Assembly (NCBI GenBank): GCA_025782575.1
Contig: JALGYY010000025.1
Span: forward strand, 124,001 to 188,000
DNA from: a bacterium
Lineage (GTDB): Bacteria; Orphanbacterota; Orphanbacteria; Orphanbacterales; Orphanbacteraceae
Reading direction: 5' to 3'
Length of the DNA stretch: 64,000 bases
Made by a program: the position numbers and the translations under genes. The notes under the pieces were generated by a model. The model did not search any database. It was given only the letters and a program-made list of their open reading frames with translations, and was not told the origin of the DNA. This document shows, one piece after another, positions 1 to 64,000 of the stretch (within the stretch, counting starts at the first letter, position 1; every line of letters begins with the position of its first letter).

Positions 1-2
1 CC

Positions 3-1451
3 AAGTTCACATCGACCGGGCAGCACATCTGGTCGGTCAGAGGGGGGGGCTCGGGCAACGAGTGGGTGCATGATATCGACGTGGAGCCATCAGGCGCCGT
101 CGCGCTCGTCGGGTTTACAGCGAGCCCCACATTCATAGTATTCGGCGATTCTACCGCTACGAACGGTCAAAACGATGCTTTCCTCGTCAATTACAGTTCG
201 GCAGGCGTCTACGGTTGGTCAGAGGTCTGGGGCGGAGCTTTTAATGACGAAGCGACTTCGGTTGCCTGGAGAACCGGCACTAACAGCATCATCGTGTCCG
301 GTCTCTTTGTCGGCTCGGTCGACTTCGGCCCAGGTGCACTGCATACGGCGGTTGGTGGCCGTGATTTCTTCCTCCTGGACGTGAAGGTCTGGGGGGTAAC
401 GGCCTTCGCCGCTACAGTCGGCAGCACCGGAGACGAGAAGTGGACCTCGATCCTGATCGACAGTAACGACGACATCATTTTCGCCGGCACTTTCGAAAAC
501 ACGATCAACATGGGTAATGGACCACTCGTGAGCATCGGGGCTCAATCCGCCTGCCTCGCGAGGATTCCGGCGGTGGGCAGTGCGGCAACATGGTCACAGG
601 GGTTCGGCGGCACGACCGCAGGCGATGCATGCTGGGCAAGTTCGATTACAACGGACGGTGCCAGTTTCTATATGACCGGATCACTGCGTGGATCAGCAAA
701 TCTGGGGACAGGCTCTCTGACAAGTGCGGGCGAAACGGATGTATATGTCGCCGCATACAAGTCGACCGGCACGCCCACTTGGTCAGTCCGGGGAGGATCA
801 ACGACAGGTGACGGCGGATCCCACATCGATTACTACAATGGCCAGCTGTCTGTGGCAGGTTTCATTACGGGTGCCGGGACGTTCGGGCCCTATCAGCTTC
901 AACCGATCGGAAACTTCGACGCCCTCCTCCTCGTATACGACACAGCCGGCAATATCGATCGGGCTAAGATCGGCGGAAGCGAGTTTGTCGACATCGCTTA
1001 CCAGGCCGCAATCAATCAGGATGGAATCTGCATGGTCGGATCGTTTCGCTCTACAGCGAATTTTGATGCCGTCCAGCTTGTTAACGTGGTCGCCACCGCC
1101 GAGGACGGATTCGTGGTCAGGTACGTGGAAAACAGCTCAGTCGGCGTGAACGACGCGATTATTCCGGCGTTCACCGGGCTCGATCTGAGCGCGCCCAGGC
1201 CGAATCCTCTTCGTGAAAGCACAGTCATCGAGTATCTCTCCGATGTTCCGGGCGGAGTCCGTGAGGCTTCGGTCTACGACATCACCGGCCGGTTGCAGCG
1301 CAGGCTGAGCGTCGCCGACTCGGGCCCGTCCGGACGGCTCCACTGGGACGGCCGTAACTCGCGCGGAGTACCGGTACCGGCCGGCATCTACTTCATACGC
1401 GCCACTGACGGCAATTCCACCACCAACCGGAGGGTCACGGTGATCCGGTAG
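3..1451 (+). CDS. SBBP-type beta-propeller surface protein with C-terminal sorting domain (5'-truncated)
   Basis: The frame is open from the first bases of the window (position 3), so the gene begins upstream; a GTG at 66 is only an internal codon. The protein repeats a module of the SBBP propeller type: W-S-x-R-G-G, then a D-rich turn, then x-G-S/T-F, then a run like LGTGSLTSAG-D-x-Y/F. At least five copies are visible, consistent with a secreted beta-propeller. The last 80 or so residues form a FlgD-like Ig/CTD module (PRPNPLRESTVIEY near its start, AGIYFIRATDG near its end) finishing in VTVIR. In FCB bacteria such a tail commonly directs export and surface attachment by the type IX pathway. 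It is probably a surface or secreted binding protein; no catalytic motif is visible. A strong hairpin follows at 1521. Confidence 0.8.
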   Translation, partial: KFTSTGQHIWSVRGGGSGNEWVHDIDVEPSGAVALVGFTASPTFIVFGDSTATNGQNDAFLVNYSSAGVYGWSEVWGGAFNDEATSVAWRTGTNSIIVSGLFVGSVDFGPGALHTAVGGRDFFLLDVKVWGVTAFAATVGSTGDEKWTSILIDSNDDIIFAGTFENTINMGNGPLVSIGAQSACLARIPAVGSAATWSQGFGGTTAGDACWASSITTDGASFYMTGSLRGSANLGTGSLTSAGETDVYVAAYKSTGTPTWSVRGGSTTGDGGSHIDYYNGQLSVAGFITGAGTFGPYQLQPIGNFDALLLVYDTAGNIDRAKIGGSEFVDIAYQAAINQDGICMVGSFRSTANFDAVQLVNVVATAEDGFVVRYVENSSVGVNDAIIPAFTGLDLSAPRPNPLRESTVIEYLSDVPGGVREASVYDITGRLQRRLSVADSGPSGRLHWDGRNSRGVPVPAGIYFIRATDGNSTTNRRVTVIR

Positions 1452-1520
1452 GGACCACGACTCCAGTCAAGACGCAACTCTCAAAGCCCCACGGGCGATA
1501 AGAGGGTGAATCACAGGCAG

Positions 1521-1555
1521 GACGGCCCAGGCAGAATTCGAGTGCCTGGGCCGTC
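1521..1555 (+). terminator. Hairpin with 13-bp perfect stem after the propeller gene
   Basis: A perfect 13-bp inverted repeat (GACGGCCCAGGCA / TGCCTGGGCCGTC) encloses a 9-nt loop, about 70 bp after the upstream stop codon and before the next gene. A second small hairpin (AAGGG/CCCTT, about 1559-1576) follows. There is no clean U tract, so it may act as a terminator, a transcript-end stabiliser or part of the leader of the next gene. Confidence 0.6.
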
Positions 1556-1602
1556 TCCAAGGGGTATGATCCCTTTGCTTACTTGAATCGTCAGACTGGA
1601 GG

Positions 1603-2721
1603 ATGAAGTTGCCGGTAGGTGGAATAGGGGCAGGCGGAGTTCATCTGGGCCCTTCGATCGACGCCCTCGAAATGATGGAGGCGTTCGGCGACGGAGTCGG
1701 AACGCTCGATGAGACCCAGCGATCCAATCTTCGCGGCGCCCTCCGGTTTCTGAGCAACAAAACCGGACTGAGCAGGCAACAACTTCTGCAGATCCTCGGC
1801 CAGACAGCCCGTGCGGAACAGAAACGCGCGTTTGTGCCCCGCTTCCGCGCGAACGGCCCTCACATGAGCGCATGTGCTCACACCTATCCCGCGGGCAGCG
1901 AGATCAGCCGCCGGAGCGTAATCGGCAACCGTTACGGCTATATTGCCGGATCGCTTGAACTCCAGGGCATCCAGAGTCAGAAAAAATATGAGGGGTCATT
2001 CGCCAAACCGATTCAACTCCAGGACGGCACCTTCTTCTACAAACAGAAAACCTATCCCAATCTGCAAGCAGTGGAGCAGGACATACTGAGCGGGAAAGCG
2101 AATGGCGACGGCGGACAGACATACTCGACTGTCGGCTGGAATCAGCCACGCAACCAGGCACAATTTCCGCCATCGGCTACGGTCCCGCAGGGTCCTTCAG
2201 TCGATATCCCCTCCATGGTGTTCAACCAACCGAACGGTATTTATGGTGGCGTACCAGCAGGAGCTCCGGTCCAGGGGGGCGCGGGTGGGGGAGCTTCCGC
2301 GATTCTGGGCGCACCGATCTACATGGAAGACAAAGTGCTTCTTCTCGCTTCCCAGGTCGGCATGTCACTGAACCAGGAAATCGAAGCGAAGATGAGGCAG
2401 ATCGAATCGATCATGCAGGGGACAGGTGGTGGACAGTCGGGGGCAGGCGGCGTCGGCCCCGCGTTCGGCGGCCCGGTGGGCGGCACGATCGGGACGGGGA
2501 ATACCGGAGGAGCGGGCGGCGGGGGGGGCGCAGCGGGATCGGGGGGAGCAGGCGGTGCGGCCGGCACAGGCGCAAGCGGACAGAGCCCCAACCTTCAGCT
2601 GCTGCAGACACAGCTCCAGAGCCTCATGCAGCAGCGCCAGCAGATGTATCAGATGATGCAGAACATACTGAAGACCTTGCACGATGCGAGCATGGCCGCC
2701 ATCCGAAACATGAAGGCATAA
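1603..2721 (+). CDS. Gly-rich protein of unknown function, partner of LcrH-like TPR protein
   Basis: I do not recognise a family. The 372-aa product has no signal peptide. The N-terminal third contains a short helical stretch (residues about 20-65, LDETQRSNLRGALRFLSNKT). A middle section is rich in Gln, Pro and Gly. Residues about 270-325 are almost pure Gly/Ala/Ser, and the C terminus (about 328-372) is a Gln/Met-rich probable coiled coil (LLQTQLQSLMQQRQQMYQMM). The stop lies 4 nt before the downstream TPR gene, so the two are almost certainly co-transcribed. Low-complexity linker plus helical ends, no signal peptide and a chaperone-like neighbour would fit a substrate of a non-Sec export machine, but that is inference. 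GGAGG directly abuts the ATG at 1603 (zero spacing); the TTG at 1609, six nt further, is a better-spaced start. Confidence 0.7.
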   Translation: MKLPVGGIGAGGVHLGPSIDALEMMEAFGDGVGTLDETQRSNLRGALRFLSNKTGLSRQQLLQILGQTARAEQKRAFVPRFRANGPHMSACAHTYPAGSEISRRSVIGNRYGYIAGSLELQGIQSQKKYEGSFAKPIQLQDGTFFYKQKTYPNLQAVEQDILSGKANGDGGQTYSTVGWNQPRNQAQFPPSATVPQGPSVDIPSMVFNQPNGIYGGVPAGAPVQGGAGGGASAILGAPIYMEDKVLLLASQVGMSLNQEIEAKMRQIESIMQGTGGGQSGAGGVGPAFGGPVGGTIGTGNTGGAGGGGGAAGSGGAGGAAGTGASGQSPNLQLLQTQLQSLMQQRQQMYQMMQNILKTLHDASMAAIRNMKA

Positions 2722-2725
2722 ATCA

Positions 2726-3262
2726 ATGGCCCAGGTAAGACCTCTTGACGACAGGCTGATCACAGAGAGAGACACGTGTGATCAAGATGACATACTCGAA
2801 TCGGTTAAAGCTTTCCTGCTCGGCGACCTTACTCTTGCCCAGCTCGAGGGAGTTACGGCCGACCAGCTCTATAGCATGGCCGACATCGGCTATGACTATC
2901 TGATGGAAGGAAGGACCGAAGTCGCTCGCCGGATATTCGAAGGTCTGAATGGATACAATCCGATGGACCCCTACTTCCACTCGGTGCTCGGCTCAATTTA
3001 CCAGCGCACAGGGGATCACGATCGCGCGATCCTGCACTATGAATCCGCAGTTCAGCTCTATCCGCACGAAATCATCTGGTGGACCAATTTGGGCGAGACT
3101 TTGCTCGTAAAGGGGAATTTACTCCGCCACGCCGGTAAAAGCGACGAAGCGTCAGCCCTGCTCGCCCGAGCGCGCGAAGCACTCCAGAAAGCAATGCGCC
3201 TCGATCCCGCCGGGCGAAACCCGTCCGCTCTTCGGGCGCGAGTACTTCGGGCAATGGCATAG
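2726..3262 (+). CDS. TPR protein resembling LcrH/SycD type III secretion chaperones
   Basis: 178 aa, no signal peptide, cytoplasmic. An N-terminal stretch (LAQLEGVTADQLYSMADIGY, about residues 35-55) is followed by three TPR-like helix pairs. The order and spacing, including the start of the first pair (L-Y-S-x-A-x-x-x-Y-x-x-G) and the second (Y-F-H-S-V-L-G-S-I-Y-Q-R-T-G-D-H-D-R-A-I), match the LcrH/SycD family of type III secretion translocator chaperones, which also have three TPRs in about 160-170 aa. The final repeat is extended by an insertion. It sits 4 nt after the Gly-rich protein gene, the usual substrate-chaperone neighbourhood. No secretion apparatus genes are in the window, so a generic TPR adaptor remains possible. 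Confidence 0.75.
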   Translation: MAQVRPLDDRLITERDTCDQDDILESVKAFLLGDLTLAQLEGVTADQLYSMADIGYDYLMEGRTEVARRIFEGLNGYNPMDPYFHSVLGSIYQRTGDHDRAILHYESAVQLYPHEIIWWTNLGETLLVKGNLLRHAGKSDEASALLARAREALQKAMRLDPAGRNPSALRARVLRAMA

Positions 3263-3422
3263 CGCTTTTCTCCTCTCACCGCCTCGTATCATGTAATACC
3301 TGACTCTCAATTTGATCGTGCCTGCCGCACTGGACGACTTCGCTTCCCCACGCTATGGTATCCGTGAGGTTCTCATTGTGATCAACGGGCTCGAGGGCCA
3401 CGAGATCCAGGAGGTGGGGGCC

Positions 3423-5708
3423 ATGCACAGCCTCCTCAGACAGAAGCGGCATTTGATGCTACAGGCCGCGACCGCTCTTCTCGCAATCACCCGGGCGATC
3501 GGCGGAGCCGTCGCAAGTGAGCAATCCGACGAAATTCCTGATGTTCACTTCGCAATTTTCCGGGTGGGTTTTGCTGATAGCATGATCCGCGGCGCTTACG
3601 AGTTTGTTCAGCCGTATCGCAAGTCCCTCCCCGAAGTCGGATTTACCCGCACTGGAAACCTCTTCTGGAAACAACTGGGAGCGGGTGATTTCGGTTACAC
3701 CCGTATCAAAAGCCGCCTGACCGGCGGGCTGGTGGTACACGCCGGTACTGTCTGGAATGGGAGCGGTCGATTCGAATTCCCAACAGATTCGATGGTGACG
3801 GAGATTCACCACGGATCTTCAAATCCGCCGCCCGACTCATTCCAGGAAATTGCGCTGTTCGGCTACCCGGACGGCATGAGCTCGGAAAACGCCTGGGAGC
3901 TTGTCAAGGACACTGATGTCATTGACCGATTACCCGGCTCGTACGAGGTCACGACTTTCAATCACTACTATACTGTCGGCGTTGCCAATCCCGCGACCGC
4001 CGAGTGGATCATCATCACCGGCACCCACCCCCGCGCACCACGTGATCTCGCGATTATCGAAATGCCTTGGCCGAGAACGCTTATCATCAGCGGACGGCCA
4101 ACAACACCCGAGATCGTCGTACATAACTTCAGCGATGAAGAAGAGCATGCGCAGCTGCGATTCGAGGTGATGGACGAAGGCTCGATCGTGTACGAAGAAA
4201 CCGTTGACCTTGGCGCCCTACCGGCTGACAGCTCCCTGCATGTAGCTTTCACTCCCATTGATGGCCTGGGCTTATCATCCATGGCCATGCGCTTCCGACT
4301 GTTGACCCCTTCGGGCGCACACTGGAAGGACGCTTATTCCGAAAACAATGTCTGGGAGCGGGCGATCCAGCTAAGCGAGCTGCCCGTCTTCCGAGAAGAT
4401 CAGGCGATCCCGGGCGGCGTACCGATGGATTTTGACGGCGACGGCGACTGGGACATTGCCGTGATGGGTCAGCATCTGTCGCTCTGGGAGAACGACGGCA
4501 CCGGGAGGTTCGAAGACATCACCGCTCGCTCCCAGTTTCCGAACCCGAGCCATCCCCGCATGGCAATCTGCGCGAACTTCACAGGCAACGGCTTTCCGGA
4601 CTTGCTCGTTTTCCGTTGGAGCGACCCCCTACAGCTCCTCATGGGCGACGGCAGCGGCTCGTTCACGGATGTTTCAGCCGAGTCCGGTCTGTCATTGGTT
4701 GTTGGAAACGGGGAAGGGATCGCCGTTGATATTGAAAACGATGGTGACATGGATCTTGTTGTCCAGGCGCATGGAAGAAACGTTCTTCTAGTGAATGACC
4801 GCTCCGGCATGTTCACGGACATGACTGCCCCATCTGGATTCGATAATGAGACGAGTACGATCGACATGGAATGGGGTGATTTCAACAACGATGGATTCCC
4901 AGATCTGCTTTTTGCCGGCTGGCGGGTCCCTTCTCTCCTGTACATGAACGACGGCACCGGACAATTCTCGCCCATGGCCCCGTCACCGGATTCCAGCCGC
5001 GTACGTCGTGTTCACCTGCTCGACTACGACCGTGACGGGTGGACTGATATCCTGTATCTGATTAGCGGGAGTACCGGCCCTTCGAGGTTGTACCGCAATG
5101 AGGGAGATCTGACTTTTACAGATGTCTCGGACGAGCTGCCGCTCCCGGACGCGCTCAGCGCAGATTCTCGCGATATCAACAATGACGACTGCGTTGATCT
5201 GATCTTCTCGGACGGTACGCTCCTGATCAGCGAAAACGGCATATATACGAACATGGCCGATCTCCTGGTTGGGCTCGAGAGTCAGTCTTGGGTTCTCGAA
5301 GGCGCGCGCTTGGTAGACATCGACAATGACGGCGACGTTGACGTGTACAGCCCGGGGAGGGTCTTCCTGAACCAGACCTTCAGTCAGTCCGACCCCTATG
5401 TGGAGCCTGAACCGGAACCGATCACCGCCTCCCGATTGTACCCGAGCTATCCCAATCCAATGATCTCGCCCGCCATACTCGCCTACACAATCCACACAAG
5501 TGCTCACGTGTCGCTCGATGTGTACGACGTGGCCGGTCGGCTCGTTCGCAATCTCGTAGATGAAGTTCAGGTTCCTCGCGCCGAATTGTATGAGGTGCCG
5601 TGGGACGGACTGACCAATGGAGGCGAGCGAGTATCGAGCGGTATCTATTTCTACAGGTTGTCGGTGGCCGGTACAGCGCAGACTCGAAAAATGGTGGTCG
5701 TACGCTAG
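3423..5708 (+). CDS. Secreted VCBS/FG-GAP repeat protein with C-terminal sorting domain
   Basis: The start is set at 3423 because GGAGGTGGGGG precedes that ATG, although the frame is open back to 3312. The product is about 761 aa with an N-terminal hydrophobic segment (LMLQAATALLAIT) as signal peptide. Residues about 35-330 form an uncharacterised region with an Ig-like CARDB-type segment (IVVHNFSDEEEHAQLRFEV). Then seven FG-GAP/VCBS units follow, each with a D-x-D/N-x-D-G-x-x-D-I/L calcium-binding loop (for example DFDGDGDWDIAV, DIENDGDMDLVV, DFNNDGFPDLLF, DIDNDGDVDVYS), a propeller fold. The C terminus is a FlgD-like CTD (YPSYPNPM at the start, GIYFYRLSV at the end, last residues VVVR). A cell-surface or secreted binding protein is likely; ligand unknown. 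Confidence 0.85.
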   Translation: MHSLLRQKRHLMLQAATALLAITRAIGGAVASEQSDEIPDVHFAIFRVGFADSMIRGAYEFVQPYRKSLPEVGFTRTGNLFWKQLGAGDFGYTRIKSRLTGGLVVHAGTVWNGSGRFEFPTDSMVTEIHHGSSNPPPDSFQEIALFGYPDGMSSENAWELVKDTDVIDRLPGSYEVTTFNHYYTVGVANPATAEWIIITGTHPRAPRDLAIIEMPWPRTLIISGRPTTPEIVVHNFSDEEEHAQLRFEVMDEGSIVYEETVDLGALPADSSLHVAFTPIDGLGLSSMAMRFRLLTPSGAHWKDAYSENNVWERAIQLSELPVFREDQAIPGGVPMDFDGDGDWDIAVMGQHLSLWENDGTGRFEDITARSQFPNPSHPRMAICANFTGNGFPDLLVFRWSDPLQLLMGDGSGSFTDVSAESGLSLVVGNGEGIAVDIENDGDMDLVVQAHGRNVLLVNDRSGMFTDMTAPSGFDNETSTIDMEWGDFNNDGFPDLLFAGWRVPSLLYMNDGTGQFSPMAPSPDSSRVRRVHLLDYDRDGWTDILYLISGSTGPSRLYRNEGDLTFTDVSDELPLPDALSADSRDINNDDCVDLIFSDGTLLISENGIYTNMADLLVGLESQSWVLEGARLVDIDNDGDVDVYSPGRVFLNQTFSQSDPYVEPEPEPITASRLYPSYPNPMISPAILAYTIHTSAHVSLDVYDVAGRLVRNLVDEVQVPRAELYEVPWDGLTNGGERVSSGIYFYRLSVAGTAQTRKMVVVR

Positions 5709-5741
5709 GAGAAATTCTTAGATAGGGATCCTGGGGCTGCT

Positions 5742-8393
5742 CTACTCTTCCAGTGCCGCCGTCCAGTTTAGAACGAGACCGAGTGAAGAGGCCTTCCGAT
5801 CGCCGACGGGCAACTGCAACAGGATAAGCTCGCCGTCGTCAGAAATGTCGCCGCTTGTCATCTTGGTGTTCTGGAACAGCTTCTCCAACGCCCCGACAGA
5901 AAAGGTCTCCCCACGTCCATCGACCTCGGCCATCATTTGGCTTCTGTCCGGACCTAAATAATAGAGCGCACGACCATCATTTCGCCACTGGGGCCCCAGG
6001 CCACCGTCGACGGAAACTTGCCACTTCCGCCCCGGGCCGGGGAAAGGGGAGACGTAAACCTCATTCTTCCCCGACTCATCTGACGTGTATGCCAGCCAGC
6101 GCCCGTCGGGTGAGAAGGTGGGAAGAAATTCCTGAAACTCACTTTCAAGAAACGGGTACGGCACCCGGTCCCCGAACAACGGCAGGATCCAGATATCCCA
6201 CTCCCCGGTCCCAAATGCAACAAAACGTCCGTCCGTCGACCAGCGCCCTCCCCACGCTTCATCCTCATGCTCAAGAAGAAGCTCCTCTTCGGCGGATCCT
6301 CCGACCTCCTTCACGTAGAGAGATGCGCCCCTGTCCCGTCTGGTGAAAAGTATCTTTTCACCATCCGACGACCAGGAGGGGACGATGTCATCGGCGGGGT
6401 CGAATGTGAAGCGAGTCCTGATTCCCCGAGCCACCTCATATATCCAGAGATCCATTGTCCCTCGATCGGGGTCCATGATTTCGGCCACCACGAGAGTTCC
6501 GTCCGGTGAGATCTGAGCACGGTCATGAAGACCGGATTCACTCAGAATACCGGTCTCGCGACCCTCGCGATCGACCCAGACCAGCTTGTTGAACTCGGTA
6601 TCCGCGTCTTCCTGGTAGATCAGGATACCGTTCTCCGAAGCTGAGAAGACCCCGCGCATCGCTCCGCCCAGCAATTCGACATTTTCTGCGATCGGGAAAG
6701 GATCCTCTGTTGTTTCAAGCTTTCCTGAATCGAAAGGCTGCGCCATAAGTGTTGATTCGCGCATGAACAGGATATGTCCGGAAGCGAAGCTGGCGTTCGA
6801 GTGGCTTCGGATCAGCGTCGTATCCTCTCCCCCATCAAGCGATGCGATCTGCACAACTCCTTTTCCCTCAAGAACCGCCACTCCCGAGGTCCGTGCATAA
6901 TAGAGAAAACGGCGGCCATCCGGGAGGAACCAGGGATGGCGGTGGCTGTCGTCCGCACGACTGGAATCGAACACCGTAACAGCAATCGATTCCCCGCCCG
7001 CCGACGAAACACGGTGAATCGGACTGTCAAAGTCGGGCGCAAAAAGGATCACGCCGTCCCCGTTCCAGGTCCCCCCTTTGCCGTTCGACGCCTCACAAAG
7101 TGTGAGGGCGGGCCCGCCTGAGGCATCAATCTTCCTCAGCTTCCCGTCTTCCGTAAAGAAGCCTATTTTTCTGCTGTCGGGCGACCAGAAGGGGTAGGAA
7201 GCCCCTTTCGTGCCCGTCAGCTGCTGGGCACTGTTGGCGTTCAGAGAACGGACCCAGAGGGCGTTTTCACCATCATCTTCCTCTGCAGAAAACACGATGA
7301 GCCGCCCGTCCGGAGAGATCGCGGCCGGACCGGGCCTCGCAATGTCCACGTGATATGCGGTCCCCTCAGGCGCCGGAAGGCTTGCGCGGACCACCCGGGT
7401 CTCTCTGCCCATCAATTGAAGCAGGAAAAACCCGAGAACAATCGTCCCCACACCGAAGAGTCCGGCGAGCTTCCAGGCGAGCTTTGTCCTCTTCTTTCGG
7501 CGAGTGCGAACCGGCGACGGCACCCCCGCCTGCGATCCGGCGGCGGCGATCCACTGCAGTTCGAGCACGAGGTCATGCATCGATTGCCGGCGCTGATCGG
7601 GGTCTTTTTCGAGACAGGTTTCGATGAGGCGCTCGAGCGCCGGCGACGCCATCGGCTGGACGGATGTGAGCGGGGGTGGCGTTCTCTCGAGCACCGCACC
7701 GATCACCCCTGCCTGTGTTTTGCCTTCGAATGCGGTTTTGCCCGTTGCCATCTCATACAGCGTCGCGCCGAAAGCAAAGATGTCACTTCTGGTGTCAGCC
7801 TCTTTACCCTCGAGAATCTCCGGTGCCATATATTGAAATGTTCCGATCACCGCCCCTTCGGCAGTGAGAGGGCTGGAGAGTGTCGGGGATGAGGTCAGAT
7901 CGGTTGCATTCGAGCCGAGGCTGAAGCTCTTGGCGAGACCGAAGTCGAGCAGTTTCGCGCCCGACTTCGTGATCATCACATTGCCCGGCTTCAGGTCTCG
8001 GTGTATGAAACCCTGCTTGTGTGCGCTATTGAGGGCTTCCGCGATCTGGATTGCGTAGCGCAAAACCTCGTCCGTCGAGAGCGCTCCCTGCTTCAGCCGT
8101 TCGTCGAGCGTCTCTCCGTCAAGGCACTCCATGACCAGATAATCTGTGCCGTTCTCCCTCCCAATATCATAAAGCGAGCATATGTTTGGATGGGAAAGGC
8201 TGGAGACGGCGCGCGCCTCCCTCTCGAACCGCTGGCGGAACTGAGGATTCTCCGAAAGATGTTTCGGGAGGATCTTGACCGCCACATCACGGTCGAGGCG
8301 GGTATCACGGGCGCGATAGACCTCGCCCATGCCGCCGGCACCAAGGGGGCCGACTATCTCGTAAGGGCCTAGTTTTTCTCCCGGGGAAAGCAT
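5742..8393 (-). CDS. Membrane Ser/Thr protein kinase with TolB/WD40-like beta-propeller sensor
   Basis: 883 aa. An N-terminal Hanks-type kinase (residues about 11-275) has the glycine loop GAGGMG (18-23), catalytic Lys40, alpha-C Glu59, HRDLKPGN (131-138), DFG (150-152) and MAPE in the activation segment, so it should be active. A basic RTRRKKR stretch and one membrane helix (about 305-325) follow. The rest is an extracytoplasmic propeller with repeated ISPDG / WSPDS / FSPDGRWLAYTSD units typical of TolB/PD40 repeats. Such fusions are common in Acidobacteria and related phyla as sensors that phosphorylate cytoplasmic targets. No Shine-Dalgarno precedes the ATG, and an extended -10 (8402-8410) lies 8 nt upstream, suggesting a leaderless mRNA. 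It is convergent with the VCBS gene. Target unknown. Confidence 0.93.
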   Translation of the reverse strand: MLSPGEKLGPYEIVGPLGAGGMGEVYRARDTRLDRDVAVKILPKHLSENPQFRQRFEREARAVSSLSHPNICSLYDIGRENGTDYLVMECLDGETLDERLKQGALSTDEVLRYAIQIAEALNSAHKQGFIHRDLKPGNVMITKSGAKLLDFGLAKSFSLGSNATDLTSSPTLSSPLTAEGAVIGTFQYMAPEILEGKEADTRSDIFAFGATLYEMATGKTAFEGKTQAGVIGAVLERTPPPLTSVQPMASPALERLIETCLEKDPDQRRQSMHDLVLELQWIAAAGSQAGVPSPVRTRRKKRTKLAWKLAGLFGVGTIVLGFFLLQLMGRETRVVRASLPAPEGTAYHVDIARPGPAAISPDGRLIVFSAEEDDGENALWVRSLNANSAQQLTGTKGASYPFWSPDSRKIGFFTEDGKLRKIDASGGPALTLCEASNGKGGTWNGDGVILFAPDFDSPIHRVSSAGGESIAVTVFDSSRADDSHRHPWFLPDGRRFLYYARTSGVAVLEGKGVVQIASLDGGEDTTLIRSHSNASFASGHILFMRESTLMAQPFDSGKLETTEDPFPIAENVELLGGAMRGVFSASENGILIYQEDADTEFNKLVWVDREGRETGILSESGLHDRAQISPDGTLVVAEIMDPDRGTMDLWIYEVARGIRTRFTFDPADDIVPSWSSDGEKILFTRRDRGASLYVKEVGGSAEEELLLEHEDEAWGGRWSTDGRFVAFGTGEWDIWILPLFGDRVPYPFLESEFQEFLPTFSPDGRWLAYTSDESGKNEVYVSPFPGPGRKWQVSVDGGLGPQWRNDGRALYYLGPDRSQMMAEVDGRGETFSVGALEKLFQNTKMTSGDISDDGELILLQLPVGDRKASSLGLVLNWTAALEE

Positions 8394-8401
8394 ACGGCGA
8401 G

Positions 8402-8410
8402 GTTATACCA
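8402..8410 (-). promoter_or_regulatory. Extended -10 promoter of the kinase gene
   Basis: On the minus strand the sequence reads TGGTATAAC, an extended -10 (TG-N-TATAAC). It ends 8 nt before the kinase ATG at 8393, which places transcription start at or within two bases of the start codon. No purine-rich ribosome-binding site exists in between. Confidence 0.5.
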
Positions 8411-8444
8411 TCTGACTTGATCGTGGGAGCAAAATCAACATCGC

Positions 8445-9437
8445 TTACTTCACAAACATGTCCCGAATCGACCGACCGATCAGACGAAATGGATAAATGT
8501 GCTGAGCAATCGGCATCCAGAGAAGACCGACCGTCTGACCATCATGCTCGAGGGGAAACTCGGGATCATCAATGCCTGTGTCAGGGTACTCGTCGTAACC
8601 TTCATACTGCGTCCCGAAAATCCGATCCCAGATGCTTAAGATGACGCCGTAGTTCAGGTCCCGGTGTTGCGGTTCGATCGAATGATGAATCCGATGGGAC
8701 TGGGGTGTAACAAAAACATATTGCAACGGGCCGAGGTTCGTTCGGATGCCGGCGTGATAAAAACGAGTGAACCAGAGACGAAAGATCGCGTACCAGAGTA
8801 TCTGAGGCATATCGACCGAAAGCATCAGAAGGGGAATGGTGCTGATCGATTTAGCGATGACATACTCCACTACATGATATCTCAGATCAGTAAATACGTT
8901 CATCTGGCGCTGAGAATGATGAACAGTATGGAAGTGCCAGAACCATTGAACTTTGTGTCTCACCAGATGATGGAACCAACTGAGGAAATCGGCCAGCAGC
9001 ATGCCCCATAGAAAACGGACAGGGCCGGGCAGCCTGCCGATTGAGTCGACGGTCAGATAGGCGAAGTGATCGAAGTAGACTTCGCGCAGGAATTGCACGT
9101 AGGTCACGATGACCACCGCATTCAATATCGTTTCCAGGAAAAACCAGATCGCATCGGTAACGAAACCGGTGCTGAGCAATTTCTGCTTCGGGTCAGCGGG
9201 AAAGATCCGCTCCAGAATGAGGATGCCCGCCATGAGCAAGTAGAAGAGCGGGCTCGTGAATGTCCGGCCGATCATCGCAACTAACGGCCAGTAGGTCATC
9301 CTCTTGATCCAGCGGGCGGCCTCGGATTGGTTCAGTGCGAATAGCGTATCGACACGGCCGAACAGAATGACCGCCGCCGCCAGTGCGCCTGCGATCATCA
9401 CGCAAGCCAGGACTATCCAGGCACGGGTCCGGCTCAT
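8445..9437 (-). CDS. Fatty acid hydroxylase / sterol desaturase superfamily membrane protein
   Basis: 330 aa integral membrane protein with several hydrophobic segments (first at about residues 7-27, others near 50-75 and 95-120). The di-iron histidine motifs of the superfamily are complete: H-H-L-V-R-H, H-F-H-T-V-H-H and, later, H-R-I-H-H, with additional His residues (FTRFYHAG, PQHRD). The family uses O2 and reductant to hydroxylate or desaturate lipids, sterols or carotenoids in the membrane. The gene stands alone between kinase and lipoprotein genes, so the substrate cannot be read from context. No clear Shine-Dalgarno precedes the start. Confidence 0.9.
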   Translation of the reverse strand: MSRTRAWIVLACVMIAGALAAAVILFGRVDTLFALNQSEAARWIKRMTYWPLVAMIGRTFTSPLFYLLMAGILILERIFPADPKQKLLSTGFVTDAIWFFLETILNAVVIVTYVQFLREVYFDHFAYLTVDSIGRLPGPVRFLWGMLLADFLSWFHHLVRHKVQWFWHFHTVHHSQRQMNVFTDLRYHVVEYVIAKSISTIPLLMLSVDMPQILWYAIFRLWFTRFYHAGIRTNLGPLQYVFVTPQSHRIHHSIEPQHRDLNYGVILSIWDRIFGTQYEGYDEYPDTGIDDPEFPLEHDGQTVGLLWMPIAQHIYPFRLIGRSIRDMFVK

Positions 9438-9544
9438 GAGAAGGGATTCTGCATGCGAAGAAAAGCAAGTTGCAGTCCCGCGAAAAATCCCACCCAGACT
9501 CCTTTCCGTTTCCCGACTCCCATCGCAGGTCGTCAGACTCCGGT

Positions 9545-10810
9545 CTATTCCTCGATAAACGAGTTTACACTAAAATCCCCCCCATCAAACCGAAACGATA
9601 GCTCGTATGTGGCGCCTTCCGAATCGAATGCGTCCCGGAGTCGCATTGTAATTTCCGTTGCGTCCGGCAACTCGTTCCACAGGTTCGCAGGATTGTTGGA
9701 TGTCCCATGGGAAGAAGAGAGAATCTCCCATCGATGCACGCCGGCAATCACAGTGGCCGTGCGGGACCCGGACGGAAAGAGGCGAAATGTGATGGCCCGC
9801 ACAATCCCCAGTTCCTGCCCGAGCGTACACCCCTGATCTTCCAGGAAGCCCCAGAAAGTCTCCACCCAGTCATTGTTCGGCTGCATCGTCACGGTTGCCG
9901 GGAAATTGCAACCCGCCACGTTATCCGGTCTGCTTGCGCACGCTTCGCCGCACCAGACTTCCAGATTGTAATACCAACCATTCTCGGGCGTAGCAACGGG
10001 CGCGAGACACCCATCGGTCAACCCGAGAAAGCGAAAGCCGAGAGGCGGGATTTCGAGGTCGAACGCGAATGTGCCGTTCTCCGCAATAGCGAACGTGCCG
10101 GTCTCGAAATTCGGACCCGTAGCAAAGTCAATCCACTTCCCCTGCCCGGACGGAGGGCCGGCGATTCCTTGCACTGTAAATGAATTGAATTGTGTGATCC
10201 ATCGTGATCCGGTCTCTTGTTCGAACAGCGTGCCGACACCAACGAATTGGGTGACATCCAGATCAGCGATCAGAACCTCCACGTTGCCCGGGGTTCGTAA
10301 TGAGATTGACTCACGCCATGTGCATTCGTCCGGATTCGATGCCGGTCCTGCCGAATACGCACTGAAATGCATCGTCTGCCCCCAGACCCGGCCGTTCGAA
10401 GTATGAGAAAGTGGGATCTCTTCCCACTGGTCTGTGGATTCATTCAATGACCAGAGCGTGCCCGCCGATCCCGCAAGGGAATCAGCGATCGCGATCGAGA
10501 TTGTCACGGGCAGATCGAACTCGGCACCATCCGGGCCGAACTCGAATACGTCAGACCATCGGCCGTCCGGATCCGGATAGCCGGACCTTGCCATCTCTTC
10601 GACGGTAATCTCCACCTCACCGCTCGAAATTGCGCCGGCCGGAATGGCTACGGTTCCATCACCGGACTCGGTCGAAACCACGCCACCAGTCGTGCCGATG
10701 CCGTCGACGGGGGTTTCACCGTTTTCAGGCTCCGTGCCACCATCGTCGCCGCAAGAGAATGTGAAAATAGAACAGAGAACGAGCAGAGAAAGCGAGTGCC
10801 GGGGGGACAT
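9545..10810 (-). CDS. Lipoprotein with ZU5-like domain, unknown function
   Basis: The start at 10810 is preferred because AAGGAGG lies ideally upstream, although the frame is open to 10864. The 421-aa product has a lipoprotein signal peptide (SLSLLVLCSIFTFSC), so it should be lipid-anchored, followed by an acidic linker. The next section (about residues 35-130) looks like a ZU5-type domain: a run beginning VSTESGDGTVAIPAGA, then W-x-L-N-E-S, then P-L-S-H-T with a W-G-x-T-x-H-F-S-x-Y-S ending. The remaining about 270 residues contain several Cys (NPDECTW, TDGCLAP, WCGEACA, AGCNFP) and resemble no family I can name. A secreted or surface structural role is possible. Confidence 0.75.
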   Translation of the reverse strand: MSPRHSLSLLVLCSIFTFSCGDDGGTEPENGETPVDGIGTTGGVVSTESGDGTVAIPAGAISSGEVEITVEEMARSGYPDPDGRWSDVFEFGPDGAEFDLPVTISIAIADSLAGSAGTLWSLNESTDQWEEIPLSHTSNGRVWGQTMHFSAYSAGPASNPDECTWRESISLRTPGNVEVLIADLDVTQFVGVGTLFEQETGSRWITQFNSFTVQGIAGPPSGQGKWIDFATGPNFETGTFAIAENGTFAFDLEIPPLGFRFLGLTDGCLAPVATPENGWYYNLEVWCGEACASRPDNVAGCNFPATVTMQPNNDWVETFWGFLEDQGCTLGQELGIVRAITFRLFPSGSRTATVIAGVHRWEILSSSHGTSNNPANLWNELPDATEITMRLRDAFDSEGATYELSFRFDGGDFSVNSFIEE

Positions 10811-10976
10811 GCGGTTCCTCCTTCGGGTTTCCTGGGCTTTTGCCCCGATTATCGTGTGAATCAAACGTAGCTGCCTTTTCTCTAACTATCAAGTGTTTCC
10901 AGAGATCCTTGATCAGGGGGGATTCTCGTGTTAAACTTCTACGGTAGCGTTAGTTGCCTGTCACACCCGTTCTCCC

Positions 10977-13900
10977 GTGAAAGCAATCATCATGTGTTCG
11001 AGGGGCGCCGGCACCCATTTCCGGGGATTTCTATTATCGCTACTTTTTATCGGCATACCTGGCGCCGCTTTTGCCCAAACACCTCCTGATCCACCTGTGA
11101 TCATCGAACCGCCGGTCGACAGCCTCGTGCTTAACGCCGCCGACGTCCACCTCGAAACCAACCCCATGTCGGACTCTGACAGCGGGGACACCCACTTCTG
11201 CAGCGACTGGGAAATCTGGACCGTGAACCCGGTGGAGCGCGTCTGGGCTTCCCTCTGCATTACCGGCACAGAGACAGTCCACAATCATCTCGGGGACGGC
11301 ATTTTCGAGGGGTCACATGCCGGACGAACCGAGCTTTTTTACGACGAAACGTTCCGCCTTCGCGTGCGACACCAGGACAATACTGCTCTATGGGGCGGTT
11401 GGTCGGAGCGGATCTTCCTGACCGGCCCCGAGGCCCAGATCTTCCCGCTCGAGTTCGAAGACGTCGCATCCACTCCCACACCTGTATGGCAGCACAACCA
11501 GGGCTCGAGCGTCATTCTCCCCGGCTTTCCGAATCCCGGCTTTCTTGATCTCGATCATCCGGTTGGTGGGCTGTTGCTTCGTGTCGAAGGATTCGATGGT
11601 TCATCGAACATGATTACGAACCCGGCCTCCCTCGGTGTTCACTGGCCGGTACGGGTAGTCATTTCAGGCGGTGGGGCAGGCATGGCGCTGACCAAGTCGG
11701 GTCTTGCGCTCACAGACGACGATGGCGCCGACCAAATTATCTATCTCCCCCCCCTCAATCTGGCGGCAAACGACACAGCCTACATGTGGGTCGGAATCGA
11801 TGGTTCTACCTACTGGGGGAACGGCGGACAGACCGAGCCGGACTTCTCCGATCTTGCCCGGGGCGCGGCGGTTCCGTGGATCGTGCTCCAGCCCGGATAC
11901 GAAATCGAGATTGTGGCGACCGGTTTTCAATTGCCTGTGAATATCGCTTTCGTGCCGAGCCCGGGATTGGACCCCGGCGACCCTCTCTATTATGTGACTG
12001 AACTCTACGGCAGCATCAAAGTGGTAACCAATGACGGCACGGTGAGTGATTACGCCACGAACCTGTTGAATTTCAACCCCACCGGCGCTTTCCCCGGCTC
12101 CGGCGAACAGGGCGTGGCCGGTATCGTCGTCGAACCGGCAACAGGCGATGTCTATGCAAGCATGGTATATGACGGCGGAAGCAATCAGCACTATGCCAAG
12201 GTCGATCGATTCACCAGCAATGATGGCGGCCTTACAGCGGCGACGCAAACCACGATCCTGGATATGGCGGGCGAACTGGTCGGCGCATCCCATCAGATAT
12301 CGAACCTTTCTATCGGTCCCGACAACATGCTCTACATCAATAATGCAGACGGTGGAAATTTTTCGACCGCCCTCGACACGACACAGTGGCGGGGTAAGAT
12401 CCTGCGCTCTACCATCGGCGGTGCGGCGCCTGCGGACAACCCGTTCTACGGCACTGGAAATGGCATCACCGCAACTGACTTCATCTATGCGTATGGCTTC
12501 CGAAACCCCTTCGGTGGGAGGTGGCGCGAATCGGACGGCTTTTTCTATGAAATCGAAAACGGTCCCTCCCAGAATGACAGGCTTGCGAAAGTCATTCCCG
12601 GAGCGAGCTACGGTTGGGACGGGACGGGCGCAAGCATGCTCACCGGCGCATCTTACGTCTGGACCACGCCCCATGGCGTGGTGAACATGGCGTTTATTCA
12701 GAACAGCGAATTTAACGGCAGCGAGTTCCCGGCGTCGAAAATCGATCACTGCTATGTGACCGAATCCGACGGAACGTGGTCCACCGGGCCGCAGACACTC
12801 GGAAAGCGAGTGGTTGAATTCGAGCTTGCAGGCGACGGAAGCGTTGTGGCCGGGCCGACAACTCTTGTGGAGTACACCGGTTCCGGCAAAGCGACTGCTG
12901 TCGGACTCGCCTCTGGGCCGGACGGCCTTTACTTTACCGATCTCTACAAAGACCAGGACTATCTGACACCTATCGATCCCGGTGCCAACGTGCTTCGCAT
13001 TAAGTACGTCGGCATCGCCGATTTCGTCGCGGATGCAACATCCGGAGAGGCGCCGCTCCCGGTTCAATTCACCGATCTCTCCGACATTTCATCCCCATCA
13101 GCGTGGAACTGGGAGTTCGGAGACGGAAACATCAGCACGGCGCAGAACCCGATGCATACCTACACTACGGACGGCACCTACAATGTAAGGCTCACCGTGA
13201 CCGGTTCCAAAGGCGTCATAACAAGCCAGAAGAATGGCTATGTCATCGTGGGCGATATCGGCTCGGGGCTCACCGCCGCTTACTATGACGAGATGGATTT
13301 CACTGATCTGAAACTCACTCGAATCGACTCCGAAGTCAATTTTCAGTGGCTACTCGAACCCCCCGATCCATCGATGGCCGTTGATTCCTTTTCGGTACAA
13401 TGGACCGGCCAGGTAAAAGCAGGTTTCACGGAAACGTATACGTTTTACACGCAGACGGACGACGGTGTCCGGCTATGGGTGAACAGCGAGCTCCTGATTG
13501 ATGAATGGCAGCCTCAGGGCTCCACGGAATTTTCGGCGACGATCGATCTGGTAGCCGACCGGAAATATGACATCCGGATGGATTTCTTCGATCAATGGGC
13601 GGACGCTTTGGCGGAGCTTTATTGGTCAAGTCCGAGTGTCGCGAAACAGATTATTCCCCAGGCTCGGTTGTTTCCGGCCCAGTCGATCACCGCGGGAGGA
13701 TTGCAAGGGGCTTACTTCGACGAGATCAACCTGGCAGGTATCAAGCTCAATCGTATCGACCCGGTTGTCGACTTCGACTGGACATCGGGAAGCCCTGACC
13801 CACTGATCGCTGCCGATTCGTTCTCCATTCGATGGACAGGTCAAGTCCTTGCCGATCACTCCGAGATCTACACGTTTTACACGACCACCGACGACGGCGT

Positions 13901-14435
13901 ACGGCTCTGGGTAGATGGCCAGGTCATTATCGATCAGTGGGTGAACCAGAGTGCCACCGAGCACTCGGGCACGATCATGCTGGCTGCGGGACAACGGCAC
14001 GATATCAGTCTGGAGTATTTTGAAAACGGGGGCGACGCATCGGTCAGGCTCGAGTGGTCGAGCCCGACCGTCGCCCGCGAAGTCATCCCGGCTTCGCACC
14101 TTTTCTCCCTCGCAGTGAGCACCGGCATCACCGAAGCGCCGGCCGAAGGAGAGAGCCGATTCGCTTTCGAGCTCCTCGGACCGACGCCGTTCCGACTCGG
14201 CCTTGGCTCGTCGTTTCGATATGTCGTGCCTAATCCGGGTGCGCACGTCAGAATCGACCTCTACAACATCACCGGTCGCCGCGTCGCCCGAGTTGTCGAT
14301 CGTTTCGCCACCGCCGGAATCCATACCGATGTGTTCAGTGGCAAGGCTGCGGGGCCAATCGCCTCCGGAGTCTACTTCCTGCGAATGGACGCCGGCGAGT
14401 TCAGCCGCACCAGGCGCATCATCCTCCTGAAATAA
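10977..14435 (+). CDS. Secreted PQQ-type glucose/sorbosone dehydrogenase-like protein with PKD, two PA14 domains and sorting CTD
   Basis: 1152 aa. The start is GTG at 10977 (ATG at 10992 is an alternative; neither has a strong Shine-Dalgarno). A signal peptide ends near GAAFA-Q. Domains in order: an Fn3-like N-terminal module (about 40-150); a region ending in a W-V-L-Q-P-G segment; a GSDH propeller (about 305-660, with EIEIVATGFQLPVNIAF at the start and AYGFRNPFG inside); a PKD domain (about 680-760, WNWEFGDGN); two tandem PA14 domains (about 765-890 and 905-1035, each with F-S/T-V/I-x-W-T-G and DDGVRLWV); and a FlgD-like CTD (about 1080-1152) ending ILLK. GSDH domains oxidise sugars with PQQ and PA14 domains usually bind glycans, so this is probably a surface carbohydrate-active protein. 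Confidence 0.88.
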   Translation: MKAIIMCSRGAGTHFRGFLLSLLFIGIPGAAFAQTPPDPPVIIEPPVDSLVLNAADVHLETNPMSDSDSGDTHFCSDWEIWTVNPVERVWASLCITGTETVHNHLGDGIFEGSHAGRTELFYDETFRLRVRHQDNTALWGGWSERIFLTGPEAQIFPLEFEDVASTPTPVWQHNQGSSVILPGFPNPGFLDLDHPVGGLLLRVEGFDGSSNMITNPASLGVHWPVRVVISGGGAGMALTKSGLALTDDDGADQIIYLPPLNLAANDTAYMWVGIDGSTYWGNGGQTEPDFSDLARGAAVPWIVLQPGYEIEIVATGFQLPVNIAFVPSPGLDPGDPLYYVTELYGSIKVVTNDGTVSDYATNLLNFNPTGAFPGSGEQGVAGIVVEPATGDVYASMVYDGGSNQHYAKVDRFTSNDGGLTAATQTTILDMAGELVGASHQISNLSIGPDNMLYINNADGGNFSTALDTTQWRGKILRSTIGGAAPADNPFYGTGNGITATDFIYAYGFRNPFGGRWRESDGFFYEIENGPSQNDRLAKVIPGASYGWDGTGASMLTGASYVWTTPHGVVNMAFIQNSEFNGSEFPASKIDHCYVTESDGTWSTGPQTLGKRVVEFELAGDGSVVAGPTTLVEYTGSGKATAVGLASGPDGLYFTDLYKDQDYLTPIDPGANVLRIKYVGIADFVADATSGEAPLPVQFTDLSDISSPSAWNWEFGDGNISTAQNPMHTYTTDGTYNVRLTVTGSKGVITSQKNGYVIVGDIGSGLTAAYYDEMDFTDLKLTRIDSEVNFQWLLEPPDPSMAVDSFSVQWTGQVKAGFTETYTFYTQTDDGVRLWVNSELLIDEWQPQGSTEFSATIDLVADRKYDIRMDFFDQWADALAELYWSSPSVAKQIIPQARLFPAQSITAGGLQGAYFDEINLAGIKLNRIDPVVDFDWTSGSPDPLIAADSFSIRWTGQVLADHSEIYTFYTTTDDGVRLWVDGQVIIDQWVNQSATEHSGTIMLAAGQRHDISLEYFENGGDASVRLEWSSPTVAREVIPASHLFSLAVSTGITEAPAEGESRFAFELLGPTPFRLGLGSSFRYVVPNPGAHVRIDLYNITGRRVARVVDRFATAGIHTDVFSGKAAGPIASGVYFLRMDAGEFSRTRRIILLK

Positions 14436-14544
14436 CGGGCTTCACCAAAGAGTCTCTGCAGTCCGGATCTCCCCGCTCCCCCTGAATCCGAGATCCCTGT
14501 TACTATTCAGTGCTGGCATCCAACCCAACGGAGACGAAGCGCTG

Positions 14545-15441
14545 GTGCTACCCAACTTCCTCGTAATAGGCGCCGGGCGATCGGGTACGACGTCGCTGCA
14601 TTACTATCTGGATCAACATCCGGATGTGTTCGTCCCCCGAGTGAAGTCACCGAGCCACTTCTATTGCCGGGGGCTTCGCCCCTCGGACGATCCCAGGATC
14701 CGCCTGGTTACCCGTAACTTCTTTGTTCCTGACCCGGCCGACTACGAGGCACTTTTCGACGGCGCAAAGGGCAGGAAAGCGATAGGAGAAGTGTCGCCCG
14801 TCTATCTTGCTTCGCTCAACGTAGCACCCCGAATCGCGGCACGACTCCCCGGTGTCCGCCTGATCGCGATTCTTCGAAACCCGGTCGACCGTGTACACGC
14901 TCGATTCGTCGCCCGTCTCCGGGACGGCCTCGAGAGACGACCCGATCTCGCCCAGGTCATTCGCGATGATCTGAAGCAGCCTCTGATCAGGGAGGATGGC
15001 TCAGGTACTTATCTGGCGGCGGGGTTTTGCAGCCACATTCTTCAATCCTATTTCGACCGTTTTGACCGTGATATGATACGCGTTCATCTGTTCGATGATT
15101 TTCGGACGGATCCGGCGGGCGTGATGGCCGACATTTTCGGCTTTTTACAGGTCGACCCCTCGTTCGCCCTCGATACGAGAGCGCGGCACAACGCGAGCGG
15201 GGGGCTGATACGCAATCCGTTACTGCGCGAGATCTGGACACGATCAGCGCTCCTTCGCGCCCGGGCGCAGCCGTATCTACCGGGTAGGTTCCGCCGGACG
15301 GTCTCTTCGGCAATCAAGCGGGATCTCGTCGCCGAACCGCTCGAACGAAAACTGCGGCAGGAGCTGATCGACATCTATCGAGAAGAGGTCGAGAGGCTCC
15401 AGGACATGTTGAACCGCGATCTTTCGCACTGGCTCTCGTAA
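14545..15441 (+). CDS. Sulfotransferase (PAPS-dependent), copy 1
   Basis: 298 aa, GTG start with a GGAGA element upstream. The 5'-phosphosulfate-binding loop is GAGRSGTTSLHYYL (residues about 9-22) and the 3'-phosphate-binding segment is ILRNPVDRVHARF (about 112-124). These identify the Sulfotransfer_1/3 fold, which transfers sulfate from PAPS to a hydroxyl or amine of a glycan, lipid or other small molecule in the cytoplasm. It is clearly paralogous to the gene at 16972-17895: both share GEVSPVYL, an AILR-N/D-PVDR block, RRRDGLE-like residues and a final Q/E-D-LS-W. It starts the block that contains a P450, glycosyltransferases and flippases, so the acceptor is probably a cell-surface glycan or glycolipid. 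Confidence 0.92.
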   Translation: MLPNFLVIGAGRSGTTSLHYYLDQHPDVFVPRVKSPSHFYCRGLRPSDDPRIRLVTRNFFVPDPADYEALFDGAKGRKAIGEVSPVYLASLNVAPRIAARLPGVRLIAILRNPVDRVHARFVARLRDGLERRPDLAQVIRDDLKQPLIREDGSGTYLAAGFCSHILQSYFDRFDRDMIRVHLFDDFRTDPAGVMADIFGFLQVDPSFALDTRARHNASGGLIRNPLLREIWTRSALLRARAQPYLPGRFRRTVSSAIKRDLVAEPLERKLRQELIDIYREEVERLQDMLNRDLSHWLS

Positions 15442-15550
15442 CGCCGGAGACACGACGCTGGAATTACCGATTCAAATCGTCGAAGTTTCCCTGCTCGGCT
15501 GGGTTTCATGGCCATGGGCAAAGCTGATCGCGAACGGACGGCTCCGCCGA

Positions 15551-17026
15551 ATGTTCCCGCACGTATTCTTTGCTCTCCTGTCTGTTGAACTCTTCTGTAT
15601 CGCCTCAGCAATCTTGTTCGCTCTCTTCCTCCCGGTCGGCTTCCATCTACTGACTCTGGCGGCCGCTGTCTATCTCACTGTGGCCGCCTGGAGAAACCAT
15701 GACGCCTCTCCCGGATCGGCCGGCCTCCCTCCCGGATCCCTCTCGATTGCCCGATCGATAGCAGCGCTGCCCGACCGGCGTTACTATCAGGAACAGACCA
15801 GACGCCACGGCCCCGTCTTCAAGATGGCACAGTTTCATAGGCGAGTGATCTGTGTCACCGGCATCGAACGAAGCCACAAGCTCTTTCGGGATCATGCTTC
15901 TTCCATCGGACCTTGTCCGCTTCCGTTTTCCAGCGAAATTTCCGGCGGATTCCTTCGCTATATGAATGATGAAACGTACGAGCGCTACGGTCCTGCGTTT
16001 CGGAGAGCGCTCTCCGGTCCGATTGCCTTGTCGGCCGTTAACACGACACGATCGACAACGAAGCGGCAGCTGACTCTGATGGCAACCGACTGCGGCAAAT
16101 CGTCGGAAGGTCGAGGAGTACGCCCCGCTGCTTACGTCGCCGAAATCGTTCACGATGCGCTTGCCGCCGCCCTCTTCGGGAGTACCCCCGACTCGGATTC
16201 CTACAATGAGATGAAGACGCTCTTTTCCGTCATGGATGAGCAGGATCTGAATCGCCGTCTGAGCAGGAATACGAAGTCAGCACTCGCCGATCTTCGCTCG
16301 CTGGTAGAGAAGGAAGTCGAACGACTGCAGAGCCGCTCCGATCATGGAGAGCCGGCATGCGCCCTGACCGAGCTCCACCGAACCGACCCGCAGATGCCGG
16401 ACGCCGTCTGTATTGACAACCTCATCTTCATTTTCAAGTTCTCAACAGCCAATGTGCCGGGCCTTCTTCACTGGATCCTGCAGTTGCTCGGTGAGAATCC
16501 GGATTGGATCGGCAGGATTCGACAGGAGCGAAAAGAAGCAACGGACTCACGGAAAAACGATATTGTGAACCGCGTCATAATGGAAACATTGCGGCTCGCA
16601 CAGAGCGAGTACCTGTATCGAACCATCAAGAGCGATTTTGAATTCGAGGGATTTCGATTCCCCAGGGGATGGTTGATCCGGCACTGCGTATGGGAAAGCC
16701 ATCGCGACCCCCGGATCTTCGAGAATGCCGAGCGATTTGACCCGGACCGTCACCTTCTGGAGGATTTTCCCAGGCAGGAATACTCCCCTTTCGGTTGCCC
16801 CCACCATGGCTGCAACGGAGTGGTTCTCACCTATATGATCGCCCGGACATTTATCGAGGAACTAGCGGGATACGACTGGATAGCGTCCGGCGATTCCAAG
16901 CCCGAACGGGATTTCCGGCATTGGAGTCATTGGAGGCCGGGGGCAGGCTTCGGGGTGATTCTTCGGCCTGTTCAGTCTGAGTCGGCCGAGTCGGCTGAAT
17001 CGCCCCGCCATGCCGAGAGATCCTGA
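15551..17026 (+). CDS. Membrane-anchored cytochrome P450 with atypical I-helix
   Basis: 491 aa from the ATG. N-terminal hydrophobic helices (about residues 8-50) imply membrane anchoring. The ExxR motif of the K helix is present (E345-T-L-R348) and the haem-ligand loop is FGCPHHGC (F414 to Cys421), where the usual Gly four residues before Cys is Pro. The I-helix segment, about residue 300 (FKFSTANVPGLLHW), lacks the usual A/G-G-x-D/E-T acid-Thr pair for O2 activation, so chemistry may be unusual. Between the upstream stop (15441) and this ATG, the frame stays open from a CTG at 15458 that sits 7 nt after GGAGA, adding 31 residues; that start looks better than the ATG, which has no Shine-Dalgarno. 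The 3' end overlaps the convergent sulfotransferase by 55 nt. Probably oxidises the lipid or aglycone of the sulfated product. Confidence 0.85.
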   Translation: MFPHVFFALLSVELFCIASAILFALFLPVGFHLLTLAAAVYLTVAAWRNHDASPGSAGLPPGSLSIARSIAALPDRRYYQEQTRRHGPVFKMAQFHRRVICVTGIERSHKLFRDHASSIGPCPLPFSSEISGGFLRYMNDETYERYGPAFRRALSGPIALSAVNTTRSTTKRQLTLMATDCGKSSEGRGVRPAAYVAEIVHDALAAALFGSTPDSDSYNEMKTLFSVMDEQDLNRRLSRNTKSALADLRSLVEKEVERLQSRSDHGEPACALTELHRTDPQMPDAVCIDNLIFIFKFSTANVPGLLHWILQLLGENPDWIGRIRQERKEATDSRKNDIVNRVIMETLRLAQSEYLYRTIKSDFEFEGFRFPRGWLIRHCVWESHRDPRIFENAERFDPDRHLLEDFPRQEYSPFGCPHHGCNGVVLTYMIARTFIEELAGYDWIASGDSKPERDFRHWSHWRPGAGFGVILRPVQSESAESAESPRHAERS

Positions 17027-17895
17027 CCGATGAGCTCCTCCAGTTGCAGAACGTCCTCACGAAAGAGGTCGACCAGCCGGGCGCGGAGCGTCGGGTCGAG
17101 TTCCGGCCTTGCCAGCTTCACAGCACGCAGCGGATGAACCGAATCCCGCACGAACTCCGGCCAGTAGGGCCGCATCCACGTCCGGATCGGTGCTGTTCCC
17201 GTCCACAAAAATCGAAGAGCCCGGTTTTCGATCACACCGGTCTGATTGTGCCTGTATGACATGGCGGTCTTGAAGCTCCCATCGACGCCGAGAAATCCGT
17301 AAAGCTCCGCCATCAGGCCTCGTGAGTCCCTTCTGAAATTATCGAACAGAAATATCTTGATCCGCTCCCGCGGAAAGAGATCGTAGTAACCCTTTAGAAA
17401 GTGGTAATAGCGGCCACATCCAAGATAGCTCCCGAACGCGACATCATCGGGAAGTGGTTCAGAGAGCTCCCTGGTCACAACCGTCCCGAAATCAGTTCGC
17501 TCTTCCAGACCATCACGTCGGCGGCCCATGAAATGGGCATAGGCGCGATCGACCGGATCACGCAGAATGGCGACCAGCCTCGCTTCGGGACAGACCTCTC
17601 GAATGGCGCCGGGTGCACTCGTCGCCTGCAGATAGACAGGGGAGACTTCCCCGAGCACTTTTTCATCCCCCACCCCGTCGAATAACTTCTCGTACTCCGC
17701 TCTGTTTGAGATCCACTGCCTGGCCATCGCCCGAAGCCTCGGCCCCTCTCGATCCGGTTGCCTCTCGTGGGAGACGAAGTAGTTGGGCGATTTTCTTGGT
17801 GACATGTAGATTTGCGGATGTTGCTTCAAGTAGCTATGAATCGAGGTCGTGCCGCATCGACCGGCACCGATTACCAGAAAGTCGGGGAGAGCCAT
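16972..17895 (-). CDS. Sulfotransferase (PAPS-dependent), copy 2
   Basis: 307 aa, paralogue of the 14545 gene in opposite orientation on the other side of the P450. PAPS motifs: GAGRCGTTSIHSYL (residues about 9-22) and ILRDPVDRAYAHF (about 122-134). The YRHNQTG segment near residue 225 corresponds to the acceptor-side loop, HNASGG, of copy 1. The C terminus ends in a short DSADSADSD repeat encoded by the overlap with the P450. No Shine-Dalgarno precedes the ATG, and TGATACAGT lies 6 nt before it, so the mRNA may be leaderless. Two divergent sulfotransferases suggest two sulfation positions on one product or two related products. Confidence 0.92.
   Translation of the reverse strand: MALPDFLVIGAGRCGTTSIHSYLKQHPQIYMSPRKSPNYFVSHERQPDREGPRLRAMARQWISNRAEYEKLFDGVGDEKVLGEVSPVYLQATSAPGAIREVCPEARLVAILRDPVDRAYAHFMGRRRDGLEERTDFGTVVTRELSEPLPDDVAFGSYLGCGRYYHFLKGYYDLFPRERIKIFLFDNFRRDSRGLMAELYGFLGVDGSFKTAMSYRHNQTGVIENRALRFLWTGTAPIRTWMRPYWPEFVRDSVHPLRAVKLARPELDPTLRARLVDLFREDVLQLEELIGQDLSAWRGDSADSADSD
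16979..17005. repeat. Three 9-bp direct repeats in the overlapping 3' ends of P450 and sulfotransferase
   Basis: GAGTCGGCC, GAGTCGGCT and GAATCGCCC lie head to tail. They encode E-S-A-E-S-A-E-S-P near the P450 C terminus on the plus strand and S-A-D-S-A-D-S-D at the sulfotransferase C terminus on the minus strand. The repeat probably arose by slippage and extended both reading frames at once. Confidence 0.7.
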
Positions 17896-17901
17896 GACGC
17901 C

Positions 17902-17910
17902 ACTGTATCA
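17902..17910 (-). promoter_or_regulatory. Extended -10 promoter of sulfotransferase copy 2
   Basis: The minus strand reads TGATACAGT (TG-N-TACAGT). The hexamer ends 6 nt before the ATG at 17895, placing the transcription start at the start codon. Confidence 0.4.
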
Positions 17911-17936
17911 AACCGGGGTGGCAATGCGAACCTCCA

Positions 17937-17945
17937 TGCTATCAT
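17937..17945 (+). promoter_or_regulatory. Extended -10 promoter of the glycosyltransferase pair
   Basis: TGCTATCAT (TG-N-TATCAT) ends 9 nt before the ATG at 17955. It lies back to back with the opposite promoter at 17902-17910, making a compact divergent control region of under 60 bp. GAGG at 17946-17949 could be a Shine-Dalgarno if transcription starts further upstream. Confidence 0.35.
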
Positions 17946-17954
17946 GAGGCCCTC

Positions 17955-19013
17955 ATGATCACGCTGAATGTCATCTATACTCCTGGCACTCCCGGTCGGC
18001 TCCTCCCCTTCACGCTGTCACTCCTCCAGGGATCCGGCGTCAGGATACGGATCGTCGAGAACGGGTGTCCGCCGGAAGAGTCGCGACTGCTCCGTGCGGC
18101 GGCCGAGGTCGACGATCGAATTACCTATTATTCGCTCGGCGTCCCCGGTCCGGTCGAACATGGCCTCGCACTCAATCATCTGTTTGAGCGCTTCACTGAA
18201 CCCTGTTTCGGGATGGTCGACTCTGACATGATTGCGAGCGGTGACTACATGTCCGGAATCCCCTCTCTGTTTCCAGGCAAGGCCGCGGTATTCAGCGGTT
18301 CACCCGTATGGGCGGCCGACAATGATATGGTCGTCAGGAAAAGCTGTACCTGGATTGGCGCCCGCCATCGAATATTGACGGACGGCACGAGCGTCGGGAA
18401 CTCCTACTTCGCCATCTATGACCGTGCCTTGCTCGAACCCGCCTGGCGGGCAGCCCCTCGAGGCTTCGGTACACACGACCGATACCAACTATCTCGAAGC
18501 GTGCAGAAAGCTTTCGCCGAACGGGGGTGGCGATACGTCATGTTCGATACCGCTCGCGTACTGAATCTGCAACTCATCCTCGACGGCCACGCGCTCGAGC
18601 ATCTGATCCTGCCCACCCTGCATCATGTCGGAGGTTTCAGTGCGGAGAACTTTGCCCGGCGGAAAGATGATCTGGCTGCTCTGGCCGGTGCGACATTTCG
18701 GATCCTCCGATCGGACGACGGCCGACGGGTGCAGCGCTTCGTCGACGGCGCCCGCCATCGACTGTTTCTTACCCGTAGCCGGCGCGACCCGCGTCACGTC
18801 CGAATGAACGCCCACCGGCGGCTCGTCATCTCCCACATCCGCGAGGTTGTCGACGCGATCAGGTCCGGCGAGACCCCACCTGAGACTCCGATTACCGGCC
18901 TCCCCGATGTCGACAGCCATGTTGCCGCGCTCGTAGGCGCCATTGAAGATCGATATCCCATTGGTCTTGCGGCATCTGCCCGCACAAGCGCCCAGGTGTC
19001 CAGCCAGCGATGA
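17955..19013 (+). CDS. GT-A-fold glycosyltransferase-like protein, tandem copy 1
   Basis: 352 aa cytoplasmic protein with the layout of a GT-A glycosyltransferase: an N-terminal strand (ITLNVIYTPG), an E-N-G-C-P-P-E-E segment where the nucleotide-binding D/E would be, then CFGMVDSDMIASGDY (about residues 87-101) with a D-S-D metal-binding motif. It matches the next gene closely along most of its length, including the N-terminal YT-G-T, the H-G-x-AL-HL-ER segment and H-H-x-G-G-x-S near residue 220. I cannot assign donor or acceptor. The stop overlaps the next start by four bases (ATGA), so the two are translationally coupled. Confidence 0.75.
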   Translation: MITLNVIYTPGTPGRLLPFTLSLLQGSGVRIRIVENGCPPEESRLLRAAAEVDDRITYYSLGVPGPVEHGLALNHLFERFTEPCFGMVDSDMIASGDYMSGIPSLFPGKAAVFSGSPVWAADNDMVVRKSCTWIGARHRILTDGTSVGNSYFAIYDRALLEPAWRAAPRGFGTHDRYQLSRSVQKAFAERGWRYVMFDTARVLNLQLILDGHALEHLILPTLHHVGGFSAENFARRKDDLAALAGATFRILRSDDGRRVQRFVDGARHRLFLTRSRRDPRHVRMNAHRRLVISHIREVVDAIRSGETPPETPITGLPDVDSHVAALVGAIEDRYPIGLAASARTSAQVSSQR

Positions 19014-20038
19014 CCACATTTCATATCGTTTATACTGCGGGAACCATCGCTTCTCTTCTCCCATTCGCTTTCTCGCTGCTTCGCTCCCCCGCTGCCCGCT
19101 TTCTTCTCGTCGACAATGGATGTGGCCCGGATGAGTCGCAGTGTCTGCGATCCGTGGCGGACTCGGAGCCGAGATTCTCATACTATCGACTTCCCTTTCC
19201 CGATGTAGCGCCCCACGGCACCGCCCTCGATCACCTGCTCGAACGGTGCACCGAACGGTTCTTTGCCATTCTCGACTCCGATATTATGGCGACCGGCGAT
19301 TTTCTCTCCGAGCTCGCGGACCGTCCCACCCGCTTCGGCGCAATCTGTTCCGCCTGGCCGATCTGGATCGAGGACGGTGAATCGGTATGCGCGGCATCGC
19401 AGACATTCGTCGGCGGTCCGTACCGTCAGTTGTCTGACGGCACCGAAGTGGGGGGCACCGGTTGTGCGATCTACGATCGAACGGCTCTGGAAGACGCTCT
19501 TGGCCAGGTCCGAGCCGGGCTGTCGAATCAGACTTCCCACGCGCTCGGAGATGAGTTACGCCTCTCCTTCCAAAAGCGCGGCTGGAACTGCATCCGATTC
19601 GGTACGGCGCGGGTCGCCCATCTCCAGCTCGTGCTGCAGGGAAATCCCATCATCAACCGGCATTCCGATCACCTTCACCACATCGGCGGAGTGAGCCACA
19701 CTTCAGATGTCGCGCCCACGAGCCTCCCCTCCAAACTTCGTCGCGTCGCTTCGCTGTTTCTTCGGGGCGACAGGTCACCCGCGTCGAATCTCGTTTCCAA
19801 TGTCAACCGACGATTCAGCGAGAGCGGACGGAAACAGGCAAGCACCTACCTGCGTAAACGAAAGGTGGTCCTCCACGCCGAGGCTGCGATGGATGCATTG
19901 CGCTGCGGAGATCCCCCACCGACGACTCCCCCGACCGGATCTCCCGAAGTCAATGGGCGTCTCGCGCTCTTCCTCGAGTCTCTCGTGCGAGATTATCCGG
20001 ATCAGTGCGAGCGGCTGAGTTCGGTCACCCGCACATGA
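19010..20038 (+). CDS. GT-A-fold glycosyltransferase-like protein, tandem copy 2
   Basis: 342 aa paralogue of the preceding gene, sharing the N-terminal fold (TTFHIVYTAGT), the V-D-N-G-C-G-P-D-E segment, H-G-T-A-L-D-H-L-L-E-R and the D-S-D motif (FFAILDSDIMATGDF, about residues 83-97). The ATGA overlap with copy 1 and a 41-nt gap to the flippase gene indicate one transcript. Divergence between copies is substantial, so they probably act at different steps on the same glycan rather than being redundant. Confidence 0.75.
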   Translation: MTTFHIVYTAGTIASLLPFAFSLLRSPAARFLLVDNGCGPDESQCLRSVADSEPRFSYYRLPFPDVAPHGTALDHLLERCTERFFAILDSDIMATGDFLSELADRPTRFGAICSAWPIWIEDGESVCAASQTFVGGPYRQLSDGTEVGGTGCAIYDRTALEDALGQVRAGLSNQTSHALGDELRLSFQKRGWNCIRFGTARVAHLQLVLQGNPIINRHSDHLHHIGGVSHTSDVAPTSLPSKLRRVASLFLRGDRSPASNLVSNVNRRFSESGRKQASTYLRKRKVVLHAEAAMDALRCGDPPPTTPPTGSPEVNGRLALFLESLVRDYPDQCERLSSVTRT

Positions 20039-20079
20039 TGGCCCGTCCCTCGATCCCTTGCTACGAAAGCTGGTGAGAT

Positions 20080-21594
20080 ATGCGGCCTGGTGACAGCCAT
20101 TTCCGCACGTTTGACCTTCAGGAAGATCTCATCGGACGATCTGTGCGGGGAGGTACGGTTACGTTCATCGCACATGGACTCCGCTTTTTCCTGAACATCG
20201 GCTCAACAGTCATACTCGCGCGCATTCTCACACCACTGGATTTCGGCGTGATCGCCATGGTAGCCGCTGCCACAGGGTTTCTTACCATCCTGCGCGATCT
20301 GGGACTTGGCACCGTAACCGTACAGAGTGAGGTGATCGACCAGACTCAGGTGAGCACTCTCTTCTGGTTGAACATGATCTCAGGCACTGCCCTGGCGGTT
20401 ATTATCTCTCTCGCCTCCCCCGCAATCGCGGCATTTTTCAACGAACCTAAACTGACTCCTGTCGGGATCGCCTTTGGTCTTCTGGCTATCATCGGATCGC
20501 TCGGAACACAGCATAGCGGTCTTCTTCGCCGACGCATGCGTTTCGGTGCTCTCGCCACTGTGGAGGTCAGCTCGCTCGCCGCCGGTTCGATCACAGGAGT
20601 GATAATGGCGATACTGGGTATGGAGTATTGGTCTCTCGTCGGCATGCGCGTCGCCTCTGAATCGACTCGCATCGGTTGCCTCTGGCTTTTCTGCGACTGG
20701 CGCCCCGATCGCTCGTTCGACTTTCGCGGGGTTCGCTCCAAACTGGCGTTCGGCGGCTTCATCACGCTCTCCCAGTTCCTGCGTTATGTGACACACCACG
20801 TGGACCGCCTTCTCATCGGCCGCGTCTTCGGCCCCGAATCTCTCGGGCTCTACGGACGAGCGCGGGGTTGGCTCGTCTCTCCCGCCCACCTGATCTCCGT
20901 TCCGATGTCAGGCGTCGCCATTCCTGTCCTGAGCCGTCTCCGCGGAGAGCCGGAGCGATTTCGTTCCTGGTTTCGAGCGGGCCAGGGCATCCTTGCCACT
21001 CTTGCCGTTCCTGCAGCCGCATTCCTGTTCGCCGACACGAGAACGGTCGTGCTGCTCATCCTTGGTGACCAGTGGATTGCGGCGATCCCGATATTCCGGC
21101 TTCTCGCCCCGGTCTCCATCGTCGCGATCGCACGCATCGGTTTTCACTGGTGCTACATCTCTCTGGGGCGGGCGGATCGTCAGCTGCGATGGGAGCTCGT
21201 AATGATGATCGCGACGATCATCGCGTTCCTGACAGGCATGCGATGGGGCGTGAACGGGGTGGCGGCCGCCTGGTCCGTCGTGAGCCTGCTTCTTGCCGTG
21301 CCGGGGGCGCTCTATTGCTTTCGCGGATCGCCTGTCGAATTCAGCGATCTCGCTACGGCATTCGCCGCTCCCCTCGCTGGTGCGATTCCCGGGGCGATTG
21401 CGGTTCGTCTCTTCTCAGCCTGGAGACCGATCGAAAGCACCCCGATCGCGATCGCAATCCACGCCACTCTTTTTCTCTCCGTCTATCTGGTGATCTGGAT
21501 CGGATTGCCGGGGGGACGGGAACGGGCCAGACTCTTTATCGGTCTCGCTCGCCGGGTCCGGCAACCTCGAACAACCGAAGGACGAGATAGGTGA
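20080..21594 (+). CDS. MOP-superfamily polysaccharide/lipid-linked oligosaccharide flippase, copy 1
   Basis: 504 aa, about a dozen hydrophobic helices. The first 60 residues (IGRSVRGGTVTFIAHGLRF, then ILARILTPLDFGVIAM) are the classic start of the lipopolysaccharide flippase (WzxC/RfbX-like) family, with DLGLGTV in the following loop. Such proteins move undecaprenyl-linked or other lipid-linked glycans from the inner to the outer leaflet of the cytoplasmic membrane. It follows the two glycosyltransferase-like genes and overlaps the sulfotransferase-glycosyltransferase fusion by four bases, so it probably exports the product of these enzymes. Confidence 0.9.
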   Translation: MRPGDSHFRTFDLQEDLIGRSVRGGTVTFIAHGLRFFLNIGSTVILARILTPLDFGVIAMVAAATGFLTILRDLGLGTVTVQSEVIDQTQVSTLFWLNMISGTALAVIISLASPAIAAFFNEPKLTPVGIAFGLLAIIGSLGTQHSGLLRRRMRFGALATVEVSSLAAGSITGVIMAILGMEYWSLVGMRVASESTRIGCLWLFCDWRPDRSFDFRGVRSKLAFGGFITLSQFLRYVTHHVDRLLIGRVFGPESLGLYGRARGWLVSPAHLISVPMSGVAIPVLSRLRGEPERFRSWFRAGQGILATLAVPAAAFLFADTRTVVLLILGDQWIAAIPIFRLLAPVSIVAIARIGFHWCYISLGRADRQLRWELVMMIATIIAFLTGMRWGVNGVAAAWSVVSLLLAVPGALYCFRGSPVEFSDLATAFAAPLAGAIPGAIAVRLFSAWRPIESTPIAIAIHATLFLSVYLVIWIGLPGGRERARLFIGLARRVRQPRTTEGRDR

Positions 21595-23219
21595 GCGGTC
21601 AGACTCCCCCCATTATTGTCACAGGCATGCACCGGTCGGGGACATCACTCGTGTCGAACCTACTGGGAGACGCCGGCGTCGACATGGGACCGGGGAAACG
21701 AACCGGAAAGAAGTACTTTGAAGATCATGCGTTCGTCGACCTCCACCGGAAAATGCTGGATGTCTGTCTTCCCCGCGAAGTCCCGGGCATGGCCGACTGG
21801 GGATGGACGGAAGGCGGATCATTCGACAACACGGGGGCGACGAGGTTTGTGGATCAGGCCCGTGCCCTTACACGGAAGAGGGAGCGGGGACGGGGTGAAC
21901 ATTGGGGGTGGAAGGATCCTCGGACCACCCTCTTTCTGGAGTTCTGGGATGAGCTTATCCCCGATGCCCGCTATCTTCTGCTCTATCGATTCCCGTGGGA
22001 AGTGGCCGATTCCATGCAGCGCCTCGGAGCCGATGTCTTTCTCGATAACCCTGAATACGCTCACTCGATCTGGAGATTCTACAACGAACGAATTCTGGCG
22101 TTCGCGAACCGGCACAGCGATCGCTGCCTCCTGGTCAGCGTGAACGGCCTGCGCCATCGGTTCGAAGAATTTCGTGTACTGGTCGAGCAGAAACTGGGAA
22201 TCACTCTCGCTGGCTCCCTTCCAGACCGCGCGACCGGCCGGGATTCCTTCTTCTCCCCTCCTGAACGAGATCCCCTGGTCGAACTCGTCGCGGAAGCGTC
22301 TCCCGAGTCGATTCGGATTCTACGCCAACTGGATCATGCTGCCGACCTTCCCGCCACGGGATTGTGGCACGACGGGACTCCGCGCCCGCTCCGACTGGTT
22401 CATCGCCCGGAAAAAGCCGGCGACGTGATCACATCGATCGTAATCGCCTGCTTCAATCATGGCGAGTTCCTGCTGGAAGCGGTAGCGAGCGCGGAGCGGA
22501 GCGTCCCCGCGGAAACGACCGAGCTGATCATCGTCAACGACGGCTCCGATCAGCCGCGCACTCTCGAGGTTCTGGCCGCTCTCCGCAGGTCAGGCTATCG
22601 AATCATCGATCAGGAACAAGGTGGATTATCGCGGGCGCGTAACAACGGCATTGAAGCCGCCACCGGCCGCTACATCCTTCCGCTGGATGCCGACAACCGA
22701 TTGCTCTCCGGATATGTACAGAAAGGTAATCACATCCTGGATCGATCCCCCGAGATCGGTATTGTCTACGGGAGCCGCAGGAACTTCGGGATGCGCGATC
22801 AGGTCGTCCACCCTCCTCTTCCCCGCTTTCCTGAGATCTGCTATCACAATCGGGTCGATGCGTGCGCCCTCTTCCGTCGGCAGGTCTGGATCGATTGCGC
22901 CGGCTACGACGAGAGCCTGGAAACATTGGAAGACTGGGAGCTCTGGCTCCACGCACTTGTATTGGGCTGGCGTTTTCATCATCTACAGGAGGTGCTGTTC
23001 GAATATCGTGTCCGGCCGAATTCCAAAGTCAGAGCTACCGCGAAAGCCGGGGGCTCACGTGCGACCATCCGCTATGTACATGCCAAGCATGCAGAGGCAC
23101 TGAAACCCTACCTCGCCGCCGGAACAGAAGGACCTCTCGCCCCCTTCCATCGTCTGATCCGCCGCTTGCGACGGGAGTGGATCCGGCGAACCCACCGGAG
23201 CAGGGGCGTCCGCTCGTAG
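21591..23219 (+). CDS. Bifunctional sulfotransferase-glycosyltransferase fusion
   Basis: 542 aa, GTG start overlapping the flippase stop. The N-terminal half (about 1-270) is a sulfotransferase: P-loop TGMHRSGTSLVSNLL (residues about 7-21), HWGWKDPRT and a YRFPWEVADSM segment in place of the 3'-phosphate site. The C-terminal half (about 278-505) is a family 2 glycosyltransferase: SIVIACFNHGEFL, IIVNDGSD, a GGLSRARNNGI helix, LDADN as DxD-like motif, and TLEDWELWLHAL carrying the catalytic ED-W. One polypeptide thus could add a sugar and a sulfate. Fused genes of this kind occur sporadically in surface-polysaccharide loci; which acceptor is used is unknown. Confidence 0.88.
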   Translation: MSGQTPPIIVTGMHRSGTSLVSNLLGDAGVDMGPGKRTGKKYFEDHAFVDLHRKMLDVCLPREVPGMADWGWTEGGSFDNTGATRFVDQARALTRKRERGRGEHWGWKDPRTTLFLEFWDELIPDARYLLLYRFPWEVADSMQRLGADVFLDNPEYAHSIWRFYNERILAFANRHSDRCLLVSVNGLRHRFEEFRVLVEQKLGITLAGSLPDRATGRDSFFSPPERDPLVELVAEASPESIRILRQLDHAADLPATGLWHDGTPRPLRLVHRPEKAGDVITSIVIACFNHGEFLLEAVASAERSVPAETTELIIVNDGSDQPRTLEVLAALRRSGYRIIDQEQGGLSRARNNGIEAATGRYILPLDADNRLLSGYVQKGNHILDRSPEIGIVYGSRRNFGMRDQVVHPPLPRFPEICYHNRVDACALFRRQVWIDCAGYDESLETLEDWELWLHALVLGWRFHHLQEVLFEYRVRPNSKVRATAKAGGSRATIRYVHAKHAEALKPYLAAGTEGPLAPFHRLIRRLRREWIRRTHRSRGVRS

Positions 23220-23333
23220 GAGGCGGACAGGAATCCGTCGACGGCTCCAAATCAGGGTGATACACTGTCAAACTCGTTTGAACCGAGTATCAGTGAACGT
23301 GCAAATGACACGCATGTCAGAGGTTTTGACTCC

Positions 23334-24248
23334 ATGAAACTGAGCGAGTTGGTTGTTAGGGGCGCCCGGCGTCTCCGAACCGACAACCTGGGTGTTTTTC
23401 TTAAAAGGGCGTGGAAGGTCTTCGGGCTGGAGTCCGCCGGCAGAAGCCGCGACATGCGTTACAACGCGATCCGCCGATCGGCCAAGGACGGTCTTATCGT
23501 CGCCGATATCGAGGGGAGCAGGATGTTCCTGAACGTGGCGGACGAAGGCATCTCCAAACAACTGGCGCTCGACAAGATCCGTGAGCCGGAAGCCACAAAG
23601 ATGATCTGGGATTCCCTGGTCAGTGGAGAAGTGGTCGTCGATATCGGCGCCAACATCGGTTACTTCGCGCTGATCGAATCACAGATCGTCGGCGAATCCG
23701 GATGTGTGTACGCCATCGAACCGGTACCGGGTAACGTCGAACTCCTTCGCCGCAACATAGACGCGAACAACTACACCAATATCGAGCTCTTCCAGATGGG
23801 AATCAGTGAGAAGGCCGGTAAGGTCGAAATGTTCATCTCGAAAAAGTGCAACTGGAGTTCCATGATTTTCGATGAAGACAACGAGGTTGTCGACCGAATC
23901 GAAGTAGACGTGGTCACGCTCGACGAATTTCTCGTGGGAAAGAAGGACCCTACCTTTATCCGCATGGATGTAGAGGGCTTTGAGTACGAAATATTGAACG
24001 GAATGGACAAGACCCTGGGAAAATATCCGAATCTGAAGTTCTTTATCGAAATCCACGCCCACCTGATGGGCCGGGAGAAGACGATCGAATTCCTGGAGAG
24101 GTTCAAACAGAAGGGTTACGAGACTACCGGTGTTTTTCATCCGGAGCTCGATTTCAGTTATAAGACGATCGACGAGCTCATCACCCACGAACAGTTTCTA
24201 TCCGGGGAAATCTACGCTCTGCACGTCTTCCTGCAAAAGAAGTCCTGA
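23334..24248 (+). CDS. FkbM-family SAM-dependent methyltransferase
   Basis: 304 aa. The SAM-binding motif I is VVVDIGANIGYFAL (about residues 101-114), followed by YAIEPVPGNVELLRRNI (motif II acid) and, further on, IRMDVEGFEYEILNGM, all diagnostic of the FkbM family, which O-methylates sugars and polyketides. It ends 12 nt from the convergent second flippase and lies about 110 nt after the fusion gene. It is likely to methylate the glycan built by this locus. The Shine-Dalgarno is weak; a TGATACACT extended -10 (about 23259-23267) and a TCAAAC/GTTTGA dyad (23268-23281) precede it and may drive it separately. Lys/Glu-rich composition differs somewhat from its Arg-rich neighbours. Confidence 0.88.
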   Translation: MKLSELVVRGARRLRTDNLGVFLKRAWKVFGLESAGRSRDMRYNAIRRSAKDGLIVADIEGSRMFLNVADEGISKQLALDKIREPEATKMIWDSLVSGEVVVDIGANIGYFALIESQIVGESGCVYAIEPVPGNVELLRRNIDANNYTNIELFQMGISEKAGKVEMFISKKCNWSSMIFDEDNEVVDRIEVDVVTLDEFLVGKKDPTFIRMDVEGFEYEILNGMDKTLGKYPNLKFFIEIHAHLMGREKTIEFLERFKQKGYETTGVFHPELDFSYKTIDELITHEQFLSGEIYALHVFLQKKS

Positions 24249-24260
24249 TTTCCGCCCCAG

Positions 24261-25835
24261 CTACCTGAGTCCGATCAATCCCAGAATCTTCCGTCCCATG
24301 GGAAAGCGATCTCCTATCTTCCCGACGATTTCCCGGTCATAGTCGTCGATCAGATCGAGCTTCACAATGGCGGCATAGCAGAGAAGAACGAACGGGATGA
24401 TGATCAGGGGCTGCCAATATAGCCCCGCTTGCCGCGCGACAAAATAGGCGACAGCCATAATAAGTGTGTCCACCAGAGCGATCTTCAGGAATGACGCGTC
24501 GTAGATCTTCATTTTGATTTCTCGTTTGACGAAAACCAGTGCCAGAATATTTCGGAGAGAGAGGCTGAACGCCGTGGCGATCGCCGCGCCGAGAATTCCG
24601 TAGAGCTTGATAAGAACAATATTGAGAGCCACGTTCACCAGACTTCCGGTCAGGTCGGCGGCAAGAGTGAGTCTCGTCTTGCCGATACCGTTCAGGAGCA
24701 GTCCTTTCAGTCCCGTGGAACCGGTGACGAGGATCCCGATGGAGAGAAAGACGAGCACGACGGCACCGGAAACATATTCCTCGCCGTACAGAATGGTAAG
24801 GATTGTATCGGGAAAGGAGATGAACACCAGAAACACGGGAAAGCTGATCATGAAGATCCACTTGGTTACCGAAGCATAGAGCCGGCCGATCGCTTCAAAA
24901 TCTTTTTCAAGAAAGAGTGCCGATACTGCAGGCAGGAAGACGAAACCGAACGAGTAGAGTATGAAGTTCAGAAGCTGCGCGATGCTCATGGCCGAGAAGT
25001 AGTAGCCAACATCTTCCGCGGCGGCGAAGGCGCCCAGAATAAGCTGGGAGGACTGCGTCATGGCGAGGAGAATGAAGCTGCTCAGGGTGAGCGGCCACGA
25101 ATAGGTGAGAATCTCCCGGGCCACCGGGATACGGTCTCCTCTCCCCTTAAAGGGAACGATCGCTTTCCGGACCGTAACTACCAGGGCGAACAGGGCGGCG
25201 CAAGCCGACGAGATGGTCCACGCCGTAAGAGCCCCGGTGAGACGAAATCCGACCAGGAGAAGGATCAGGAACACAACTGTACGGGAAAGCCTGGCGACTA
25301 CTTCCTGTATGAGTACAGGGAGTCTGGATTCCTTCATTCCCCGCAGGATCGACACGAAAATGTACATGAGCGCCGTGAAGGGGATCGACAGAGCGAATAG
25401 TCTGAGTACCCGTTGAAGATCCGGCTTGCCAAGGACGTTGGCCGAGAACCAGGGGGCGGCCACGATCAGGAGCAGGCCGAACAGCACGCTTGAAATCAGG
25501 CCGAACAGGATACCGAAGGAAACGACGCTGATCAGTTTCCCGTAATCCTTCTCTTTCAGTGCCATCGACACGAATCGGGTGATTCCGTCCTGCAGGCCGA
25601 ACATGGAGATGATGACGAGGATCGTGGTGATGCTGAGGCCGAGATTGAAGAGGCCGTACTGCTCCGGACCGAGTATGCGAGCAAAGAGAACCTGGTTGAG
25701 GGTTCCCAGAACCTTCCCGATCATCAGACCGGCCAGAATCGTACCGCTCCCTTTGACCACGGAGGTCAGGGAACTCTGAGCGGCCGAACCGGTCGTCCTC
25801 TTGTCCGGCCCTACTTGACCCATTTCATCAGCCAT
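24261..25835 (-). CDS. MOP-superfamily polysaccharide flippase, copy 2
   Basis: 524 aa with about 12-14 membrane helices. The N-terminal region after a short hydrophilic tail (GSGTILAGLMIGKVLGTLNQ, then LFARILGPEQYGLFNLG) matches the polysaccharide biosynthesis (RfbX/MurJ-like) branch of the MOP family, distinct from copy 1. Its first codons overlap the end of the S9 peptidase gene by 25 nt (start at 25835) or 13 nt if the in-frame ATG at 25823 is used, so the two are co-translated. It probably exports a second lipid-linked glycan or partners copy 1. Confidence 0.9.
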   Translation of the reverse strand: MADEMGQVGPDKRTTGSAAQSSLTSVVKGSGTILAGLMIGKVLGTLNQVLFARILGPEQYGLFNLGLSITTILVIISMFGLQDGITRFVSMALKEKDYGKLISVVSFGILFGLISSVLFGLLLIVAAPWFSANVLGKPDLQRVLRLFALSIPFTALMYIFVSILRGMKESRLPVLIQEVVARLSRTVVFLILLLVGFRLTGALTAWTISSACAALFALVVTVRKAIVPFKGRGDRIPVAREILTYSWPLTLSSFILLAMTQSSQLILGAFAAAEDVGYYFSAMSIAQLLNFILYSFGFVFLPAVSALFLEKDFEAIGRLYASVTKWIFMISFPVFLVFISFPDTILTILYGEEYVSGAVVLVFLSIGILVTGSTGLKGLLLNGIGKTRLTLAADLTGSLVNVALNIVLIKLYGILGAAIATAFSLSLRNILALVFVKREIKMKIYDASFLKIALVDTLIMAVAYFVARQAGLYWQPLIIIPFVLLCYAAIVKLDLIDDYDREIVGKIGDRFPMGRKILGLIGLR

Positions 25836-27898
25836 CCGACCACCTCTTCGTACCAGACTTCAGCGTTGGCCGGCTTCAGCACCCAATGCCCCTCATCAGG
25901 GAAATGCAGAAATCGCGAGGGGACTCCCATCACCTGCAGCGCCGTGTACATGGCCAGACCCTCCGACATGGGACACCGGAAGTCCTGTTCACCGTGAACG
26001 ACCAACATGGGTGTTCGAAAATCCTCTACGAACAGGTGCGGGCTGTACTTCAGGAATTTCCTGCGCTGGGTGTGGGGGAAGCCCCCATGTTCATGCTCCT
26101 CGAACCAGAGTTCCTCGGTTGTGTAGGACATCGTTTCGGAGTTGAAGATGCCGTCGTGACATACGAGAGCCTGGAATTTGTCTGTGTGACCGGCGATCCA
26201 GTTCACCATGAACCCGCCGAAACTCGCCCCCGCAGCTGTCATTCTATTCCGGTCGATGAACGTGAATTTGCGGGTCAGATAGTCGACACCTCGCATGATG
26301 TCCTCGTAGCATCGCCCTCCCCAGTCACCGGAAATCTGGTCGCTGAATTTCTGTCCGTAACCGGTGGAGCCCCGGGGATTGAAAAACGCGACCACCGCCC
26401 CTTTGGCAGCGAACATCTGAGCGCTCCATCGATAGTGAAAGTGGTCCATGAAAGCGCTCTGCGGACCGCCGTGAATGAGGAGAATCAGCGGGTAGGTTCC
26501 TCCTGAACGAAACTGCGGGGGCTTGATCAGAAAGCCGTGCACCGGTGTGCCGTCCGCCCCCTTGTACCAGTACTCTTCGGCCCCGTTCATCTTGACTCGA
26601 GTGATCGAGCGGCGGTGATGCGTCAACTTTCTCACACGGGCGCCCCCGTCTTCCGGCACCCCCGAAGGGGTCGGGCCAGCCACCAGAAGGGGCTCGATCC
26701 CGTCCGCCGGCTTCAGGAGAAACAGCTCAGCCGGCTCGGAACAAGTCTCCCGCGTCACAAGCAGTTCCGGGCGGCCGTGAATCACCCGCAGCAAGCCGTT
26801 GTAAGTGTCGCACGTCAGCTGTGTGATCTTGCGGCGCGCCGGATCGTAACGATAGACTGACTGTCTTCCCCGGTCGTGGGCGAGAAAGACGAGGCATCCG
26901 TCGCCTGTAAACTCGAAAGCGTGAGGGCTCCTGTCGAAACGGGGAAGCTGCGTTTCGGTTTTGCCCGTATTCCCATCCCAGATCTTGATCCGGTTTCTGT
27001 CCGCTTCGTAGGCCGGCACTTCCATTCCCAGATAATAGATCTGCGTTCCGTCCGGAGAGTAGCGGGGGTGGGTATCACATGCTTCCGTTTCAGAGATACA
27101 GACCGCTTCCCCCTTCATCCGGATGCCACCAATCTCCTGGATGAAAATGCTGTTGTTCGTGGAGCGTGCCACGACTTCGTCCGGATTCATGACGAATGTG
27201 ATCGCCTTGCCGTCGGGGCGAAAATCGAAGTCCCTTTCTGAGCCGAGCGACAGGGGCGGCGCATCGCAATCATGTGGGGTGATGTCGTTCATGGCCTTGT
27301 TTGATATGTCTACCAGGAAGATGTGATTCCTGCGCCGCTCGCGCCACACATCCCAGTGCCGGAACAGGAGCTTGTCGGTCACCCGTGCAGCGGATTTGGG
27401 GTTCGCCAGGCCGAATACATCGGCGTTCGTCGGCCCGGAAATCGGATCTTCCGACGCTTTCCTGCCCGGCTTGTAGTCATCGGAAACGACCACTTTGCGG
27501 GAGAAAGCGAGCCGCTTCGAGTCGGGCGCCCATACCGGTGTGGAGACGCCGCCGTAGCCGGATGTGACGGCCCTCGCCTCTCCCCCAGTAACCGGAATCA
27601 CATAGAGCTGCTGACCCTGCTTCTTATTGCGATTGCTGACGAATGCGATCCACTTGCCGTTAGGCGACCAGGCCGGCTGATTGTGGTTACCCGGCCCCGG
27701 AGTCAATTCGCGGGCGCCGCCACCATCGATATCGAGAAGGCGGATCGTCTGATCCATCCGGTTCGCGGCGACGTTCGGCCTGGTGGCGACATAGGCGATC
27801 TTGCTTCCGTCCGGCGAAACAGCCGCCTGAGAGATTCGTTCGACAGCCATCAGATCTTTGAATGTCAGCGTTTTTTTCAAGGCCGTTCGTGGTGCCAT
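25811..27898 (-). CDS. S9-family serine peptidase (acylaminoacyl-/prolyl oligopeptidase-like)
   Basis: 695 aa. Residues about 25-430 form a PD40/TolB-like propeller (AVSPDGSKIAYVA, WSPNGKWIAFVSN, WAPDSKRLAFS). The C-terminal alpha/beta hydrolase has the nucleophile in GASFGGF (Ser559), Asp639 in VVHGEQDF and His671 in PDEGHW, so the triad is complete. There is no signal peptide, so it should act in the cytoplasm on short peptides or acylated peptides. A good AGAAGGAG ribosome-binding site precedes the ATG. It is the first gene of a two-gene transcript with the flippase; a functional link is possible but not shown. Confidence 0.93.
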   Translation of the reverse strand: MAPRTALKKTLTFKDLMAVERISQAAVSPDGSKIAYVATRPNVAANRMDQTIRLLDIDGGGARELTPGPGNHNQPAWSPNGKWIAFVSNRNKKQGQQLYVIPVTGGEARAVTSGYGGVSTPVWAPDSKRLAFSRKVVVSDDYKPGRKASEDPISGPTNADVFGLANPKSAARVTDKLLFRHWDVWRERRRNHIFLVDISNKAMNDITPHDCDAPPLSLGSERDFDFRPDGKAITFVMNPDEVVARSTNNSIFIQEIGGIRMKGEAVCISETEACDTHPRYSPDGTQIYYLGMEVPAYEADRNRIKIWDGNTGKTETQLPRFDRSPHAFEFTGDGCLVFLAHDRGRQSVYRYDPARRKITQLTCDTYNGLLRVIHGRPELLVTRETCSEPAELFLLKPADGIEPLLVAGPTPSGVPEDGGARVRKLTHHRRSITRVKMNGAEEYWYKGADGTPVHGFLIKPPQFRSGGTYPLILLIHGGPQSAFMDHFHYRWSAQMFAAKGAVVAFFNPRGSTGYGQKFSDQISGDWGGRCYEDIMRGVDYLTRKFTFIDRNRMTAAGASFGGFMVNWIAGHTDKFQALVCHDGIFNSETMSYTTEELWFEEHEHGGFPHTQRRKFLKYSPHLFVEDFRTPMLVVHGEQDFRCPMSEGLAMYTALQVMGVPSRFLHFPDEGHWVLKPANAEVWYEEVVGWLMKWVK

Positions 27899-28015
27899 GG
27901 GCTACTCCTTCTGATCAGAAACCGGTTCGACACCTAATTTATCAGGAAGGGATCGCGGGCGCCAGCCCGAGGCGGCCCGGTGCCAAAAGAGATCCGGGTT
28001 AGTCCGGGCAGACAA

Positions 28016-28047
28016 AGAAACGCGCCGCATCGGGGCGGCGCGTTTCT
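28016..28047 (-). terminator. Rho-independent terminator of the EEP gene
   Basis: Perfect 13-bp stem (AGAAACGCGCCGC / GCGGCGCGTTTCT) with a six-nt loop; on the minus strand it is followed by a T-rich run (TTTCTTTGTC). It lies about 30 nt after the stop of the 28074 gene. Confidence 0.8.
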
Positions 28048-28073
28048 GAATAATCATAGAAGCGGGAGATCGT

Positions 28074-29312
28074 CTATTTGACGAGTACTACCTTGTGGAC
28101 TTTGCTCTCGGCACCGGCCAAAAGCCGTAAAAAATAGACACCGGACTCAACCGGTCTGCCGGAGAGGTCCGTCCCCTCCCACACATGGCTCAGCTCGCCC
28201 GCAGGCTGCCATCCCCGGCTGAGAGTCGTCACCTCGCGACCGCTTACGTTGTACACGATAAGCGATACGACACCTGCCTCCGGAAGTGTAAATCTCACGG
28301 TCGTCCGCGGATTGAACGGATTCGGCGCGACGCTCAGCTGAAGCCTCATCTCAGGTACAGCGCCGGCAATGGTCGTCGCTTCCGGAGTGAAAAGCGTCAT
28401 GAACACCGGGAGATGATCACTCGCCTGATGAAGTGCGGTAGCGATCGAGTCGGAAACCACGCCGTTCGCTCCGTTCACGATGTTCGTATTGAAATGCGCG
28501 CCATCCTGGCCGTAGGCGAGATAAGTGCCTGGCAGTTCCTCGATACCGGTTCCGTCGCTGAACTCCTCGCTCGTCAGAATCTGATCGAAACGGTCGTCCA
28601 TGCCGCCCGTTGCGCCTCCTCCGAATGAGGTCGTACGCGTACTCTGCGTATGGATCGGCGCGAAACCGGCGTTGTCGTGCCAGGTCCCGGGCTGGTTGAT
28701 CGGATCAGCGAGCTGCCCCGCCCCGGCTGAAAGCATGAGCTGATACGCCGGCTCACTCGACTTGTAGATATTGAAATCGCCCATGAGAATAAACGGCATG
28801 GTGGAGTCGAGAGAATCGAGATCGTTTCTGAGTAAGGTCACCTCCGCTAGTCGTTTATTCTCGTTCGTGGTGCCGGTGCTCGCCTTCAAGTGACAGGTAT
28901 AGATACGAAAAACCTCACCTGATGCGATATCTTCAATTTCCCACCAGTCGATCGAGCGAAGTGCGGTAGTAACAAAACCCGCGTCGATCACATTGACAAC
29001 GCCGGTCCGATAATAGAGTGCGCGGTCGGAATCATTTCCATTATGGAAGAAGCCCATCGACCAGCCGCCCGGATCGATGACGTCGAGCACATCGTTCAGG
29101 AACCCGTTGGCGCCGGTCGTGTTGGTAACTTCCTGAGCGGCGATTATGTCGGGTGCGAGGCTCTGAATGACAGTCTGAAAGTGGGGATTTCTGACAGCCC
29201 CGGTACTGCCTGGATAATTCAGGATATTGTAGGAAACGATATTCAACTCTCCAGCAAATGCCGTAGAGCCGAGCAGGGCGAAGCAGGCAATAACGGATAA
29301 CAAACGACGCAT
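28074..29312 (-). CDS. Secreted endonuclease/exonuclease/phosphatase-family protein with sorting CTD
   Basis: 412 aa. A signal peptide (LLSVIACFALLGSTAFA) precedes an EEP fold (about residues 22-310) with LNIVSYNILNYPGS at the N terminus, IIAAQEVTN (metal-binding Glu), LMGDFNIYKSS (catalytic Asp-Asn) and SDHLPVFMTL (final catalytic Asp-His). The C-terminal 80 residues are a FlgD-like CTD with NPFNPRTTVRFTL, SGVYFLRLLAG and LVK at the end. It is probably an extracellular DNase, RNase or phosphatase, exported across the outer membrane. A monocistronic unit: extended -10 at 29370-29378, AGGAGGGG ribosome-binding site and a terminator downstream. Confidence 0.92.
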   Translation of the reverse strand: MRRLLSVIACFALLGSTAFAGELNIVSYNILNYPGSTGAVRNPHFQTVIQSLAPDIIAAQEVTNTTGANGFLNDVLDVIDPGGWSMGFFHNGNDSDRALYYRTGVVNVIDAGFVTTALRSIDWWEIEDIASGEVFRIYTCHLKASTGTTNENKRLAEVTLLRNDLDSLDSTMPFILMGDFNIYKSSEPAYQLMLSAGAGQLADPINQPGTWHDNAGFAPIHTQSTRTTSFGGGATGGMDDRFDQILTSEEFSDGTGIEELPGTYLAYGQDGAHFNTNIVNGANGVVSDSIATALHQASDHLPVFMTLFTPEATTIAGAVPEMRLQLSVAPNPFNPRTTVRFTLPEAGVVSLIVYNVSGREVTTLSRGWQPAGELSHVWEGTDLSGRPVESGVYFLRLLAGAESKVHKVVLVK

Positions 29313-29369
29313 AGGGGTAACCCCTCCTGGTTGTCAGACAGAGCATATGTGGGGGATAAGCGCTTGTAT

Positions 29370-29378
29370 AGTATACCA
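29370..29378 (-). promoter_or_regulatory. Extended -10 promoter of the EEP gene
   Basis: The minus strand reads TGGTATACT, an extended -10 about 58 nt upstream of the ATG at 29312. No good -35 is visible, as is usual for TGn promoters. Confidence 0.4.
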
Positions 29379-29460
29379 CAGATTGAGCGGAAAATGTTGT
29401 GCGGATACGATTCAGCCGCCGGGCGCATATGGGAGGAGGATCAGCCGAAATGGATGGAAA

Positions 29461-32400
29461 TCAGCGGAGAAGGACCATTCGGCCCACTGCGGATTCCCCT
29501 TCAAACGAAACCCTGACAAAATAAACGCCGGATGGGACGTCACGCCCCTCCCCATCCTCGCCCCGCCAGATCAGCTCATGAGGACCTGCCTCCCGCCGCC
29601 CATCGAGGATCTGACTGACCAGAACTCCGCGGATATCATAAATCCCGACCCGGACCTGGCCGGCGCGGGGAATGGCGAACCGGACGGTCCCACGGGCATT
29701 GAACGGATTCGGCACTACCGATTGGAGAGCGAGCCGCCGCGGAATTTCATCCGGCCGGATCGTACCATTCTCGATTCGGGGCCGTTTGACGTTCCCCTCG
29801 ACGTCGAGCAACTCCAGCGCCAGCGGAACAAGAATGATCGGAGGAGCCTCTCTCCCCTTCAAAAGGGGTCCCTTCTCCCCCTCCCGGGGAAGGGCCAGGA
29901 TCCGAAGATCGCTTTTACCCTGAATATCGTCGGTGAACCAGAAAACGGAGACTTCCCGGGCGGACTCATCCCATGCGATCCAACTCCGATCGGGCTCCAG
30001 GAGTCTGAGTGATTGCACATCCCCCTCCTCGAGGCGCGCGGTCATTCGAAAGGCTCGAATCGGCGCGATTGTCTTGAGGATCAGTTCGGGCGGTGATCCG
30101 GCCACGAGAACAAATGACGCCGACTCCACACCCGCCTGGGGGGGAGCGATCGGACTCCGCTCCAGCAATTCCCGCCCGAGAACAATGAGATCGGCAACGT
30201 TGATTCGGCCATCGAAGTTAGCATCGGCACCGAGGCTCTCTTCTGCGGTGGGGACGAAACGACCGAGCACCGCGTCGAGAATCGCACCGGCGTCATCGAG
30301 ACCAAGGTGGCAGCTCCAATCGACATCGCCAGGCGGACGCGGGGGTGGGAGGAACCTCACATAGAGGTCAATAGGATCACGCCCCGTCGGCACCGGGTTC
30401 ATTTCGATCTGAAGTGTATCACCGAAAGCTTCCCCACACCGAAAGTCTCCGACCGAAGCGAAAATGCGAACGGTATCGCCGCTGTCCATACTTCCTGACG
30501 AAGGTGTCAAGTCGAGCCAGGCGGGGTCGGGCTCGATGGTCCAGGCGATCGTTTCGTCACCCTGATTCTTGATGACAAAACTGGAATCCGAGAACGTGCT
30601 GTCTGAATCATTCCCGAAAAACAGATTTTGAGAGCCATTTATGATTTCCAGTCCGGGAGCGACGCCGAGAGAGAAGCGGCGCACGACGGACGGGCCGCCC
30701 GTCCCACATGCATTCACCGAGGATACCCTCCAGAAGTAGGTATCGAGATACTCCAGATCGGTGATGGTCAACTCCCGACTATCGGTCACTACGGAAACGA
30801 CAAGAGTATCGAAAGCGGCGTTGATGGATACCTCGACAAAATAGGAATCCACACCCGGCTCCAGGTTCCAGGTGAGTAATACCGGCAGGTCGATATCCGC
30901 CTCACCATTCCCGGGAGTGAGCAGTGAGGGGGGCGGGCGCAATGAGTTCAACTTCCCGATCGGCCGGCACTGTCCCACGGTCTCCCCGCAATCGTTCACC
31001 GCGGCAATTTGATATAGATAACTCTTCCCGAGCTGGAGGCTGATGGTGTCGTCAAAGGAATTCGCCCCGATCCGGGGAGCAACGAGCGCAATCTCTTCGA
31101 ACGGATTCGACGGATTGTCTTTTCGCATGACCCTGAATGCATTGACCTGCTGAGTGAGCCCTTCAGGTGTAAGCTCCCACTCGAGTATGATGCGATCGCA
31201 AAGGTCATCGGTGGCACTGCAGTTTATCGGCTCGCTGGGAAGCGTACGGCGCCCCCCGACTACGATACAAGTGTCGGGCGCCACCTCACAGACATTCCCG
31301 GCCAGAACGCCGTACTGCGCCGTATCGCCATGGGCAATAGTATCGTCGAGATAGCCGGTGGCGTTACCGGGAATGCTGTCGATCAGCACCGGCCCGGGAT
31401 ACCGGAACACCTTGAGCCAATTGACGTCCGCGGAGAGAGTCGCCCCGCTCCAGTCCAGGATGACCCCCTCGCACGAATTAAACGATGCCGAACACTCATT
31501 GGCGGCCGGCGAGGCGACAGGGCCGGGAATCCTGGCGACCACGGCACACGGACTACCGGCCCGGCCACATCCGTTGACCGACAGTATCTCATACGTGAAA
31601 TTAACGGCGGGGGGAACACTGCCGAAGCCGGCGGATGTTGAACCGGAGCCGAGAGAATCGATCACCTCGCCATCCCTCAGGAGAACATAGCCCGATGTCG
31701 CTTCGACGATCAAAGGCCACTGGATATTGATCGAGTCGCAGGTAACGATTTCGAACGAGCACTCTCCGACAGGGGGTGGCGGCGTATTGGCGGTCAATCC
31801 CGTATCGACAAGGCCGGGTGATTCCTCGCAATTGAAGGCACGGAACGTATACGCGGTCGACCCGTCGGGAGGTGTGTCGAAATAGCGGAGCGAGTCGGCC
31901 GGGAGATCGATCGTAACCGGCGGATTACCCCTGACAATCCTGTATCCCCAGACGGGACCACCCTCTACGGGCGGCGTCCATTCCAGAAGAACGATCTCGC
32001 ACAGGTCTTTCGACGCGCTGAACGAAGCGGGCGGGCCGGGCGCAATCAACGATTCCCCGTCATCCTCGCACAGTCCCGTGGAGTAACCGCATTTGTTCCA
32101 GGTTGCTACCCGGTAACGGGCGATCTCTCCCGGGGGTGTCGCCTCATCGATCATGGAAAACGGCGGGCCGGTCTTTACGGCGATCGAATCATCATTCCTG
32201 TAAATAACATATCGGTTCACTACGCCCGGTTCGACCGGGGCCGACCAGGAGACCGTCACCCGACCACAAAGGGAATCGCTTGCCGCGCAGTCAACCGGAG
32301 GCGGAGGGAGTCCGATTCGCATGCCGGTGTCCGAGGGAGAAGCGCCCGAAACACCGCACAGGCTTCTTGTTCGGATGGAGTAGGAAACTACCTGTGTCGA

Positions 32401-34386
32401 GTCGACCGTGACATCCTGAAAGACCGGATCTTCGTTCTTCGCCACGGCGCCGATCGAGTCGCCGTCTCGATAGACGACATATTCAGTGAAGTTGCCCCCC
32501 AGAGTGTCCCATGCAAGGCTCACGAATCCGCAGAGAGAGTCACTTGCAATCGGCGCGCCCGGAGTGGGCGGGACGGCACCCTTGAGCCCCATATCGGAAC
32601 AGACCCCCACGGAGTAGCCACACTCGCTCCAGGCACGGACCTCGTAAACATGGAGGGTTTCGGCAACAGCAGAAGAGTCCCGGAAAATGGTCTCCACCAT
32701 CGGCACGACTCCGATTGAATCGCCGTCACGAAACACGATGAACGAGTCGACGAATCCGGGTGCGGTCGAAGGGTTCCAGGTAAGAACCACTTCCTCGCAG
32801 AGATCGCGCGACGCGACACATGACCCTGGTGTGGGAGGTAATCCCAGGCGTCTCCCCGTGTCGGTGTCGGGATCGGAAGAGAGCCCGCACTCCCCGCGGG
32901 TACGGACAGTGTATGTGTAAATTATGGTGGAATCGGCATCGAAATCAACGAAAGCCGGACTCGAGACGCTCGACAGTGTTCCCACCGAATCGCCGTCACG
33001 AAAGACCACGTAATGAGAGAAACTCCCGACTGTCGAGTCCCAGGTCACGCTTACGAAACCACACTCACTGTCTGTGGCTTTTACTCCTGATACTGTCGGT
33101 GGGTCTTCTTTTCTGGTACCGCTGTCCGGTGCAGCAAAGACATCGTTGCACAATCCGCTCGCCCCTACCTTGTACTCGTAGGTCACTCCCGCTTCCGCGG
33201 TCAAATCACGATAGGAGGTTGGAATGGGCTGCAAAAGAACGGCGAGGGCGCTCCCGTTTCTTCTGATGATATAGGAATTGCCTTCCGGCGATCCGACCGT
33301 CCACGTCAACACCACCACCCCGCAGGAATCATCACTGGCGCTGAAGGATCCGGGAGGGGCCGGATCAACGGGCACGACTCCCGTATCGGGTATCGAGTGT
33401 TCGCTCTGACCGCAGTCGGTCGCACCCCAGACTTCATAATGATAGGAAACGCCGGGTGCGGGGAGGGTATCGGTCCAACTGGTGCCCGACACATTGATCG
33501 TATCAACGGTTGACTGCCCTGTCTCCGTCCGCCCGATCTGATAACCGATGTTCCCGGCAGATGACGAATCACTCCATGACAAGACGATTCCCGAACATTC
33601 ATCCGTGGAGGCCGTGAGACTGTATGGCGCGAAGAGGCTGTCACACCTCACACTCAGGTCATCAATAAACCACCCTCGAAACGCATTTCTATCCCCATCT
33701 TTCGTATCAAAGACAAACCGGAACTGGAGTTCGCCGGTTGCCCCGCTCTCGAGAGAGAATGTCCTTTCCACCCAGACAGCCAATGCTTGTGTGCCGCCCG
33801 AAGTGTTCGGCACTGCCGCTGAAACAGCGAGAGTATCCAGCGTGTCTTTGACCGAGCCGAGCAGCGCCCAACTGTTTCCCGAGTCGGTACTCGCCCAGAC
33901 ATCCATTTCATCGGAACCGAACAGGTCCAGCCCCTCGATCTCCCACCAGGTGCGAAACCGGAGAATGACCCGCTTGTTCGGCTGAGCCTGGATCACCGGT
34001 GTCCATGCGGTGTCGGCATGAGAGGTAAGGGACTGCCCGCCGTTTCCGGTAACCTGGGCACCATGATCCCAGGGCTCGACATAAGTTCCGGTCGATTCCA
34101 TCGATAGAACGAGCAGGCCGTCGCCATCGACTGCGGCCGGCCAGAACCCCGCATCGCCGAGTGAAGAAAGAGTGTCGCGGATAAACGGTATGACGCGGAC
34201 GCTGTCGGGAGCGGTCGAAACATGCCAGTCCCCCCCGAATGACCAATCGGCGGGCGTGGATTCGAACGACTCGTTGTGGGGAATTTCGGGTGTCGCGGCC
34301 GCAACGGCGGCGGCGCCGAAAAAGAGAGACATGATCAGCGGGAGCGTGGCCACCCACATTCCCTTAGTTCGAATCAATAGGTCCAT
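29461..34386 (-). CDS. Giant Fn3-repeat surface protein with dockerin and sorting CTD
   Basis: 1641 aa. Signal peptide (LPLIMSLFFGAAAVAAA; a start at M10 is also plausible). Residues about 30-240 form a jelly-roll-like domain (HNESFESTPADWSFGGDW). About eleven Fn3 modules follow; ten share one Cys two positions before the hydrophobic strand preceding W (for example SDSLCGFVSLAWD) and another in the closing x-C-G, suggesting a conserved disulfide per module. Next come a BACON/Fn3-like strand region (IKNQGDETIAWTI), a type I-like dockerin (about 1353-1411: DANFDGRINVADL canonical, first loop degenerate), a cohesin-like strand-rich segment (about 1420-1545) and a FlgD-like CTD ending VLLR. The first 13 nt overlap the upstream barrel gene. 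Probably an extended cell-surface adhesin or scaffold. Confidence 0.9.
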   Translation of the reverse strand: MDLLIRTKGMWVATLPLIMSLFFGAAAVAAATPEIPHNESFESTPADWSFGGDWHVSTAPDSVRVIPFIRDTLSSLGDAGFWPAAVDGDGLLVLSMESTGTYVEPWDHGAQVTGNGGQSLTSHADTAWTPVIQAQPNKRVILRFRTWWEIEGLDLFGSDEMDVWASTDSGNSWALLGSVKDTLDTLAVSAAVPNTSGGTQALAVWVERTFSLESGATGELQFRFVFDTKDGDRNAFRGWFIDDLSVRCDSLFAPYSLTASTDECSGIVLSWSDSSSAGNIGYQIGRTETGQSTVDTINVSGTSWTDTLPAPGVSYHYEVWGATDCGQSEHSIPDTGVVPVDPAPPGSFSASDDSCGVVVLTWTVGSPEGNSYIIRRNGSALAVLLQPIPTSYRDLTAEAGVTYEYKVGASGLCNDVFAAPDSGTRKEDPPTVSGVKATDSECGFVSVTWDSTVGSFSHYVVFRDGDSVGTLSSVSSPAFVDFDADSTIIYTYTVRTRGECGLSSDPDTDTGRRLGLPPTPGSCVASRDLCEEVVLTWNPSTAPGFVDSFIVFRDGDSIGVVPMVETIFRDSSAVAETLHVYEVRAWSECGYSVGVCSDMGLKGAVPPTPGAPIASDSLCGFVSLAWDTLGGNFTEYVVYRDGDSIGAVAKNEDPVFQDVTVDSTQVVSYSIRTRSLCGVSGASPSDTGMRIGLPPPPVDCAASDSLCGRVTVSWSAPVEPGVVNRYVIYRNDDSIAVKTGPPFSMIDEATPPGEIARYRVATWNKCGYSTGLCEDDGESLIAPGPPASFSASKDLCEIVLLEWTPPVEGGPVWGYRIVRGNPPVTIDLPADSLRYFDTPPDGSTAYTFRAFNCEESPGLVDTGLTANTPPPPVGECSFEIVTCDSINIQWPLIVEATSGYVLLRDGEVIDSLGSGSTSAGFGSVPPAVNFTYEILSVNGCGRAGSPCAVVARIPGPVASPAANECSASFNSCEGVILDWSGATLSADVNWLKVFRYPGPVLIDSIPGNATGYLDDTIAHGDTAQYGVLAGNVCEVAPDTCIVVGGRRTLPSEPINCSATDDLCDRIILEWELTPEGLTQQVNAFRVMRKDNPSNPFEEIALVAPRIGANSFDDTISLQLGKSYLYQIAAVNDCGETVGQCRPIGKLNSLRPPPSLLTPGNGEADIDLPVLLTWNLEPGVDSYFVEVSINAAFDTLVVSVVTDSRELTITDLEYLDTYFWRVSSVNACGTGGPSVVRRFSLGVAPGLEIINGSQNLFFGNDSDSTFSDSSFVIKNQGDETIAWTIEPDPAWLDLTPSSGSMDSGDTVRIFASVGDFRCGEAFGDTLQIEMNPVPTGRDPIDLYVRFLPPPRPPGDVDWSCHLGLDDAGAILDAVLGRFVPTAEESLGADANFDGRINVADLIVLGRELLERSPIAPPQAGVESASFVLVAGSPPELILKTIAPIRAFRMTARLEEGDVQSLRLLEPDRSWIAWDESAREVSVFWFTDDIQGKSDLRILALPREGEKGPLLKGREAPPIILVPLALELLDVEGNVKRPRIENGTIRPDEIPRRLALQSVVPNPFNARGTVRFAIPRAGQVRVGIYDIRGVLVSQILDGRREAGPHELIWRGEDGEGRDVPSGVYFVRVSFEGESAVGRMVLLR

Positions 34387-35606
34387 TGGAGAGTCGTCAG
34401 GAGATCGAAACCGGTCAGGTCGACGGCACCGTCTTCCGCACTACCCGTCAGGAACGAAGCTCCCACACCCAGTTCGATTCCGCCTGCTGGTGAAAACTGC
34501 ACACCACCTCCAAGGTCGAGCAGGTTTGCCGATCCGAGCAGTGCATCATCCGGTTTTTCGGCCGGGAACGAGTACTCGCCGAAACTGGAATAGACGGTAT
34601 GGGCCAGGAGATCGACCCGTCCCCCCATCTTCTGCCTGTATTCGATTTGAAACTGCGTGAGGCCGCCGGGAAGTGACTGCAGCAGATACTCCTCCGTTGT
34701 AATGGCTTCGATATCCCCTTCCCCCACCCCACCGACTTCCGAGCCATCCCCTTTGATCACGATGAAGACCTGTGCGTCCAGCCGGCGAACGGAACCGAGC
34801 TCGACCCCTGAGCCGAGAATGAACTCCAGCTGTCCTCCCTCTTCATAAACATCCTCATCGTTCCGCTGGTCGGTTGCAAAAGCACGATATCGGCAGTCCC
34901 CCCGCCAGCTCATTCTGCTGCCGGCCCAATCGGTATCGATCTCGAGACCGGCCGAGACGAAGATCTCGTCCCCTGGTTTGATATCGATCTTCTCTCCGTC
35001 AATCTCCTGGAACGAGTATTCACCTTTATAGAGATATCCTGCGCCGATCGAAGCGGTCGGTCCCCCTGAACCGCCGAACGCGCGCGCGCCCGCGAGAAAG
35101 AGGTCGAGCCCCTCACCGAAGCGCTTCACACGCAAACCGAGTATCCGGTTCGCCACGATTCCCGCGACCACTTCCTGATCTCTCTCGATCTCGGCATTGC
35201 CCGTCGGCATGCTGACTCCACCACCGAGCCAGTAACGACCCTGGTCGAATCGCCTGGAAGCGGTCAGTTCCATATCGTGAAAACCATTGAAATCGGATGA
35301 TTCGGCGCCCTCAGCATTCGATCGGGAAGCGCCGATCAGGAGGGAGATTTCGGCCGCATCACCGAGAGGCTTCGTGACGAGAAGCGGCGCAGACACTTCC
35401 GTGATATCGAGATCAGGCGAACCGTCTTTCTTGAGCGTCAACGACCTGCTGGTAAAGGCGAATCGAGTGGTGAAAACCGGCAGCGGTTCGAGGCGAATCT
35501 CGATGTCCGGGGCTGATTGCGCCATCAATTCCGGGGCGGCCGGGAACATCTGAATCAACAGGGCAAGATTCAACGCGGCAATCAGTCGGGATCGCGCGCT
35601 TCTCAT
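34374..35606 (-). CDS. Predicted outer-membrane beta-barrel protein
   Basis: 410 aa. A signal peptide (LIAALNLALLIQMFPAAPELMA) is followed by alternating amphipathic strands (for example RYWLGGGVSMPTGN, GPTASIGAGYLYKGEYSF, SRMSWRGDCRYRAFA, LDLGGGVQFSPAGGIELGVG) and a final aromatic residue (LLTTLQWTY), as in outer-membrane barrels recognised by BamA. I cannot name the family; it resembles transporter/porin-like proteins of the MetA-phenol type only in general pattern. The start codon overlaps the lipoprotein gene by four bases and its stop overlaps the giant protein gene, so all three are co-translated. A pore or anchor for the giant protein is possible. Confidence 0.7.
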   Translation of the reverse strand: MRSARSRLIAALNLALLIQMFPAAPELMAQSAPDIEIRLEPLPVFTTRFAFTSRSLTLKKDGSPDLDITEVSAPLLVTKPLGDAAEISLLIGASRSNAEGAESSDFNGFHDMELTASRRFDQGRYWLGGGVSMPTGNAEIERDQEVVAGIVANRILGLRVKRFGEGLDLFLAGARAFGGSGGPTASIGAGYLYKGEYSFQEIDGEKIDIKPGDEIFVSAGLEIDTDWAGSRMSWRGDCRYRAFATDQRNDEDVYEEGGQLEFILGSGVELGSVRRLDAQVFIVIKGDGSEVGGVGEGDIEAITTEEYLLQSLPGGLTQFQIEYRQKMGGRVDLLAHTVYSSFGEYSFPAEKPDDALLGSANLLDLGGGVQFSPAGGIELGVGASFLTGSAEDGAVDLTGFDLLTTLQWTY

Positions 35607-36907
35607 GGTTGATCCACCCTTACCGTTACTGTGGCACTTCCGATGCCGAGCGGTCGAACCACGGATATGTCATCCCTTTCTCCCGACGGCACGCTCGTCG
35701 CCGGCAATAGAAGGGCGGACGCTCGATCTAGCCTTCCACGCCTGGCCGCCAGTGCAGGCGCCTCCATTTCGGCACGCGCGATAGCCGCTACCATTTCCTT
35801 TGTCCCGGCCATTCTCTCTCCACGTTCCTCTGCGAGAAAGAAAAGCGGGTCCAGCCGGATCGCCTCATCGAAAAGAGCCGCCGACCGATCATAGTCTTCC
35901 CGATCTTCGGCATCCATTCCATCGCAATACGCTAGGTATGCTTTGAAATTGGTGGTCGGGATTTCGCTGATCGCTTCCCGTTCTTTCCGGTCCAGCGGAA
36001 GATTAAGCTGTTCGGCCACACCGTAAACCATTCGTTTTTCCAGCTCGAAGAACTCGGACAACCGGCCGCTCAGCGATTGGGGAGATCCCACATTACCTGT
36101 CTGATTATTGACGAGGTAATAGTCGAAACGGATTTCTCCCTTTCCTTCCAGGGGTGTGATTGTCCCGCCCAGTGACCAGGCCGCTCCGAGCAAGGCATCC
36201 AGGGAGACCGCGGAGAGAGGATCGTAGCCTTGCCGCCTGCTCGCCTCGATTTCATTTTGAAGCTCTTCATAACGGAGACGCTCGACCAGGTGGAGCGTTT
36301 CGATCCTCGAGAGATCGCTGATCAGCTGCTCGGCGAGTCCTTTTCCCAGGTTTCCGAAGGTTTCCACCTCGGCCAGTACATCGAAATATCGAACGGCGAG
36401 AACGTTGGGAACCAGTTCTTCGGGATTGTCCAGTGAGCTTCTGGCCCGTTCCCCGTAGATGTGCCGAACGAGACGCGATATGCGGCCACGCATGGCACGC
36501 GCCACAAAAGTACGGCCCGCGGCTCTCGGGTAACTCCGATAAGCGGCAATTCCTTCGTTCCACTCCTCGAGCCCCTCGTGAGCCAGGCCGAGCAGAAGGG
36601 GAACCGCGTTGTCCTCGGGCAGAAGATCGCGTGCACGCTGGAGAGAGCCGACCGATTCGGAATAGAGGCCAAGTTCAAGCTGGGCCAGACCGAGATCGCG
36701 GTAGAGCATCCCTTCATCGGGCGACTCTTCAAGCTTCTGCTCCAGCAACGCCGCCGCCACACCCCAGTCTTCACTGTCGATGGCTCGCCTCGCCTCCGAG
36801 ATCGGACCTGCGGCACAAGAAAGCAGAAGCGACGTCACCCCGATCAGGGAGAGTGCTCCCAGATGCAGATTGTGTCGCCCAATCGAGAATCGGCTTATAG
36901 ACAGCAT
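35603..36907 (-). CDS. TPR-CsgG-like outer-membrane lipoprotein
   Basis: 434 aa. A lipoprotein signal peptide (LSLIGVTSLLLSC) is followed by TPR units (about residues 37-145: AAALLEQKLEESPDEG, YRDLGLAQLELGLY, PLLLGLAHEGLEEWNEG). A CsgG/FlgO-like domain follows (about 160-320: VLAVRYFDVLAEVE, GLAEQLISDLSRIETLHLVE, LGGTITPLEGKGEIRFDYYLV), and the C terminus carries another TPR-like helix pair. CsgG lipoproteins form the outer-membrane export channel for curli; relatives with TPRs are less well understood. It is the first gene of the tightly overlapping operon with the barrel protein and the giant Fn3 protein, suggesting a role in export or assembly of that protein. Confidence 0.82.
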   Translation of the reverse strand: MLSISRFSIGRHNLHLGALSLIGVTSLLLSCAAGPISEARRAIDSEDWGVAAALLEQKLEESPDEGMLYRDLGLAQLELGLYSESVGSLQRARDLLPEDNAVPLLLGLAHEGLEEWNEGIAAYRSYPRAAGRTFVARAMRGRISRLVRHIYGERARSSLDNPEELVPNVLAVRYFDVLAEVETFGNLGKGLAEQLISDLSRIETLHLVERLRYEELQNEIEASRRQGYDPLSAVSLDALLGAAWSLGGTITPLEGKGEIRFDYYLVNNQTGNVGSPQSLSGRLSEFFELEKRMVYGVAEQLNLPLDRKEREAISEIPTTNFKAYLAYCDGMDAEDREDYDRSAALFDEAIRLDPLFFLAEERGERMAGTKEMVAAIARAEMEAPALAARRGRLDRASALLLPATSVPSGERDDISVVRPLGIGSATVTVRVDQP

Positions 36908-36983
36908 TCCGGTCCATTCCCTCCATTAGATCAACGCAGGAAAGACTCTACCACGTTCCTATTCCGCGCCCCCACCAAGAAAA

Positions 36984-37013
36984 GGCCCCGGAAGCGTGTG
37001 AGCTTCCGAGGCC
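36984..37013 (-). terminator. Terminator hairpin of the thioredoxin-fold CTD gene
   Basis: Imperfect 12-bp stem (GGCC-x-CGGAAGC / GCTTCCG-x-GGCC) with a six-nt loop; on the minus strand TTTTCTTGG follows. It lies about 25 nt after the stop of the 37039 gene. Confidence 0.7.
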
Positions 37014-37038
37014 TCGAGAGCGGCGAATCCTGATGACC

Positions 37039-38109
37039 CTAGCGAATCAGGATCATCTTCTTCGTGTCGGAGGACTGGTTGGCATCGAGACGGTAGTAGT
37101 AGACGCCACTCGCCTGATCCCGGCCGTTGGCGTCCTTGCCGTTCCAGATTACATCGTGCGTACCTGCAGCCTGAACCGTGCCTACCAGCTTATCGATCAA
37201 CCGGCCGCTCGGAGCGAAGATGGAGATCTGCACCGGGCCCCGCTCGTTCAGGTTGTAGCGGATCATTGTGGTGGGGTTAAACGGGTTGGGGCGATTCTGC
37301 TCGAGCCTGGTCACGAGGCGGGGTAGTCCGTCATCGACGCCTACACCCAACGGCGGCTTGGCCGACCAGGACTGAATGACGTTGTGCGAACTCGGACGAA
37401 TCACATATACGTTCGAGATAATCCGCTTCCGGATGTACTCGGCATCCAGCGGGTAGCTCCAGTCGAAGTGGTGCACGGAGCCCGGCGTCATTGTGATCGG
37501 CTCACCTACCACATGTCCGGGAACCATATCGCGCAGAATATAATAGTAAGTCGCATTTCCGGCTGCATTGCGGCGCCACTCTTCGCTCACCGCGAGAAGC
37601 ACCTCACCGGACTGCTGGGCGAAAGTGTCTACTATGGTTACGTCAACACTCAGGAAGACGTCGGTAGGAGTACGATACTGTTGCACATCGATCGTAATCC
37701 CGCTGTTTCGCGCGAGCGCCGCGTCAAGCGTATCTCGAAACGCGTTGTACCACATGTGAGTCGCGAATGAATCACCTGGACATGTGGCGCAGATGTTCTT
37801 CTCTTTTCCGTCGACAAAAAACGTCGGGACCGCGTTCACGCTATAGTGGTTGATCCGGTCCGTATTCAACGGAATGTCGAAGAGATAGAACTCGTCGGAC
37901 GAAACAGGCCACCACCCGTGGGGCTTGACGGTGGTTACGAGATCGGCGTATTCGGTACCGAGGATCTTCCACGTCGAGTCTTTGACTGCCTCACAAGGGG
38001 GACACCCCGTGTTCGTGTAGTCCTCTACAAGGGGGCGACGCTGAACTGCATCAGCGGATACGGCGAGGGAGAGCAGCAGCGCGATTGCCACCAGGTGCCG
38101 AACTTTCAT
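37039..38109 (-). CDS. Secreted thioredoxin-fold (Omp28-like) protein with sorting CTD
   Basis: 356 aa. Signal peptide (LVAIALLLSLAVSADA), then a thioredoxin-like domain with EDYTNTGCPPCEAVKD; the CPPC pair lies near residue 37 and VNAVPTFFVDGKE is the cis-Pro strand. The middle section (about 135-260) is a strand-rich domain like that of Omp28-related proteins, and the C terminus is a FlgD-like CTD (RPNPFNPTTMIRYNL, SGVYYYRLDAN, ending LIR). It probably acts in disulfide chemistry or redox binding outside the cytoplasm. Promoter at 38171-38199, AGGAGGG ribosome-binding site and terminator at 36984 make it a single-gene unit. Confidence 0.88.
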   Translation of the reverse strand: MKVRHLVAIALLLSLAVSADAVQRRPLVEDYTNTGCPPCEAVKDSTWKILGTEYADLVTTVKPHGWWPVSSDEFYLFDIPLNTDRINHYSVNAVPTFFVDGKEKNICATCPGDSFATHMWYNAFRDTLDAALARNSGITIDVQQYRTPTDVFLSVDVTIVDTFAQQSGEVLLAVSEEWRRNAAGNATYYYILRDMVPGHVVGEPITMTPGSVHHFDWSYPLDAEYIRKRIISNVYVIRPSSHNVIQSWSAKPPLGVGVDDGLPRLVTRLEQNRPNPFNPTTMIRYNLNERGPVQISIFAPSGRLIDKLVGTVQAAGTHDVIWNGKDANGRDQASGVYYYRLDANQSSDTKKMILIR

Positions 38110-38170
38110 CTTGTATCCCTCCTGGGTTTATAATTGTGAGTGGAGCGTTTTTGCTGTTAGAATTCCCTCT

Positions 38171-38199
38171 AATATACCATACGATGTTCTCTTTTTGAA
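38171..38199 (-). promoter_or_regulatory. Promoter of the thioredoxin-fold CTD gene
   Basis: On the minus strand, TTCAAA (plus 38194-38199) and TATATT (plus 38171-38176) are separated by 17 nt; the -10 is preceded by TGG (extended). It lies in an AT-rich stretch about 60 nt upstream of the ATG. Confidence 0.5.
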
Positions 38200-38259
38200 C
38201 CTGAATAATTGACCTACTTGTCTACAATTAGGGACACGAGCGAGACCTGTTCCGTTCTG

Positions 38260-39342
38260 TTACCGCGTTCGAGCCCGCTCGAGTAGATTACCGATCGTTT
38301 CCGCCACCAGGCGGCAGCCGAAAGGTGTGGCATGAATATGGTCCAGGAAGGGCTCATTCGCCGCACCGATAAAAGGGGCGATCAGCTCGACTACCGGGGC
38401 TCCAGCCTCCACTGCTACCGACCGTATAATCGGTTGATATACAATGAGATCAGTCTCACTGCGGAGAACCTGATTGCGGTAAGGCCATACGATATAGATC
38501 ACGGGAATCGATCGCTCGGCGCATACGTCATGAATGGCGAGCATGGTCTCGCGGAACTCGGCCGGCAACAACCGGGGATGTCTGATTTCCCGCTCATCGG
38601 GAGGCCTGCTTCCCGTAGTCGATTCGGGGAGGGGGGACTTTTCGCCCTGATCCTGTTTGCCGCCGATTCGACTGAGAATCGCCTTCAGTCCCAGATAGAG
38701 GCGACTCCATTCGAAAAGCCGACCCGCCCGCCCGATGTGAAGCGCCCGGGCGGTCTCTGAGTCGGTCCGGGAACTCCACCTGTCGGAATCATTAAAGCCG
38801 AACGAGACGATCACGAGGTCGGGCTCGAGAGCGAGTCCATTGGCTTCGAGGTACTGCAGGCCCTGAAACGAAGTATAGCCGGGAACGCCCGCATTGATCA
38901 CTTCCGCGCCGCGACCGAGTGTCCGGTTCATCACTCGCTCGAGCTGGGCCGGCCAGGTCATCTCATTGGCGACACCGAGACCGAAGGTGCACGAGTTTCC
39001 GACGGCGAGCACACGATAACGCCCCTCCTTCTCCCCCACTTCACCGTTTCTGAGCCCGAGTGAATTCGTCGATACCATGAAATCGACCGGGGTTTCGCGC
39101 ATCTTCCCCTGCACTCGATGTTCGACAAGGTTCGGCCGGAGTCTCCAGAAGAGTTCATGGTCGAACTCCATCGTTTCGTTCAGCTGGGGAAGGCCGAGTA
39201 TGTCGATGATATTGCGATGTTCGTCATACACAGAATCGTCCGACGGACGGTAAAAGACGCGGGCTGCCGTCTCCAGCAGCCCGAATACCGCGATCATGGT
39301 AACGATGCTGAATGCGATCCGCTTGGGAATGGTAATCTCCAT
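38260..39342 (-). CDS. Membrane-anchored SGNH/GDSL hydrolase
   Basis: 360 aa. One N-terminal helix (IAFSIVTMIAVFGLLETAA, about residues 9-27) anchors the protein; the catalytic domain contains block I AVGNSCTFGLG (nucleophile Ser), an NAGVPGYTSFQGLQYL block II with Gly, VSFGFNDSD (block III Asn) and DHIHATPFG (Asp and His of block V). Such enzymes are esterases or O-acetyl hydrolases acting on lipids or glycans, often in the periplasm. TTTACT ends 7 nt before the ATG and there is no Shine-Dalgarno, so it may be leaderless. No partner gene is adjacent. Confidence 0.9.
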   Translation of the reverse strand: MEITIPKRIAFSIVTMIAVFGLLETAARVFYRPSDDSVYDEHRNIIDILGLPQLNETMEFDHELFWRLRPNLVEHRVQGKMRETPVDFMVSTNSLGLRNGEVGEKEGRYRVLAVGNSCTFGLGVANEMTWPAQLERVMNRTLGRGAEVINAGVPGYTSFQGLQYLEANGLALEPDLVIVSFGFNDSDRWSSRTDSETARALHIGRAGRLFEWSRLYLGLKAILSRIGGKQDQGEKSPLPESTTGSRPPDEREIRHPRLLPAEFRETMLAIHDVCAERSIPVIYIVWPYRNQVLRSETDLIVYQPIIRSVAVEAGAPVVELIAPFIGAANEPFLDHIHATPFGCRLVAETIGNLLERARTR

Positions 39343-39524
39343 GGAAATGAGTAAAGCACATGGAGCGCCATGATCGGTTGGGTTAATGCCGCTTTCTCAC
39401 GGGCTGCAGAAGTCGGGAGAGGGGTGCGAAACGATAGCTCCGGTGGTCTCATTTCGTTCTGCCCCGTATACTATGGATCTGTAGTCCAGAGACCCCCCTG
39501 CTACCCCGGCGGGAAAGGATCGTA

Positions 39525-40763
39525 ATGAGCGAATTAATTGATAACCGTGCCCATCGGATTCGTACGTTGAAAGGGATTGTCCTCGAATTCAGCGAGGGAG
39601 GTGACACGACCCATGCGAGGGCCCAGCTCCGTGCGCTTATGAAGGACGTGGATTCCACCGAAATCGCCGCGATGGAGCAGGAGCTGATCGCCGATGGAAT
39701 GCCGATCGCCAAAGTGCAGTCCATGTGCGATGCCCATTCCGAACTGCTCCGCGACTTCGTGATCGAACCGCCGACGCCGGACATGGCGGCCGGTAATCCG
39801 GTAGAGACGTTTCGGCACGAAAACGTAGAGCTCGAGAAAGTGCTCGAAGAGTTGAAGAGCGGTTTCGGAAAGATCGAGAAGGGAACGGGGGGCGACGTTC
39901 TTCCGGCTTTAAAGACGTCATTCGCGAGGCTCACAGAGATTGAAAAGCACTACGCTCGCAAAGAGAATCTCATCTTCTCCGTTCTCGAACGACATGGTGT
40001 CAGTGGACCTTCGAAAGTCATGTGGGGCAAAGATGACGAGGTGCGCGAAAAAATCCGCGACCTTGGCAAAGCTCTCGACAAGGGCTGGGATTCCGACGAC
40101 GACGGGCGTTCGGTAGTGAAGGAGATCGGCGCACCGGTGATCGGTGCGGTGACCGAAATGATTTCCAAAGAAGAGAAAATTCTACTCCCCATGTGTCTCG
40201 GCATGTTCACTGAAGACGAATGGGGAGAGATCTGGACCGAGTCCGATCAGTTCGGTTATTGCCTTGTGGAACCGAACCAGGGTTATCAGCCTCCGAAAGA
40301 GGTGGCGCCCGAACCGATTGATCTGACCGACGATGGCGAAATTGTCGGCGACATGGTCTTCCCTACAGGCGCGCTCTCGTTCGATCAGTTGCTCGGGATT
40401 TTCAGCCATCTTCCGGTGGACATCACCTTTGTAGATGCCGACAACCGTGTACGCTTCTTCTCGGAGGGGCCTGATCGGGTGTTCGACAGAACACCGGCGA
40501 TCATCGGACGCAAAGTAGAACATTGCCATCCTCCCAAGAGTGTATCGACGGTGCAGCGGATCGTAGCGGACTTCAAGAGCGGCCGGCAGGACGTCGCTGA
40601 ATTCTGGATCGAGCTCGGGGGAAAATTCATTCACATCCGTTACTTTGCCGTCAGGAACGATAAGAAGGAATTCCTCGGCACGCTGGAAGTAACGCAGGAC
40701 GTGACCGCCATCCGCAAACTCGAAGGGGAGCGGCGCCTGCTGGACTACGATAGCCCGGCGTAG
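39525..40763 (+). CDS. DUF438 / hemerythrin-like / PAS protein
   Basis: 412 aa, cytoplasmic. Residues about 1-85 are DUF438 (RIRTLKGIVLEFSEGG, then AAMEQELIADGMPI). Residues about 92-240 are a hemerythrin HHE-like domain (FRHENVELEKVLEEL, EKHYARKENLIFSVLERHG, ISKEEKILLPM) that could bind a di-iron or haem centre. Residues about 280-400 form a PAS domain (VDITFVDADNRVRFFSEG, FLGTLEVTQDVTAIRKLEGERRLL). This architecture is conserved in many anaerobes and facultative bacteria and is thought to sense redox, NO or O2, but function is not proven. AAAGGA precedes the ATG. A TATACT hexamer lies at 39467-39472. Confidence 0.9.
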   Translation: MSELIDNRAHRIRTLKGIVLEFSEGGDTTHARAQLRALMKDVDSTEIAAMEQELIADGMPIAKVQSMCDAHSELLRDFVIEPPTPDMAAGNPVETFRHENVELEKVLEELKSGFGKIEKGTGGDVLPALKTSFARLTEIEKHYARKENLIFSVLERHGVSGPSKVMWGKDDEVREKIRDLGKALDKGWDSDDDGRSVVKEIGAPVIGAVTEMISKEEKILLPMCLGMFTEDEWGEIWTESDQFGYCLVEPNQGYQPPKEVAPEPIDLTDDGEIVGDMVFPTGALSFDQLLGIFSHLPVDITFVDADNRVRFFSEGPDRVFDRTPAIIGRKVEHCHPPKSVSTVQRIVADFKSGRQDVAEFWIELGGKFIHIRYFAVRNDKKEFLGTLEVTQDVTAIRKLEGERRLLDYDSPA

Positions 40764-40858
40764 TTCTGGAGTTCGGCGCAACGGCAGCCTGGCGTAGTCC
40801 GGGCTAGTTTCGGGGCGATCACCTTCCTCCGGCGCGTGGCCGGCAAAAGGAGTTTCCT

Positions 40859-41236
40859 GTGTGGCAGAAGGTGCTCGCGCTCGCACTCCTCGGCGCATGC
40901 GGGACACTCGCTCGCTATGCGCTCTCGGGACTCGTTCAGCGAGCCGGCATCGGCCTTTTGCCCTGGGGAACTCTTGCTGTCAACGTAACCGGGTGCTTGC
41001 TTTTCGGCCTTGTCTGGGCACTCGCTGAAGAACGCCTGCTCATCAGCGGCCAGATGCGGGCTCTCGTTCTCATAGGCTTCTTCGGCGCGTTCACCACCTT
41101 TTCGACTTTTGCCTTCGAAACCGGCCAGCTCATTCGCGATTCAGAGTGGCTTTACGCCGGCGGCAATCTACTTCTGCAGAACAGCCTCGGCATGATCGCC
41201 ATCTTCGCCGGCGTAGCGATCGGACGATCGTTGTAG
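40859..41236 (+). CDS. crcB: Fluoride ion exporter CrcB (Fluc)
   Basis: 125 aa, four membrane helices, GTG start six nt after AGGAG. Family motifs are present: CGTLARYALSG near the start, NVTGC (the pore Asn) in helix 2, and GFFGAFTTFSTF in helix 3 with the phenylalanines that line the fluoride path. Fluc channels are dual-topology dimers that expel cytoplasmic F-. A DUF190 gene, its frequent companion, lies 2.1 kb downstream, separated by a lipoprotein and an HNH endonuclease gene. I looked for a fluoride riboswitch in the 95-nt leader and did not find a convincing one. Confidence 0.94.
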   Translation: MWQKVLALALLGACGTLARYALSGLVQRAGIGLLPWGTLAVNVTGCLLFGLVWALAEERLLISGQMRALVLIGFFGAFTTFSTFAFETGQLIRDSEWLYAGGNLLLQNSLGMIAIFAGVAIGRSL

Positions 41237-41246
41237 GAGGTGTCAG

Positions 41247-41660
41247 ATTCAAACGGTCATCAGACGGCCGGACTTTGCGAGTCGAACGATCGTATTGGCG
41301 CTGGTCGTTCTTCTCGCGATTACCGGATGCGGCCCGTATTACTCGCGCCCCGTCATTCGAACCGGATTGGCGATGTCACAATTCACTGGAGACGATATCG
41401 GCAGGTCAGTCGTTATCGAACTGAAAGATGGGACCGGATATCGCGGAACGATCGTCTCGGTAACCGACACTCACATTTCCATTTTCACTTCCACAACGGC
41501 TTACCCGATCCAGATTCCGATTGCCGAGATCCGCTCGGCTCACATCAAAGAAGTGAACGTGACTGAATTCCTGTTGATCGGCGGAATAATCGCTGCATTT
41601 ATGGTCCTCGTGATCGCGCTGGCGAAGTCAGATTCCTTCTTCATCGGCGGCGGGCCCTGA
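41247..41660 (+). CDS. Small lipoprotein with C-terminal membrane helix, probable ATT start
   Basis: The reading frame continues upstream of the TTG at 41295 to an ATT at 41247 placed exactly six nt after AGGAGG (41235-41240). Using it gives a proper lipoprotein signal (basic start QTVIRRPDFASR, hydrophobic IVLALVVLLA, then ITGC), whereas the TTG start leaves the hydrophobic run without any positive head. The 137-aa product has an Sm/OB-like strand pattern (VVIELKDGTGYRGTIVSV, then TDTHISIF) and ends with a helix (LIGGIIAAFMVLVIALA). Function unknown. Its ribosome-binding site overlaps the crcB stop, so it is translated from the crcB transcript. Confidence 0.7.
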   Translation: MQTVIRRPDFASRTIVLALVVLLAITGCGPYYSRPVIRTGLAMSQFTGDDIGRSVVIELKDGTGYRGTIVSVTDTHISIFTSTTAYPIQIPIAEIRSAHIKEVNVTEFLLIGGIIAAFMVLVIALAKSDSFFIGGGP

Positions 41661-41684
41661 GTTATGGGGACACAATACATAACT
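41660..41684. repeat. Inverted repeat AGTTATG/CATAACT with GGGGACAC core
   Basis: Seven-bp perfect arms surround an 11-nt centre and the repeat overlaps the stop codon of the lipoprotein gene. The TATGGGGACAC core resembles motifs seen beside REP-associated (Y1/IS200-like) tyrosine transposase genes, from memory and not checked. Confidence 0.4.
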
Positions 41685-42046
41685 CCCGAGCAGAGGTTTT
41701 CAGGTCGCTCTCAGCGAGGAGGTGGTTTCCTGCATGATCTGAACCGCCCGGTCCCTTAACTCCTCAACCTCGCACTCCGACTATCCTTTTCAATTATCTT
41801 GATCTTTTAATAAATATTGCTTGACACGTTCCTGGAGGTCGTCGCCTGGGTGTCCCGTGGTGCCCTGGGCAAATGCCGGTAGCGCTACACCGGTCAGGGC
41901 AGCTCGACTTGATGCAATCTCCTTGCCTGAATTCTTGATTCAATCGCCGGTCCTTCTTGTGGCGCCTCCCACGAAGCCCCAAAAGGCGATGGTAGAATAT
42001 GTGCGGGGCTTGGATCGATAAGGGTGGTGACGCGGAGGGGATGAGC
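41685..42046. other. Intergenic region between lipoprotein and HNH genes, with possible gene relic
   Basis: No complete gene is present. On the minus strand a short open stretch (about 41702-41783) reads like a protein C terminus (EELRDRAVQIMQETTSS), possibly a decayed gene. The section about 41785-41825 is markedly AT-rich (run of TTTTAATAAATATTG). Near 41990-41998, TGGTAGAAT is an extended -10 for the HNH gene. Confidence 0.4.
41990..41998 (+). promoter_or_regulatory. Extended -10 promoter of the HNH endonuclease gene
   Basis: TGGTAGAAT (TG-N-TAGAAT) would start transcription near 42005, giving a leader of about 40 nt that contains GGAGG. Confidence 0.45.
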
Positions 42047-43204
42047 ATGAATACGACAAAGATGAATCCGGTACTGGCCGATCTTTCCAACGATCAACTT
42101 ATTCGCAAATGTGATACCGCAGTCAGGAGCGAGCAAGAACTGGGCATAGCCATTCTCGATTACCTGAATGAGATCGAGCGCCGTTCTCTCTATTTGAAGG
42201 AGGGCTACTCGTCGCTTTTTGATTACTGCACGCGCCGATGGAGGTACTCGCGCTCCAAAGCAGGCCGCTTCATCGCAGCCGCCAGATGTATGAATCGATT
42301 CCCGGCAGCACGGATTCTTCTATCCAATCGGGAGATCACCGTATGCGGACTTTCTAAGATCTCAGGGCTTATGTCGTATGAAACTTCCGACAATCTGCTT
42401 CGGGAAGTTTCGGGGAAGATGTATGTCGAAATTGAGAAGATTGCTGCCTCCCATCGGACCGCACCAGTGATCCGGGATTTCGTGCGGCCCATTGGATTCC
42501 AGGCGCCGGGAGAAGACGAACGGGGGGAGGAAGATCAAGGAGACCTCTTTCAGGTGGTGAGTGAGATGACTCCCAATCGGTCCCAGAATGGGACTGGTTA
42601 TCCACAGGTATCGACGCCGGCAACAGGAGAAGATCGATCCCAGAATAGGAGTAATCCCAAGCGAAAACCGGCGCAAAGATACGAAATCCGGTTCTCCGCG
42701 AGCGAGGAGTTTCTAGAGAAATTGGAGCGCGCCAGGTCGATCTGCTCCAAACGCTGGAGCCTGGGAGCGATTCTGGAAAAGGGGCTTGATGAACTGCTCG
42801 AACGTCACGATCCTGAACGAAAGCAGGCTCGGCGGGAGAAGAGAGAGTCTCGAAAGAGGGTTGTGGCACCGGACACTCAGTCCGTACAGACTGCGCCGGA
42901 CGGAGTAGGCGTCAAGAAGGGTCGCGCGCGCGAAGAACAGATAGCAGCCAAGCAGACTCGATCACCAAGTACTCGTTCCAGGTACATTCCCGCCCCTCTT
43001 CGTGACGCTGTATTCACTCGTGACAATGCGCAATGCACTTATGTCGGCGGGAGCGGCGTTCGCTGCGGGTCGACAGCCCATCTGCAGATCGATCACATCA
43101 ATCCATTCTGTATGGGAGGAGAACATACGCTCGGCAACCTTCGCATCTTGTGCGGGAAACACAATCGACTGGCCGCGCGGGAGCTGTCATTGGCCGGTCG
43201 ATGA
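42047..43204 (+). CDS. HNH endonuclease family protein
   Basis: The start at 42047 is preferred because GGAGG (42034-42038) lies eight nt upstream; ATGs at 41999 and 42041 are in frame. The 385-aa protein has an N-terminal helical region (about residues 1-120: IAILDYLNEIERRSLYLKEG, then SLFDYCTRRWRYSRSKAGRFI) typical of a large HNH family in delta-type and candidate-phylum bacteria, a basic low-complexity middle (Arg/Lys/Gln/Ser-rich) and a C-terminal HNH nuclease (RDAVFTRDNAQCTYVG, then QIDHINPFCMGGEHTLGNLR, then CGKHN). These proteins are abundant, often multicopy and of unknown role. It separates crcB from the DUF190 gene and has its own promoter, suggesting later insertion. Confidence 0.88.
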   Translation: MNTTKMNPVLADLSNDQLIRKCDTAVRSEQELGIAILDYLNEIERRSLYLKEGYSSLFDYCTRRWRYSRSKAGRFIAAARCMNRFPAARILLSNREITVCGLSKISGLMSYETSDNLLREVSGKMYVEIEKIAASHRTAPVIRDFVRPIGFQAPGEDERGEEDQGDLFQVVSEMTPNRSQNGTGYPQVSTPATGEDRSQNRSNPKRKPAQRYEIRFSASEEFLEKLERARSICSKRWSLGAILEKGLDELLERHDPERKQARREKRESRKRVVAPDTQSVQTAPDGVGVKKGRAREEQIAAKQTRSPSTRSRYIPAPLRDAVFTRDNAQCTYVGGSGVRCGSTAHLQIDHINPFCMGGEHTLGNLRILCGKHNRLAARELSLAGR

Positions 43205-43361
43205 GCGGGAAACACCCGACGAGAAAGCCGGGAGTGCCGACGGAACCGCGAGACCCACCCCCTCCCGGAACTCCGCTCGCCACTGCCCGATAGTGGTAGG
43301 ATGAAATCGTCTAATACACGGTTCATTTCGTCCCGGCAGGACTCCAATCAGGAGATGAGCG

Positions 43362-43706
43362 ATGGAAATCGGAACGGACGGCGAACTGCTTCGCATCTTC
43401 ATCGGCGAGAAGGACAAGTATGAGGGCCGGCCGCTCTACGAAGCGATCGTCGAAGAGGCGAGGCGGCGGGGCATGGCGGGTGCGACAGTCTTGCGGGGCA
43501 CACTCGGCTTCGGCAAGAACAGCCGGATTCACTCGGCGAAGGTGCTCAGGCTCTCTGAAGATCTCCCGATGGTGATCGAGATCGTCGATAAGCCGGCACG
43601 GATCGAGTCGTTCCTGCCCGATCTCGACAACATGATCCAGGAAGGGCTTGTAACGCTTGAAAAAGTTCGGGTGCTCGTCTACAAGCACAGCGAAAAAGAC
43701 GATTAG
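43362..43706 (+). CDS. DUF190 family protein
   Basis: 114 aa, small cytoplasmic alpha/beta protein. LLRIFIGEKDKYEGRPLYEA (residues about 9-28), then RGMAGATVLRGTLGFGKNS and LPMVIEIVDKPARIESFLP are the family signatures; it resembles PII-like ferredoxin-fold proteins. DUF190 genes are usually adjacent to crcB and are believed to be linked to fluoride handling, without proof of mechanism. TGGTAGGAT (about 43292-43300) could be a -10. The 157-nt gap after the HNH gene holds no other feature I can name. Confidence 0.9.
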   Translation: MEIGTDGELLRIFIGEKDKYEGRPLYEAIVEEARRRGMAGATVLRGTLGFGKNSRIHSAKVLRLSEDLPMVIEIVDKPARIESFLPDLDNMIQEGLVTLEKVRVLVYKHSEKDD

Positions 43707-43783
43707 CAGACTGGCTCGCTAGCCTGGATTATTCACCAGAATTCGTCGCGAGGCCGGAGCAACATGCTGATGAGATATCCGGG

Positions 43784-44665
43784 CTAGAACTCGGGCACCT
43801 GGGAGAGTCTCGACGCCAGCGGCCGACCCAGATATTGCTCCAGCGGGCGGGCCGCTTCGATCACGCTATTAATATCCACGCCGACCTCCACCCCGCTCGC
43901 CCCGAACGCGAAGGCGAGGTCTTCGGTAGCGACGTTTCCCGATGCACCCGGCGCATAAGGACAGCCGCCGAGCCCCCCTGCCGAACCATCGAACGATGCG
44001 ATTCCGTACTCTTTATAGGCGGTCAGTACATTGGCGATCGCCATGCCGTAGGTGTCGTGAAAGTGAAGCGCCACCGGGACCGCGCACGGAAGAAGCGCAT
44101 CGAGCAGCGCCCGCACTTCAGGGGGCGAAGCCTTGCCGACCGTATCCGCGACTGAAAGTTCGCTCACCCCGAGATCGATCAGCTGTTTGGCTACATCGAC
44201 CACAGCCGACGGCTCGATCTTTCCCTCGTAAGGGCACCAGATCGCCGTCGATATATAGCCGCGCACCGGCCTCTCCGATCGCTCGACCACCGGACGAAAC
44301 CGTTCGATCGATTCTTTGATCGACGCGTTGATATTGTGTTTGTTGAACACTTCCGATGCAGCCGTAAAAACGGAGATCTTATCGATATCGCAAGCCAGTG
44401 CGCGATCGAGTCCCTTCTCGTTCGGCACCAGGGCCGAATAAATCACTCCCGGAGCGCGATCAATCTTTAAAAAGACATCTTCGGCATCACCAAGCTGCGG
44501 AACCCATCGAGATGAGACGAACGAGGAGACTTCGATTTCGGCAACACCCGTCTTCCCGAGGCCGTTGACGAACGCGATTTTGGCATCAAGCGGAATGGTG
44601 TTCGGTTCATTCTGCAAACCGTCCCGCGGCCCGACTTCGATCAGGCGCAGGGTCCCGCGCTTCAC
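43784..44665 (-). CDS. liuE: Hydroxymethylglutaryl-CoA lyase
   Basis: 293 aa TIM-barrel enzyme. The N-terminal LIEVGPRDGLQNEPNTIP (residues about 7-24, metal and catalytic Asp-Gly-Leu-Gln-Asn), then SSFVSSRWVPQLGDAEDV, then HFHDTYGMAIAN (metal His pair) and GGLGGCPYAPGASGNVATED (catalytic Cys signature) are complete. It cleaves HMG-CoA to acetyl-CoA and acetoacetate, the last step of leucine degradation. Its start overlaps the biotinyl-carrier gene by four bases; it is the last gene of the liu operon. Confidence 0.95.
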   Translation of the reverse strand: MKRGTLRLIEVGPRDGLQNEPNTIPLDAKIAFVNGLGKTGVAEIEVSSFVSSRWVPQLGDAEDVFLKIDRAPGVIYSALVPNEKGLDRALACDIDKISVFTAASEVFNKHNINASIKESIERFRPVVERSERPVRGYISTAIWCPYEGKIEPSAVVDVAKQLIDLGVSELSVADTVGKASPPEVRALLDALLPCAVPVALHFHDTYGMAIANVLTAYKEYGIASFDGSAGGLGGCPYAPGASGNVATEDLAFAFGASGVEVGVDINSVIEAARPLEQYLGRPLASRLSQVPEF

Positions 44666-45123
44666 TCCTGAACCAGTTGGATCAGGATGTCACCGAGATC
44701 GACGAGATCCCCCACTTCGTGATTGACCCCTTCCACCTCGCCGTCTCTCGGAGATTCGATCCGGAACTCCATCTTCATCGCAGTGACGACCGAGAGTAGA
44801 TCGCCCGCTTGCACGGAGTCGCCCGCTTTCACGTGAATCGACACGACCGTGCCGGTCATGGGGGAGCGGATCTCCTCGTCGTGGGTAGCGCTGCCCGCGT
44901 CGGGCCTGGCGAACTCCAGATAGCCGGTCGTGCCGGCTGCGGTCACCCAGATCCCCTTCCGGTCCCGTATAGCGGCGAACTGGAACCGTCCGTCCGGGGT
45001 CTGCACACGGTCTCCATCGAATGTGATCGGAATCGGTTCCTGGTCATCGCCGTTCTTGCAGATACGGAGCTCGTCATTGTGCAGCAGAAGCTCATAGATG
45101 TCGTCCCGCCAGACGAGCTTCAT
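44662..45123 (-). CDS. Biotin carboxyl carrier subunit of 3-methylcrotonyl-CoA carboxylase
   Basis: 153 aa from the ATG at 45123, which overlaps the upstream stop as ATGA; a longer open frame to 45156 is not needed. The C-terminal biotinyl domain (about residues 84-153) holds the biotinylation site AMKM (Lys117) preceded by SPMTGTVVSIHVKAGDSVQ. The N-terminal part corresponds to the region after the biotin carboxylase in fused MCC alpha chains. In most liu clusters BC and BCCP are one polypeptide (LiuD); here they are separate overlapping genes. It carries CO2 to the beta subunit encoded at 47343-48950. Confidence 0.92.
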   Translation of the reverse strand: MKLVWRDDIYELLLHNDELRICKNGDDQEPIPITFDGDRVQTPDGRFQFAAIRDRKGIWVTAAGTTGYLEFARPDAGSATHDEEIRSPMTGTVVSIHVKAGDSVQAGDLLSVVTAMKMEFRIESPRDGEVEGVNHEVGDLVDLGDILIQLVQE

Positions 45124-46521
45124 CCGCCAACCCTCCACGACCCCAGCCGATCCCAAGGTGACGCAATCTTGTCTCCCGAGGAACGGGGCTTCGGTTTCGT
45201 CGACAGAGCAGCAGCCCAGGCGGCCGGGTGAAGTTCCGTCGGATCGATATCAGGTAACGACGACGTAGAAAGATCGCACTCGATAAACTCACGTGTCTCG
45301 AGAAGGGAGATCAGGTAATTGATATTGGTAGTCAGGCCGAGGAGTACGGTACTTCGAAGACCATCCAGAAGCCGGCGGCGCGCCTGCTCCCGGTCCGGTC
45401 CCCAGGCGATCATCTTGGCAAGCAGCGGATCGTAATGGGACGTCACTTCCATCCCTTCGGTCAGTCCGTGATCGACCCGAATCCCCTCAGGCCAACGGAG
45501 CATCAGAATCGGGCCGCTTGTAGGAAGAAACCCGGCGTCCGGATTTTCCGCATAAAGACGCGCTTCGATCGCATGCCCGCGGGGTGGCAGTTTCGGGAGC
45601 TTCAGTTCCTCCCCCTGCGCGACTTCGATCTGTAACCGAACGAGATCGAGCCCGGTGATGAACTCGGTCACAGGATGCTCGACCTGAAGACGGGTGTTCA
45701 TTTCCAGAAAATAGTAGCTCCCGTCGGGAGGGACGAGAAACTCAACGGTTCCAGCACTCTGATAGCCGGCGGCCCGCGAGAGATCACACGCAGATTGCTG
45801 CAGCTTCGCCCGAAGTTCATCGGTGATAGCCGCCGACGGCGCCTCTTCGATAATCTTCTGGAACCGTCGCTGCAGGCTGCACTCCCGCTCGCCGAGGGCG
45901 AATACATTGCCGTGGCCATCTGCAATAATTTGAACTTCAATATGCCGTACAGGGGAGAGCAGCTTCTCGACCAGCATGCTGCCATCGCCGAACGCCGCTT
46001 CCGCTTCCCGCCGGGCAGAGGCGACCTGGGTGTCAAGATCGTCTTCGTTCTCAATGCGGCGCATCCCTTTGCCGCCGCCCCCCGCCGCCGCTTTCAGCAT
46101 GACAGGCACGCCGAGCTCTTTCACGGCGGCCAGCAGTTCCTGCTCGCTGCCGACAGCACCGGAGGTACCCGGCACAACAGGCACGCCCGCCTTCTCCGCC
46201 GCCAGTGAACACGATTCCATCGGCCGCACATCGATCGGCGAACTCCGCCCGCTCCGAGAGAAAGCCGTAGCCGGGATGAATGGCGTCCGCACCTGTGTCT
46301 CTGGCAGCCTGCAGCACGCGATCGACATTCAGATAGGATTCGGCTGCCGCCGCCGGCCCCACTTCAACCCCCTCATCGCAGGCGAGCACATGGGGAGCGC
46401 CGCGATCGGCCTCTGAATAGATCGCGACCGAACCGATTTCCATTTCGCGGAGCGTTTTTGCCACACGAACGGCTATCTCTCCCCGGTTCGCAATCAACAC
46501 TTTCTTGAATGATCGGCTCAT
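45120..46521 (-). pseudogene. Biotin carboxylase subunit of methylcrotonyl-CoA carboxylase, broken by internal deletion/frameshift
   Basis: The N-terminal reading frame (46521 down to about 46200) encodes a perfect biotin carboxylase start ([20 protein letters not shown], then [33 protein letters not shown]). The C-terminal frame (about 46210 down to 45120) continues with [27 protein letters not shown] and the ATP-grasp/biotin signature MNTRLQVEHPVTEFITG. The two differ by one frame, and the roughly 17 residues normally lying between (GP-x-x-x-x-I-x-x-M-G-x-K, including the ATP-contacting Lys) are absent. Length is 3n+1, so about 3n+2 bases are missing. Either a real deletion, perhaps between CTGGC direct repeats, or an assembly error. 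No other decay is visible. As read, no full-length enzyme can be made. Confidence 0.88.
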
Positions 46522-46530
46522 GGGCGGGCG

Positions 46531-47328
46531 TTACTTTCCTTCTGTTTCGGCGATCCACGCGGGATCGCGCTTCTCGAGAAAGGCTCGAAGCCCCTCCTGT
46601 CCTTCGGGGGACGTGCGCACTCGGGCGATCGTCTCGGCCGAATGAGCCATCGCTTCATCCCGGCTCATGCCGGTCACATCCCGAATCAGTTTCTTTGCTT
46701 CGGCTATCGCGTTCGGTCCGTTCCGCATGATCGCGGAGACGATGGCGTCTACTGTAGCGGCCAGTTCGTCGATCGGCACCGCCTCATGAACGAGACCGAT
46801 CTCTTTCCCTTTGTTCGCACCGAAAATTTCAGCAGTAAGAAAAAACCGGCGTGCTCGATTTCGACCGATCTTCGCGATTACAAAAGTCGATATCGCCGCA
46901 GGCAGAATGCCGAGCCGCACTTCGGTGAATCCGATCTTGGTTCCCTCCGCGGCGACCACGATGTCGCAAGCAGCGAGCAATCCGGCAGCACCGCCGAGAG
47001 CCGCTCCATGGGCCTGGCCGATTACCGGTTTCGGGCACTCGTCAACCGTCCGCAACATGCCGGCTAGCCGGGCGGTCTCCTCACGATTCTCGTCGGCCGT
47101 CTTGTCGGCTGATTCGCGCATCCAGCCGATATCAGCTCCGGCGCAGAAGACCTTGTCGGCCCCTCGAAGTACAACCGCCCGGATCGCGTTGTCACCACCA
47201 AGCTCTTCAAAAGCGCTCGTTAACTCGGCGATCATCCGGCCGTTCATTGCGTTTCGAACATCCGGCCGATGGAGAACAACGTGAGCAGCCGCGCCGTCCC
47301 TTTTCACCTGAATTGTCTCGAATGACAT
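46531..47328 (-). CDS. liuC: Methylglutaconyl-CoA hydratase / enoyl-CoA hydratase family
   Basis: 265 aa crotonase-fold enzyme. VFCAGADIGWMRES (oxyanion-hole Ala-Asp, about residues 63-76), then GAALGGAAGLLAACDIV, then FTEVRLGILPAAIS match the LiuC/AUH branch rather than general fatty-acid enoyl-CoA hydratases. It adds water to 3-methylglutaconyl-CoA to form HMG-CoA. Position between MCC beta and the biotin carboxylase gene (9 nt before the latter) confirms the role in leucine catabolism. Confidence 0.92.
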   Translation of the reverse strand: MSFETIQVKRDGAAAHVVLHRPDVRNAMNGRMIAELTSAFEELGGDNAIRAVVLRGADKVFCAGADIGWMRESADKTADENREETARLAGMLRTVDECPKPVIGQAHGAALGGAAGLLAACDIVVAAEGTKIGFTEVRLGILPAAISTFVIAKIGRNRARRFFLTAEIFGANKGKEIGLVHEAVPIDELAATVDAIVSAIMRNGPNAIAEAKKLIRDVTGMSRDEAMAHSAETIARVRTSPEGQEGLRAFLEKRDPAWIAETEGK

Positions 47329-47342
47329 GCCGTTATCCTCAG

Positions 47343-48950
47343 CTACATGCGATATACGGGGTAACCGGGATCCTGGGGCGGTGCGTAACGCGCAACAGAA
47401 AGACAGAGCGCGATTGCGGCGCGGGTTTCCGCAGGATCTAAGATGCCGTCATCCCAGAGCCGGGACGTCGCATAATACGGATGCCCTTCCGCCTCGTACC
47501 TCTCCCGGATGGTGGAGGTAATTTCCTCTTCTTCATCAGGCGAAAGAGTCTTTCCGTCACGGGCGAGCTGCTGCTGTTTGACTGTCACCAGCACACTCGC
47601 AGCCTGGTCGGCCCCCATCACCGAAATGCGCGCGTTCGGCCATGTGAAAAGAAATCGGGGCAGATAACCTCGCCCGCACATCGCGTAGTTCCCGGCGCCG
47701 TGGGAACCGCCGATGATCAGAGTGAACCGGGGTACCGGAGCGGTGGCGACCGCCTGGACCATTTTTGCTCCGTCCCGCGCGATCCCCCCCTCTTCGTATC
47801 GCCTCCCCACCATGAATCCGGTGATGTTCTGCAGAAAGATGAGAGGAATGCCACGCTGGCCGCACATCTCGATGAAGTGCGCTCCTTTTAGTGCCGATTC
47901 CGAAAAGAGGACGCCGTTATTAGCGACAATCCCGACCAGCACACCCATCCAGCGGGCATACCCGGTAACGAGCGTCGTTCCGTATTCCTGTTTGAATTCG
48001 TGAAAACGGGATCCGTCAACCAGCCGGGCGATTACCTCCCGGACATCATAAGGTTGCTTCCCGTCGGCGGGGATGATGCCGTAAATTTCTTCGGGAGCGT
48101 AGAGCGGGTCTTCCGGTTCTTCCATGTCGTACTCGAACGCGGTCGTCTGGGGAACGCAGCCTAGAATACCGCGCGCCTTTTCGAGCGCCGCATCATCGTC
48201 CGGTGCGAGATGATCGGTCACACCCGACACGCGGGAGTGCATTCCGGCGCCCCCCAGTTCTTCGGGGGTCACCTCTTCGCCTGTTGCCGCTTTGACGAGC
48301 GGCGGCCCGGCCAGATAGATCGTGCCGACACCATCGACGATTACGTTTTCATCGCACATGGCCGGCACATAAGCGCCTCCGGCCGTACACATTCCCATCA
48401 CCACGGCAATCTGCGGAATACGCTTCGCCGACATCACCGCCTGGTTGTAGAAAATCCGACCGAAGTGCTCTTTGTCCGGAAAGACTTCATCCTGCATGGG
48501 GAGAAAAACGCCGCCCGAATCGACCAGATAGATTGTAGGAAGGTGATTTTCGAGTGCGATCTCCTGGGCGCGAATGTGCTTCTTGATCGTCATCGGGTAA
48601 TAGGTTCCCCCTTTGACGGTCGCGTCGTTTCCGACGATCACGCACTCCCGGCCCGCCACCCGTCCGATGCCGGTGACGACTCCCGCCGAGGGAACGTTGC
48701 CCCCGTAGAGAGCGTGGGCGGCCATCGGGTTCAACTCGAGAAAAGGGGTATCGGGATCGATGAGCTTTTCGATCCGCTCCCGGACAAATAGCTTGCCCCG
48801 CTTGGCATGAAGGGCGAGCGCTTTTTCAGAGCCCCCCCGCCGCGCTAATTCGAGTTTATTCCGGAGATCCGCGATAATGCCGTCGTAACTATCCCGGTTC
48901 GCTTTGAATTCGGCTGAGGTCGGATGAATTCGTGTGGGCAATGGTTCCAT
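47343..48950 (-). CDS. liuB: 3-methylcrotonyl-CoA carboxylase beta (carboxyltransferase) subunit
   Basis: 535 aa. AELARRGG-type N terminus, [17 protein letters not shown] (about 57-73), [58 protein letters not shown] and a C-terminal half with [20 protein letters not shown] identify the acyl-CoA carboxyltransferase; the QDEVFPD segment is typical of methylcrotonyl-CoA rather than propionyl-CoA enzymes. It transfers CO2 from biotin to methylcrotonyl-CoA. It is the first gene of the operon, with AAGGAG upstream; no isovaleryl-CoA dehydrogenase (liuA) or LiuR regulator gene lies in the window. Confidence 0.95.
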
Positions 48951-49110
48951 GGAGTCACTCCTTCAACTCATTCTCGCATAAGAGGCTGAACAGGGTAAAG
49001 TTACATCGTGATGGGCGAGGCGGACGGCCTGGCGGGTCCCATTTCCTCGACCCTTTTGAGCTTTTTTGCGACCAAACGCCCTAGTAAGAGCGTCTCCATA
49101 ATAAGGGCCC

Positions 49111-49701
49111 ATGAAACCAATTGAAGCGGAACATCGTTGGAGACGGTTGCTGGAGCTGCTCGCTCCTCTGCACGATCAGGCGCAGGCGACTGGCCGGCGG
49201 CTTTGCCGGACCTCCGGTGAGGGGGATGACCTCTTCCAGGAGTCGGTCCTGCGGGCCTTCGACAAGCTTTCTTCTCTGCGTGACGAGAGCCGCTTCCGGT
49301 CATGGTTCTACGCCGTTCTCCTCTCCCGGCATCGGAGCCGGGTGAGACAGGGCTTCTGGCGACGGCTTCTTCCGCTCGAAGATGAGCTGGAGCAGGGCCG
49401 GGAGCCGGTCGGCGAGGACGGCGGCGAGTGGGAAGAGCGCCATTTGATGGCGACGAGGGCGTCCCGGGCGCTCGCGACTCTTCCGGCCCCGCAGCGGGAA
49501 GCTGTGGTTCTGTTCGATATTGACGGATTCTCCGTGGACGAGGTGGCCGAGATACAGAAAACCTCGCCATCGGCTGTTAAGTCGCGGCTCTCCCGAGGGA
49601 GACAGAAGCTGCGCAGGTTTTACGAAAGGCTCGGTATGGAAGGGAAGGAGAGGCATGGCGATGAAGCGAATTCACTTCGATGCGCACGATCCTCGACATA
49701 A
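49111..49701 (+). CDS. RNA polymerase ECF sigma factor
   Basis: 196 aa. Region 2 is [21 protein letters not shown] followed by [20 protein letters not shown]; region 4 is [21 protein letters not shown] followed by [20 protein letters not shown], a helix-turn-helix. A weak AAGGG precedes the start. The last 47 nt overlap the start of the next gene, which encodes a membrane protein, the classic sigma/anti-sigma arrangement. Divergent from the liu operon across 160 nt. Confidence 0.93.
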
Positions 49702-50677
49702 GAACGGACCCGGTAAAGCGGGATCCGGTTCGCCCGTGAACAGCGGCGCTGAAAAAGAGATCAACCGCGCGATCAAGGGTGACCTTCAGGCTCTCCACTA
49801 TGTCAGCGCCGATCGACCGATTCCGTTGGCGCACACGAAGAACTTGCTCGCGGAGTATATCCGCGATGAAAATGAAAGAGGTTGGTTTATGAACGCATTT
49901 ACTCGTATAGGCCGTCGCCCGTGGTTCGCCGGATCGCTTTTGACCGCGGCTATAGCGGTTCTCGTCCTGCTCGTTCCGTTCTCCTATGACCGGACGGTGG
50001 GGCAGGAAGTGAACCTGACCGTCGCCTCCCCCGAACTCACCCAGGAAGGTATAGGCCGGATCGCCAACGAGCTGGCCGGATCTCTTGGTGCGAACGACCT
50101 TACGATTCGCAATGCCGCCGGGGTGAATAGTTTTGTAGTGACCGCCCGCGTGGATGATCGTACTTCCGGCAAGGCGATGCGAACGACCATGGCTTTCGCC
50201 CGCGCTCTCGAATCCGAAGGATATCGGGCCGAGGCCTCGGTAGAGCCGATCGTGGAACGGGTGTCGAGCAATGTTTACGCCGCCGGCTTTGACCGTGTCT
50301 GCTCCATTTCGATCGATGCGGTCGGACGTTCCGACAGCGAAGTGGAAGATGACATCCGAAATCAGCTCATTTCGTCAGGTTGCTTTGACAATCCTGAAGT
50401 CCGCTTCACCAGGAGCGGCGACACATCGACCATCACGATCCAGGACGAAAACTGTGATGTCGACGGAGGTGTCGGCGGATTCAAATGTGAGCTGAAAATC
50501 GAGGGAGATACGCCGAACGGTTTAGAGCACGAGATGCTCATGATCGAAGCCGAAGGGAAGACCGACGCCGAACTCGAAGCTTCCATTCGGGAACAGCTCG
50601 AAGCAAAGGGCATTTACGATGCCGATATTTCAGTGAGTGACGGAAAAGTTAAAGTGGAAATCCACAAAGAGCGGTAA
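49655..50677 (+). CDS. Single-pass membrane protein, possible anti-sigma partner
   Basis: 340 aa from the ATG at 49655 (AAGGAGAGG immediately upstream); an open frame back to 49520 lies within the sigma gene and is not needed. Residues about 1-80 are cytoplasmic and contain a helical stretch ([20 protein letters not shown]); one membrane helix ([19 protein letters not shown], about 92-110) follows. The external part is a repeated alpha/beta region: two or three copies of a D/E-rich helix ending in S/A-R-I/E-x-L and a strand ending in a C-x-x-C-like pair in the last copy. No ZAS (H-x3-C-x2-C) motif is present, so the anti-sigma role is inferred from position only. A strong terminator follows. 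Confidence 0.75.
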
Positions 50678-50702
50678 GCGAAGTAGCAAGTGCTGAAAGT
50701 GA

Positions 50703-50744
50703 GCGGCCGGAACCTGGAAAGTGGGTTCCGGCCGCGTTTTTTTT
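50703..50744 (+). terminator. Rho-independent terminator after the sigma/membrane operon
   Basis: Perfect 12-bp stem (GCGGCCGGAACC / GGTTCCGGCCGC) with a nine-nt loop, followed by G and eight T residues. It probably also blocks read-through into the convergent glycosyltransferase operon. Confidence 0.92.
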
Positions 50745-50780
50745 GGAGTGGTGGGTGGCGGTCGGTCGTTCGATGGGCGA

Positions 50781-51563
50781 TTACTCCCTTGACTGCATTT
50801 TCCGCCGGATCAACTTGAGATCGGCTGGGGGGACAGGCTCCACCTTGAAGGCTCGGTCGTCGAGCATATACGAATAGTCGGATTGAAAGGTGTTCTCGGG
50901 GTCTTCAAGGCGGTACTTTTCGACGCGGGCTTTCCGCATCTCCGGTGTCAAGCAACCTGTGTGGTAGGCCATGTGCGTCGGGTGAATAATACCGCGCGAA
51001 CGTATGCCTGTTGGAAAGGCGGGCGTATGAAGCCTGAGCGCCGAATCGCGCAGCGTAACGCCGTCATAGAAAAACCAGTTTCGGCGCACCACCGGAAATG
51101 TCTTCTGTGACCAGATCCCGTCGACTCGGACTTCCCGCTCCGAATTCCAGAGATCCCTGAGCCGGAAGTGGCAGAAGTCGAGCTTCTCCGCCTCCATGCG
51201 GTCGATAACGTCGTCCACGTCGCGGCGACTCCGGAATCCGGGCGACAGGATGATGTCGTCGTCGAGAGAAACAACCCACTCGCACCCATGAACGAACGCG
51301 CGATAGAGAAGCAGGGTGAGATTGGCCGGGGCGTTCCACTGTTCGCCGTGGCGAAGTTGGATGTATTCGGTGCACTCGTCCTTGTGTGGAAAGGGCGAAG
51401 TGGAGTTGTCGTCCAGCACGATGGTCAGATCGCAGAGATCGCGCAGTGTTTCGAACACTGCGCTGGTGTCGGCGTAGTTCTTTGTGGCCAGCACGCCCGC
51501 TATGCGCCGCGGCCGCACAGGCTTCGGGCGGGGGTTCCTCAGCAATCGGAGCAAGGATTTCAT
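50781..51563 (-). CDS. Family 2-like glycosyltransferase
   Basis: 260 aa, cytoplasmic. GVLATKNYADTSAVFETLRD at the start, TIVLDDNSTS (nucleotide-binding Asp-Asp), CEWVVSLDDDIIL (DDD, metal-binding) and a later FCHFRLRDLWNSE segment give the GT-A pattern. It resembles proteins annotated as glycosyltransferase family 2 that lack membrane helices. The start overlaps the preceding gene by four bases; last gene of a three-gene operon. Confidence 0.85.
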   Translation of the reverse strand: MKSLLRLLRNPRPKPVRPRRIAGVLATKNYADTSAVFETLRDLCDLTIVLDDNSTSPFPHKDECTEYIQLRHGEQWNAPANLTLLLYRAFVHGCEWVVSLDDDIILSPGFRSRRDVDDVIDRMEAEKLDFCHFRLRDLWNSEREVRVDGIWSQKTFPVVRRNWFFYDGVTLRDSALRLHTPAFPTGIRSRGIIHPTHMAYHTGCLTPEMRKARVEKYRLEDPENTFQSDYSYMLDDRAFKVEPVPPADLKLIRRKMQSRE

Positions 51564-52495
51564 GATCCGTTCCTGGTCCGGGTTGTATCGCGCAACTCAA
51601 GATAAGCGCCGTAGTAGAAGAAGCAGAGGAAGAGCAACAGGAAAGGCGAGAGGGAAACGAACCGTAGTCTGAGGCCGATCCTGCCGGACACTTCCCACCA
51701 CTGACGTAGCTTCCGCCACAACAGCTCTGCCATCGCCAATAGAAACCCTCGCTCCACGAAGGCTTTTCGAGTCGGACCCGCGATTCCTGACCGTAGATAG
51801 CTGCGCCCATAGCGGATTCGCTGACGGAAGTAGTCGAGCGTAGTGACCGCATCGTGATGAATCACCCGCTTCCGTAGAAAGAGATGGACCGGGATCCCGG
51901 CCTTCGCCATACGCTGCCCGAAATCGCCGTCCTCGCCGACTAGAAGCTGCTCGTCAAACCGGCCAACTTTCTCGAAAACTTCCCATCGGAACATGGCGGC
52001 ACGGGACGCCGGCAACGTGTAGCTCCGGATCACGTCGCGACCCGCCTGGTCCGGAGGAACCTCCTGCCCGATAACCAGATCGAAATAGATTTTCTGTACC
52101 GGGCGCAGGAGCCTCGAACCCCGTGGATCCACATTGTGGGAGATCACCTGTGCATCCGGATATTGACGGAAGAACGCAGCCACGTCTTCGAGATATCCGG
52201 GGGGCAGAACATAGTCATCGGCGATGAAGCCGACAAACGCGCCGGTCGAGGTTTTAAGTCCCAGATTTCGGGCGCTGGCGACCCCCCGATGCTCCTGACG
52301 GACCGAAAGAATTTCGAGTGACGGATAGCGGTCGACGACTTCCTCAGCGGGCGGGTCCGATCCGTCGTCGACTACGATGATTTCCGGCCGAGGACCATTG
52401 CATCGAAGCGCCTCGATCGATTCGAGACAACGGGCCAGCGGAACGGGTCTGTTGTAGGTCATGACGATGAGCGAGATCGTTCCGGGAGCGCTCAT
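51560..52495 (-). CDS. Family 2 glycosyltransferase
   Basis: 311 aa. SLIVMTYNRPVPLARCLESI, IIVVDDGSDPPAE (Asp-Asp-Gly), GVASARNLGLKTSTGAFVGF, IADDYVLPPGYL (DD-Y in place of DxD) and VGEDGDFGQRMAKAG (ED motif) are the family signatures. A C-terminal hydrophobic segment (LSPFLLLFLCFFYYGAY) may contact the membrane. Start and stop overlap its neighbours by four bases each. Confidence 0.92.
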   Translation of the reverse strand: MSAPGTISLIVMTYNRPVPLARCLESIEALRCNGPRPEIIVVDDGSDPPAEEVVDRYPSLEILSVRQEHRGVASARNLGLKTSTGAFVGFIADDYVLPPGYLEDVAAFFRQYPDAQVISHNVDPRGSRLLRPVQKIYFDLVIGQEVPPDQAGRDVIRSYTLPASRAAMFRWEVFEKVGRFDEQLLVGEDGDFGQRMAKAGIPVHLFLRKRVIHHDAVTTLDYFRQRIRYGRSYLRSGIAGPTRKAFVERGFLLAMAELLWRKLRQWWEVSGRIGLRLRFVSLSPFLLLFLCFFYYGAYLELRDTTRTRNGS

Positions 52496-53685
52496 TTTCG
52501 GTCGCTTCGGGCGGAAGCAAAGCTAAGAAGCGCTTCCTGCAAAGCCTCACAGAGCGAACTTCCTTCGTCGAAGAGCGCGGCGGCATCGCCGTCAGGCGGT
52601 GCAGTGCCCACCGGCTCCGCGCCTGCGTACAGGTGGTGCGCTCGCCGGAGCGAGGAGACGACGCGGCAGAGCCGCTCGCGAGCGTCAGGAAAGGCAAGCG
52701 CGAGTCGAAGAGCGCTCGGGAGGAAGAGCGCTTCGAACAGGTAGACCTCGCGGGCGAGCGGCGCGGGCATCGGGCGGGGCAGCCGGCCGGACAGAACCTG
52801 TTCTGCCGGGAAGGGCCAGGCCGGGAATGCGTCACTCGGCAGGACGTACGTTACGGCTTCTTCGGGGTTCTGCTGAAGTGCAAGTTCACTGAAACGCTTT
52901 TCGAGTTCGGGATCGCTGAGGCCGTTCTCCAATAGGACGAATGTCGCGCGCTCGGTTCGGATGAATTCCGTTCCCTCACTCCCTCCTTCGCCAGGCTTGA
53001 TCCCGTCCAGGATTCGGGAGGCTCCCCGTTCGATCGCGCGATAGACTCCCACAAGTGCAACACGCCGGTTCGAACAGGAAAGCGATGGCGTGCCTGGTCC
53101 CATTTGCTCTGCAAACCGGAACGTCTTCTTCACTCCCGCCTCGAAGCTATGTATGCGGTTGTTTGGATACAGGAATGCGTGGAACGCGGAGCCGGACCAG
53201 AGACAGAGTTGTGACCATGCGGCAGCAGCGCGGAGCCGCTCGTCGGTTCGGGGAATATGAGTGGCACTGGCTCGCCCGTTTTCGTCATGCCAGTTACGGG
53301 ACTCGTAGAGCTCGCTGAACGATTCTACAACGGGCAGTTCCGACGTGAGAATCATGTGGCACCACCAGTCCCGAAGATTCGGGTTCCAGCGCCGGGCGTC
53401 CCGCATGGCCTTGTGGATGTGGGAGAGCATGTCGAATGAGCGTCCACCCCCATCGGTCAGAATGAGGGCAAGGTCGATGTCGCTCGAGAGAGGAGTAAAC
53501 CCGCCGCGTACGAAACTGCCACGGACATAAACATCGCGAATGCCCGGTGTGGATTTCAGACGTTGAAACGTACGGCGGTTCAGACTACGGACAAGAGCCA
53601 TTCCGAATGGACGGAACCACTGCTGAGACCCGAGCGACTGGAGCGAGCGCTTCGTCACCGCTCGCAAAGGGGCCGGGACAATCAT
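52492..53685 (-). CDS. Nucleotidyltransferase-domain protein
   Basis: 397 aa. VYVRGSFVRGGFTPLSSDIDL (about residues 52-72) is the minimal-nucleotidyltransferase (pol-beta superfamily) signature, with the catalytic Asp pair in S-D-I-D-L. The rest (about 80-397) is helical and not assigned; it contains LRRAHHLYAGAEPV near the end. It may nucleotidylate a sugar, lipid or protein. It is the first gene of an operon with two glycosyltransferases, so a sugar-phosphate or lipid carrier is the simplest guess. Confidence 0.78.
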   Translation of the reverse strand: MIVPAPLRAVTKRSLQSLGSQQWFRPFGMALVRSLNRRTFQRLKSTPGIRDVYVRGSFVRGGFTPLSSDIDLALILTDGGGRSFDMLSHIHKAMRDARRWNPNLRDWWCHMILTSELPVVESFSELYESRNWHDENGRASATHIPRTDERLRAAAAWSQLCLWSGSAFHAFLYPNNRIHSFEAGVKKTFRFAEQMGPGTPSLSCSNRRVALVGVYRAIERGASRILDGIKPGEGGSEGTEFIRTERATFVLLENGLSDPELEKRFSELALQQNPEEAVTYVLPSDAFPAWPFPAEQVLSGRLPRPMPAPLAREVYLFEALFLPSALRLALAFPDARERLCRVVSSLRRAHHLYAGAEPVGTAPPDGDAAALFDEGSSLCEALQEALLSFASARSDRK

Positions 53686-53921
53686 GACACAGTCATTCGT
53701 CGTGTTTGGAACAACTGCCGGTAGGACGACGACAGGGCCCGGAGGGATTCAGCCGGTTCTGGATGAGGGCTTGCCACGGCCTTCGTACCTCCGTCTGCAT
53801 GGTAGCGGTGCGGACTCTCGCCTTCCGGGCAGCACGACCGATCGTTCGCTGATTCCGAACAATAGTGATTCTAGGCCCATTCATCCTGTGAGGCCAGTCT
53901 GAAGTGGCGCCATCACTCGAG
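53686..53921. other. Intergenic region without recognised features
   Basis: 236 nt between the nucleotidyltransferase start and the SRPBCC stop. I see no convincing gene, hairpin or promoter here; it marks the change from the core-like block to the accessory-like right end. Confidence 0.3.
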
Positions 53922-54374
53922 CTAGCGCTGCTCCTGCTCAGTAGCCTGTGGAATGAACTGCGACAACTCTTCCAGAATGGCACTCCAGCCACCTTCATGA
54001 TTGTTCCGCGCCTCTTCGCTCGGAAAGCCGACATGGTGCAGTGTGAGCCTGGTTTCGTTCGGCCCGAGATCCTCGAAAGTAAGCGTCACGGTACTGTCCG
54101 GAATCGTATGATCTGAAAGCCAGGTGAATACCAGTTTCTCGTAAGGCTGAATCGTCTTGTACTCGCCCCGGTGAGATAATTCCTGGTCGCCGACCTTCAT
54201 GATGATGTGGAACCCGCCCCCCTCTTTCGGGTCGACTTCCACCGGACAGTCCGGCATCCCTTTCATCGGCTTGATAAACCGGGCCAGCGCCTTGGGGTCC
54301 AGCCAGGCGTCAAACACCCTCTTCGCCGGTGCCGCAATTGTCCTGCTGATCGTCAACTCATTCGATTCACTCAT
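53922..54374 (-). CDS. SRPBCC (AHSA1/START-like) domain protein, ArsR-linked
   Basis: 150 aa. NELTISRTIAAPAKRVFDAWLD, then LARFIKPMKG, YKTIQPYEKLVFTWLSD, VTLTFEDLGPNETRLTLHHVGF and the C-terminal EGGWSAILEELSQFI are all typical of the AHSA1-like SRPBCC family, whose deep hydrophobic cavity binds small ligands. Such genes are almost always paired with an ArsR repressor that they follow; here the ATG overlaps the ArsR stop by four bases. The substrate is not known; roles in xenobiotic or stress handling have been suggested. Confidence 0.92.
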   Translation of the reverse strand: MSESNELTISRTIAAPAKRVFDAWLDPKALARFIKPMKGMPDCPVEVDPKEGGGFHIIMKVGDQELSHRGEYKTIQPYEKLVFTWLSDHTIPDSTVTLTFEDLGPNETRLTLHHVGFPSEEARNNHEGGWSAILEELSQFIPQATEQEQR

Positions 54375-54739
54375 TGATTCTTCCCCTTTTCATTGTTTGG
54401 GTCTTCAACATAGTCGGCAAGTGCGTCGAGCCGCCTGCTCCAGAACCGCTTGTAAAAGTGAAGCCATTCGTAGGCGGCCTGAAGGGTCGTCCAGTTCACC
54501 TGGAGCCAGTGCTCACGCCCACTTACCCGCCGGGTGATGAGATTCGCATTCTCAAGCACCTTCAAGTGCTTGGACACGCCGTTCAGGCTCATCGAAAATG
54601 CCTTGGCGATGTCCGTTACCCTCAGGTCGCCCGCTTCCCGCATGAGACCGATAATCTCTCGCCGAGAAGGATCCGACAGTGCTCTGAATGCGCGATTGAG
54701 CGCCTCGTCCCGTTGGACGGTATGATTATATTCAACCAT
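54371..54739 (-). CDS. ArsR-family transcriptional repressor
   Basis: 122 aa from the ATG at 54739. A longer open frame to 54880 runs through an intergenic palindrome and the IS21 relic and is rejected. The winged helix contains ALNRAFRALSDPSRREIIGL (residues about 12-31), VTDIAKAFSMSLNGVSKHLKVL and NANLITRRVSGREHWLQVN. No metal-binding Cys pair is visible, so it belongs to the non-metal group that controls SRPBCC genes. No Shine-Dalgarno: the -10-like TATATT ends 7 nt before the ATG, so the mRNA may be leaderless, and the operator at 54726-54753 covers both, predicting autorepression. Confidence 0.92.
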   Translation of the reverse strand: MVEYNHTVQRDEALNRAFRALSDPSRREIIGLMREAGDLRVTDIAKAFSMSLNGVSKHLKVLENANLITRRVSGREHWLQVNWTTLQAAYEWLHFYKRFWSRRLDALADYVEDPNNEKGKNQ

Positions 54740-54753
54740 TTGGTTGAATATAA
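54726..54753 (-). promoter_or_regulatory. 28-bp palindromic operator over the -10 and start codon of ArsR
   Basis: Thirteen-bp perfect arms (TTATATTCAACCA / TGGTTGAATATAA) are separated by two nt. The palindrome contains the minus-strand TATATT (-10-like) and the start codon plus the next four codons of arsR. Binding of a dimeric ArsR here would block transcription initiation. Confidence 0.75.
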
Positions 54754-54790
54754 AGCAGATTGGGGGTGGGTGCAAGGGAAAAGGGTGTCC

Positions 54791-55337
54791 ATGCGGAAGA
54801 TCAGAGAAGTACTTCGAATGAAGTGGGAGAAACAGATCAGCAATCGCGACATCGCGCAGCTGCTGTATCGCACCGAGCACGGTGGCGGACTATCTTCGAC
54901 GGGCTCACGAGGCGGGCCTGCCCAGTCCATTACCGGCCGATCTTGACGAGGGCAGACTGGAGAAGCGTCTTTTCCCTCCCCTGCCCTCTATCCCGTCCGA
55001 AGAACGGCCCGAACCGGACTGGACGGGAGTCCACCTAGAAATGCGGCGAAAAGGAGTCACCCGCTTTCTGCTCTGGCAGGAATACAAGGGGGATCACCCG
55101 ACCGGTTATCAGTACAGCCAATTCTGTGAGCGATACAGCCAATGGCGGGGACGGCAGGATCCGGTGACGCGCCAGACCCACAAGGCGGGTGTGAAGCTTC
55201 TTGGGCACCGGCACGTCACTACGACCCAGATTTACGACAAGCGTCGCCGAACCACTAAGGAAAGCGCCTCACACTACGTTCCAGTTTACCGTTCGGCTCG
55301 GTGGGTCAAAGAACGTGACTCCATCGGAAAACACTAG
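54791..55337 (+). pseudogene. IS21 IstA relic fused to a tyrosine-recombinase C terminus
   Basis: From 54791 an IS21-type IstA N terminus can be read (MRKIREVLRMKWEKQISNRD), broken near 54850 by a frameshift, and continuing in another frame (STVADYLRRAHEAGLPSPLP, PPLPSIPSEERPEPDW, RRKGVTRFLLWQEYK, FCERYSQWRGRQDP, about residues to 55190). The open frame then runs directly into LGHRHVTTTQIYDKRRRTT, the C-terminal box of a tyrosine recombinase with its catalytic Tyr. Neither protein is complete: IstA loses its DDE core and the recombinase its N-terminal two thirds. No IstB or terminal repeats remain. This is a chimeric scar of at least two mobile elements. Confidence 0.85.
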
Positions 55338-55340
55338 CTT

Positions 55341-55676
55341 CTAACCTGTTCGCTGAGCGGCCTTGATGAAGTACCTCGTCAAGCGACTGGCGTCGCCGTC
55401 TTCTGGCTTCTCGAAAAGAGCATACCCTCTCTTCACGTGGCCCTTGGCAAAGTACTTCAACGGCTTGGCCTCACCGCTCGCGATGAGCGCGCTGGCTTCT
55501 TCTTCCGAAAGCCTAAACGCTAGGCCCACTGGTGACCAAGACGCACAGATTGTTTCGTTGGCGTAGAGCGCAGCGCCATTGAAGAAGTGCCTCACTTCCA
55601 ACTGCACCGCGAGCTGCTCTTGAAGCTTCAACTCACGGAGAAGAGTGGATAATTTAGCTACGTATTCGGTCGCCAT
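55341..55676 (-). CDS. TfoX N-terminal domain-like protein
   Basis: 111 aa. VRHFFNGAALYANETICASW, then FRLSEEEASALIASGEAKPL and the aromatic YFAKGHVKRGYALF segment match small TfoX_N-type proteins (residues about 27-95). Most such stand-alone proteins have no proven function. It is convergent with the mobile-element relic and follows DinB on the same strand by 30 nt. No clear Shine-Dalgarno. Confidence 0.8.
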   Translation of the reverse strand: MATEYVAKLSTLLRELKLQEQLAVQLEVRHFFNGAALYANETICASWSPVGLAFRLSEEEASALIASGEAKPLKYFAKGHVKRGYALFEKPEDGDASRLTRYFIKAAQRTG

Positions 55677-55706
55677 GCTTGCTCAATGGGGGTCTGCCGC
55701 ATCCCC

Positions 55707-56228
55707 CTAGGAAGGGGTCTCTTCCAGAGACTCCGGGTGCATGAGCTCTTGAATCGACGGTAGCCCTTGCTCCGTGCGCATCAGCCCAACTTGCCCGAAG
55801 TGGTAAATCTCGTGCCACACAAAAAACTCGAGCATGCCTCGATTGGTCTTGTCTTCGCCAGGCAACCACTCCGGGCCATCAGCAAGCAGCACCTTGTCAG
55901 AGAGTCCAGCAAGGGCTGAGTGAAGCTGCTCTCCAAGCTCATTCCACTGGGCCACGAGCTCGGCGATGGGCGGGTAGTCCTTGAGGTCTCTGGCCGGCGA
56001 GTTGCCGCCAAAGGTTTCGCCCCACGGATTGTCTTCTCGAGCGCCGAGGATGCTGAGTACGGTAGCGCGAGACGCCATGAGGTGTCCGACGATGAAGCTA
56101 ATCGAGCTACCCTTACCGTCGCGCATGCGCTTGCCTGCTTGCTCATTTGAGAGGTCCCCCAGCACCATGCCAAGGGCTGATGTTGCGCTATCGAACTTGC
56201 CGGTGAGGCGATTGAGGTCTGAAGCCAT
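55707..56228 (-). CDS. DinB-family protein
   Basis: 173 aa four-helix protein. The first His lies in SFIVGHLMASR (about residue 49); the pair in FFVWHEIYHFGQVGLMR (about residues 135-151) completes the metal-binding triad of the DinB/YfiT superfamily, whose members include thiol-dependent S-transferases. GGAGA precedes the ATG. It sits between the SRPBCC fragment and TfoX_N gene in a minus-strand series driven from the ArsR2 promoter. Confidence 0.88.
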   Translation of the reverse strand: MASDLNRLTGKFDSATSALGMVLGDLSNEQAGKRMRDGKGSSISFIVGHLMASRATVLSILGAREDNPWGETFGGNSPARDLKDYPPIAELVAQWNELGEQLHSALAGLSDKVLLADGPEWLPGEDKTNRGMLEFFVWHEIYHFGQVGLMRTEQGLPSIQELMHPESLEETPS

Positions 56229-56239
56229 AGTAGAAATCT

Positions 56240-56446
56240 CCTAGTTTTGTTTGGTTTCCGCCGGTTTGTCGGACACGCTCAAACTGTGCGTCCCTCAAGT
56301 GGATACCATGCCGTCAGGAATTGGACCGAGAGCGGTGTGAGCAAACCGAAGCATCGTCCCACCCTTAGCCTCTTCGAGACGATACTGCAAGCAGGCTCGG
56401 CCGCGAAACCAGCGCCCGCCCAGAAAGGCCCTAGCGTGAGCGGCTG
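56240..56446 (-). pseudogene. Diverged, internally deleted copy of the downstream SRPBCC gene's 3' part
   Basis: This stretch aligns by eye with about 57175-57490, the 3' part of the intact SRPBCC gene: shared blocks include ACACGCTCAAACTGTGCGTCC, TTGGACCGAG, CTCTTCGAGACGATACTGCAAG and GCGAAACCAGCGCCCGCC. About 105 bases between those last two blocks are missing, and small indels break the frame. The stop codon of the frameshifted DUF899 gene (56431-56433) lies inside this copy, so the duplication provided that gene's present C terminus. Confidence 0.85.
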
Positions 56447-57166
56447 TTCCTACGACCGTCTTCGTACTGGTCCTTCAGTTGAAGCCAGTGCATGCTATAC
56501 GGCAAGTCGTCTTCGTCCCGGCCCCTTGGAACCAAGTCAAGCAGCTCGTAAGCGGCCATGAATTTCTCAAGACCGCGCGAATAAACGGAGTATGTATGGT
56601 AGACGCCAGCTTCGTCCCTGGCGAACGCGCTGACCCCCGGCGCTTCTTTCATCGGAAACGAGCCTTCACTGTAGTTGTAGTAGCCGCTCTTGTTCTCGAC
56701 CTCCTCTTCGGTGAGCAATACATGGAAGTCCCGGTTGAAATCGGAGTCTCCCTTAAGACACCCACTTGAAAGTCCATTGCATACGGTCTTTGAACGCTTG
56801 GAGTTTCTGCAATGGTGCGCTCGAAACCGCCGCGTAGGCCGTGTCTCGGTGAGCGATGTGGACTACGGAACGGTCCATGTGGTCGGCCATGAAAGAGCAC
56901 GATTTGCAGCCCGCGTCCCAGTCCGGGTCGAACATGAAGTGCTGGATTATCAGTTGGCTCTTGTCCTCGAATAGCTCACTCAGTCTCACCGGCCCGTTCG
57001 GTCCGTCGAACGTGTATTCCTTCTCCAGCTTCACCCACGGCAGAGCTTGCCGCGCCTTCGTGAGTTCGTCGCGGACTCTGGAATGAGCTTTCTCTTTCTC
57101 CAAGAGCTCAAGTCGCGCGGTGAGCCACTCATCTCTCGAGACCACCTTGACCGTTTTCGAAACCAT
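56431..57166 (-). pseudogene. DUF899 thioredoxin-like gene with single frameshift
   Basis: The N-terminal frame (57166 to 56753) gives KVVSRDEWLTARLELLEKEK, LPWVKLEKEYTFDGPNG, IIQHFMFDPDWDAGCKSCSF and MQWTFKWVS, then a stop. The other frame continues without loss: GDSDFNRDFHVLLTEEE at about 56755, then YYNYSEGSFPMKEAPGVSAF, YHTYSVYSRGLEKFMAAYEL and DLVPRGRDEDDLP, ending at 56431. Together they make a normal-length DUF899 protein of about 245 residues; length is 3n+1. A single indel near 56753-56757 (TCTTAAGGG) separates them. Either a recent inactivation or a sequencing error. The start shares one base with the SRPBCC stop (TAATG), so coupling is likely. Confidence 0.88.
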
Positions 57167-57630
57167 TATGGAGTCTCCGAATTCCGTTTGGATTCTGCGG
57201 TTTTTCGGACACGCTCAAACTGTGCGTCCCAAGTGGATGCCATGCCGTCACGCATCCCGTCAGGTATTGGACCGAGGGCGGTGTGAACAAACCGAAGCAT
57301 CGTTCCGCCCTCGCCCTCTTCGAGACGATACTGCAAGTTGTTCGACGTCGGTGAAGACATAAACAGCGGCCCACAGAGCTCAAGCAAGCTGGGCCGCTTG
57401 ATTGCTTGCACGTGACCCCAGAAATGACCGTTCCCATCACCCAAGTCGCGAAACCAGCGCCCGCCAGGAAAGGCCTCTAGCGTGAGCGGCATCAAAACAC
57501 CGTCCGGCCTTGCCATGTCGGGACCCAGGTGCTCAAGCAAAGCTTCAAAGGTGACGGCAATCGGCGCCTTGATGAGTAGCTCGCGCTCCAGGCGAAGCTC
57601 CAGGTGCGAGAGTTCTTTCGTGTCTGTCAT
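57166..57630 (-). CDS. SRPBCC (AHSA1-like) domain protein, second ArsR-linked copy
   Basis: 154 aa. ELRLERELLIKAPIAVTFEA, then PGGRWFRDLGDGNGHFWGHV, LLELCGPLFMSSPTSNNLQY and a C-terminal HTALGPIPDGMRDGMASTW match the SRPBCC fold; sequence is distant from the 53922 copy. The start overlaps the ArsR2 stop by four bases. It is the parent of the fragment at 56240-56446. Confidence 0.9.
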   Translation of the reverse strand: MTDTKELSHLELRLERELLIKAPIAVTFEALLEHLGPDMARPDGVLMPLTLEAFPGGRWFRDLGDGNGHFWGHVQAIKRPSLLELCGPLFMSSPTSNNLQYRLEEGEGGTMLRFVHTALGPIPDGMRDGMASTWDAQFERVRKTAESKRNSETP

Positions 57631-57965
57631 TTCTCATTCTCCTTCGCCCGACGCTCGGCCGAGACTCTGATTTGCTCCAGGTGATGGTCCCAGAATTGTT
57701 CCAGCCGATGAATCCACGTGGCAACCGGCTTGAGGCCCTCGGGGTTTGCCGAGTAGATGCGGCGGCGTCCGTTGCTACGCACTTTCACAAGCTCCACCTG
57801 GCGCAACACGCGTAGGTGCTTAGAGACCGATGGTTGGTCGTAGCCCAGCAGTTCCACGACGTCGTTGACCGCGCGGTCGCTCTCACAAATCAGCTCGAGG
57901 ATGGCGCGGCGACGAGGCTCAGCAATGGCGTTGAAGGCATCTGAAGTAGTCGAGGCTCGTGGCAT
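57627..57965 (-). CDS. ArsR-family transcriptional repressor, second copy
   Basis: 112 aa from the ATG at 57965 (the open frame extends to 58043 but crosses the promoter). AFNAIAEPRRRAILELICES (residues about 10-29), VVELLGYDQPSVSKHLRVLR and LVKVRSNGRRRIYSANPEG form the winged helix. No metal-binding Cys. It heads the run ArsR2-SRPBCC2-DUF899-DinB-TfoX. Its promoter is well formed (see 57972-58001) and would start transcription at the ATG, giving a leaderless mRNA. Confidence 0.92.
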   Translation of the reverse strand: MPRASTTSDAFNAIAEPRRRAILELICESDRAVNDVVELLGYDQPSVSKHLRVLRQVELVKVRSNGRRRIYSANPEGLKPVATWIHRLEQFWDHHLEQIRVSAERRAKENEK

Positions 57966-57971
57966 GGCTGA

Positions 57972-58001
57972 ACCATACATGCCCTCATGGGCATATGTCA
58001 A
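57972..58001 (-). promoter_or_regulatory. Promoter and operator dyad of ArsR2
   Basis: On the minus strand a consensus TTGACA (-35, plus 57996-58001) and TATGGT (-10, plus 57972-57977) are 18 nt apart. The spacer contains the dyad ATGCCC-TCAT-GGGCAT (plus 57979-57994), a likely ArsR operator. The -10 ends six nt before the ATG at 57965. Confidence 0.65.
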
Positions 58002-58100
58002 CCCCGCCACACCCTCTTTGCCACGACCCAGAATCACTTGCAATTTGCCAGCGACCTAACTACTCTAGCGGACACCATGCAAACCGGAGGAGAGAAAAAG

Positions 58101-58451
58101 ATGACAACCACCATGGACACGGTAGGCGCGTTCTACGAAGCCTTCGGGAGTAAGGACTTCGACAAGCTCCGCTCGCTCCTAGCTGACGACTTCACTTTCA
58201 AGGGGCCCTTGATGTCGTTTGATGCCCCCGACGCTTTTGTCACGGCAATACGAGAGATGCCCTTCGAAGGCAATCCGGAAGATTCACGCTTTATTGTTGA
58301 TGGGAACAGCGTCGCCCACGCTTTCGTCTGGATGATATCTGCACCCGCAAAAGCAGAGATTCCGATGTGTGAAGTGCTCGAAGTCGAGGGTGGAAAGGTT
58401 CGCTCGTCAGAGCTCTTCTACGATTCGAAGCTGCTTCCCGAGGCGGGTTGA
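58101..58451 (+). CDS. SnoaL/NTF2-like small protein
   Basis: 116 aa from the ATG at 58101, which has GGAGGAGAG upstream; the frame is open to 57987 but that part overlaps the ArsR2 promoter. VGAFYEAFGSKDFDKLRSLL, DDFTFKGPLMSFDAPDAFV and the C-terminal VLEVEGGKVRSSELFYDS give the NTF2-like cone fold, whose members bind small molecules or act as enzymes on polyketides; function here is unknown. First of three tightly packed genes. Confidence 0.82.
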   Translation: MTTTMDTVGAFYEAFGSKDFDKLRSLLADDFTFKGPLMSFDAPDAFVTAIREMPFEGNPEDSRFIVDGNSVAHAFVWMISAPAKAEIPMCEVLEVEGGKVRSSELFYDSKLLPEAG

Positions 58452-58453
58452 GC

Positions 58454-58858
58454 ATGAGGACGCTCGCTCTTGGTACACTTGCCTTTGTCGTCGCTTCATT
58501 CGCCACGCAAGCCACGTCGCACTTCGTCGTGAACGTCGACCACTACGCAAAGATTGGAATCCTTCGCGGGGAGCCGGTGATGGCACTGGGGTTTCTAACG
58601 ATGCTGGTGCAGGGCGCAGTGCTGTCTTTTCTCTACTCTCGACTCACTTGGCCGCCGCGCACCATGCTTAGCGCACTTCGTTTCTCGTGGCTAATGGGTG
58701 CTTATCTAGCTTCCTACATCGCCCTTGCCGAAGCCGCCAAGTACAGCGTTCCAAGCATCACATCGTGGATGACAGTCGAGCTCAGCGCTTCGGCCATTCA
58801 GTTCACGCTCTTTGGCATTCTCCTCCACCTGGTCGTTCGCCGACACGAAGCGGGGTAG
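58454..58858 (+). CDS. Small four-helix membrane protein
   Basis: 134 aa, four hydrophobic segments (TLALGTLAFVVASFATQA, LTMLVQGAVLSFLYS, LMGAYLASYIALAEAA, IQFTLFGILLHLVV). I do not recognise a family. It starts two nt after the preceding stop and ends six nt before the HxlR gene, so it belongs to that operon. Confidence 0.75.
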   Translation: MRTLALGTLAFVVASFATQATSHFVVNVDHYAKIGILRGEPVMALGFLTMLVQGAVLSFLYSRLTWPPRTMLSALRFSWLMGAYLASYIALAEAAKYSVPSITSWMTVELSASAIQFTLFGILLHLVVRRHEAG

Positions 58859-58864
58859 GTTTCA

Positions 58865-59299
58865 ATGCGTCGCCAGGAGGGACCAAGCAGACGCTCGCGT
58901 TGCCCGCTAAATGCGTCGCTCGAAGTCTTTGGTGACTCGTGGTCGCTCATGATTGTGCGGGACCTGATGTTAAGGGGAGCGCGCACTTTTAACGAATTCC
59001 TCGACGGCGGAGAGGGCATCGCTACGAATATCCTTACGAACCGGCTGCAGCGGCTCGCCGCTGAGGGCATCCTCATCAAGGCGCGGTCCACAGCGGATCA
59101 TCGCAAGTATTTATACAGGCTCACCGAGAAGGGTATCGACCTCGCACCAGTTCTAGCGGAGATGATTGTTTGGGGAGCCCGTTATGAAGACACGGACGCG
59201 CCACCTGCTGTGATTCGAGAAATGGAGTTGCACCCCGAGGAGTTTCTATCGCAGGTCAGAAAACAGTGGAAGAATCGTCGCTCGGAGCCGGGCGGTTAG
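58865..59299 (+). CDS. HxlR-family transcriptional regulator
   Basis: 144 aa. SRCPLNASLEVFGDSWSLMI (Cys at the N terminus, typical), VRDLMLRGARTFNEFLDGGE, IATNILTNRLQRLAAEGILI and ADHRKYLYRLTEKGIDLAPVL are the HxlR winged-helix signatures. HxlR proteins respond to electrophiles or oxidants, in part via that conserved Cys. As last gene of the SnoaL/membrane-protein operon it probably controls it. Confidence 0.92.
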   Translation: MRRQEGPSRRSRCPLNASLEVFGDSWSLMIVRDLMLRGARTFNEFLDGGEGIATNILTNRLQRLAAEGILIKARSTADHRKYLYRLTEKGIDLAPVLAEMIVWGARYEDTDAPPAVIREMELHPEEFLSQVRKQWKNRRSEPGG

Positions 59300-59411
59300 G
59301 CCCAGAACTCGGATGACCCGCAGGTCGTACGGAAGAAGTAGGCACCGTAGGCACCAACACGATGGCGGACGTTCGACATTCTCAGAATTCTTCAAAACAT
59401 CTTGTTTTCCC

Positions 59412-59442
59412 GGGACCCTCTACTTAGGCGTAGAGTGTATCT
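59412..59442 (+). promoter_or_regulatory. MerR-type dyad promoter (19-nt spacer)
   Basis: The dyad CTCTAC-TTAGGC-GTAGAG (59418-59435), extended to ACcCTCTAC/GTAGAGtGT, lies between a -35-like GGGACC (59412-59417) and a -10-like GTATCT (59437-59442) separated by exactly 19 nt. This over-long spacer with a central dyad is the hallmark of MerR-family metal or oxidant regulators. It precedes the small ORF and cytochrome gene. No merR gene is in the window. Confidence 0.6.
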
Positions 59443-59464
59443 ATGGAAGGAGGAAGGCCGCAAG

Positions 59465-59602
59465 ATGTCCGCCAAATATCGCCCCTGTTCCGAAGACTGG
59501 ATTCAGCGCGGCCGCCCCATCAAGCGCGCTCAGGAACTCGGCTTCACACTGGACGAACCCACCGATTGGACACTCTGGGCTAACCGAGTGCGTGTCTTCT
59601 AA
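59465..59602 (+). CDS. Small ORF, unknown function
   Basis: 45 aa (begins SAKYRPCSEDWIQRGRPIKR, ends with WANRVRVF). A GGAGGAAGG stretch ends about 8 nt before the ATG, and it follows the MerR-type promoter and precedes the cytochrome gene by 8 nt. No known family; it could be a leader peptide or a truncated gene. Confidence 0.45.
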   Translation: MSAKYRPCSEDWIQRGRPIKRAQELGFTLDEPTDWTLWANRVRVF

Positions 59603-59610
59603 GGGGGCTC

Positions 59611-60888
59611 ATGCCAATGCTCCGGCGCCCATCTCTCCTCATTCTGGCAGCTGCTGTAGCCGCGGGAGCTTGGTTGCGCCCACAGTCCTCAACAAGCGAA
59701 ACAGCTTCCGACCAAGCTAAGGGAACTACCGTGACGCCACTCACGCGCTCGTGGGAGCGCGCCGTGCCCGCGCAGGATACCCCCGATGGGCTCGAAACTC
59801 TTCGGGCGGCTGAATGTGGCGAGTGCCACTCGGCCATCTACGAAGAGTGGAAGACAACGGCACATGCCCTCGCCCTGGAGGATCTTCAGTTTCAAGCAGA
59901 ATGGAGGAAAGACGACAACCTCTGGCTCTGCCTCAACTGTCATACGCCGCTCGAGAACCAACTGGAACGGATCGTCACGGGCCTCAAGAACGGCGACTTC
60001 CGTAGCCCCGTAGCACATCCGAACGATCGGTTCGATGCAACTTTACGCGACGAGGGGATTACATGCGCTGCATGTCACGTGCGGGATGGCACCATTCTTG
60101 GACCAGGTCTGGCCGAGGATGCTCCACATCCTGTAGCCAGCGGAGCCGGTCTTCTTTCCCAACAGATGTGTGAGGGCTGTCACAATGTTCAGGAGCAGCT
60201 GAGCGAGACATTGATTTGCACCTTCGCGACTGGTGACGAGTGGCGCGCGAGTGGCCTCGCGGAAGAGGGAAAGGGATGCATCGACTGCCACATGCCGGCC
60301 GTCATGCGCCCCCTAGTCGAGGGGGGGGACGTGCGCCCCGGACACGAACACACGTGGATGGGTGCTGGAGTCGCCAAGCTCCCCCAACTCGTCGAGCCAC
60401 TTCGTATGGCCCACGTGCCCGGATACGACGTTGAGGTTCGAGCGCGGCGTACCTCCTCGGACACGGGAGAGAAGGTGTTGATCGACGCGTCAATCATGAA
60501 CGCACGGGCTGGGCACGAGTTACCAACGGGAGACCCAGAGCGCTTCATCACGCTTGACCTTGTTCTCCTGGACGATAGCGACGTATCGCATTGGAGCCAT
60601 ACGGAGCGGATCGGTGAGCTCTGGGAGTGGGCCCCAGAGGCGAAGCAGATCTCCGACAACAGTCTCAAGCCCGGCGAACGACGCGAGTTCCACTACGCCG
60701 TGTCTCTTTCGCACGGAGTCGACGATCTCCTCTTTGTCGAAATCATTGCCCGCAACCATCGGATGACGGAGGAGAACGCCCGGGCAATGGGGATCTACGG
60801 CCGCTACCCGCTGGCGGTGGAGACCATCCATCAATACGTGTCCGTCGTAGAAGCCCGGGAAGAGCGCAAGGTTCATGAACAATGGTAA
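59611..60888 (+). CDS. Five-heme c-type cytochrome, periplasmic
   Basis: 425 aa; start at 59611 or at ATG 59617, which has better spacing from AAGGGGG. One N-terminal hydrophobic segment (LLILAAAVAAGAWL) is a signal peptide or anchor. Five CxxCH motifs bind haem: CGECH, CLNCH, CAACH, CEGCH and CIDCH, the first followed by AIYEEWKTTAH as in cytochrome c554-like proteins. The C-terminal half (about residues 255-425) is a strand-rich domain (VLIDASIMNARAGHELPTGD). It should act in electron transfer or reduction outside the membrane. It is convergent with the CusA gene. Confidence 0.92.
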   Translation: MPMLRRPSLLILAAAVAAGAWLRPQSSTSETASDQAKGTTVTPLTRSWERAVPAQDTPDGLETLRAAECGECHSAIYEEWKTTAHALALEDLQFQAEWRKDDNLWLCLNCHTPLENQLERIVTGLKNGDFRSPVAHPNDRFDATLRDEGITCAACHVRDGTILGPGLAEDAPHPVASGAGLLSQQMCEGCHNVQEQLSETLICTFATGDEWRASGLAEEGKGCIDCHMPAVMRPLVEGGDVRPGHEHTWMGAGVAKLPQLVEPLRMAHVPGYDVEVRARRTSSDTGEKVLIDASIMNARAGHELPTGDPERFITLDLVLLDDSDVSHWSHTERIGELWEWAPEAKQISDNSLKPGERREFHYAVSLSHGVDDLLFVEIIARNHRMTEENARAMGIYGRYPLAVETIHQYVSVVEAREERKVHEQW

Positions 60889-60928
60889 CATTTCATGCTA
60901 AAGACATTCACGTGGCTTGGGCACGGCA

Positions 60929-63900
60929 TCACTCGGTCCGAACAGCTCTCGCCAGACCGCGTTCCTTCCATAGTGCAAAGATCGCAGGATAGACCGTCAG
61001 TTCGAGCAGAAACGAAGTCACAAGCCCCCCGACCATGGGTGCAGCAATCCGCCGCATGACATCCGCCCCAGTTCCTGTGCTCCAAAGAACGGGAGCGAGC
61101 CCAATCATCGTGGTCATCACCGTCATGAGCTTGGGTCGAATGCGCCCGGCCGCCCCCTCAACAATGGCCTGCCCGAGATCCTCAAACGTCTTGACGTGGC
61201 CGTTCGCTACGCGCCGCCGGTGCGCCAGTTTGAGGTACAAGAGCATCACCACTCCAGTTTCCGCGTCGAGCCCGGCAAGAGCGATGAGGCCAACCCAGAC
61301 CGCGACGCTCATGTTGTAGTCGAGGAGATAGAGAAGCCAGATGGCGCCTATCAGGGAAAATGGCACAGCAAGGAGCACGATTCCCGTTTCCACAAGCGAC
61401 CTTGTGTTCAAGTAGAGAAGCACGAACACGAGCAGTAACGTGATGGGCACTACAACGATGAGCCTCGCCTTCGCGCGCTCGTAGTAACGGAACTGGCCCG
61501 CCCAGCCGAGGCGTACGCCAGGCGGAAGAACGACCTGGTCTGCCAGAACGCGCTTTGCGTCGTCTACGTAGTCCGCAACCGGCAACTCTCCGGTGTCTAC
61601 GAACACGAAGCCGACAAGTTTTCCGTCTTCGCTACGAATCATCGGCGGCCCAGTAGTGAAGCTGATATCTGCGACCTGAGAGAGAGGTACCTGCGCCCCC
61701 GTTGCGGTCGCTACCAGCGTCTTCCCAAGAAGCTCCGGGTCATCCCGAAACTCCCGAGCATAACGAACATTGATGGGATAGCGCTCCCGGCCCTCTACGG
61801 TTTCGCTGATGTTCATTCCGCCAATCGCGGACATCACGACCTGGTTCACATCGCGAACACGCAGCCCGTGTCGGGCCGCATTCTCCCGATTGACGGTAAT
61901 GTCGACGTAGAAGCCCCCCGTTGACCGCTCCGCGAATGCGCTTCTCGTGCCCGGAATGGCAGAGATCGCGCGCTCAATCTCGAGAGCCGCCCTCTCGATC
62001 GTCTTCAGGTCATCTCCAAACACCTGAATACCGAGAGGACTTCTGATTCCCGTCGCCAGCATCTCGGTTCGAGTCTGAATCGGCATCCACCAGATGTTCG
62101 GCATTCCAGGATACTGAAGCTCCTCATCCATCTCTTGGATGAGCGCCTCCCAAGTGAGCCCCGCGCGCCATTCTGAACGCGGCTTCAGCACGACTGTCGT
62201 CTCGACCATTCCAATAGGGGCTGGGTCCGTAGCTGTCCGCGCACGGCCCATTTTTCCGAACACGCTTTCGACTTCCGGAAACTCCTTCAGCTGACGGTCC
62301 ATCGCCTGGAGAACATTGGAGGCCTCCGTAATGGACATTCCCGGCGGCGCAGTCGGCATGTAGAGGATCGCTCCTTCGTTTAGTGGCGGCATGAACTCTC
62401 GGCCGAGCCCGAGGAAAGCTGGCACGGTCGCGCCCATCAGCAAGAGCGCCACGATAACAACGGCGTATCGGAATCGGACAACGAACCGCACGACCGGCGT
62501 GTAAAGCCAAACCAGTAGCCGGTTGATTGGATTCTGCTCCTCGCGGAGAATCTTGCCGCGGACAAAGAGAGCGGCGAGCGCCGGAGTTAGCGTCACCGCG
62601 AGAATTGCTGCGAAGCCCATCGAGTAGGTCTTCGTGAACGCGAGAGGCTTGAAGAGACGACCTTCTGTTGCTTGGAGCGTGAACACGGGCATGAAGGACA
62701 CGGTGATGACGAGAAGAGAGAAAAAGATGGAGGGACCGACTTCTTGCATGCCGAGGATGACCGCGTCGAGCCGGGACCCTCTTCGGCCGGCAGCCGCCCA
62801 GTCGGCAAGCTTCTTGTGAACATTCTCGATGAGAATAATCGACGCATCCACCATCGCGCCAACCGCCACGGCGATACCGCCAAGCGACATGATGTTCGCC
62901 GTCAGGCCCTGGTAGTACATCGGGATGAATGCCAGGAGCACCGCGACCGGAAGAGTGATGATTGCGACAAGCGCGCTTTGTGCGTGAAGCAAGAAGAGGA
63001 AGATAATCACGCTGACGACTATCATCTCTTCAAGAAGAGTGTGCTTGAGCGTTTCGATTGCCTCCTCAATGAGGCCCGCCCGGTCATAGGTAACGACGAG
63101 CTCCACGCCTTCCGGGAGGCTGGTTCGCACCTCTTCAAGGCGCACCTTTACGCGGTCAATTACCTTCAGGGCATTCTCGCCGTAGCGCATTATAACGATG
63201 CCGCCGACGACCTCGCCCTCGCCGTTTAGCTCCGCAACGCCCCGCCGCATCTCCGGCCCAAGAGCAATCTGTGCCACGTCTCGAAGATAGACGGGCACGC
63301 CCCCCTGACCGCTCACTCGCAGGGGGACCATCTCCAGATCCTCGACCTTCTCAACGTACCCGCGGCCGCGAATCATCTGCTCGTGGCCTGCAATCTCGAT
63401 TACGCGGCCACCAACGTCCTCGTTCGACTCGCGAACCGCTTTGATAACCTCGGCCAGGGAAATGCCGTAAGAAACGAGTCGGTCCGGGTCGAGGGTAATC
63501 TGGTACTGCTTAACGAAACCGCCTACGGAGGCGACTTCCGCCACCCCCGGCACGCTCTCGAGGGCGTAGCGCACGTTCCAATCCTGGAGAGAGCGAAGCT
63601 CCTGCAGGTCATGCTGTCCGCTCCGGTCCACGAGCGCATACTGAAACACCCACCCGACTCCCGTAGCGTCCGGCCCAAGGGTGGGCACTACGCCCTCGGG
63701 GAGCTCGGCCTGAACCGTGTTCATGTATTCGAGCACACGGCTGCGCGCCCAGTAGATGTCGGTGTCGTCCTCGAAAATGACGTAGACAAAGGAGAGGCCA
63801 AAGAACGACTGGCCACGCACGAACTTCACCTTGGGAGCCGAGAGAAGCGCCGACGTGATGGGAAAGGTTATTTGGTCCTCTACCAGGTCGGGGCTCTGCC

Positions 63901-64000
63901 CCGGCCATTCTGTGAAGATGATTACCTGGACATCGGAGAGGTCGGGAATCGCATCGAGGGGCGCTTCCCGAAGCGAATACCATCCCCAAACCGCCAGCGC
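60929..64000 (-). CDS. CusA/CzcA-type heavy-metal RND efflux pump (5'-truncated by window end)
   Basis: The frame is open from the window end (64000) to the stop at 60929, 1023 residues; the true start lies beyond. The first residues shown read PLDAIPDLSDVQVIIFTEWP and DLVEDQITFPITSALL, then VRGQSFFGLSFVYVIFEDDTD, the classic CusA/CzcA porter domain. GAMVDASIILIENVHKKL in the fourth membrane helix carries the conserved Asp of the proton relay. It forms the inner-membrane trimer of a tripartite pump that expels Cu/Ag or Zn/Co/Cd/Ni; which metal cannot be decided by eye. CusB/CzcB and CusC partners should lie beyond 64000. Confidence 0.95.
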   Translation of the reverse strand, partial: ALAVWGWYSLREAPLDAIPDLSDVQVIIFTEWPGQSPDLVEDQITFPITSALLSAPKVKFVRGQSFFGLSFVYVIFEDDTDIYWARSRVLEYMNTVQAELPEGVVPTLGPDATGVGWVFQYALVDRSGQHDLQELRSLQDWNVRYALESVPGVAEVASVGGFVKQYQITLDPDRLVSYGISLAEVIKAVRESNEDVGGRVIEIAGHEQMIRGRGYVEKVEDLEMVPLRVSGQGGVPVYLRDVAQIALGPEMRRGVAELNGEGEVVGGIVIMRYGENALKVIDRVKVRLEEVRTSLPEGVELVVTYDRAGLIEEAIETLKHTLLEEMIVVSVIIFLFLLHAQSALVAIITLPVAVLLAFIPMYYQGLTANIMSLGGIAVAVGAMVDASIILIENVHKKLADWAAAGRRGSRLDAVILGMQEVGPSIFFSLLVITVSFMPVFTLQATEGRLFKPLAFTKTYSMGFAAILAVTLTPALAALFVRGKILREEQNPINRLLVWLYTPVVRFVVRFRYAVVIVALLLMGATVPAFLGLGREFMPPLNEGAILYMPTAPPGMSITEASNVLQAMDRQLKEFPEVESVFGKMGRARTATDPAPIGMVETTVVLKPRSEWRAGLTWEALIQEMDEELQYPGMPNIWWMPIQTRTEMLATGIRSPLGIQVFGDDLKTIERAALEIERAISAIPGTRSAFAERSTGGFYVDITVNRENAARHGLRVRDVNQVVMSAIGGMNISETVEGRERYPINVRYAREFRDDPELLGKTLVATATGAQVPLSQVADISFTTGPPMIRSEDGKLVGFVFVDTGELPVADYVDDAKRVLADQVVLPPGVRLGWAGQFRYYERAKARLIVVVPITLLLVFVLLYLNTRSLVETGIVLLAVPFSLIGAIWLLYLLDYNMSVAVWVGLIALAGLDAETGVVMLLYLKLAHRRRVANGHVKTFEDLGQAIVEGAAGRIRPKLMTVMTTMIGLAPVLWSTGTGADVMRRIAAPMVGGLVTSFLLELTVYPAIFALWKERGLARAVRTE

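Follow-up and report, generated by a model that had tools for sequence, protein, structure and literature searches.

Which molecule, if any, is jointly produced by the sulfotransferase, cytochrome P450, glycosyltransferase (GT) and flippase genes that lie side by side in the analysed stretch of 64,000 nucleotides (the window, part of a 202-kb contig in a 4.88-Mb MAG)? The original prediction had proposed that two paralogous sulfotransferases flanking a P450, two paralogous GT-like genes, a flippase, a sulfotransferase-GT fusion, an FkbM methyltransferase and a second flippase form one locus for a sulfated and methylated glycan or glycolipid. All open reading frames were found in place, and the Pfam assignments agree with the families proposed (Table 1). 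The paralogy was likewise confirmed for both pairs, with 44% identity between StfA and StfB and 35% between GT1 and GT2.

Table 1 Features of the sulfotransferase/P450/glycosyltransferase locus and its downstream neighbours (positions in the window).
Feature	Position	Strand	Remarks
StfA, PAPS-dependent sulfotransferase	14545..15441	+	298 aa; PF13469 E 7e-12
Cytochrome P450, N-terminal membrane hairpin	15458..17026	+	PF00067 E 5e-22
StfB, inverted sulfotransferase paralogue of StfA	16972..17895	-	PF13469 E 7e-14
StfB-GT1 divergent spacer, promoter-like	17896..17954	n/a	59/60/60 nt in three genomes
GT1, divergent GT-A type glycosyltransferase, DSD motif	17955..19013	+	Pfam sub-threshold, E 0.04
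GT2, paralogue of GT1	19010..20038	+	weak GT2-family, PF00535 E 3e-5
Wzx/MOP-family lipid-linked glycan flippase	20080..21594	+	PF13440 E 6e-76
Stf-GT fusion	21591..23219	+	N-terminal sulfotransferase PF13469, C-terminal GT2 PF00535
FkbM methyltransferase (PF05050) and second flippase (PF01943)	23334-25835		outside conserved unit

Whether the genes belong together was addressed by comparison with related genomes, the genome index listing the lineage as a phylum with seven genomes, all in one family. Two further loci (L006 and L007) carry StfA, P450, inverted StfB, GT1, GT2, Wzx and the Stf-GT fusion in an order and orientation identical to those of the window (14545-23219, about 8.7 kb), so that genes which might have been scattered in relatives are in fact linked there. 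The three carriers are MAGs from two genera, both relatives belonging to the phylum-level lineage of the source but to another genus; the labels of these two relatives are Candidatus Eisenbacteria (JAJCZU010000007.1) and Gemmatimonadetes (JABDJQ010000273.1). Protein identity between the window and the relatives is 57-70% (StfA 69-70%, P450 59-61%, Wzx 64-67%, Stf-GT fusion 60%), compared to 77-89% between L006 and L007. In the three-genome comparison, dN/dS ranges from 0.09 to 0.29 over all seven genes, the values between the relatives G001 and G002 (0.10-0.29) being more reliable, since synonymous sites are near saturation between the genera.

The arrangement is also conserved in its details. 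The distance from StfA to the first ATG of the P450 gene amounts to 109, 109 and 110 nt in the three genomes, the 4-nt overlap of GT1 and GT2 is common to all three loci, and the 3' ends of the P450 and StfB genes overlap in each of them (55 bp in the window, 95 bp in both orthologues). The StfB-GT1 spacer is 73-75% identical across genera vs 49% for shuffled sequence and is conserved like the adjacent coding DNA; it contains one weak sigma-70-like match (17918-17945), the total number of matches being no higher than expected by chance. The flanks of the three loci, on the other hand, share nothing. In G001, the cassette directly follows a block which encodes an MCC-beta carboxyltransferase, a sigma factor and an anti-sigma-like protein and which there also includes an HDOD gene, whereas in the window the block occupies 47343-50659, some 26 kb away, which indicates a local rearrangement. 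Since order, orientation and spacing were kept while the neighbourhoods changed, we conclude that the seven genes are, as judged from sequence conservation, one functional unit. A chance neighbourhood of surface genes without joint function, which might be considered as GT, sulfotransferase and flippase genes are common and often clustered, is contradicted by the conservation of the seven genes in order, orientation and spacing at 57-70% identity despite different flanks, and we give it practically no credence.

The same comparison sets the borders of the unit. Neither the FkbM methyltransferase gene nor the second flippase gene has a homologue in L006 or L007, and both were therefore rejected as members; the GSDH/PA14 protein encoded upstream and the peptidase encoded downstream are also without counterpart in the two loci. 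Because these flanking genes lack counterparts while the seven genes were kept together, we place the borders at 14545 and 23219. The proposed locus thus stands for its seven genes and has to be shortened by its last two, and the proposed product is retained as a sulfated glycan or glycolipid specified by a linked, conserved locus, without the methylation that depended on FkbM. As to signs of a genomic island, the window contains no tRNA and no Rfam match, and its GC content is even.

The P450 (profile search) and GT1/GT2 (alignment search) are present in the same three of 386 genomes, always together, and both are absent from the four other members of the phylum. As 379 of the 386 genomes lie outside the phylum, the cassette is restricted within this sample, and its carriers number only three, all MAGs. 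A scan of a genome collection of 84,980 species, limited to close relatives, recovered L006 and L007 again. Genes resembling StfA/B at other sites in the phylum reach 30-33% identity at best. The one such neighbourhood examined, in G005, encodes asparagine synthase and chaperonin, and neither a GT nor a flippase nor a P450 was recognised among the scanned proteins; we therefore dismissed these genes as scattered remnants of the cassette.

StfA carries the PAPS loop GAGRSGTTS, and the motif GAGRxGTTS as well as E82 are invariant in StfA and StfB. Profile searches matched both proteins to the sulfotransferase 3rnl (E 1e-62) and to the heparan sulfate enzymes NDST and 3-OST (E 1e-12 to 4e-5), and E82 aligns with the glutamate of the EKS/EKTP motif in NDST and 3-OST-3, as expected of NDST/3-OST-like enzymes. 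In NDST and 3-OST this glutamate is the catalytic base. At the level of sequence, StfA and StfB hence resemble glycan sulfotransferases of the heparan sulfate type. The fusion protein combines a sulfotransferase domain (PF13469, residues 7-175) with the PAPS-loop-like motif GMHRSGTS and a GT domain (PF00535, residues 282-410).

The sulfate donor could be provided from outside the cassette. The search for PAPS synthesis genes proposed at the outset was successful, as the genes for Sat (ATP sulfurylase) and APS kinase lie together elsewhere in the source genome (G000:C2). APS kinase is encoded in all seven genomes of the phylum, and PAPS is therefore predicted to be available without being specific to the cassette, which led us to discard a cassette-specific PAPS supply. 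Within this region (L015, G000:C2:961000-977000, positions 2314-11132), four genes of PF01663, the type I phosphodiesterase/nucleotide pyrophosphatase family, are interspersed among those for ATP sulfurylase and APS kinase, which is an odd arrangement for a PAPS locus.

Among the glycan-related proteins, GT1 retains an invariant DSD motif, and its model (moderate confidence, pLDDT 63) resembles GT-A folds, among them SpsA (E 7e-9), while Wzx matches models of MOP flippases. None of the seven genes encodes a priming glycosyltransferase, a polymerase, a ligase or an export protein, so that a pathway based on the cassette alone would be incomplete; proteins of the Wzy_C/ligase family are encoded elsewhere in all seven genomes.

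The P450 of the cassette is the only one in the source genome. Its translation probably begins with the CTG at 15458 (522 aa) and not with the first ATG (15551, 491 aa), 31 codons further downstream; this would require the use of CTG in two of the three genomes. The 109 nt between StfA and the ATG (15442-15550) are 83% conserved and in frame with the P450, a GGAG sequence precedes a CTG or TTG codon by 7-8 nt at the same site in all three genomes, and the N-terminus of a P450 relative in G001 is extended by a comparable length. We accordingly abandoned the idea that this gap is a regulatory element, as it reads as a conserved in-frame N-terminus. The N-terminus of the P450 contains two hydrophobic helices predicted to form a membrane hairpin.

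The haem ligand Cys421, E345 and R348 of the ExxR motif and the PERF-like R400 are invariant in an alignment of four sequences, which places the protein in the P450 superfamily. The I-helix is unusual, as had been predicted: it reads FSTANV, ISSANV and ISTANV in the three orthologues, without the acid-alcohol pair of the canonical AGxD/ETT, and it may resemble the SxAN pattern of CYP7/CYP8. The haem loop, FGCPHHGCNG in all three orthologues, has Pro in place of the conserved Gly, so that neither canonical monooxygenase motif, (A/G)Gx(D/E)T in the I-helix and FxxGxxxCxG in the haem loop, occurs in any of them. Canonical P450 controls from the same searches, which were open reading frames from plus-oriented control loci only, have AGHETT-like I-helices and canonical haem loops. 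In searches with a profile of the family, the orthologues scored above 900 bits and the G001 relative (30% identity), which was part of the profile, 755 bits, compared to at most 85 bits for all other P450s; outside the lineage, only ordinary family members were recovered, again with at most 85 bits. As the orthologues stand apart from all but this relative, we regard the P450 of the cassette as a separate family.

These replacements raise the question whether the protein is a monooxygenase at all. If it were an isomerase, a dehydratase or a peroxygenase (CYP74-, CYP8A1- or CYP152-like), all other steps remaining as in our main reading, the [FI]S[TS]ANV helix without D/E-T in three of three orthologues vs AGHETT-like helices in other P450s, the exchange of Gly for Pro in the haem loop and the finding that no redox partner gene adjoins the P450 gene would fit. 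However, loss of the acid-alcohol pair does not by itself exclude oxygen activation, as CYP7A1 and P450cin activate oxygen despite it, and the match to a CYP152-type family is at background level (19 bits vs a cut-off of 600), which is why we consider such a non-monooxygenase unlikely. Far less probable still is a non-catalytic, DesVIII/EryCII-like partner activating a glycosyltransferase. The location in a GT locus, the decay of motifs and a weak TIGR04515 match (20.7 bits) point in this direction, but this score compares with an NCBIfam cut-off of 343 and is no better than those of unrelated P450 families, and the haem Cys, ExxR and the PERF-like Arg are invariant, with a haem loop that is identical in three orthologues.

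By sequence and fold, the nearest P450s include CYP120, CYP46, CYP51 and CYP90, which are isoprenoid or sterol enzymes, and the nearest solved ones include CYP120A1, CYP46A1, CYP51 and plant terpenoid or sterol P450s. CYP120A1 (PDB 2ve3/2ve4) is both the best PDB match by sequence (91 bits, profile) and the best match by fold; the cassette P450 shares less than 20% identity with it and differs in its non-canonical I-helix and haem loop and its membrane hairpin. As the AlphaFold model is poor (pLDDT 58), the fold match supports superfamily membership only, and a structure-based reading of the substrate pocket was dropped for the same reason. Given the membrane anchor and the lipophilic substrates of many of the nearest solved relatives, a lipid is the most likely substrate. 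The P450 relative in G001 (L013, G001:C92, 6556-10279) is encoded in an apparent operon of overlapping genes, together with a DegT sugar aminotransferase and a flippase-like LPG_synthase_TM protein, and a GT4 gene is convergent to this operon; the haem loop of the relative, FGVDVHSCIG, has Asp in place of Gly. This single case is suggestive of a second link between a P450 and glycan or lipid translocation.

An oxidised lipid could also be sulfated directly. In M. tuberculosis, CYP128A1 and Stf3 (Rv2268c/Rv2267c) belong to a three-gene sulfomenaquinone operon for one sulfated quinone (PMC6469627), and the cassette can be likened to it by gene arrangement, as a P450 and a PAPS sulfotransferase are adjacent and co-conserved, with the proposed logic of hydroxylation followed by sulfation on a lipid. 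The P450 could hydroxylate a lipid of the membrane, for instance menaquinone or a polyprenyl chain, with StfA and StfB sulfating the new hydroxyl and the GTs and Wzx serving a separate step or product. The membrane anchor of a P450 placed between StfA and StfB, the operon-like layout (PMC6469627) and the divergent transcription of StfB from the GT half are in line with this. In contrast, StfA and StfB resemble glycan sulfotransferases, the P450 and sulfotransferase genes are accompanied by those for the GTs, Wzx and the Stf-GT fusion in each of the three genomes, GT1/GT2 strictly co-occur with the P450, and instead of three genes there are two sulfotransferases, a Stf-GT fusion, two further GTs and a flippase. 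Among the alternatives this one deserves the most attention, even though we regard it as rather improbable.

We favour, with a probability of about 0.6, that the cassette serves to assemble and translocate a glycolipid or lipid-linked oligosaccharide which is short and multiply sulfated and whose lipid is oxidised by the P450. Such a product fits the count of three GT domains, three sulfotransferase domains, one flippase and one membrane P450. The gene families, their conserved linkage and co-occurrence, the selection acting on them and the presence of PAPS genes are seen in the sequence; substrate, order of steps, numbers of sugars and sulfates and final location are, as far as we infer them, as follows. 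At the inner face of the cytoplasmic membrane, the membrane-anchored P450 would oxidise the lipid part; oxidation of a sugar in the lipid-linked intermediate is less likely. Up to three sugars would then be added by GT1, GT2 and the fusion's GT domain, and StfA, StfB and the sulfotransferase domain of the fusion would transfer sulfate from PAPS, supplied by Sat and APS kinase encoded outside the cassette, to up to three hydroxyls. Finally, Wzx would flip the product, which may later be ligated or polymerised by enzymes encoded elsewhere. It speaks against this reading that sulfotransferases of the StfA/B family also act on lipids and proteins, that no redox partner is encoded beside the P450, that the cassette lacks several enzymes of a complete pathway and that its carriers are just three MAGs.

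Loci for sulfated glycans with sulfotransferases, GTs and Wzx are already known (PMC8205485, PMC11641403). Like the cassette, the synechan (xss) locus of Synechocystis, which directs a Wzx/Wzy-type sulfated exopolysaccharide, unites PAPS-type sulfotransferases, several GTs and a Wzx flippase, and its GT and sulfotransferase gene numbers roughly fit the sugar:sulfate ratio (PMC8205485). It differs in encoding a polymerase, a co-polymerase and a priming GT; the cassette shows the linked Stf, GT and Wzx genes of a Wzx/Wzy-type locus but has no Wzy, priming GT or PCP/OPX within it, and has instead a P450, which the xss paper does not mention (PMC8205485), and a Stf-GT fusion. Clusters for sulfated glycopeptide antibiotics (TEG, aba) also bring together P450s, several sulfotransferases and GTs, but they are NRPS-based and their P450s cross-link a peptide (PMC11727664), whereas the cassette has no NRPS and has a glycan flippase. 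That a P450 can use a carbohydrate is known from porphyran degradation, where the enzyme acts on 6-O-methyl-galactose; it is catabolic, works with ferredoxin and reductase partners and lies outside glycan assembly (PMC10033563).

The combination of a P450 with sulfotransferases, which the original prediction had not recognised from elsewhere, is therefore already known from CYP128/Stf3 and the glycopeptide clusters; in open papers, the scope of our literature search, we found no description of a P450 within a Wzx-type glycan assembly locus, nor any counterpart in which this pairing is set in such a cassette and involves a P450 from so unusual a family. It is a tentative and at present doubtful extension of our reading that a P450 family confined to this lineage, non-canonical in its oxygen-activation and haem-loop residues, performs a committed step toward oxidised, multiply sulfated lipid-linked oligosaccharides of a new class, a step built into Wzx-type surface glycan assembly. 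If this were true, P450 oxidation would join the known repertoire of bacterial glycan assembly, an uncultured lineage would have a defined seven-gene set for a sulfated surface molecule, and a natural P450 family would become available that retains its haem ligand although both the acid-alcohol pair and the haem-loop Gly are replaced. The cassette is small enough for heterologous expression, which makes its chemistry directly testable.

Three other genes of the window deserve mention. About 5 kb upstream of the cassette, a membrane protein of the fatty acid hydroxylase/sterol desaturase family (PF04116) is encoded on the minus strand (8445-9437), a gene which was not found in the L006 and L007 stretches. 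A DUF438-hemerythrin-PAS protein is encoded at 39525-40763, and a multihaem cytochrome c at 59611-60888 matches MtrC/MtrF-like outer-membrane cytochromes.
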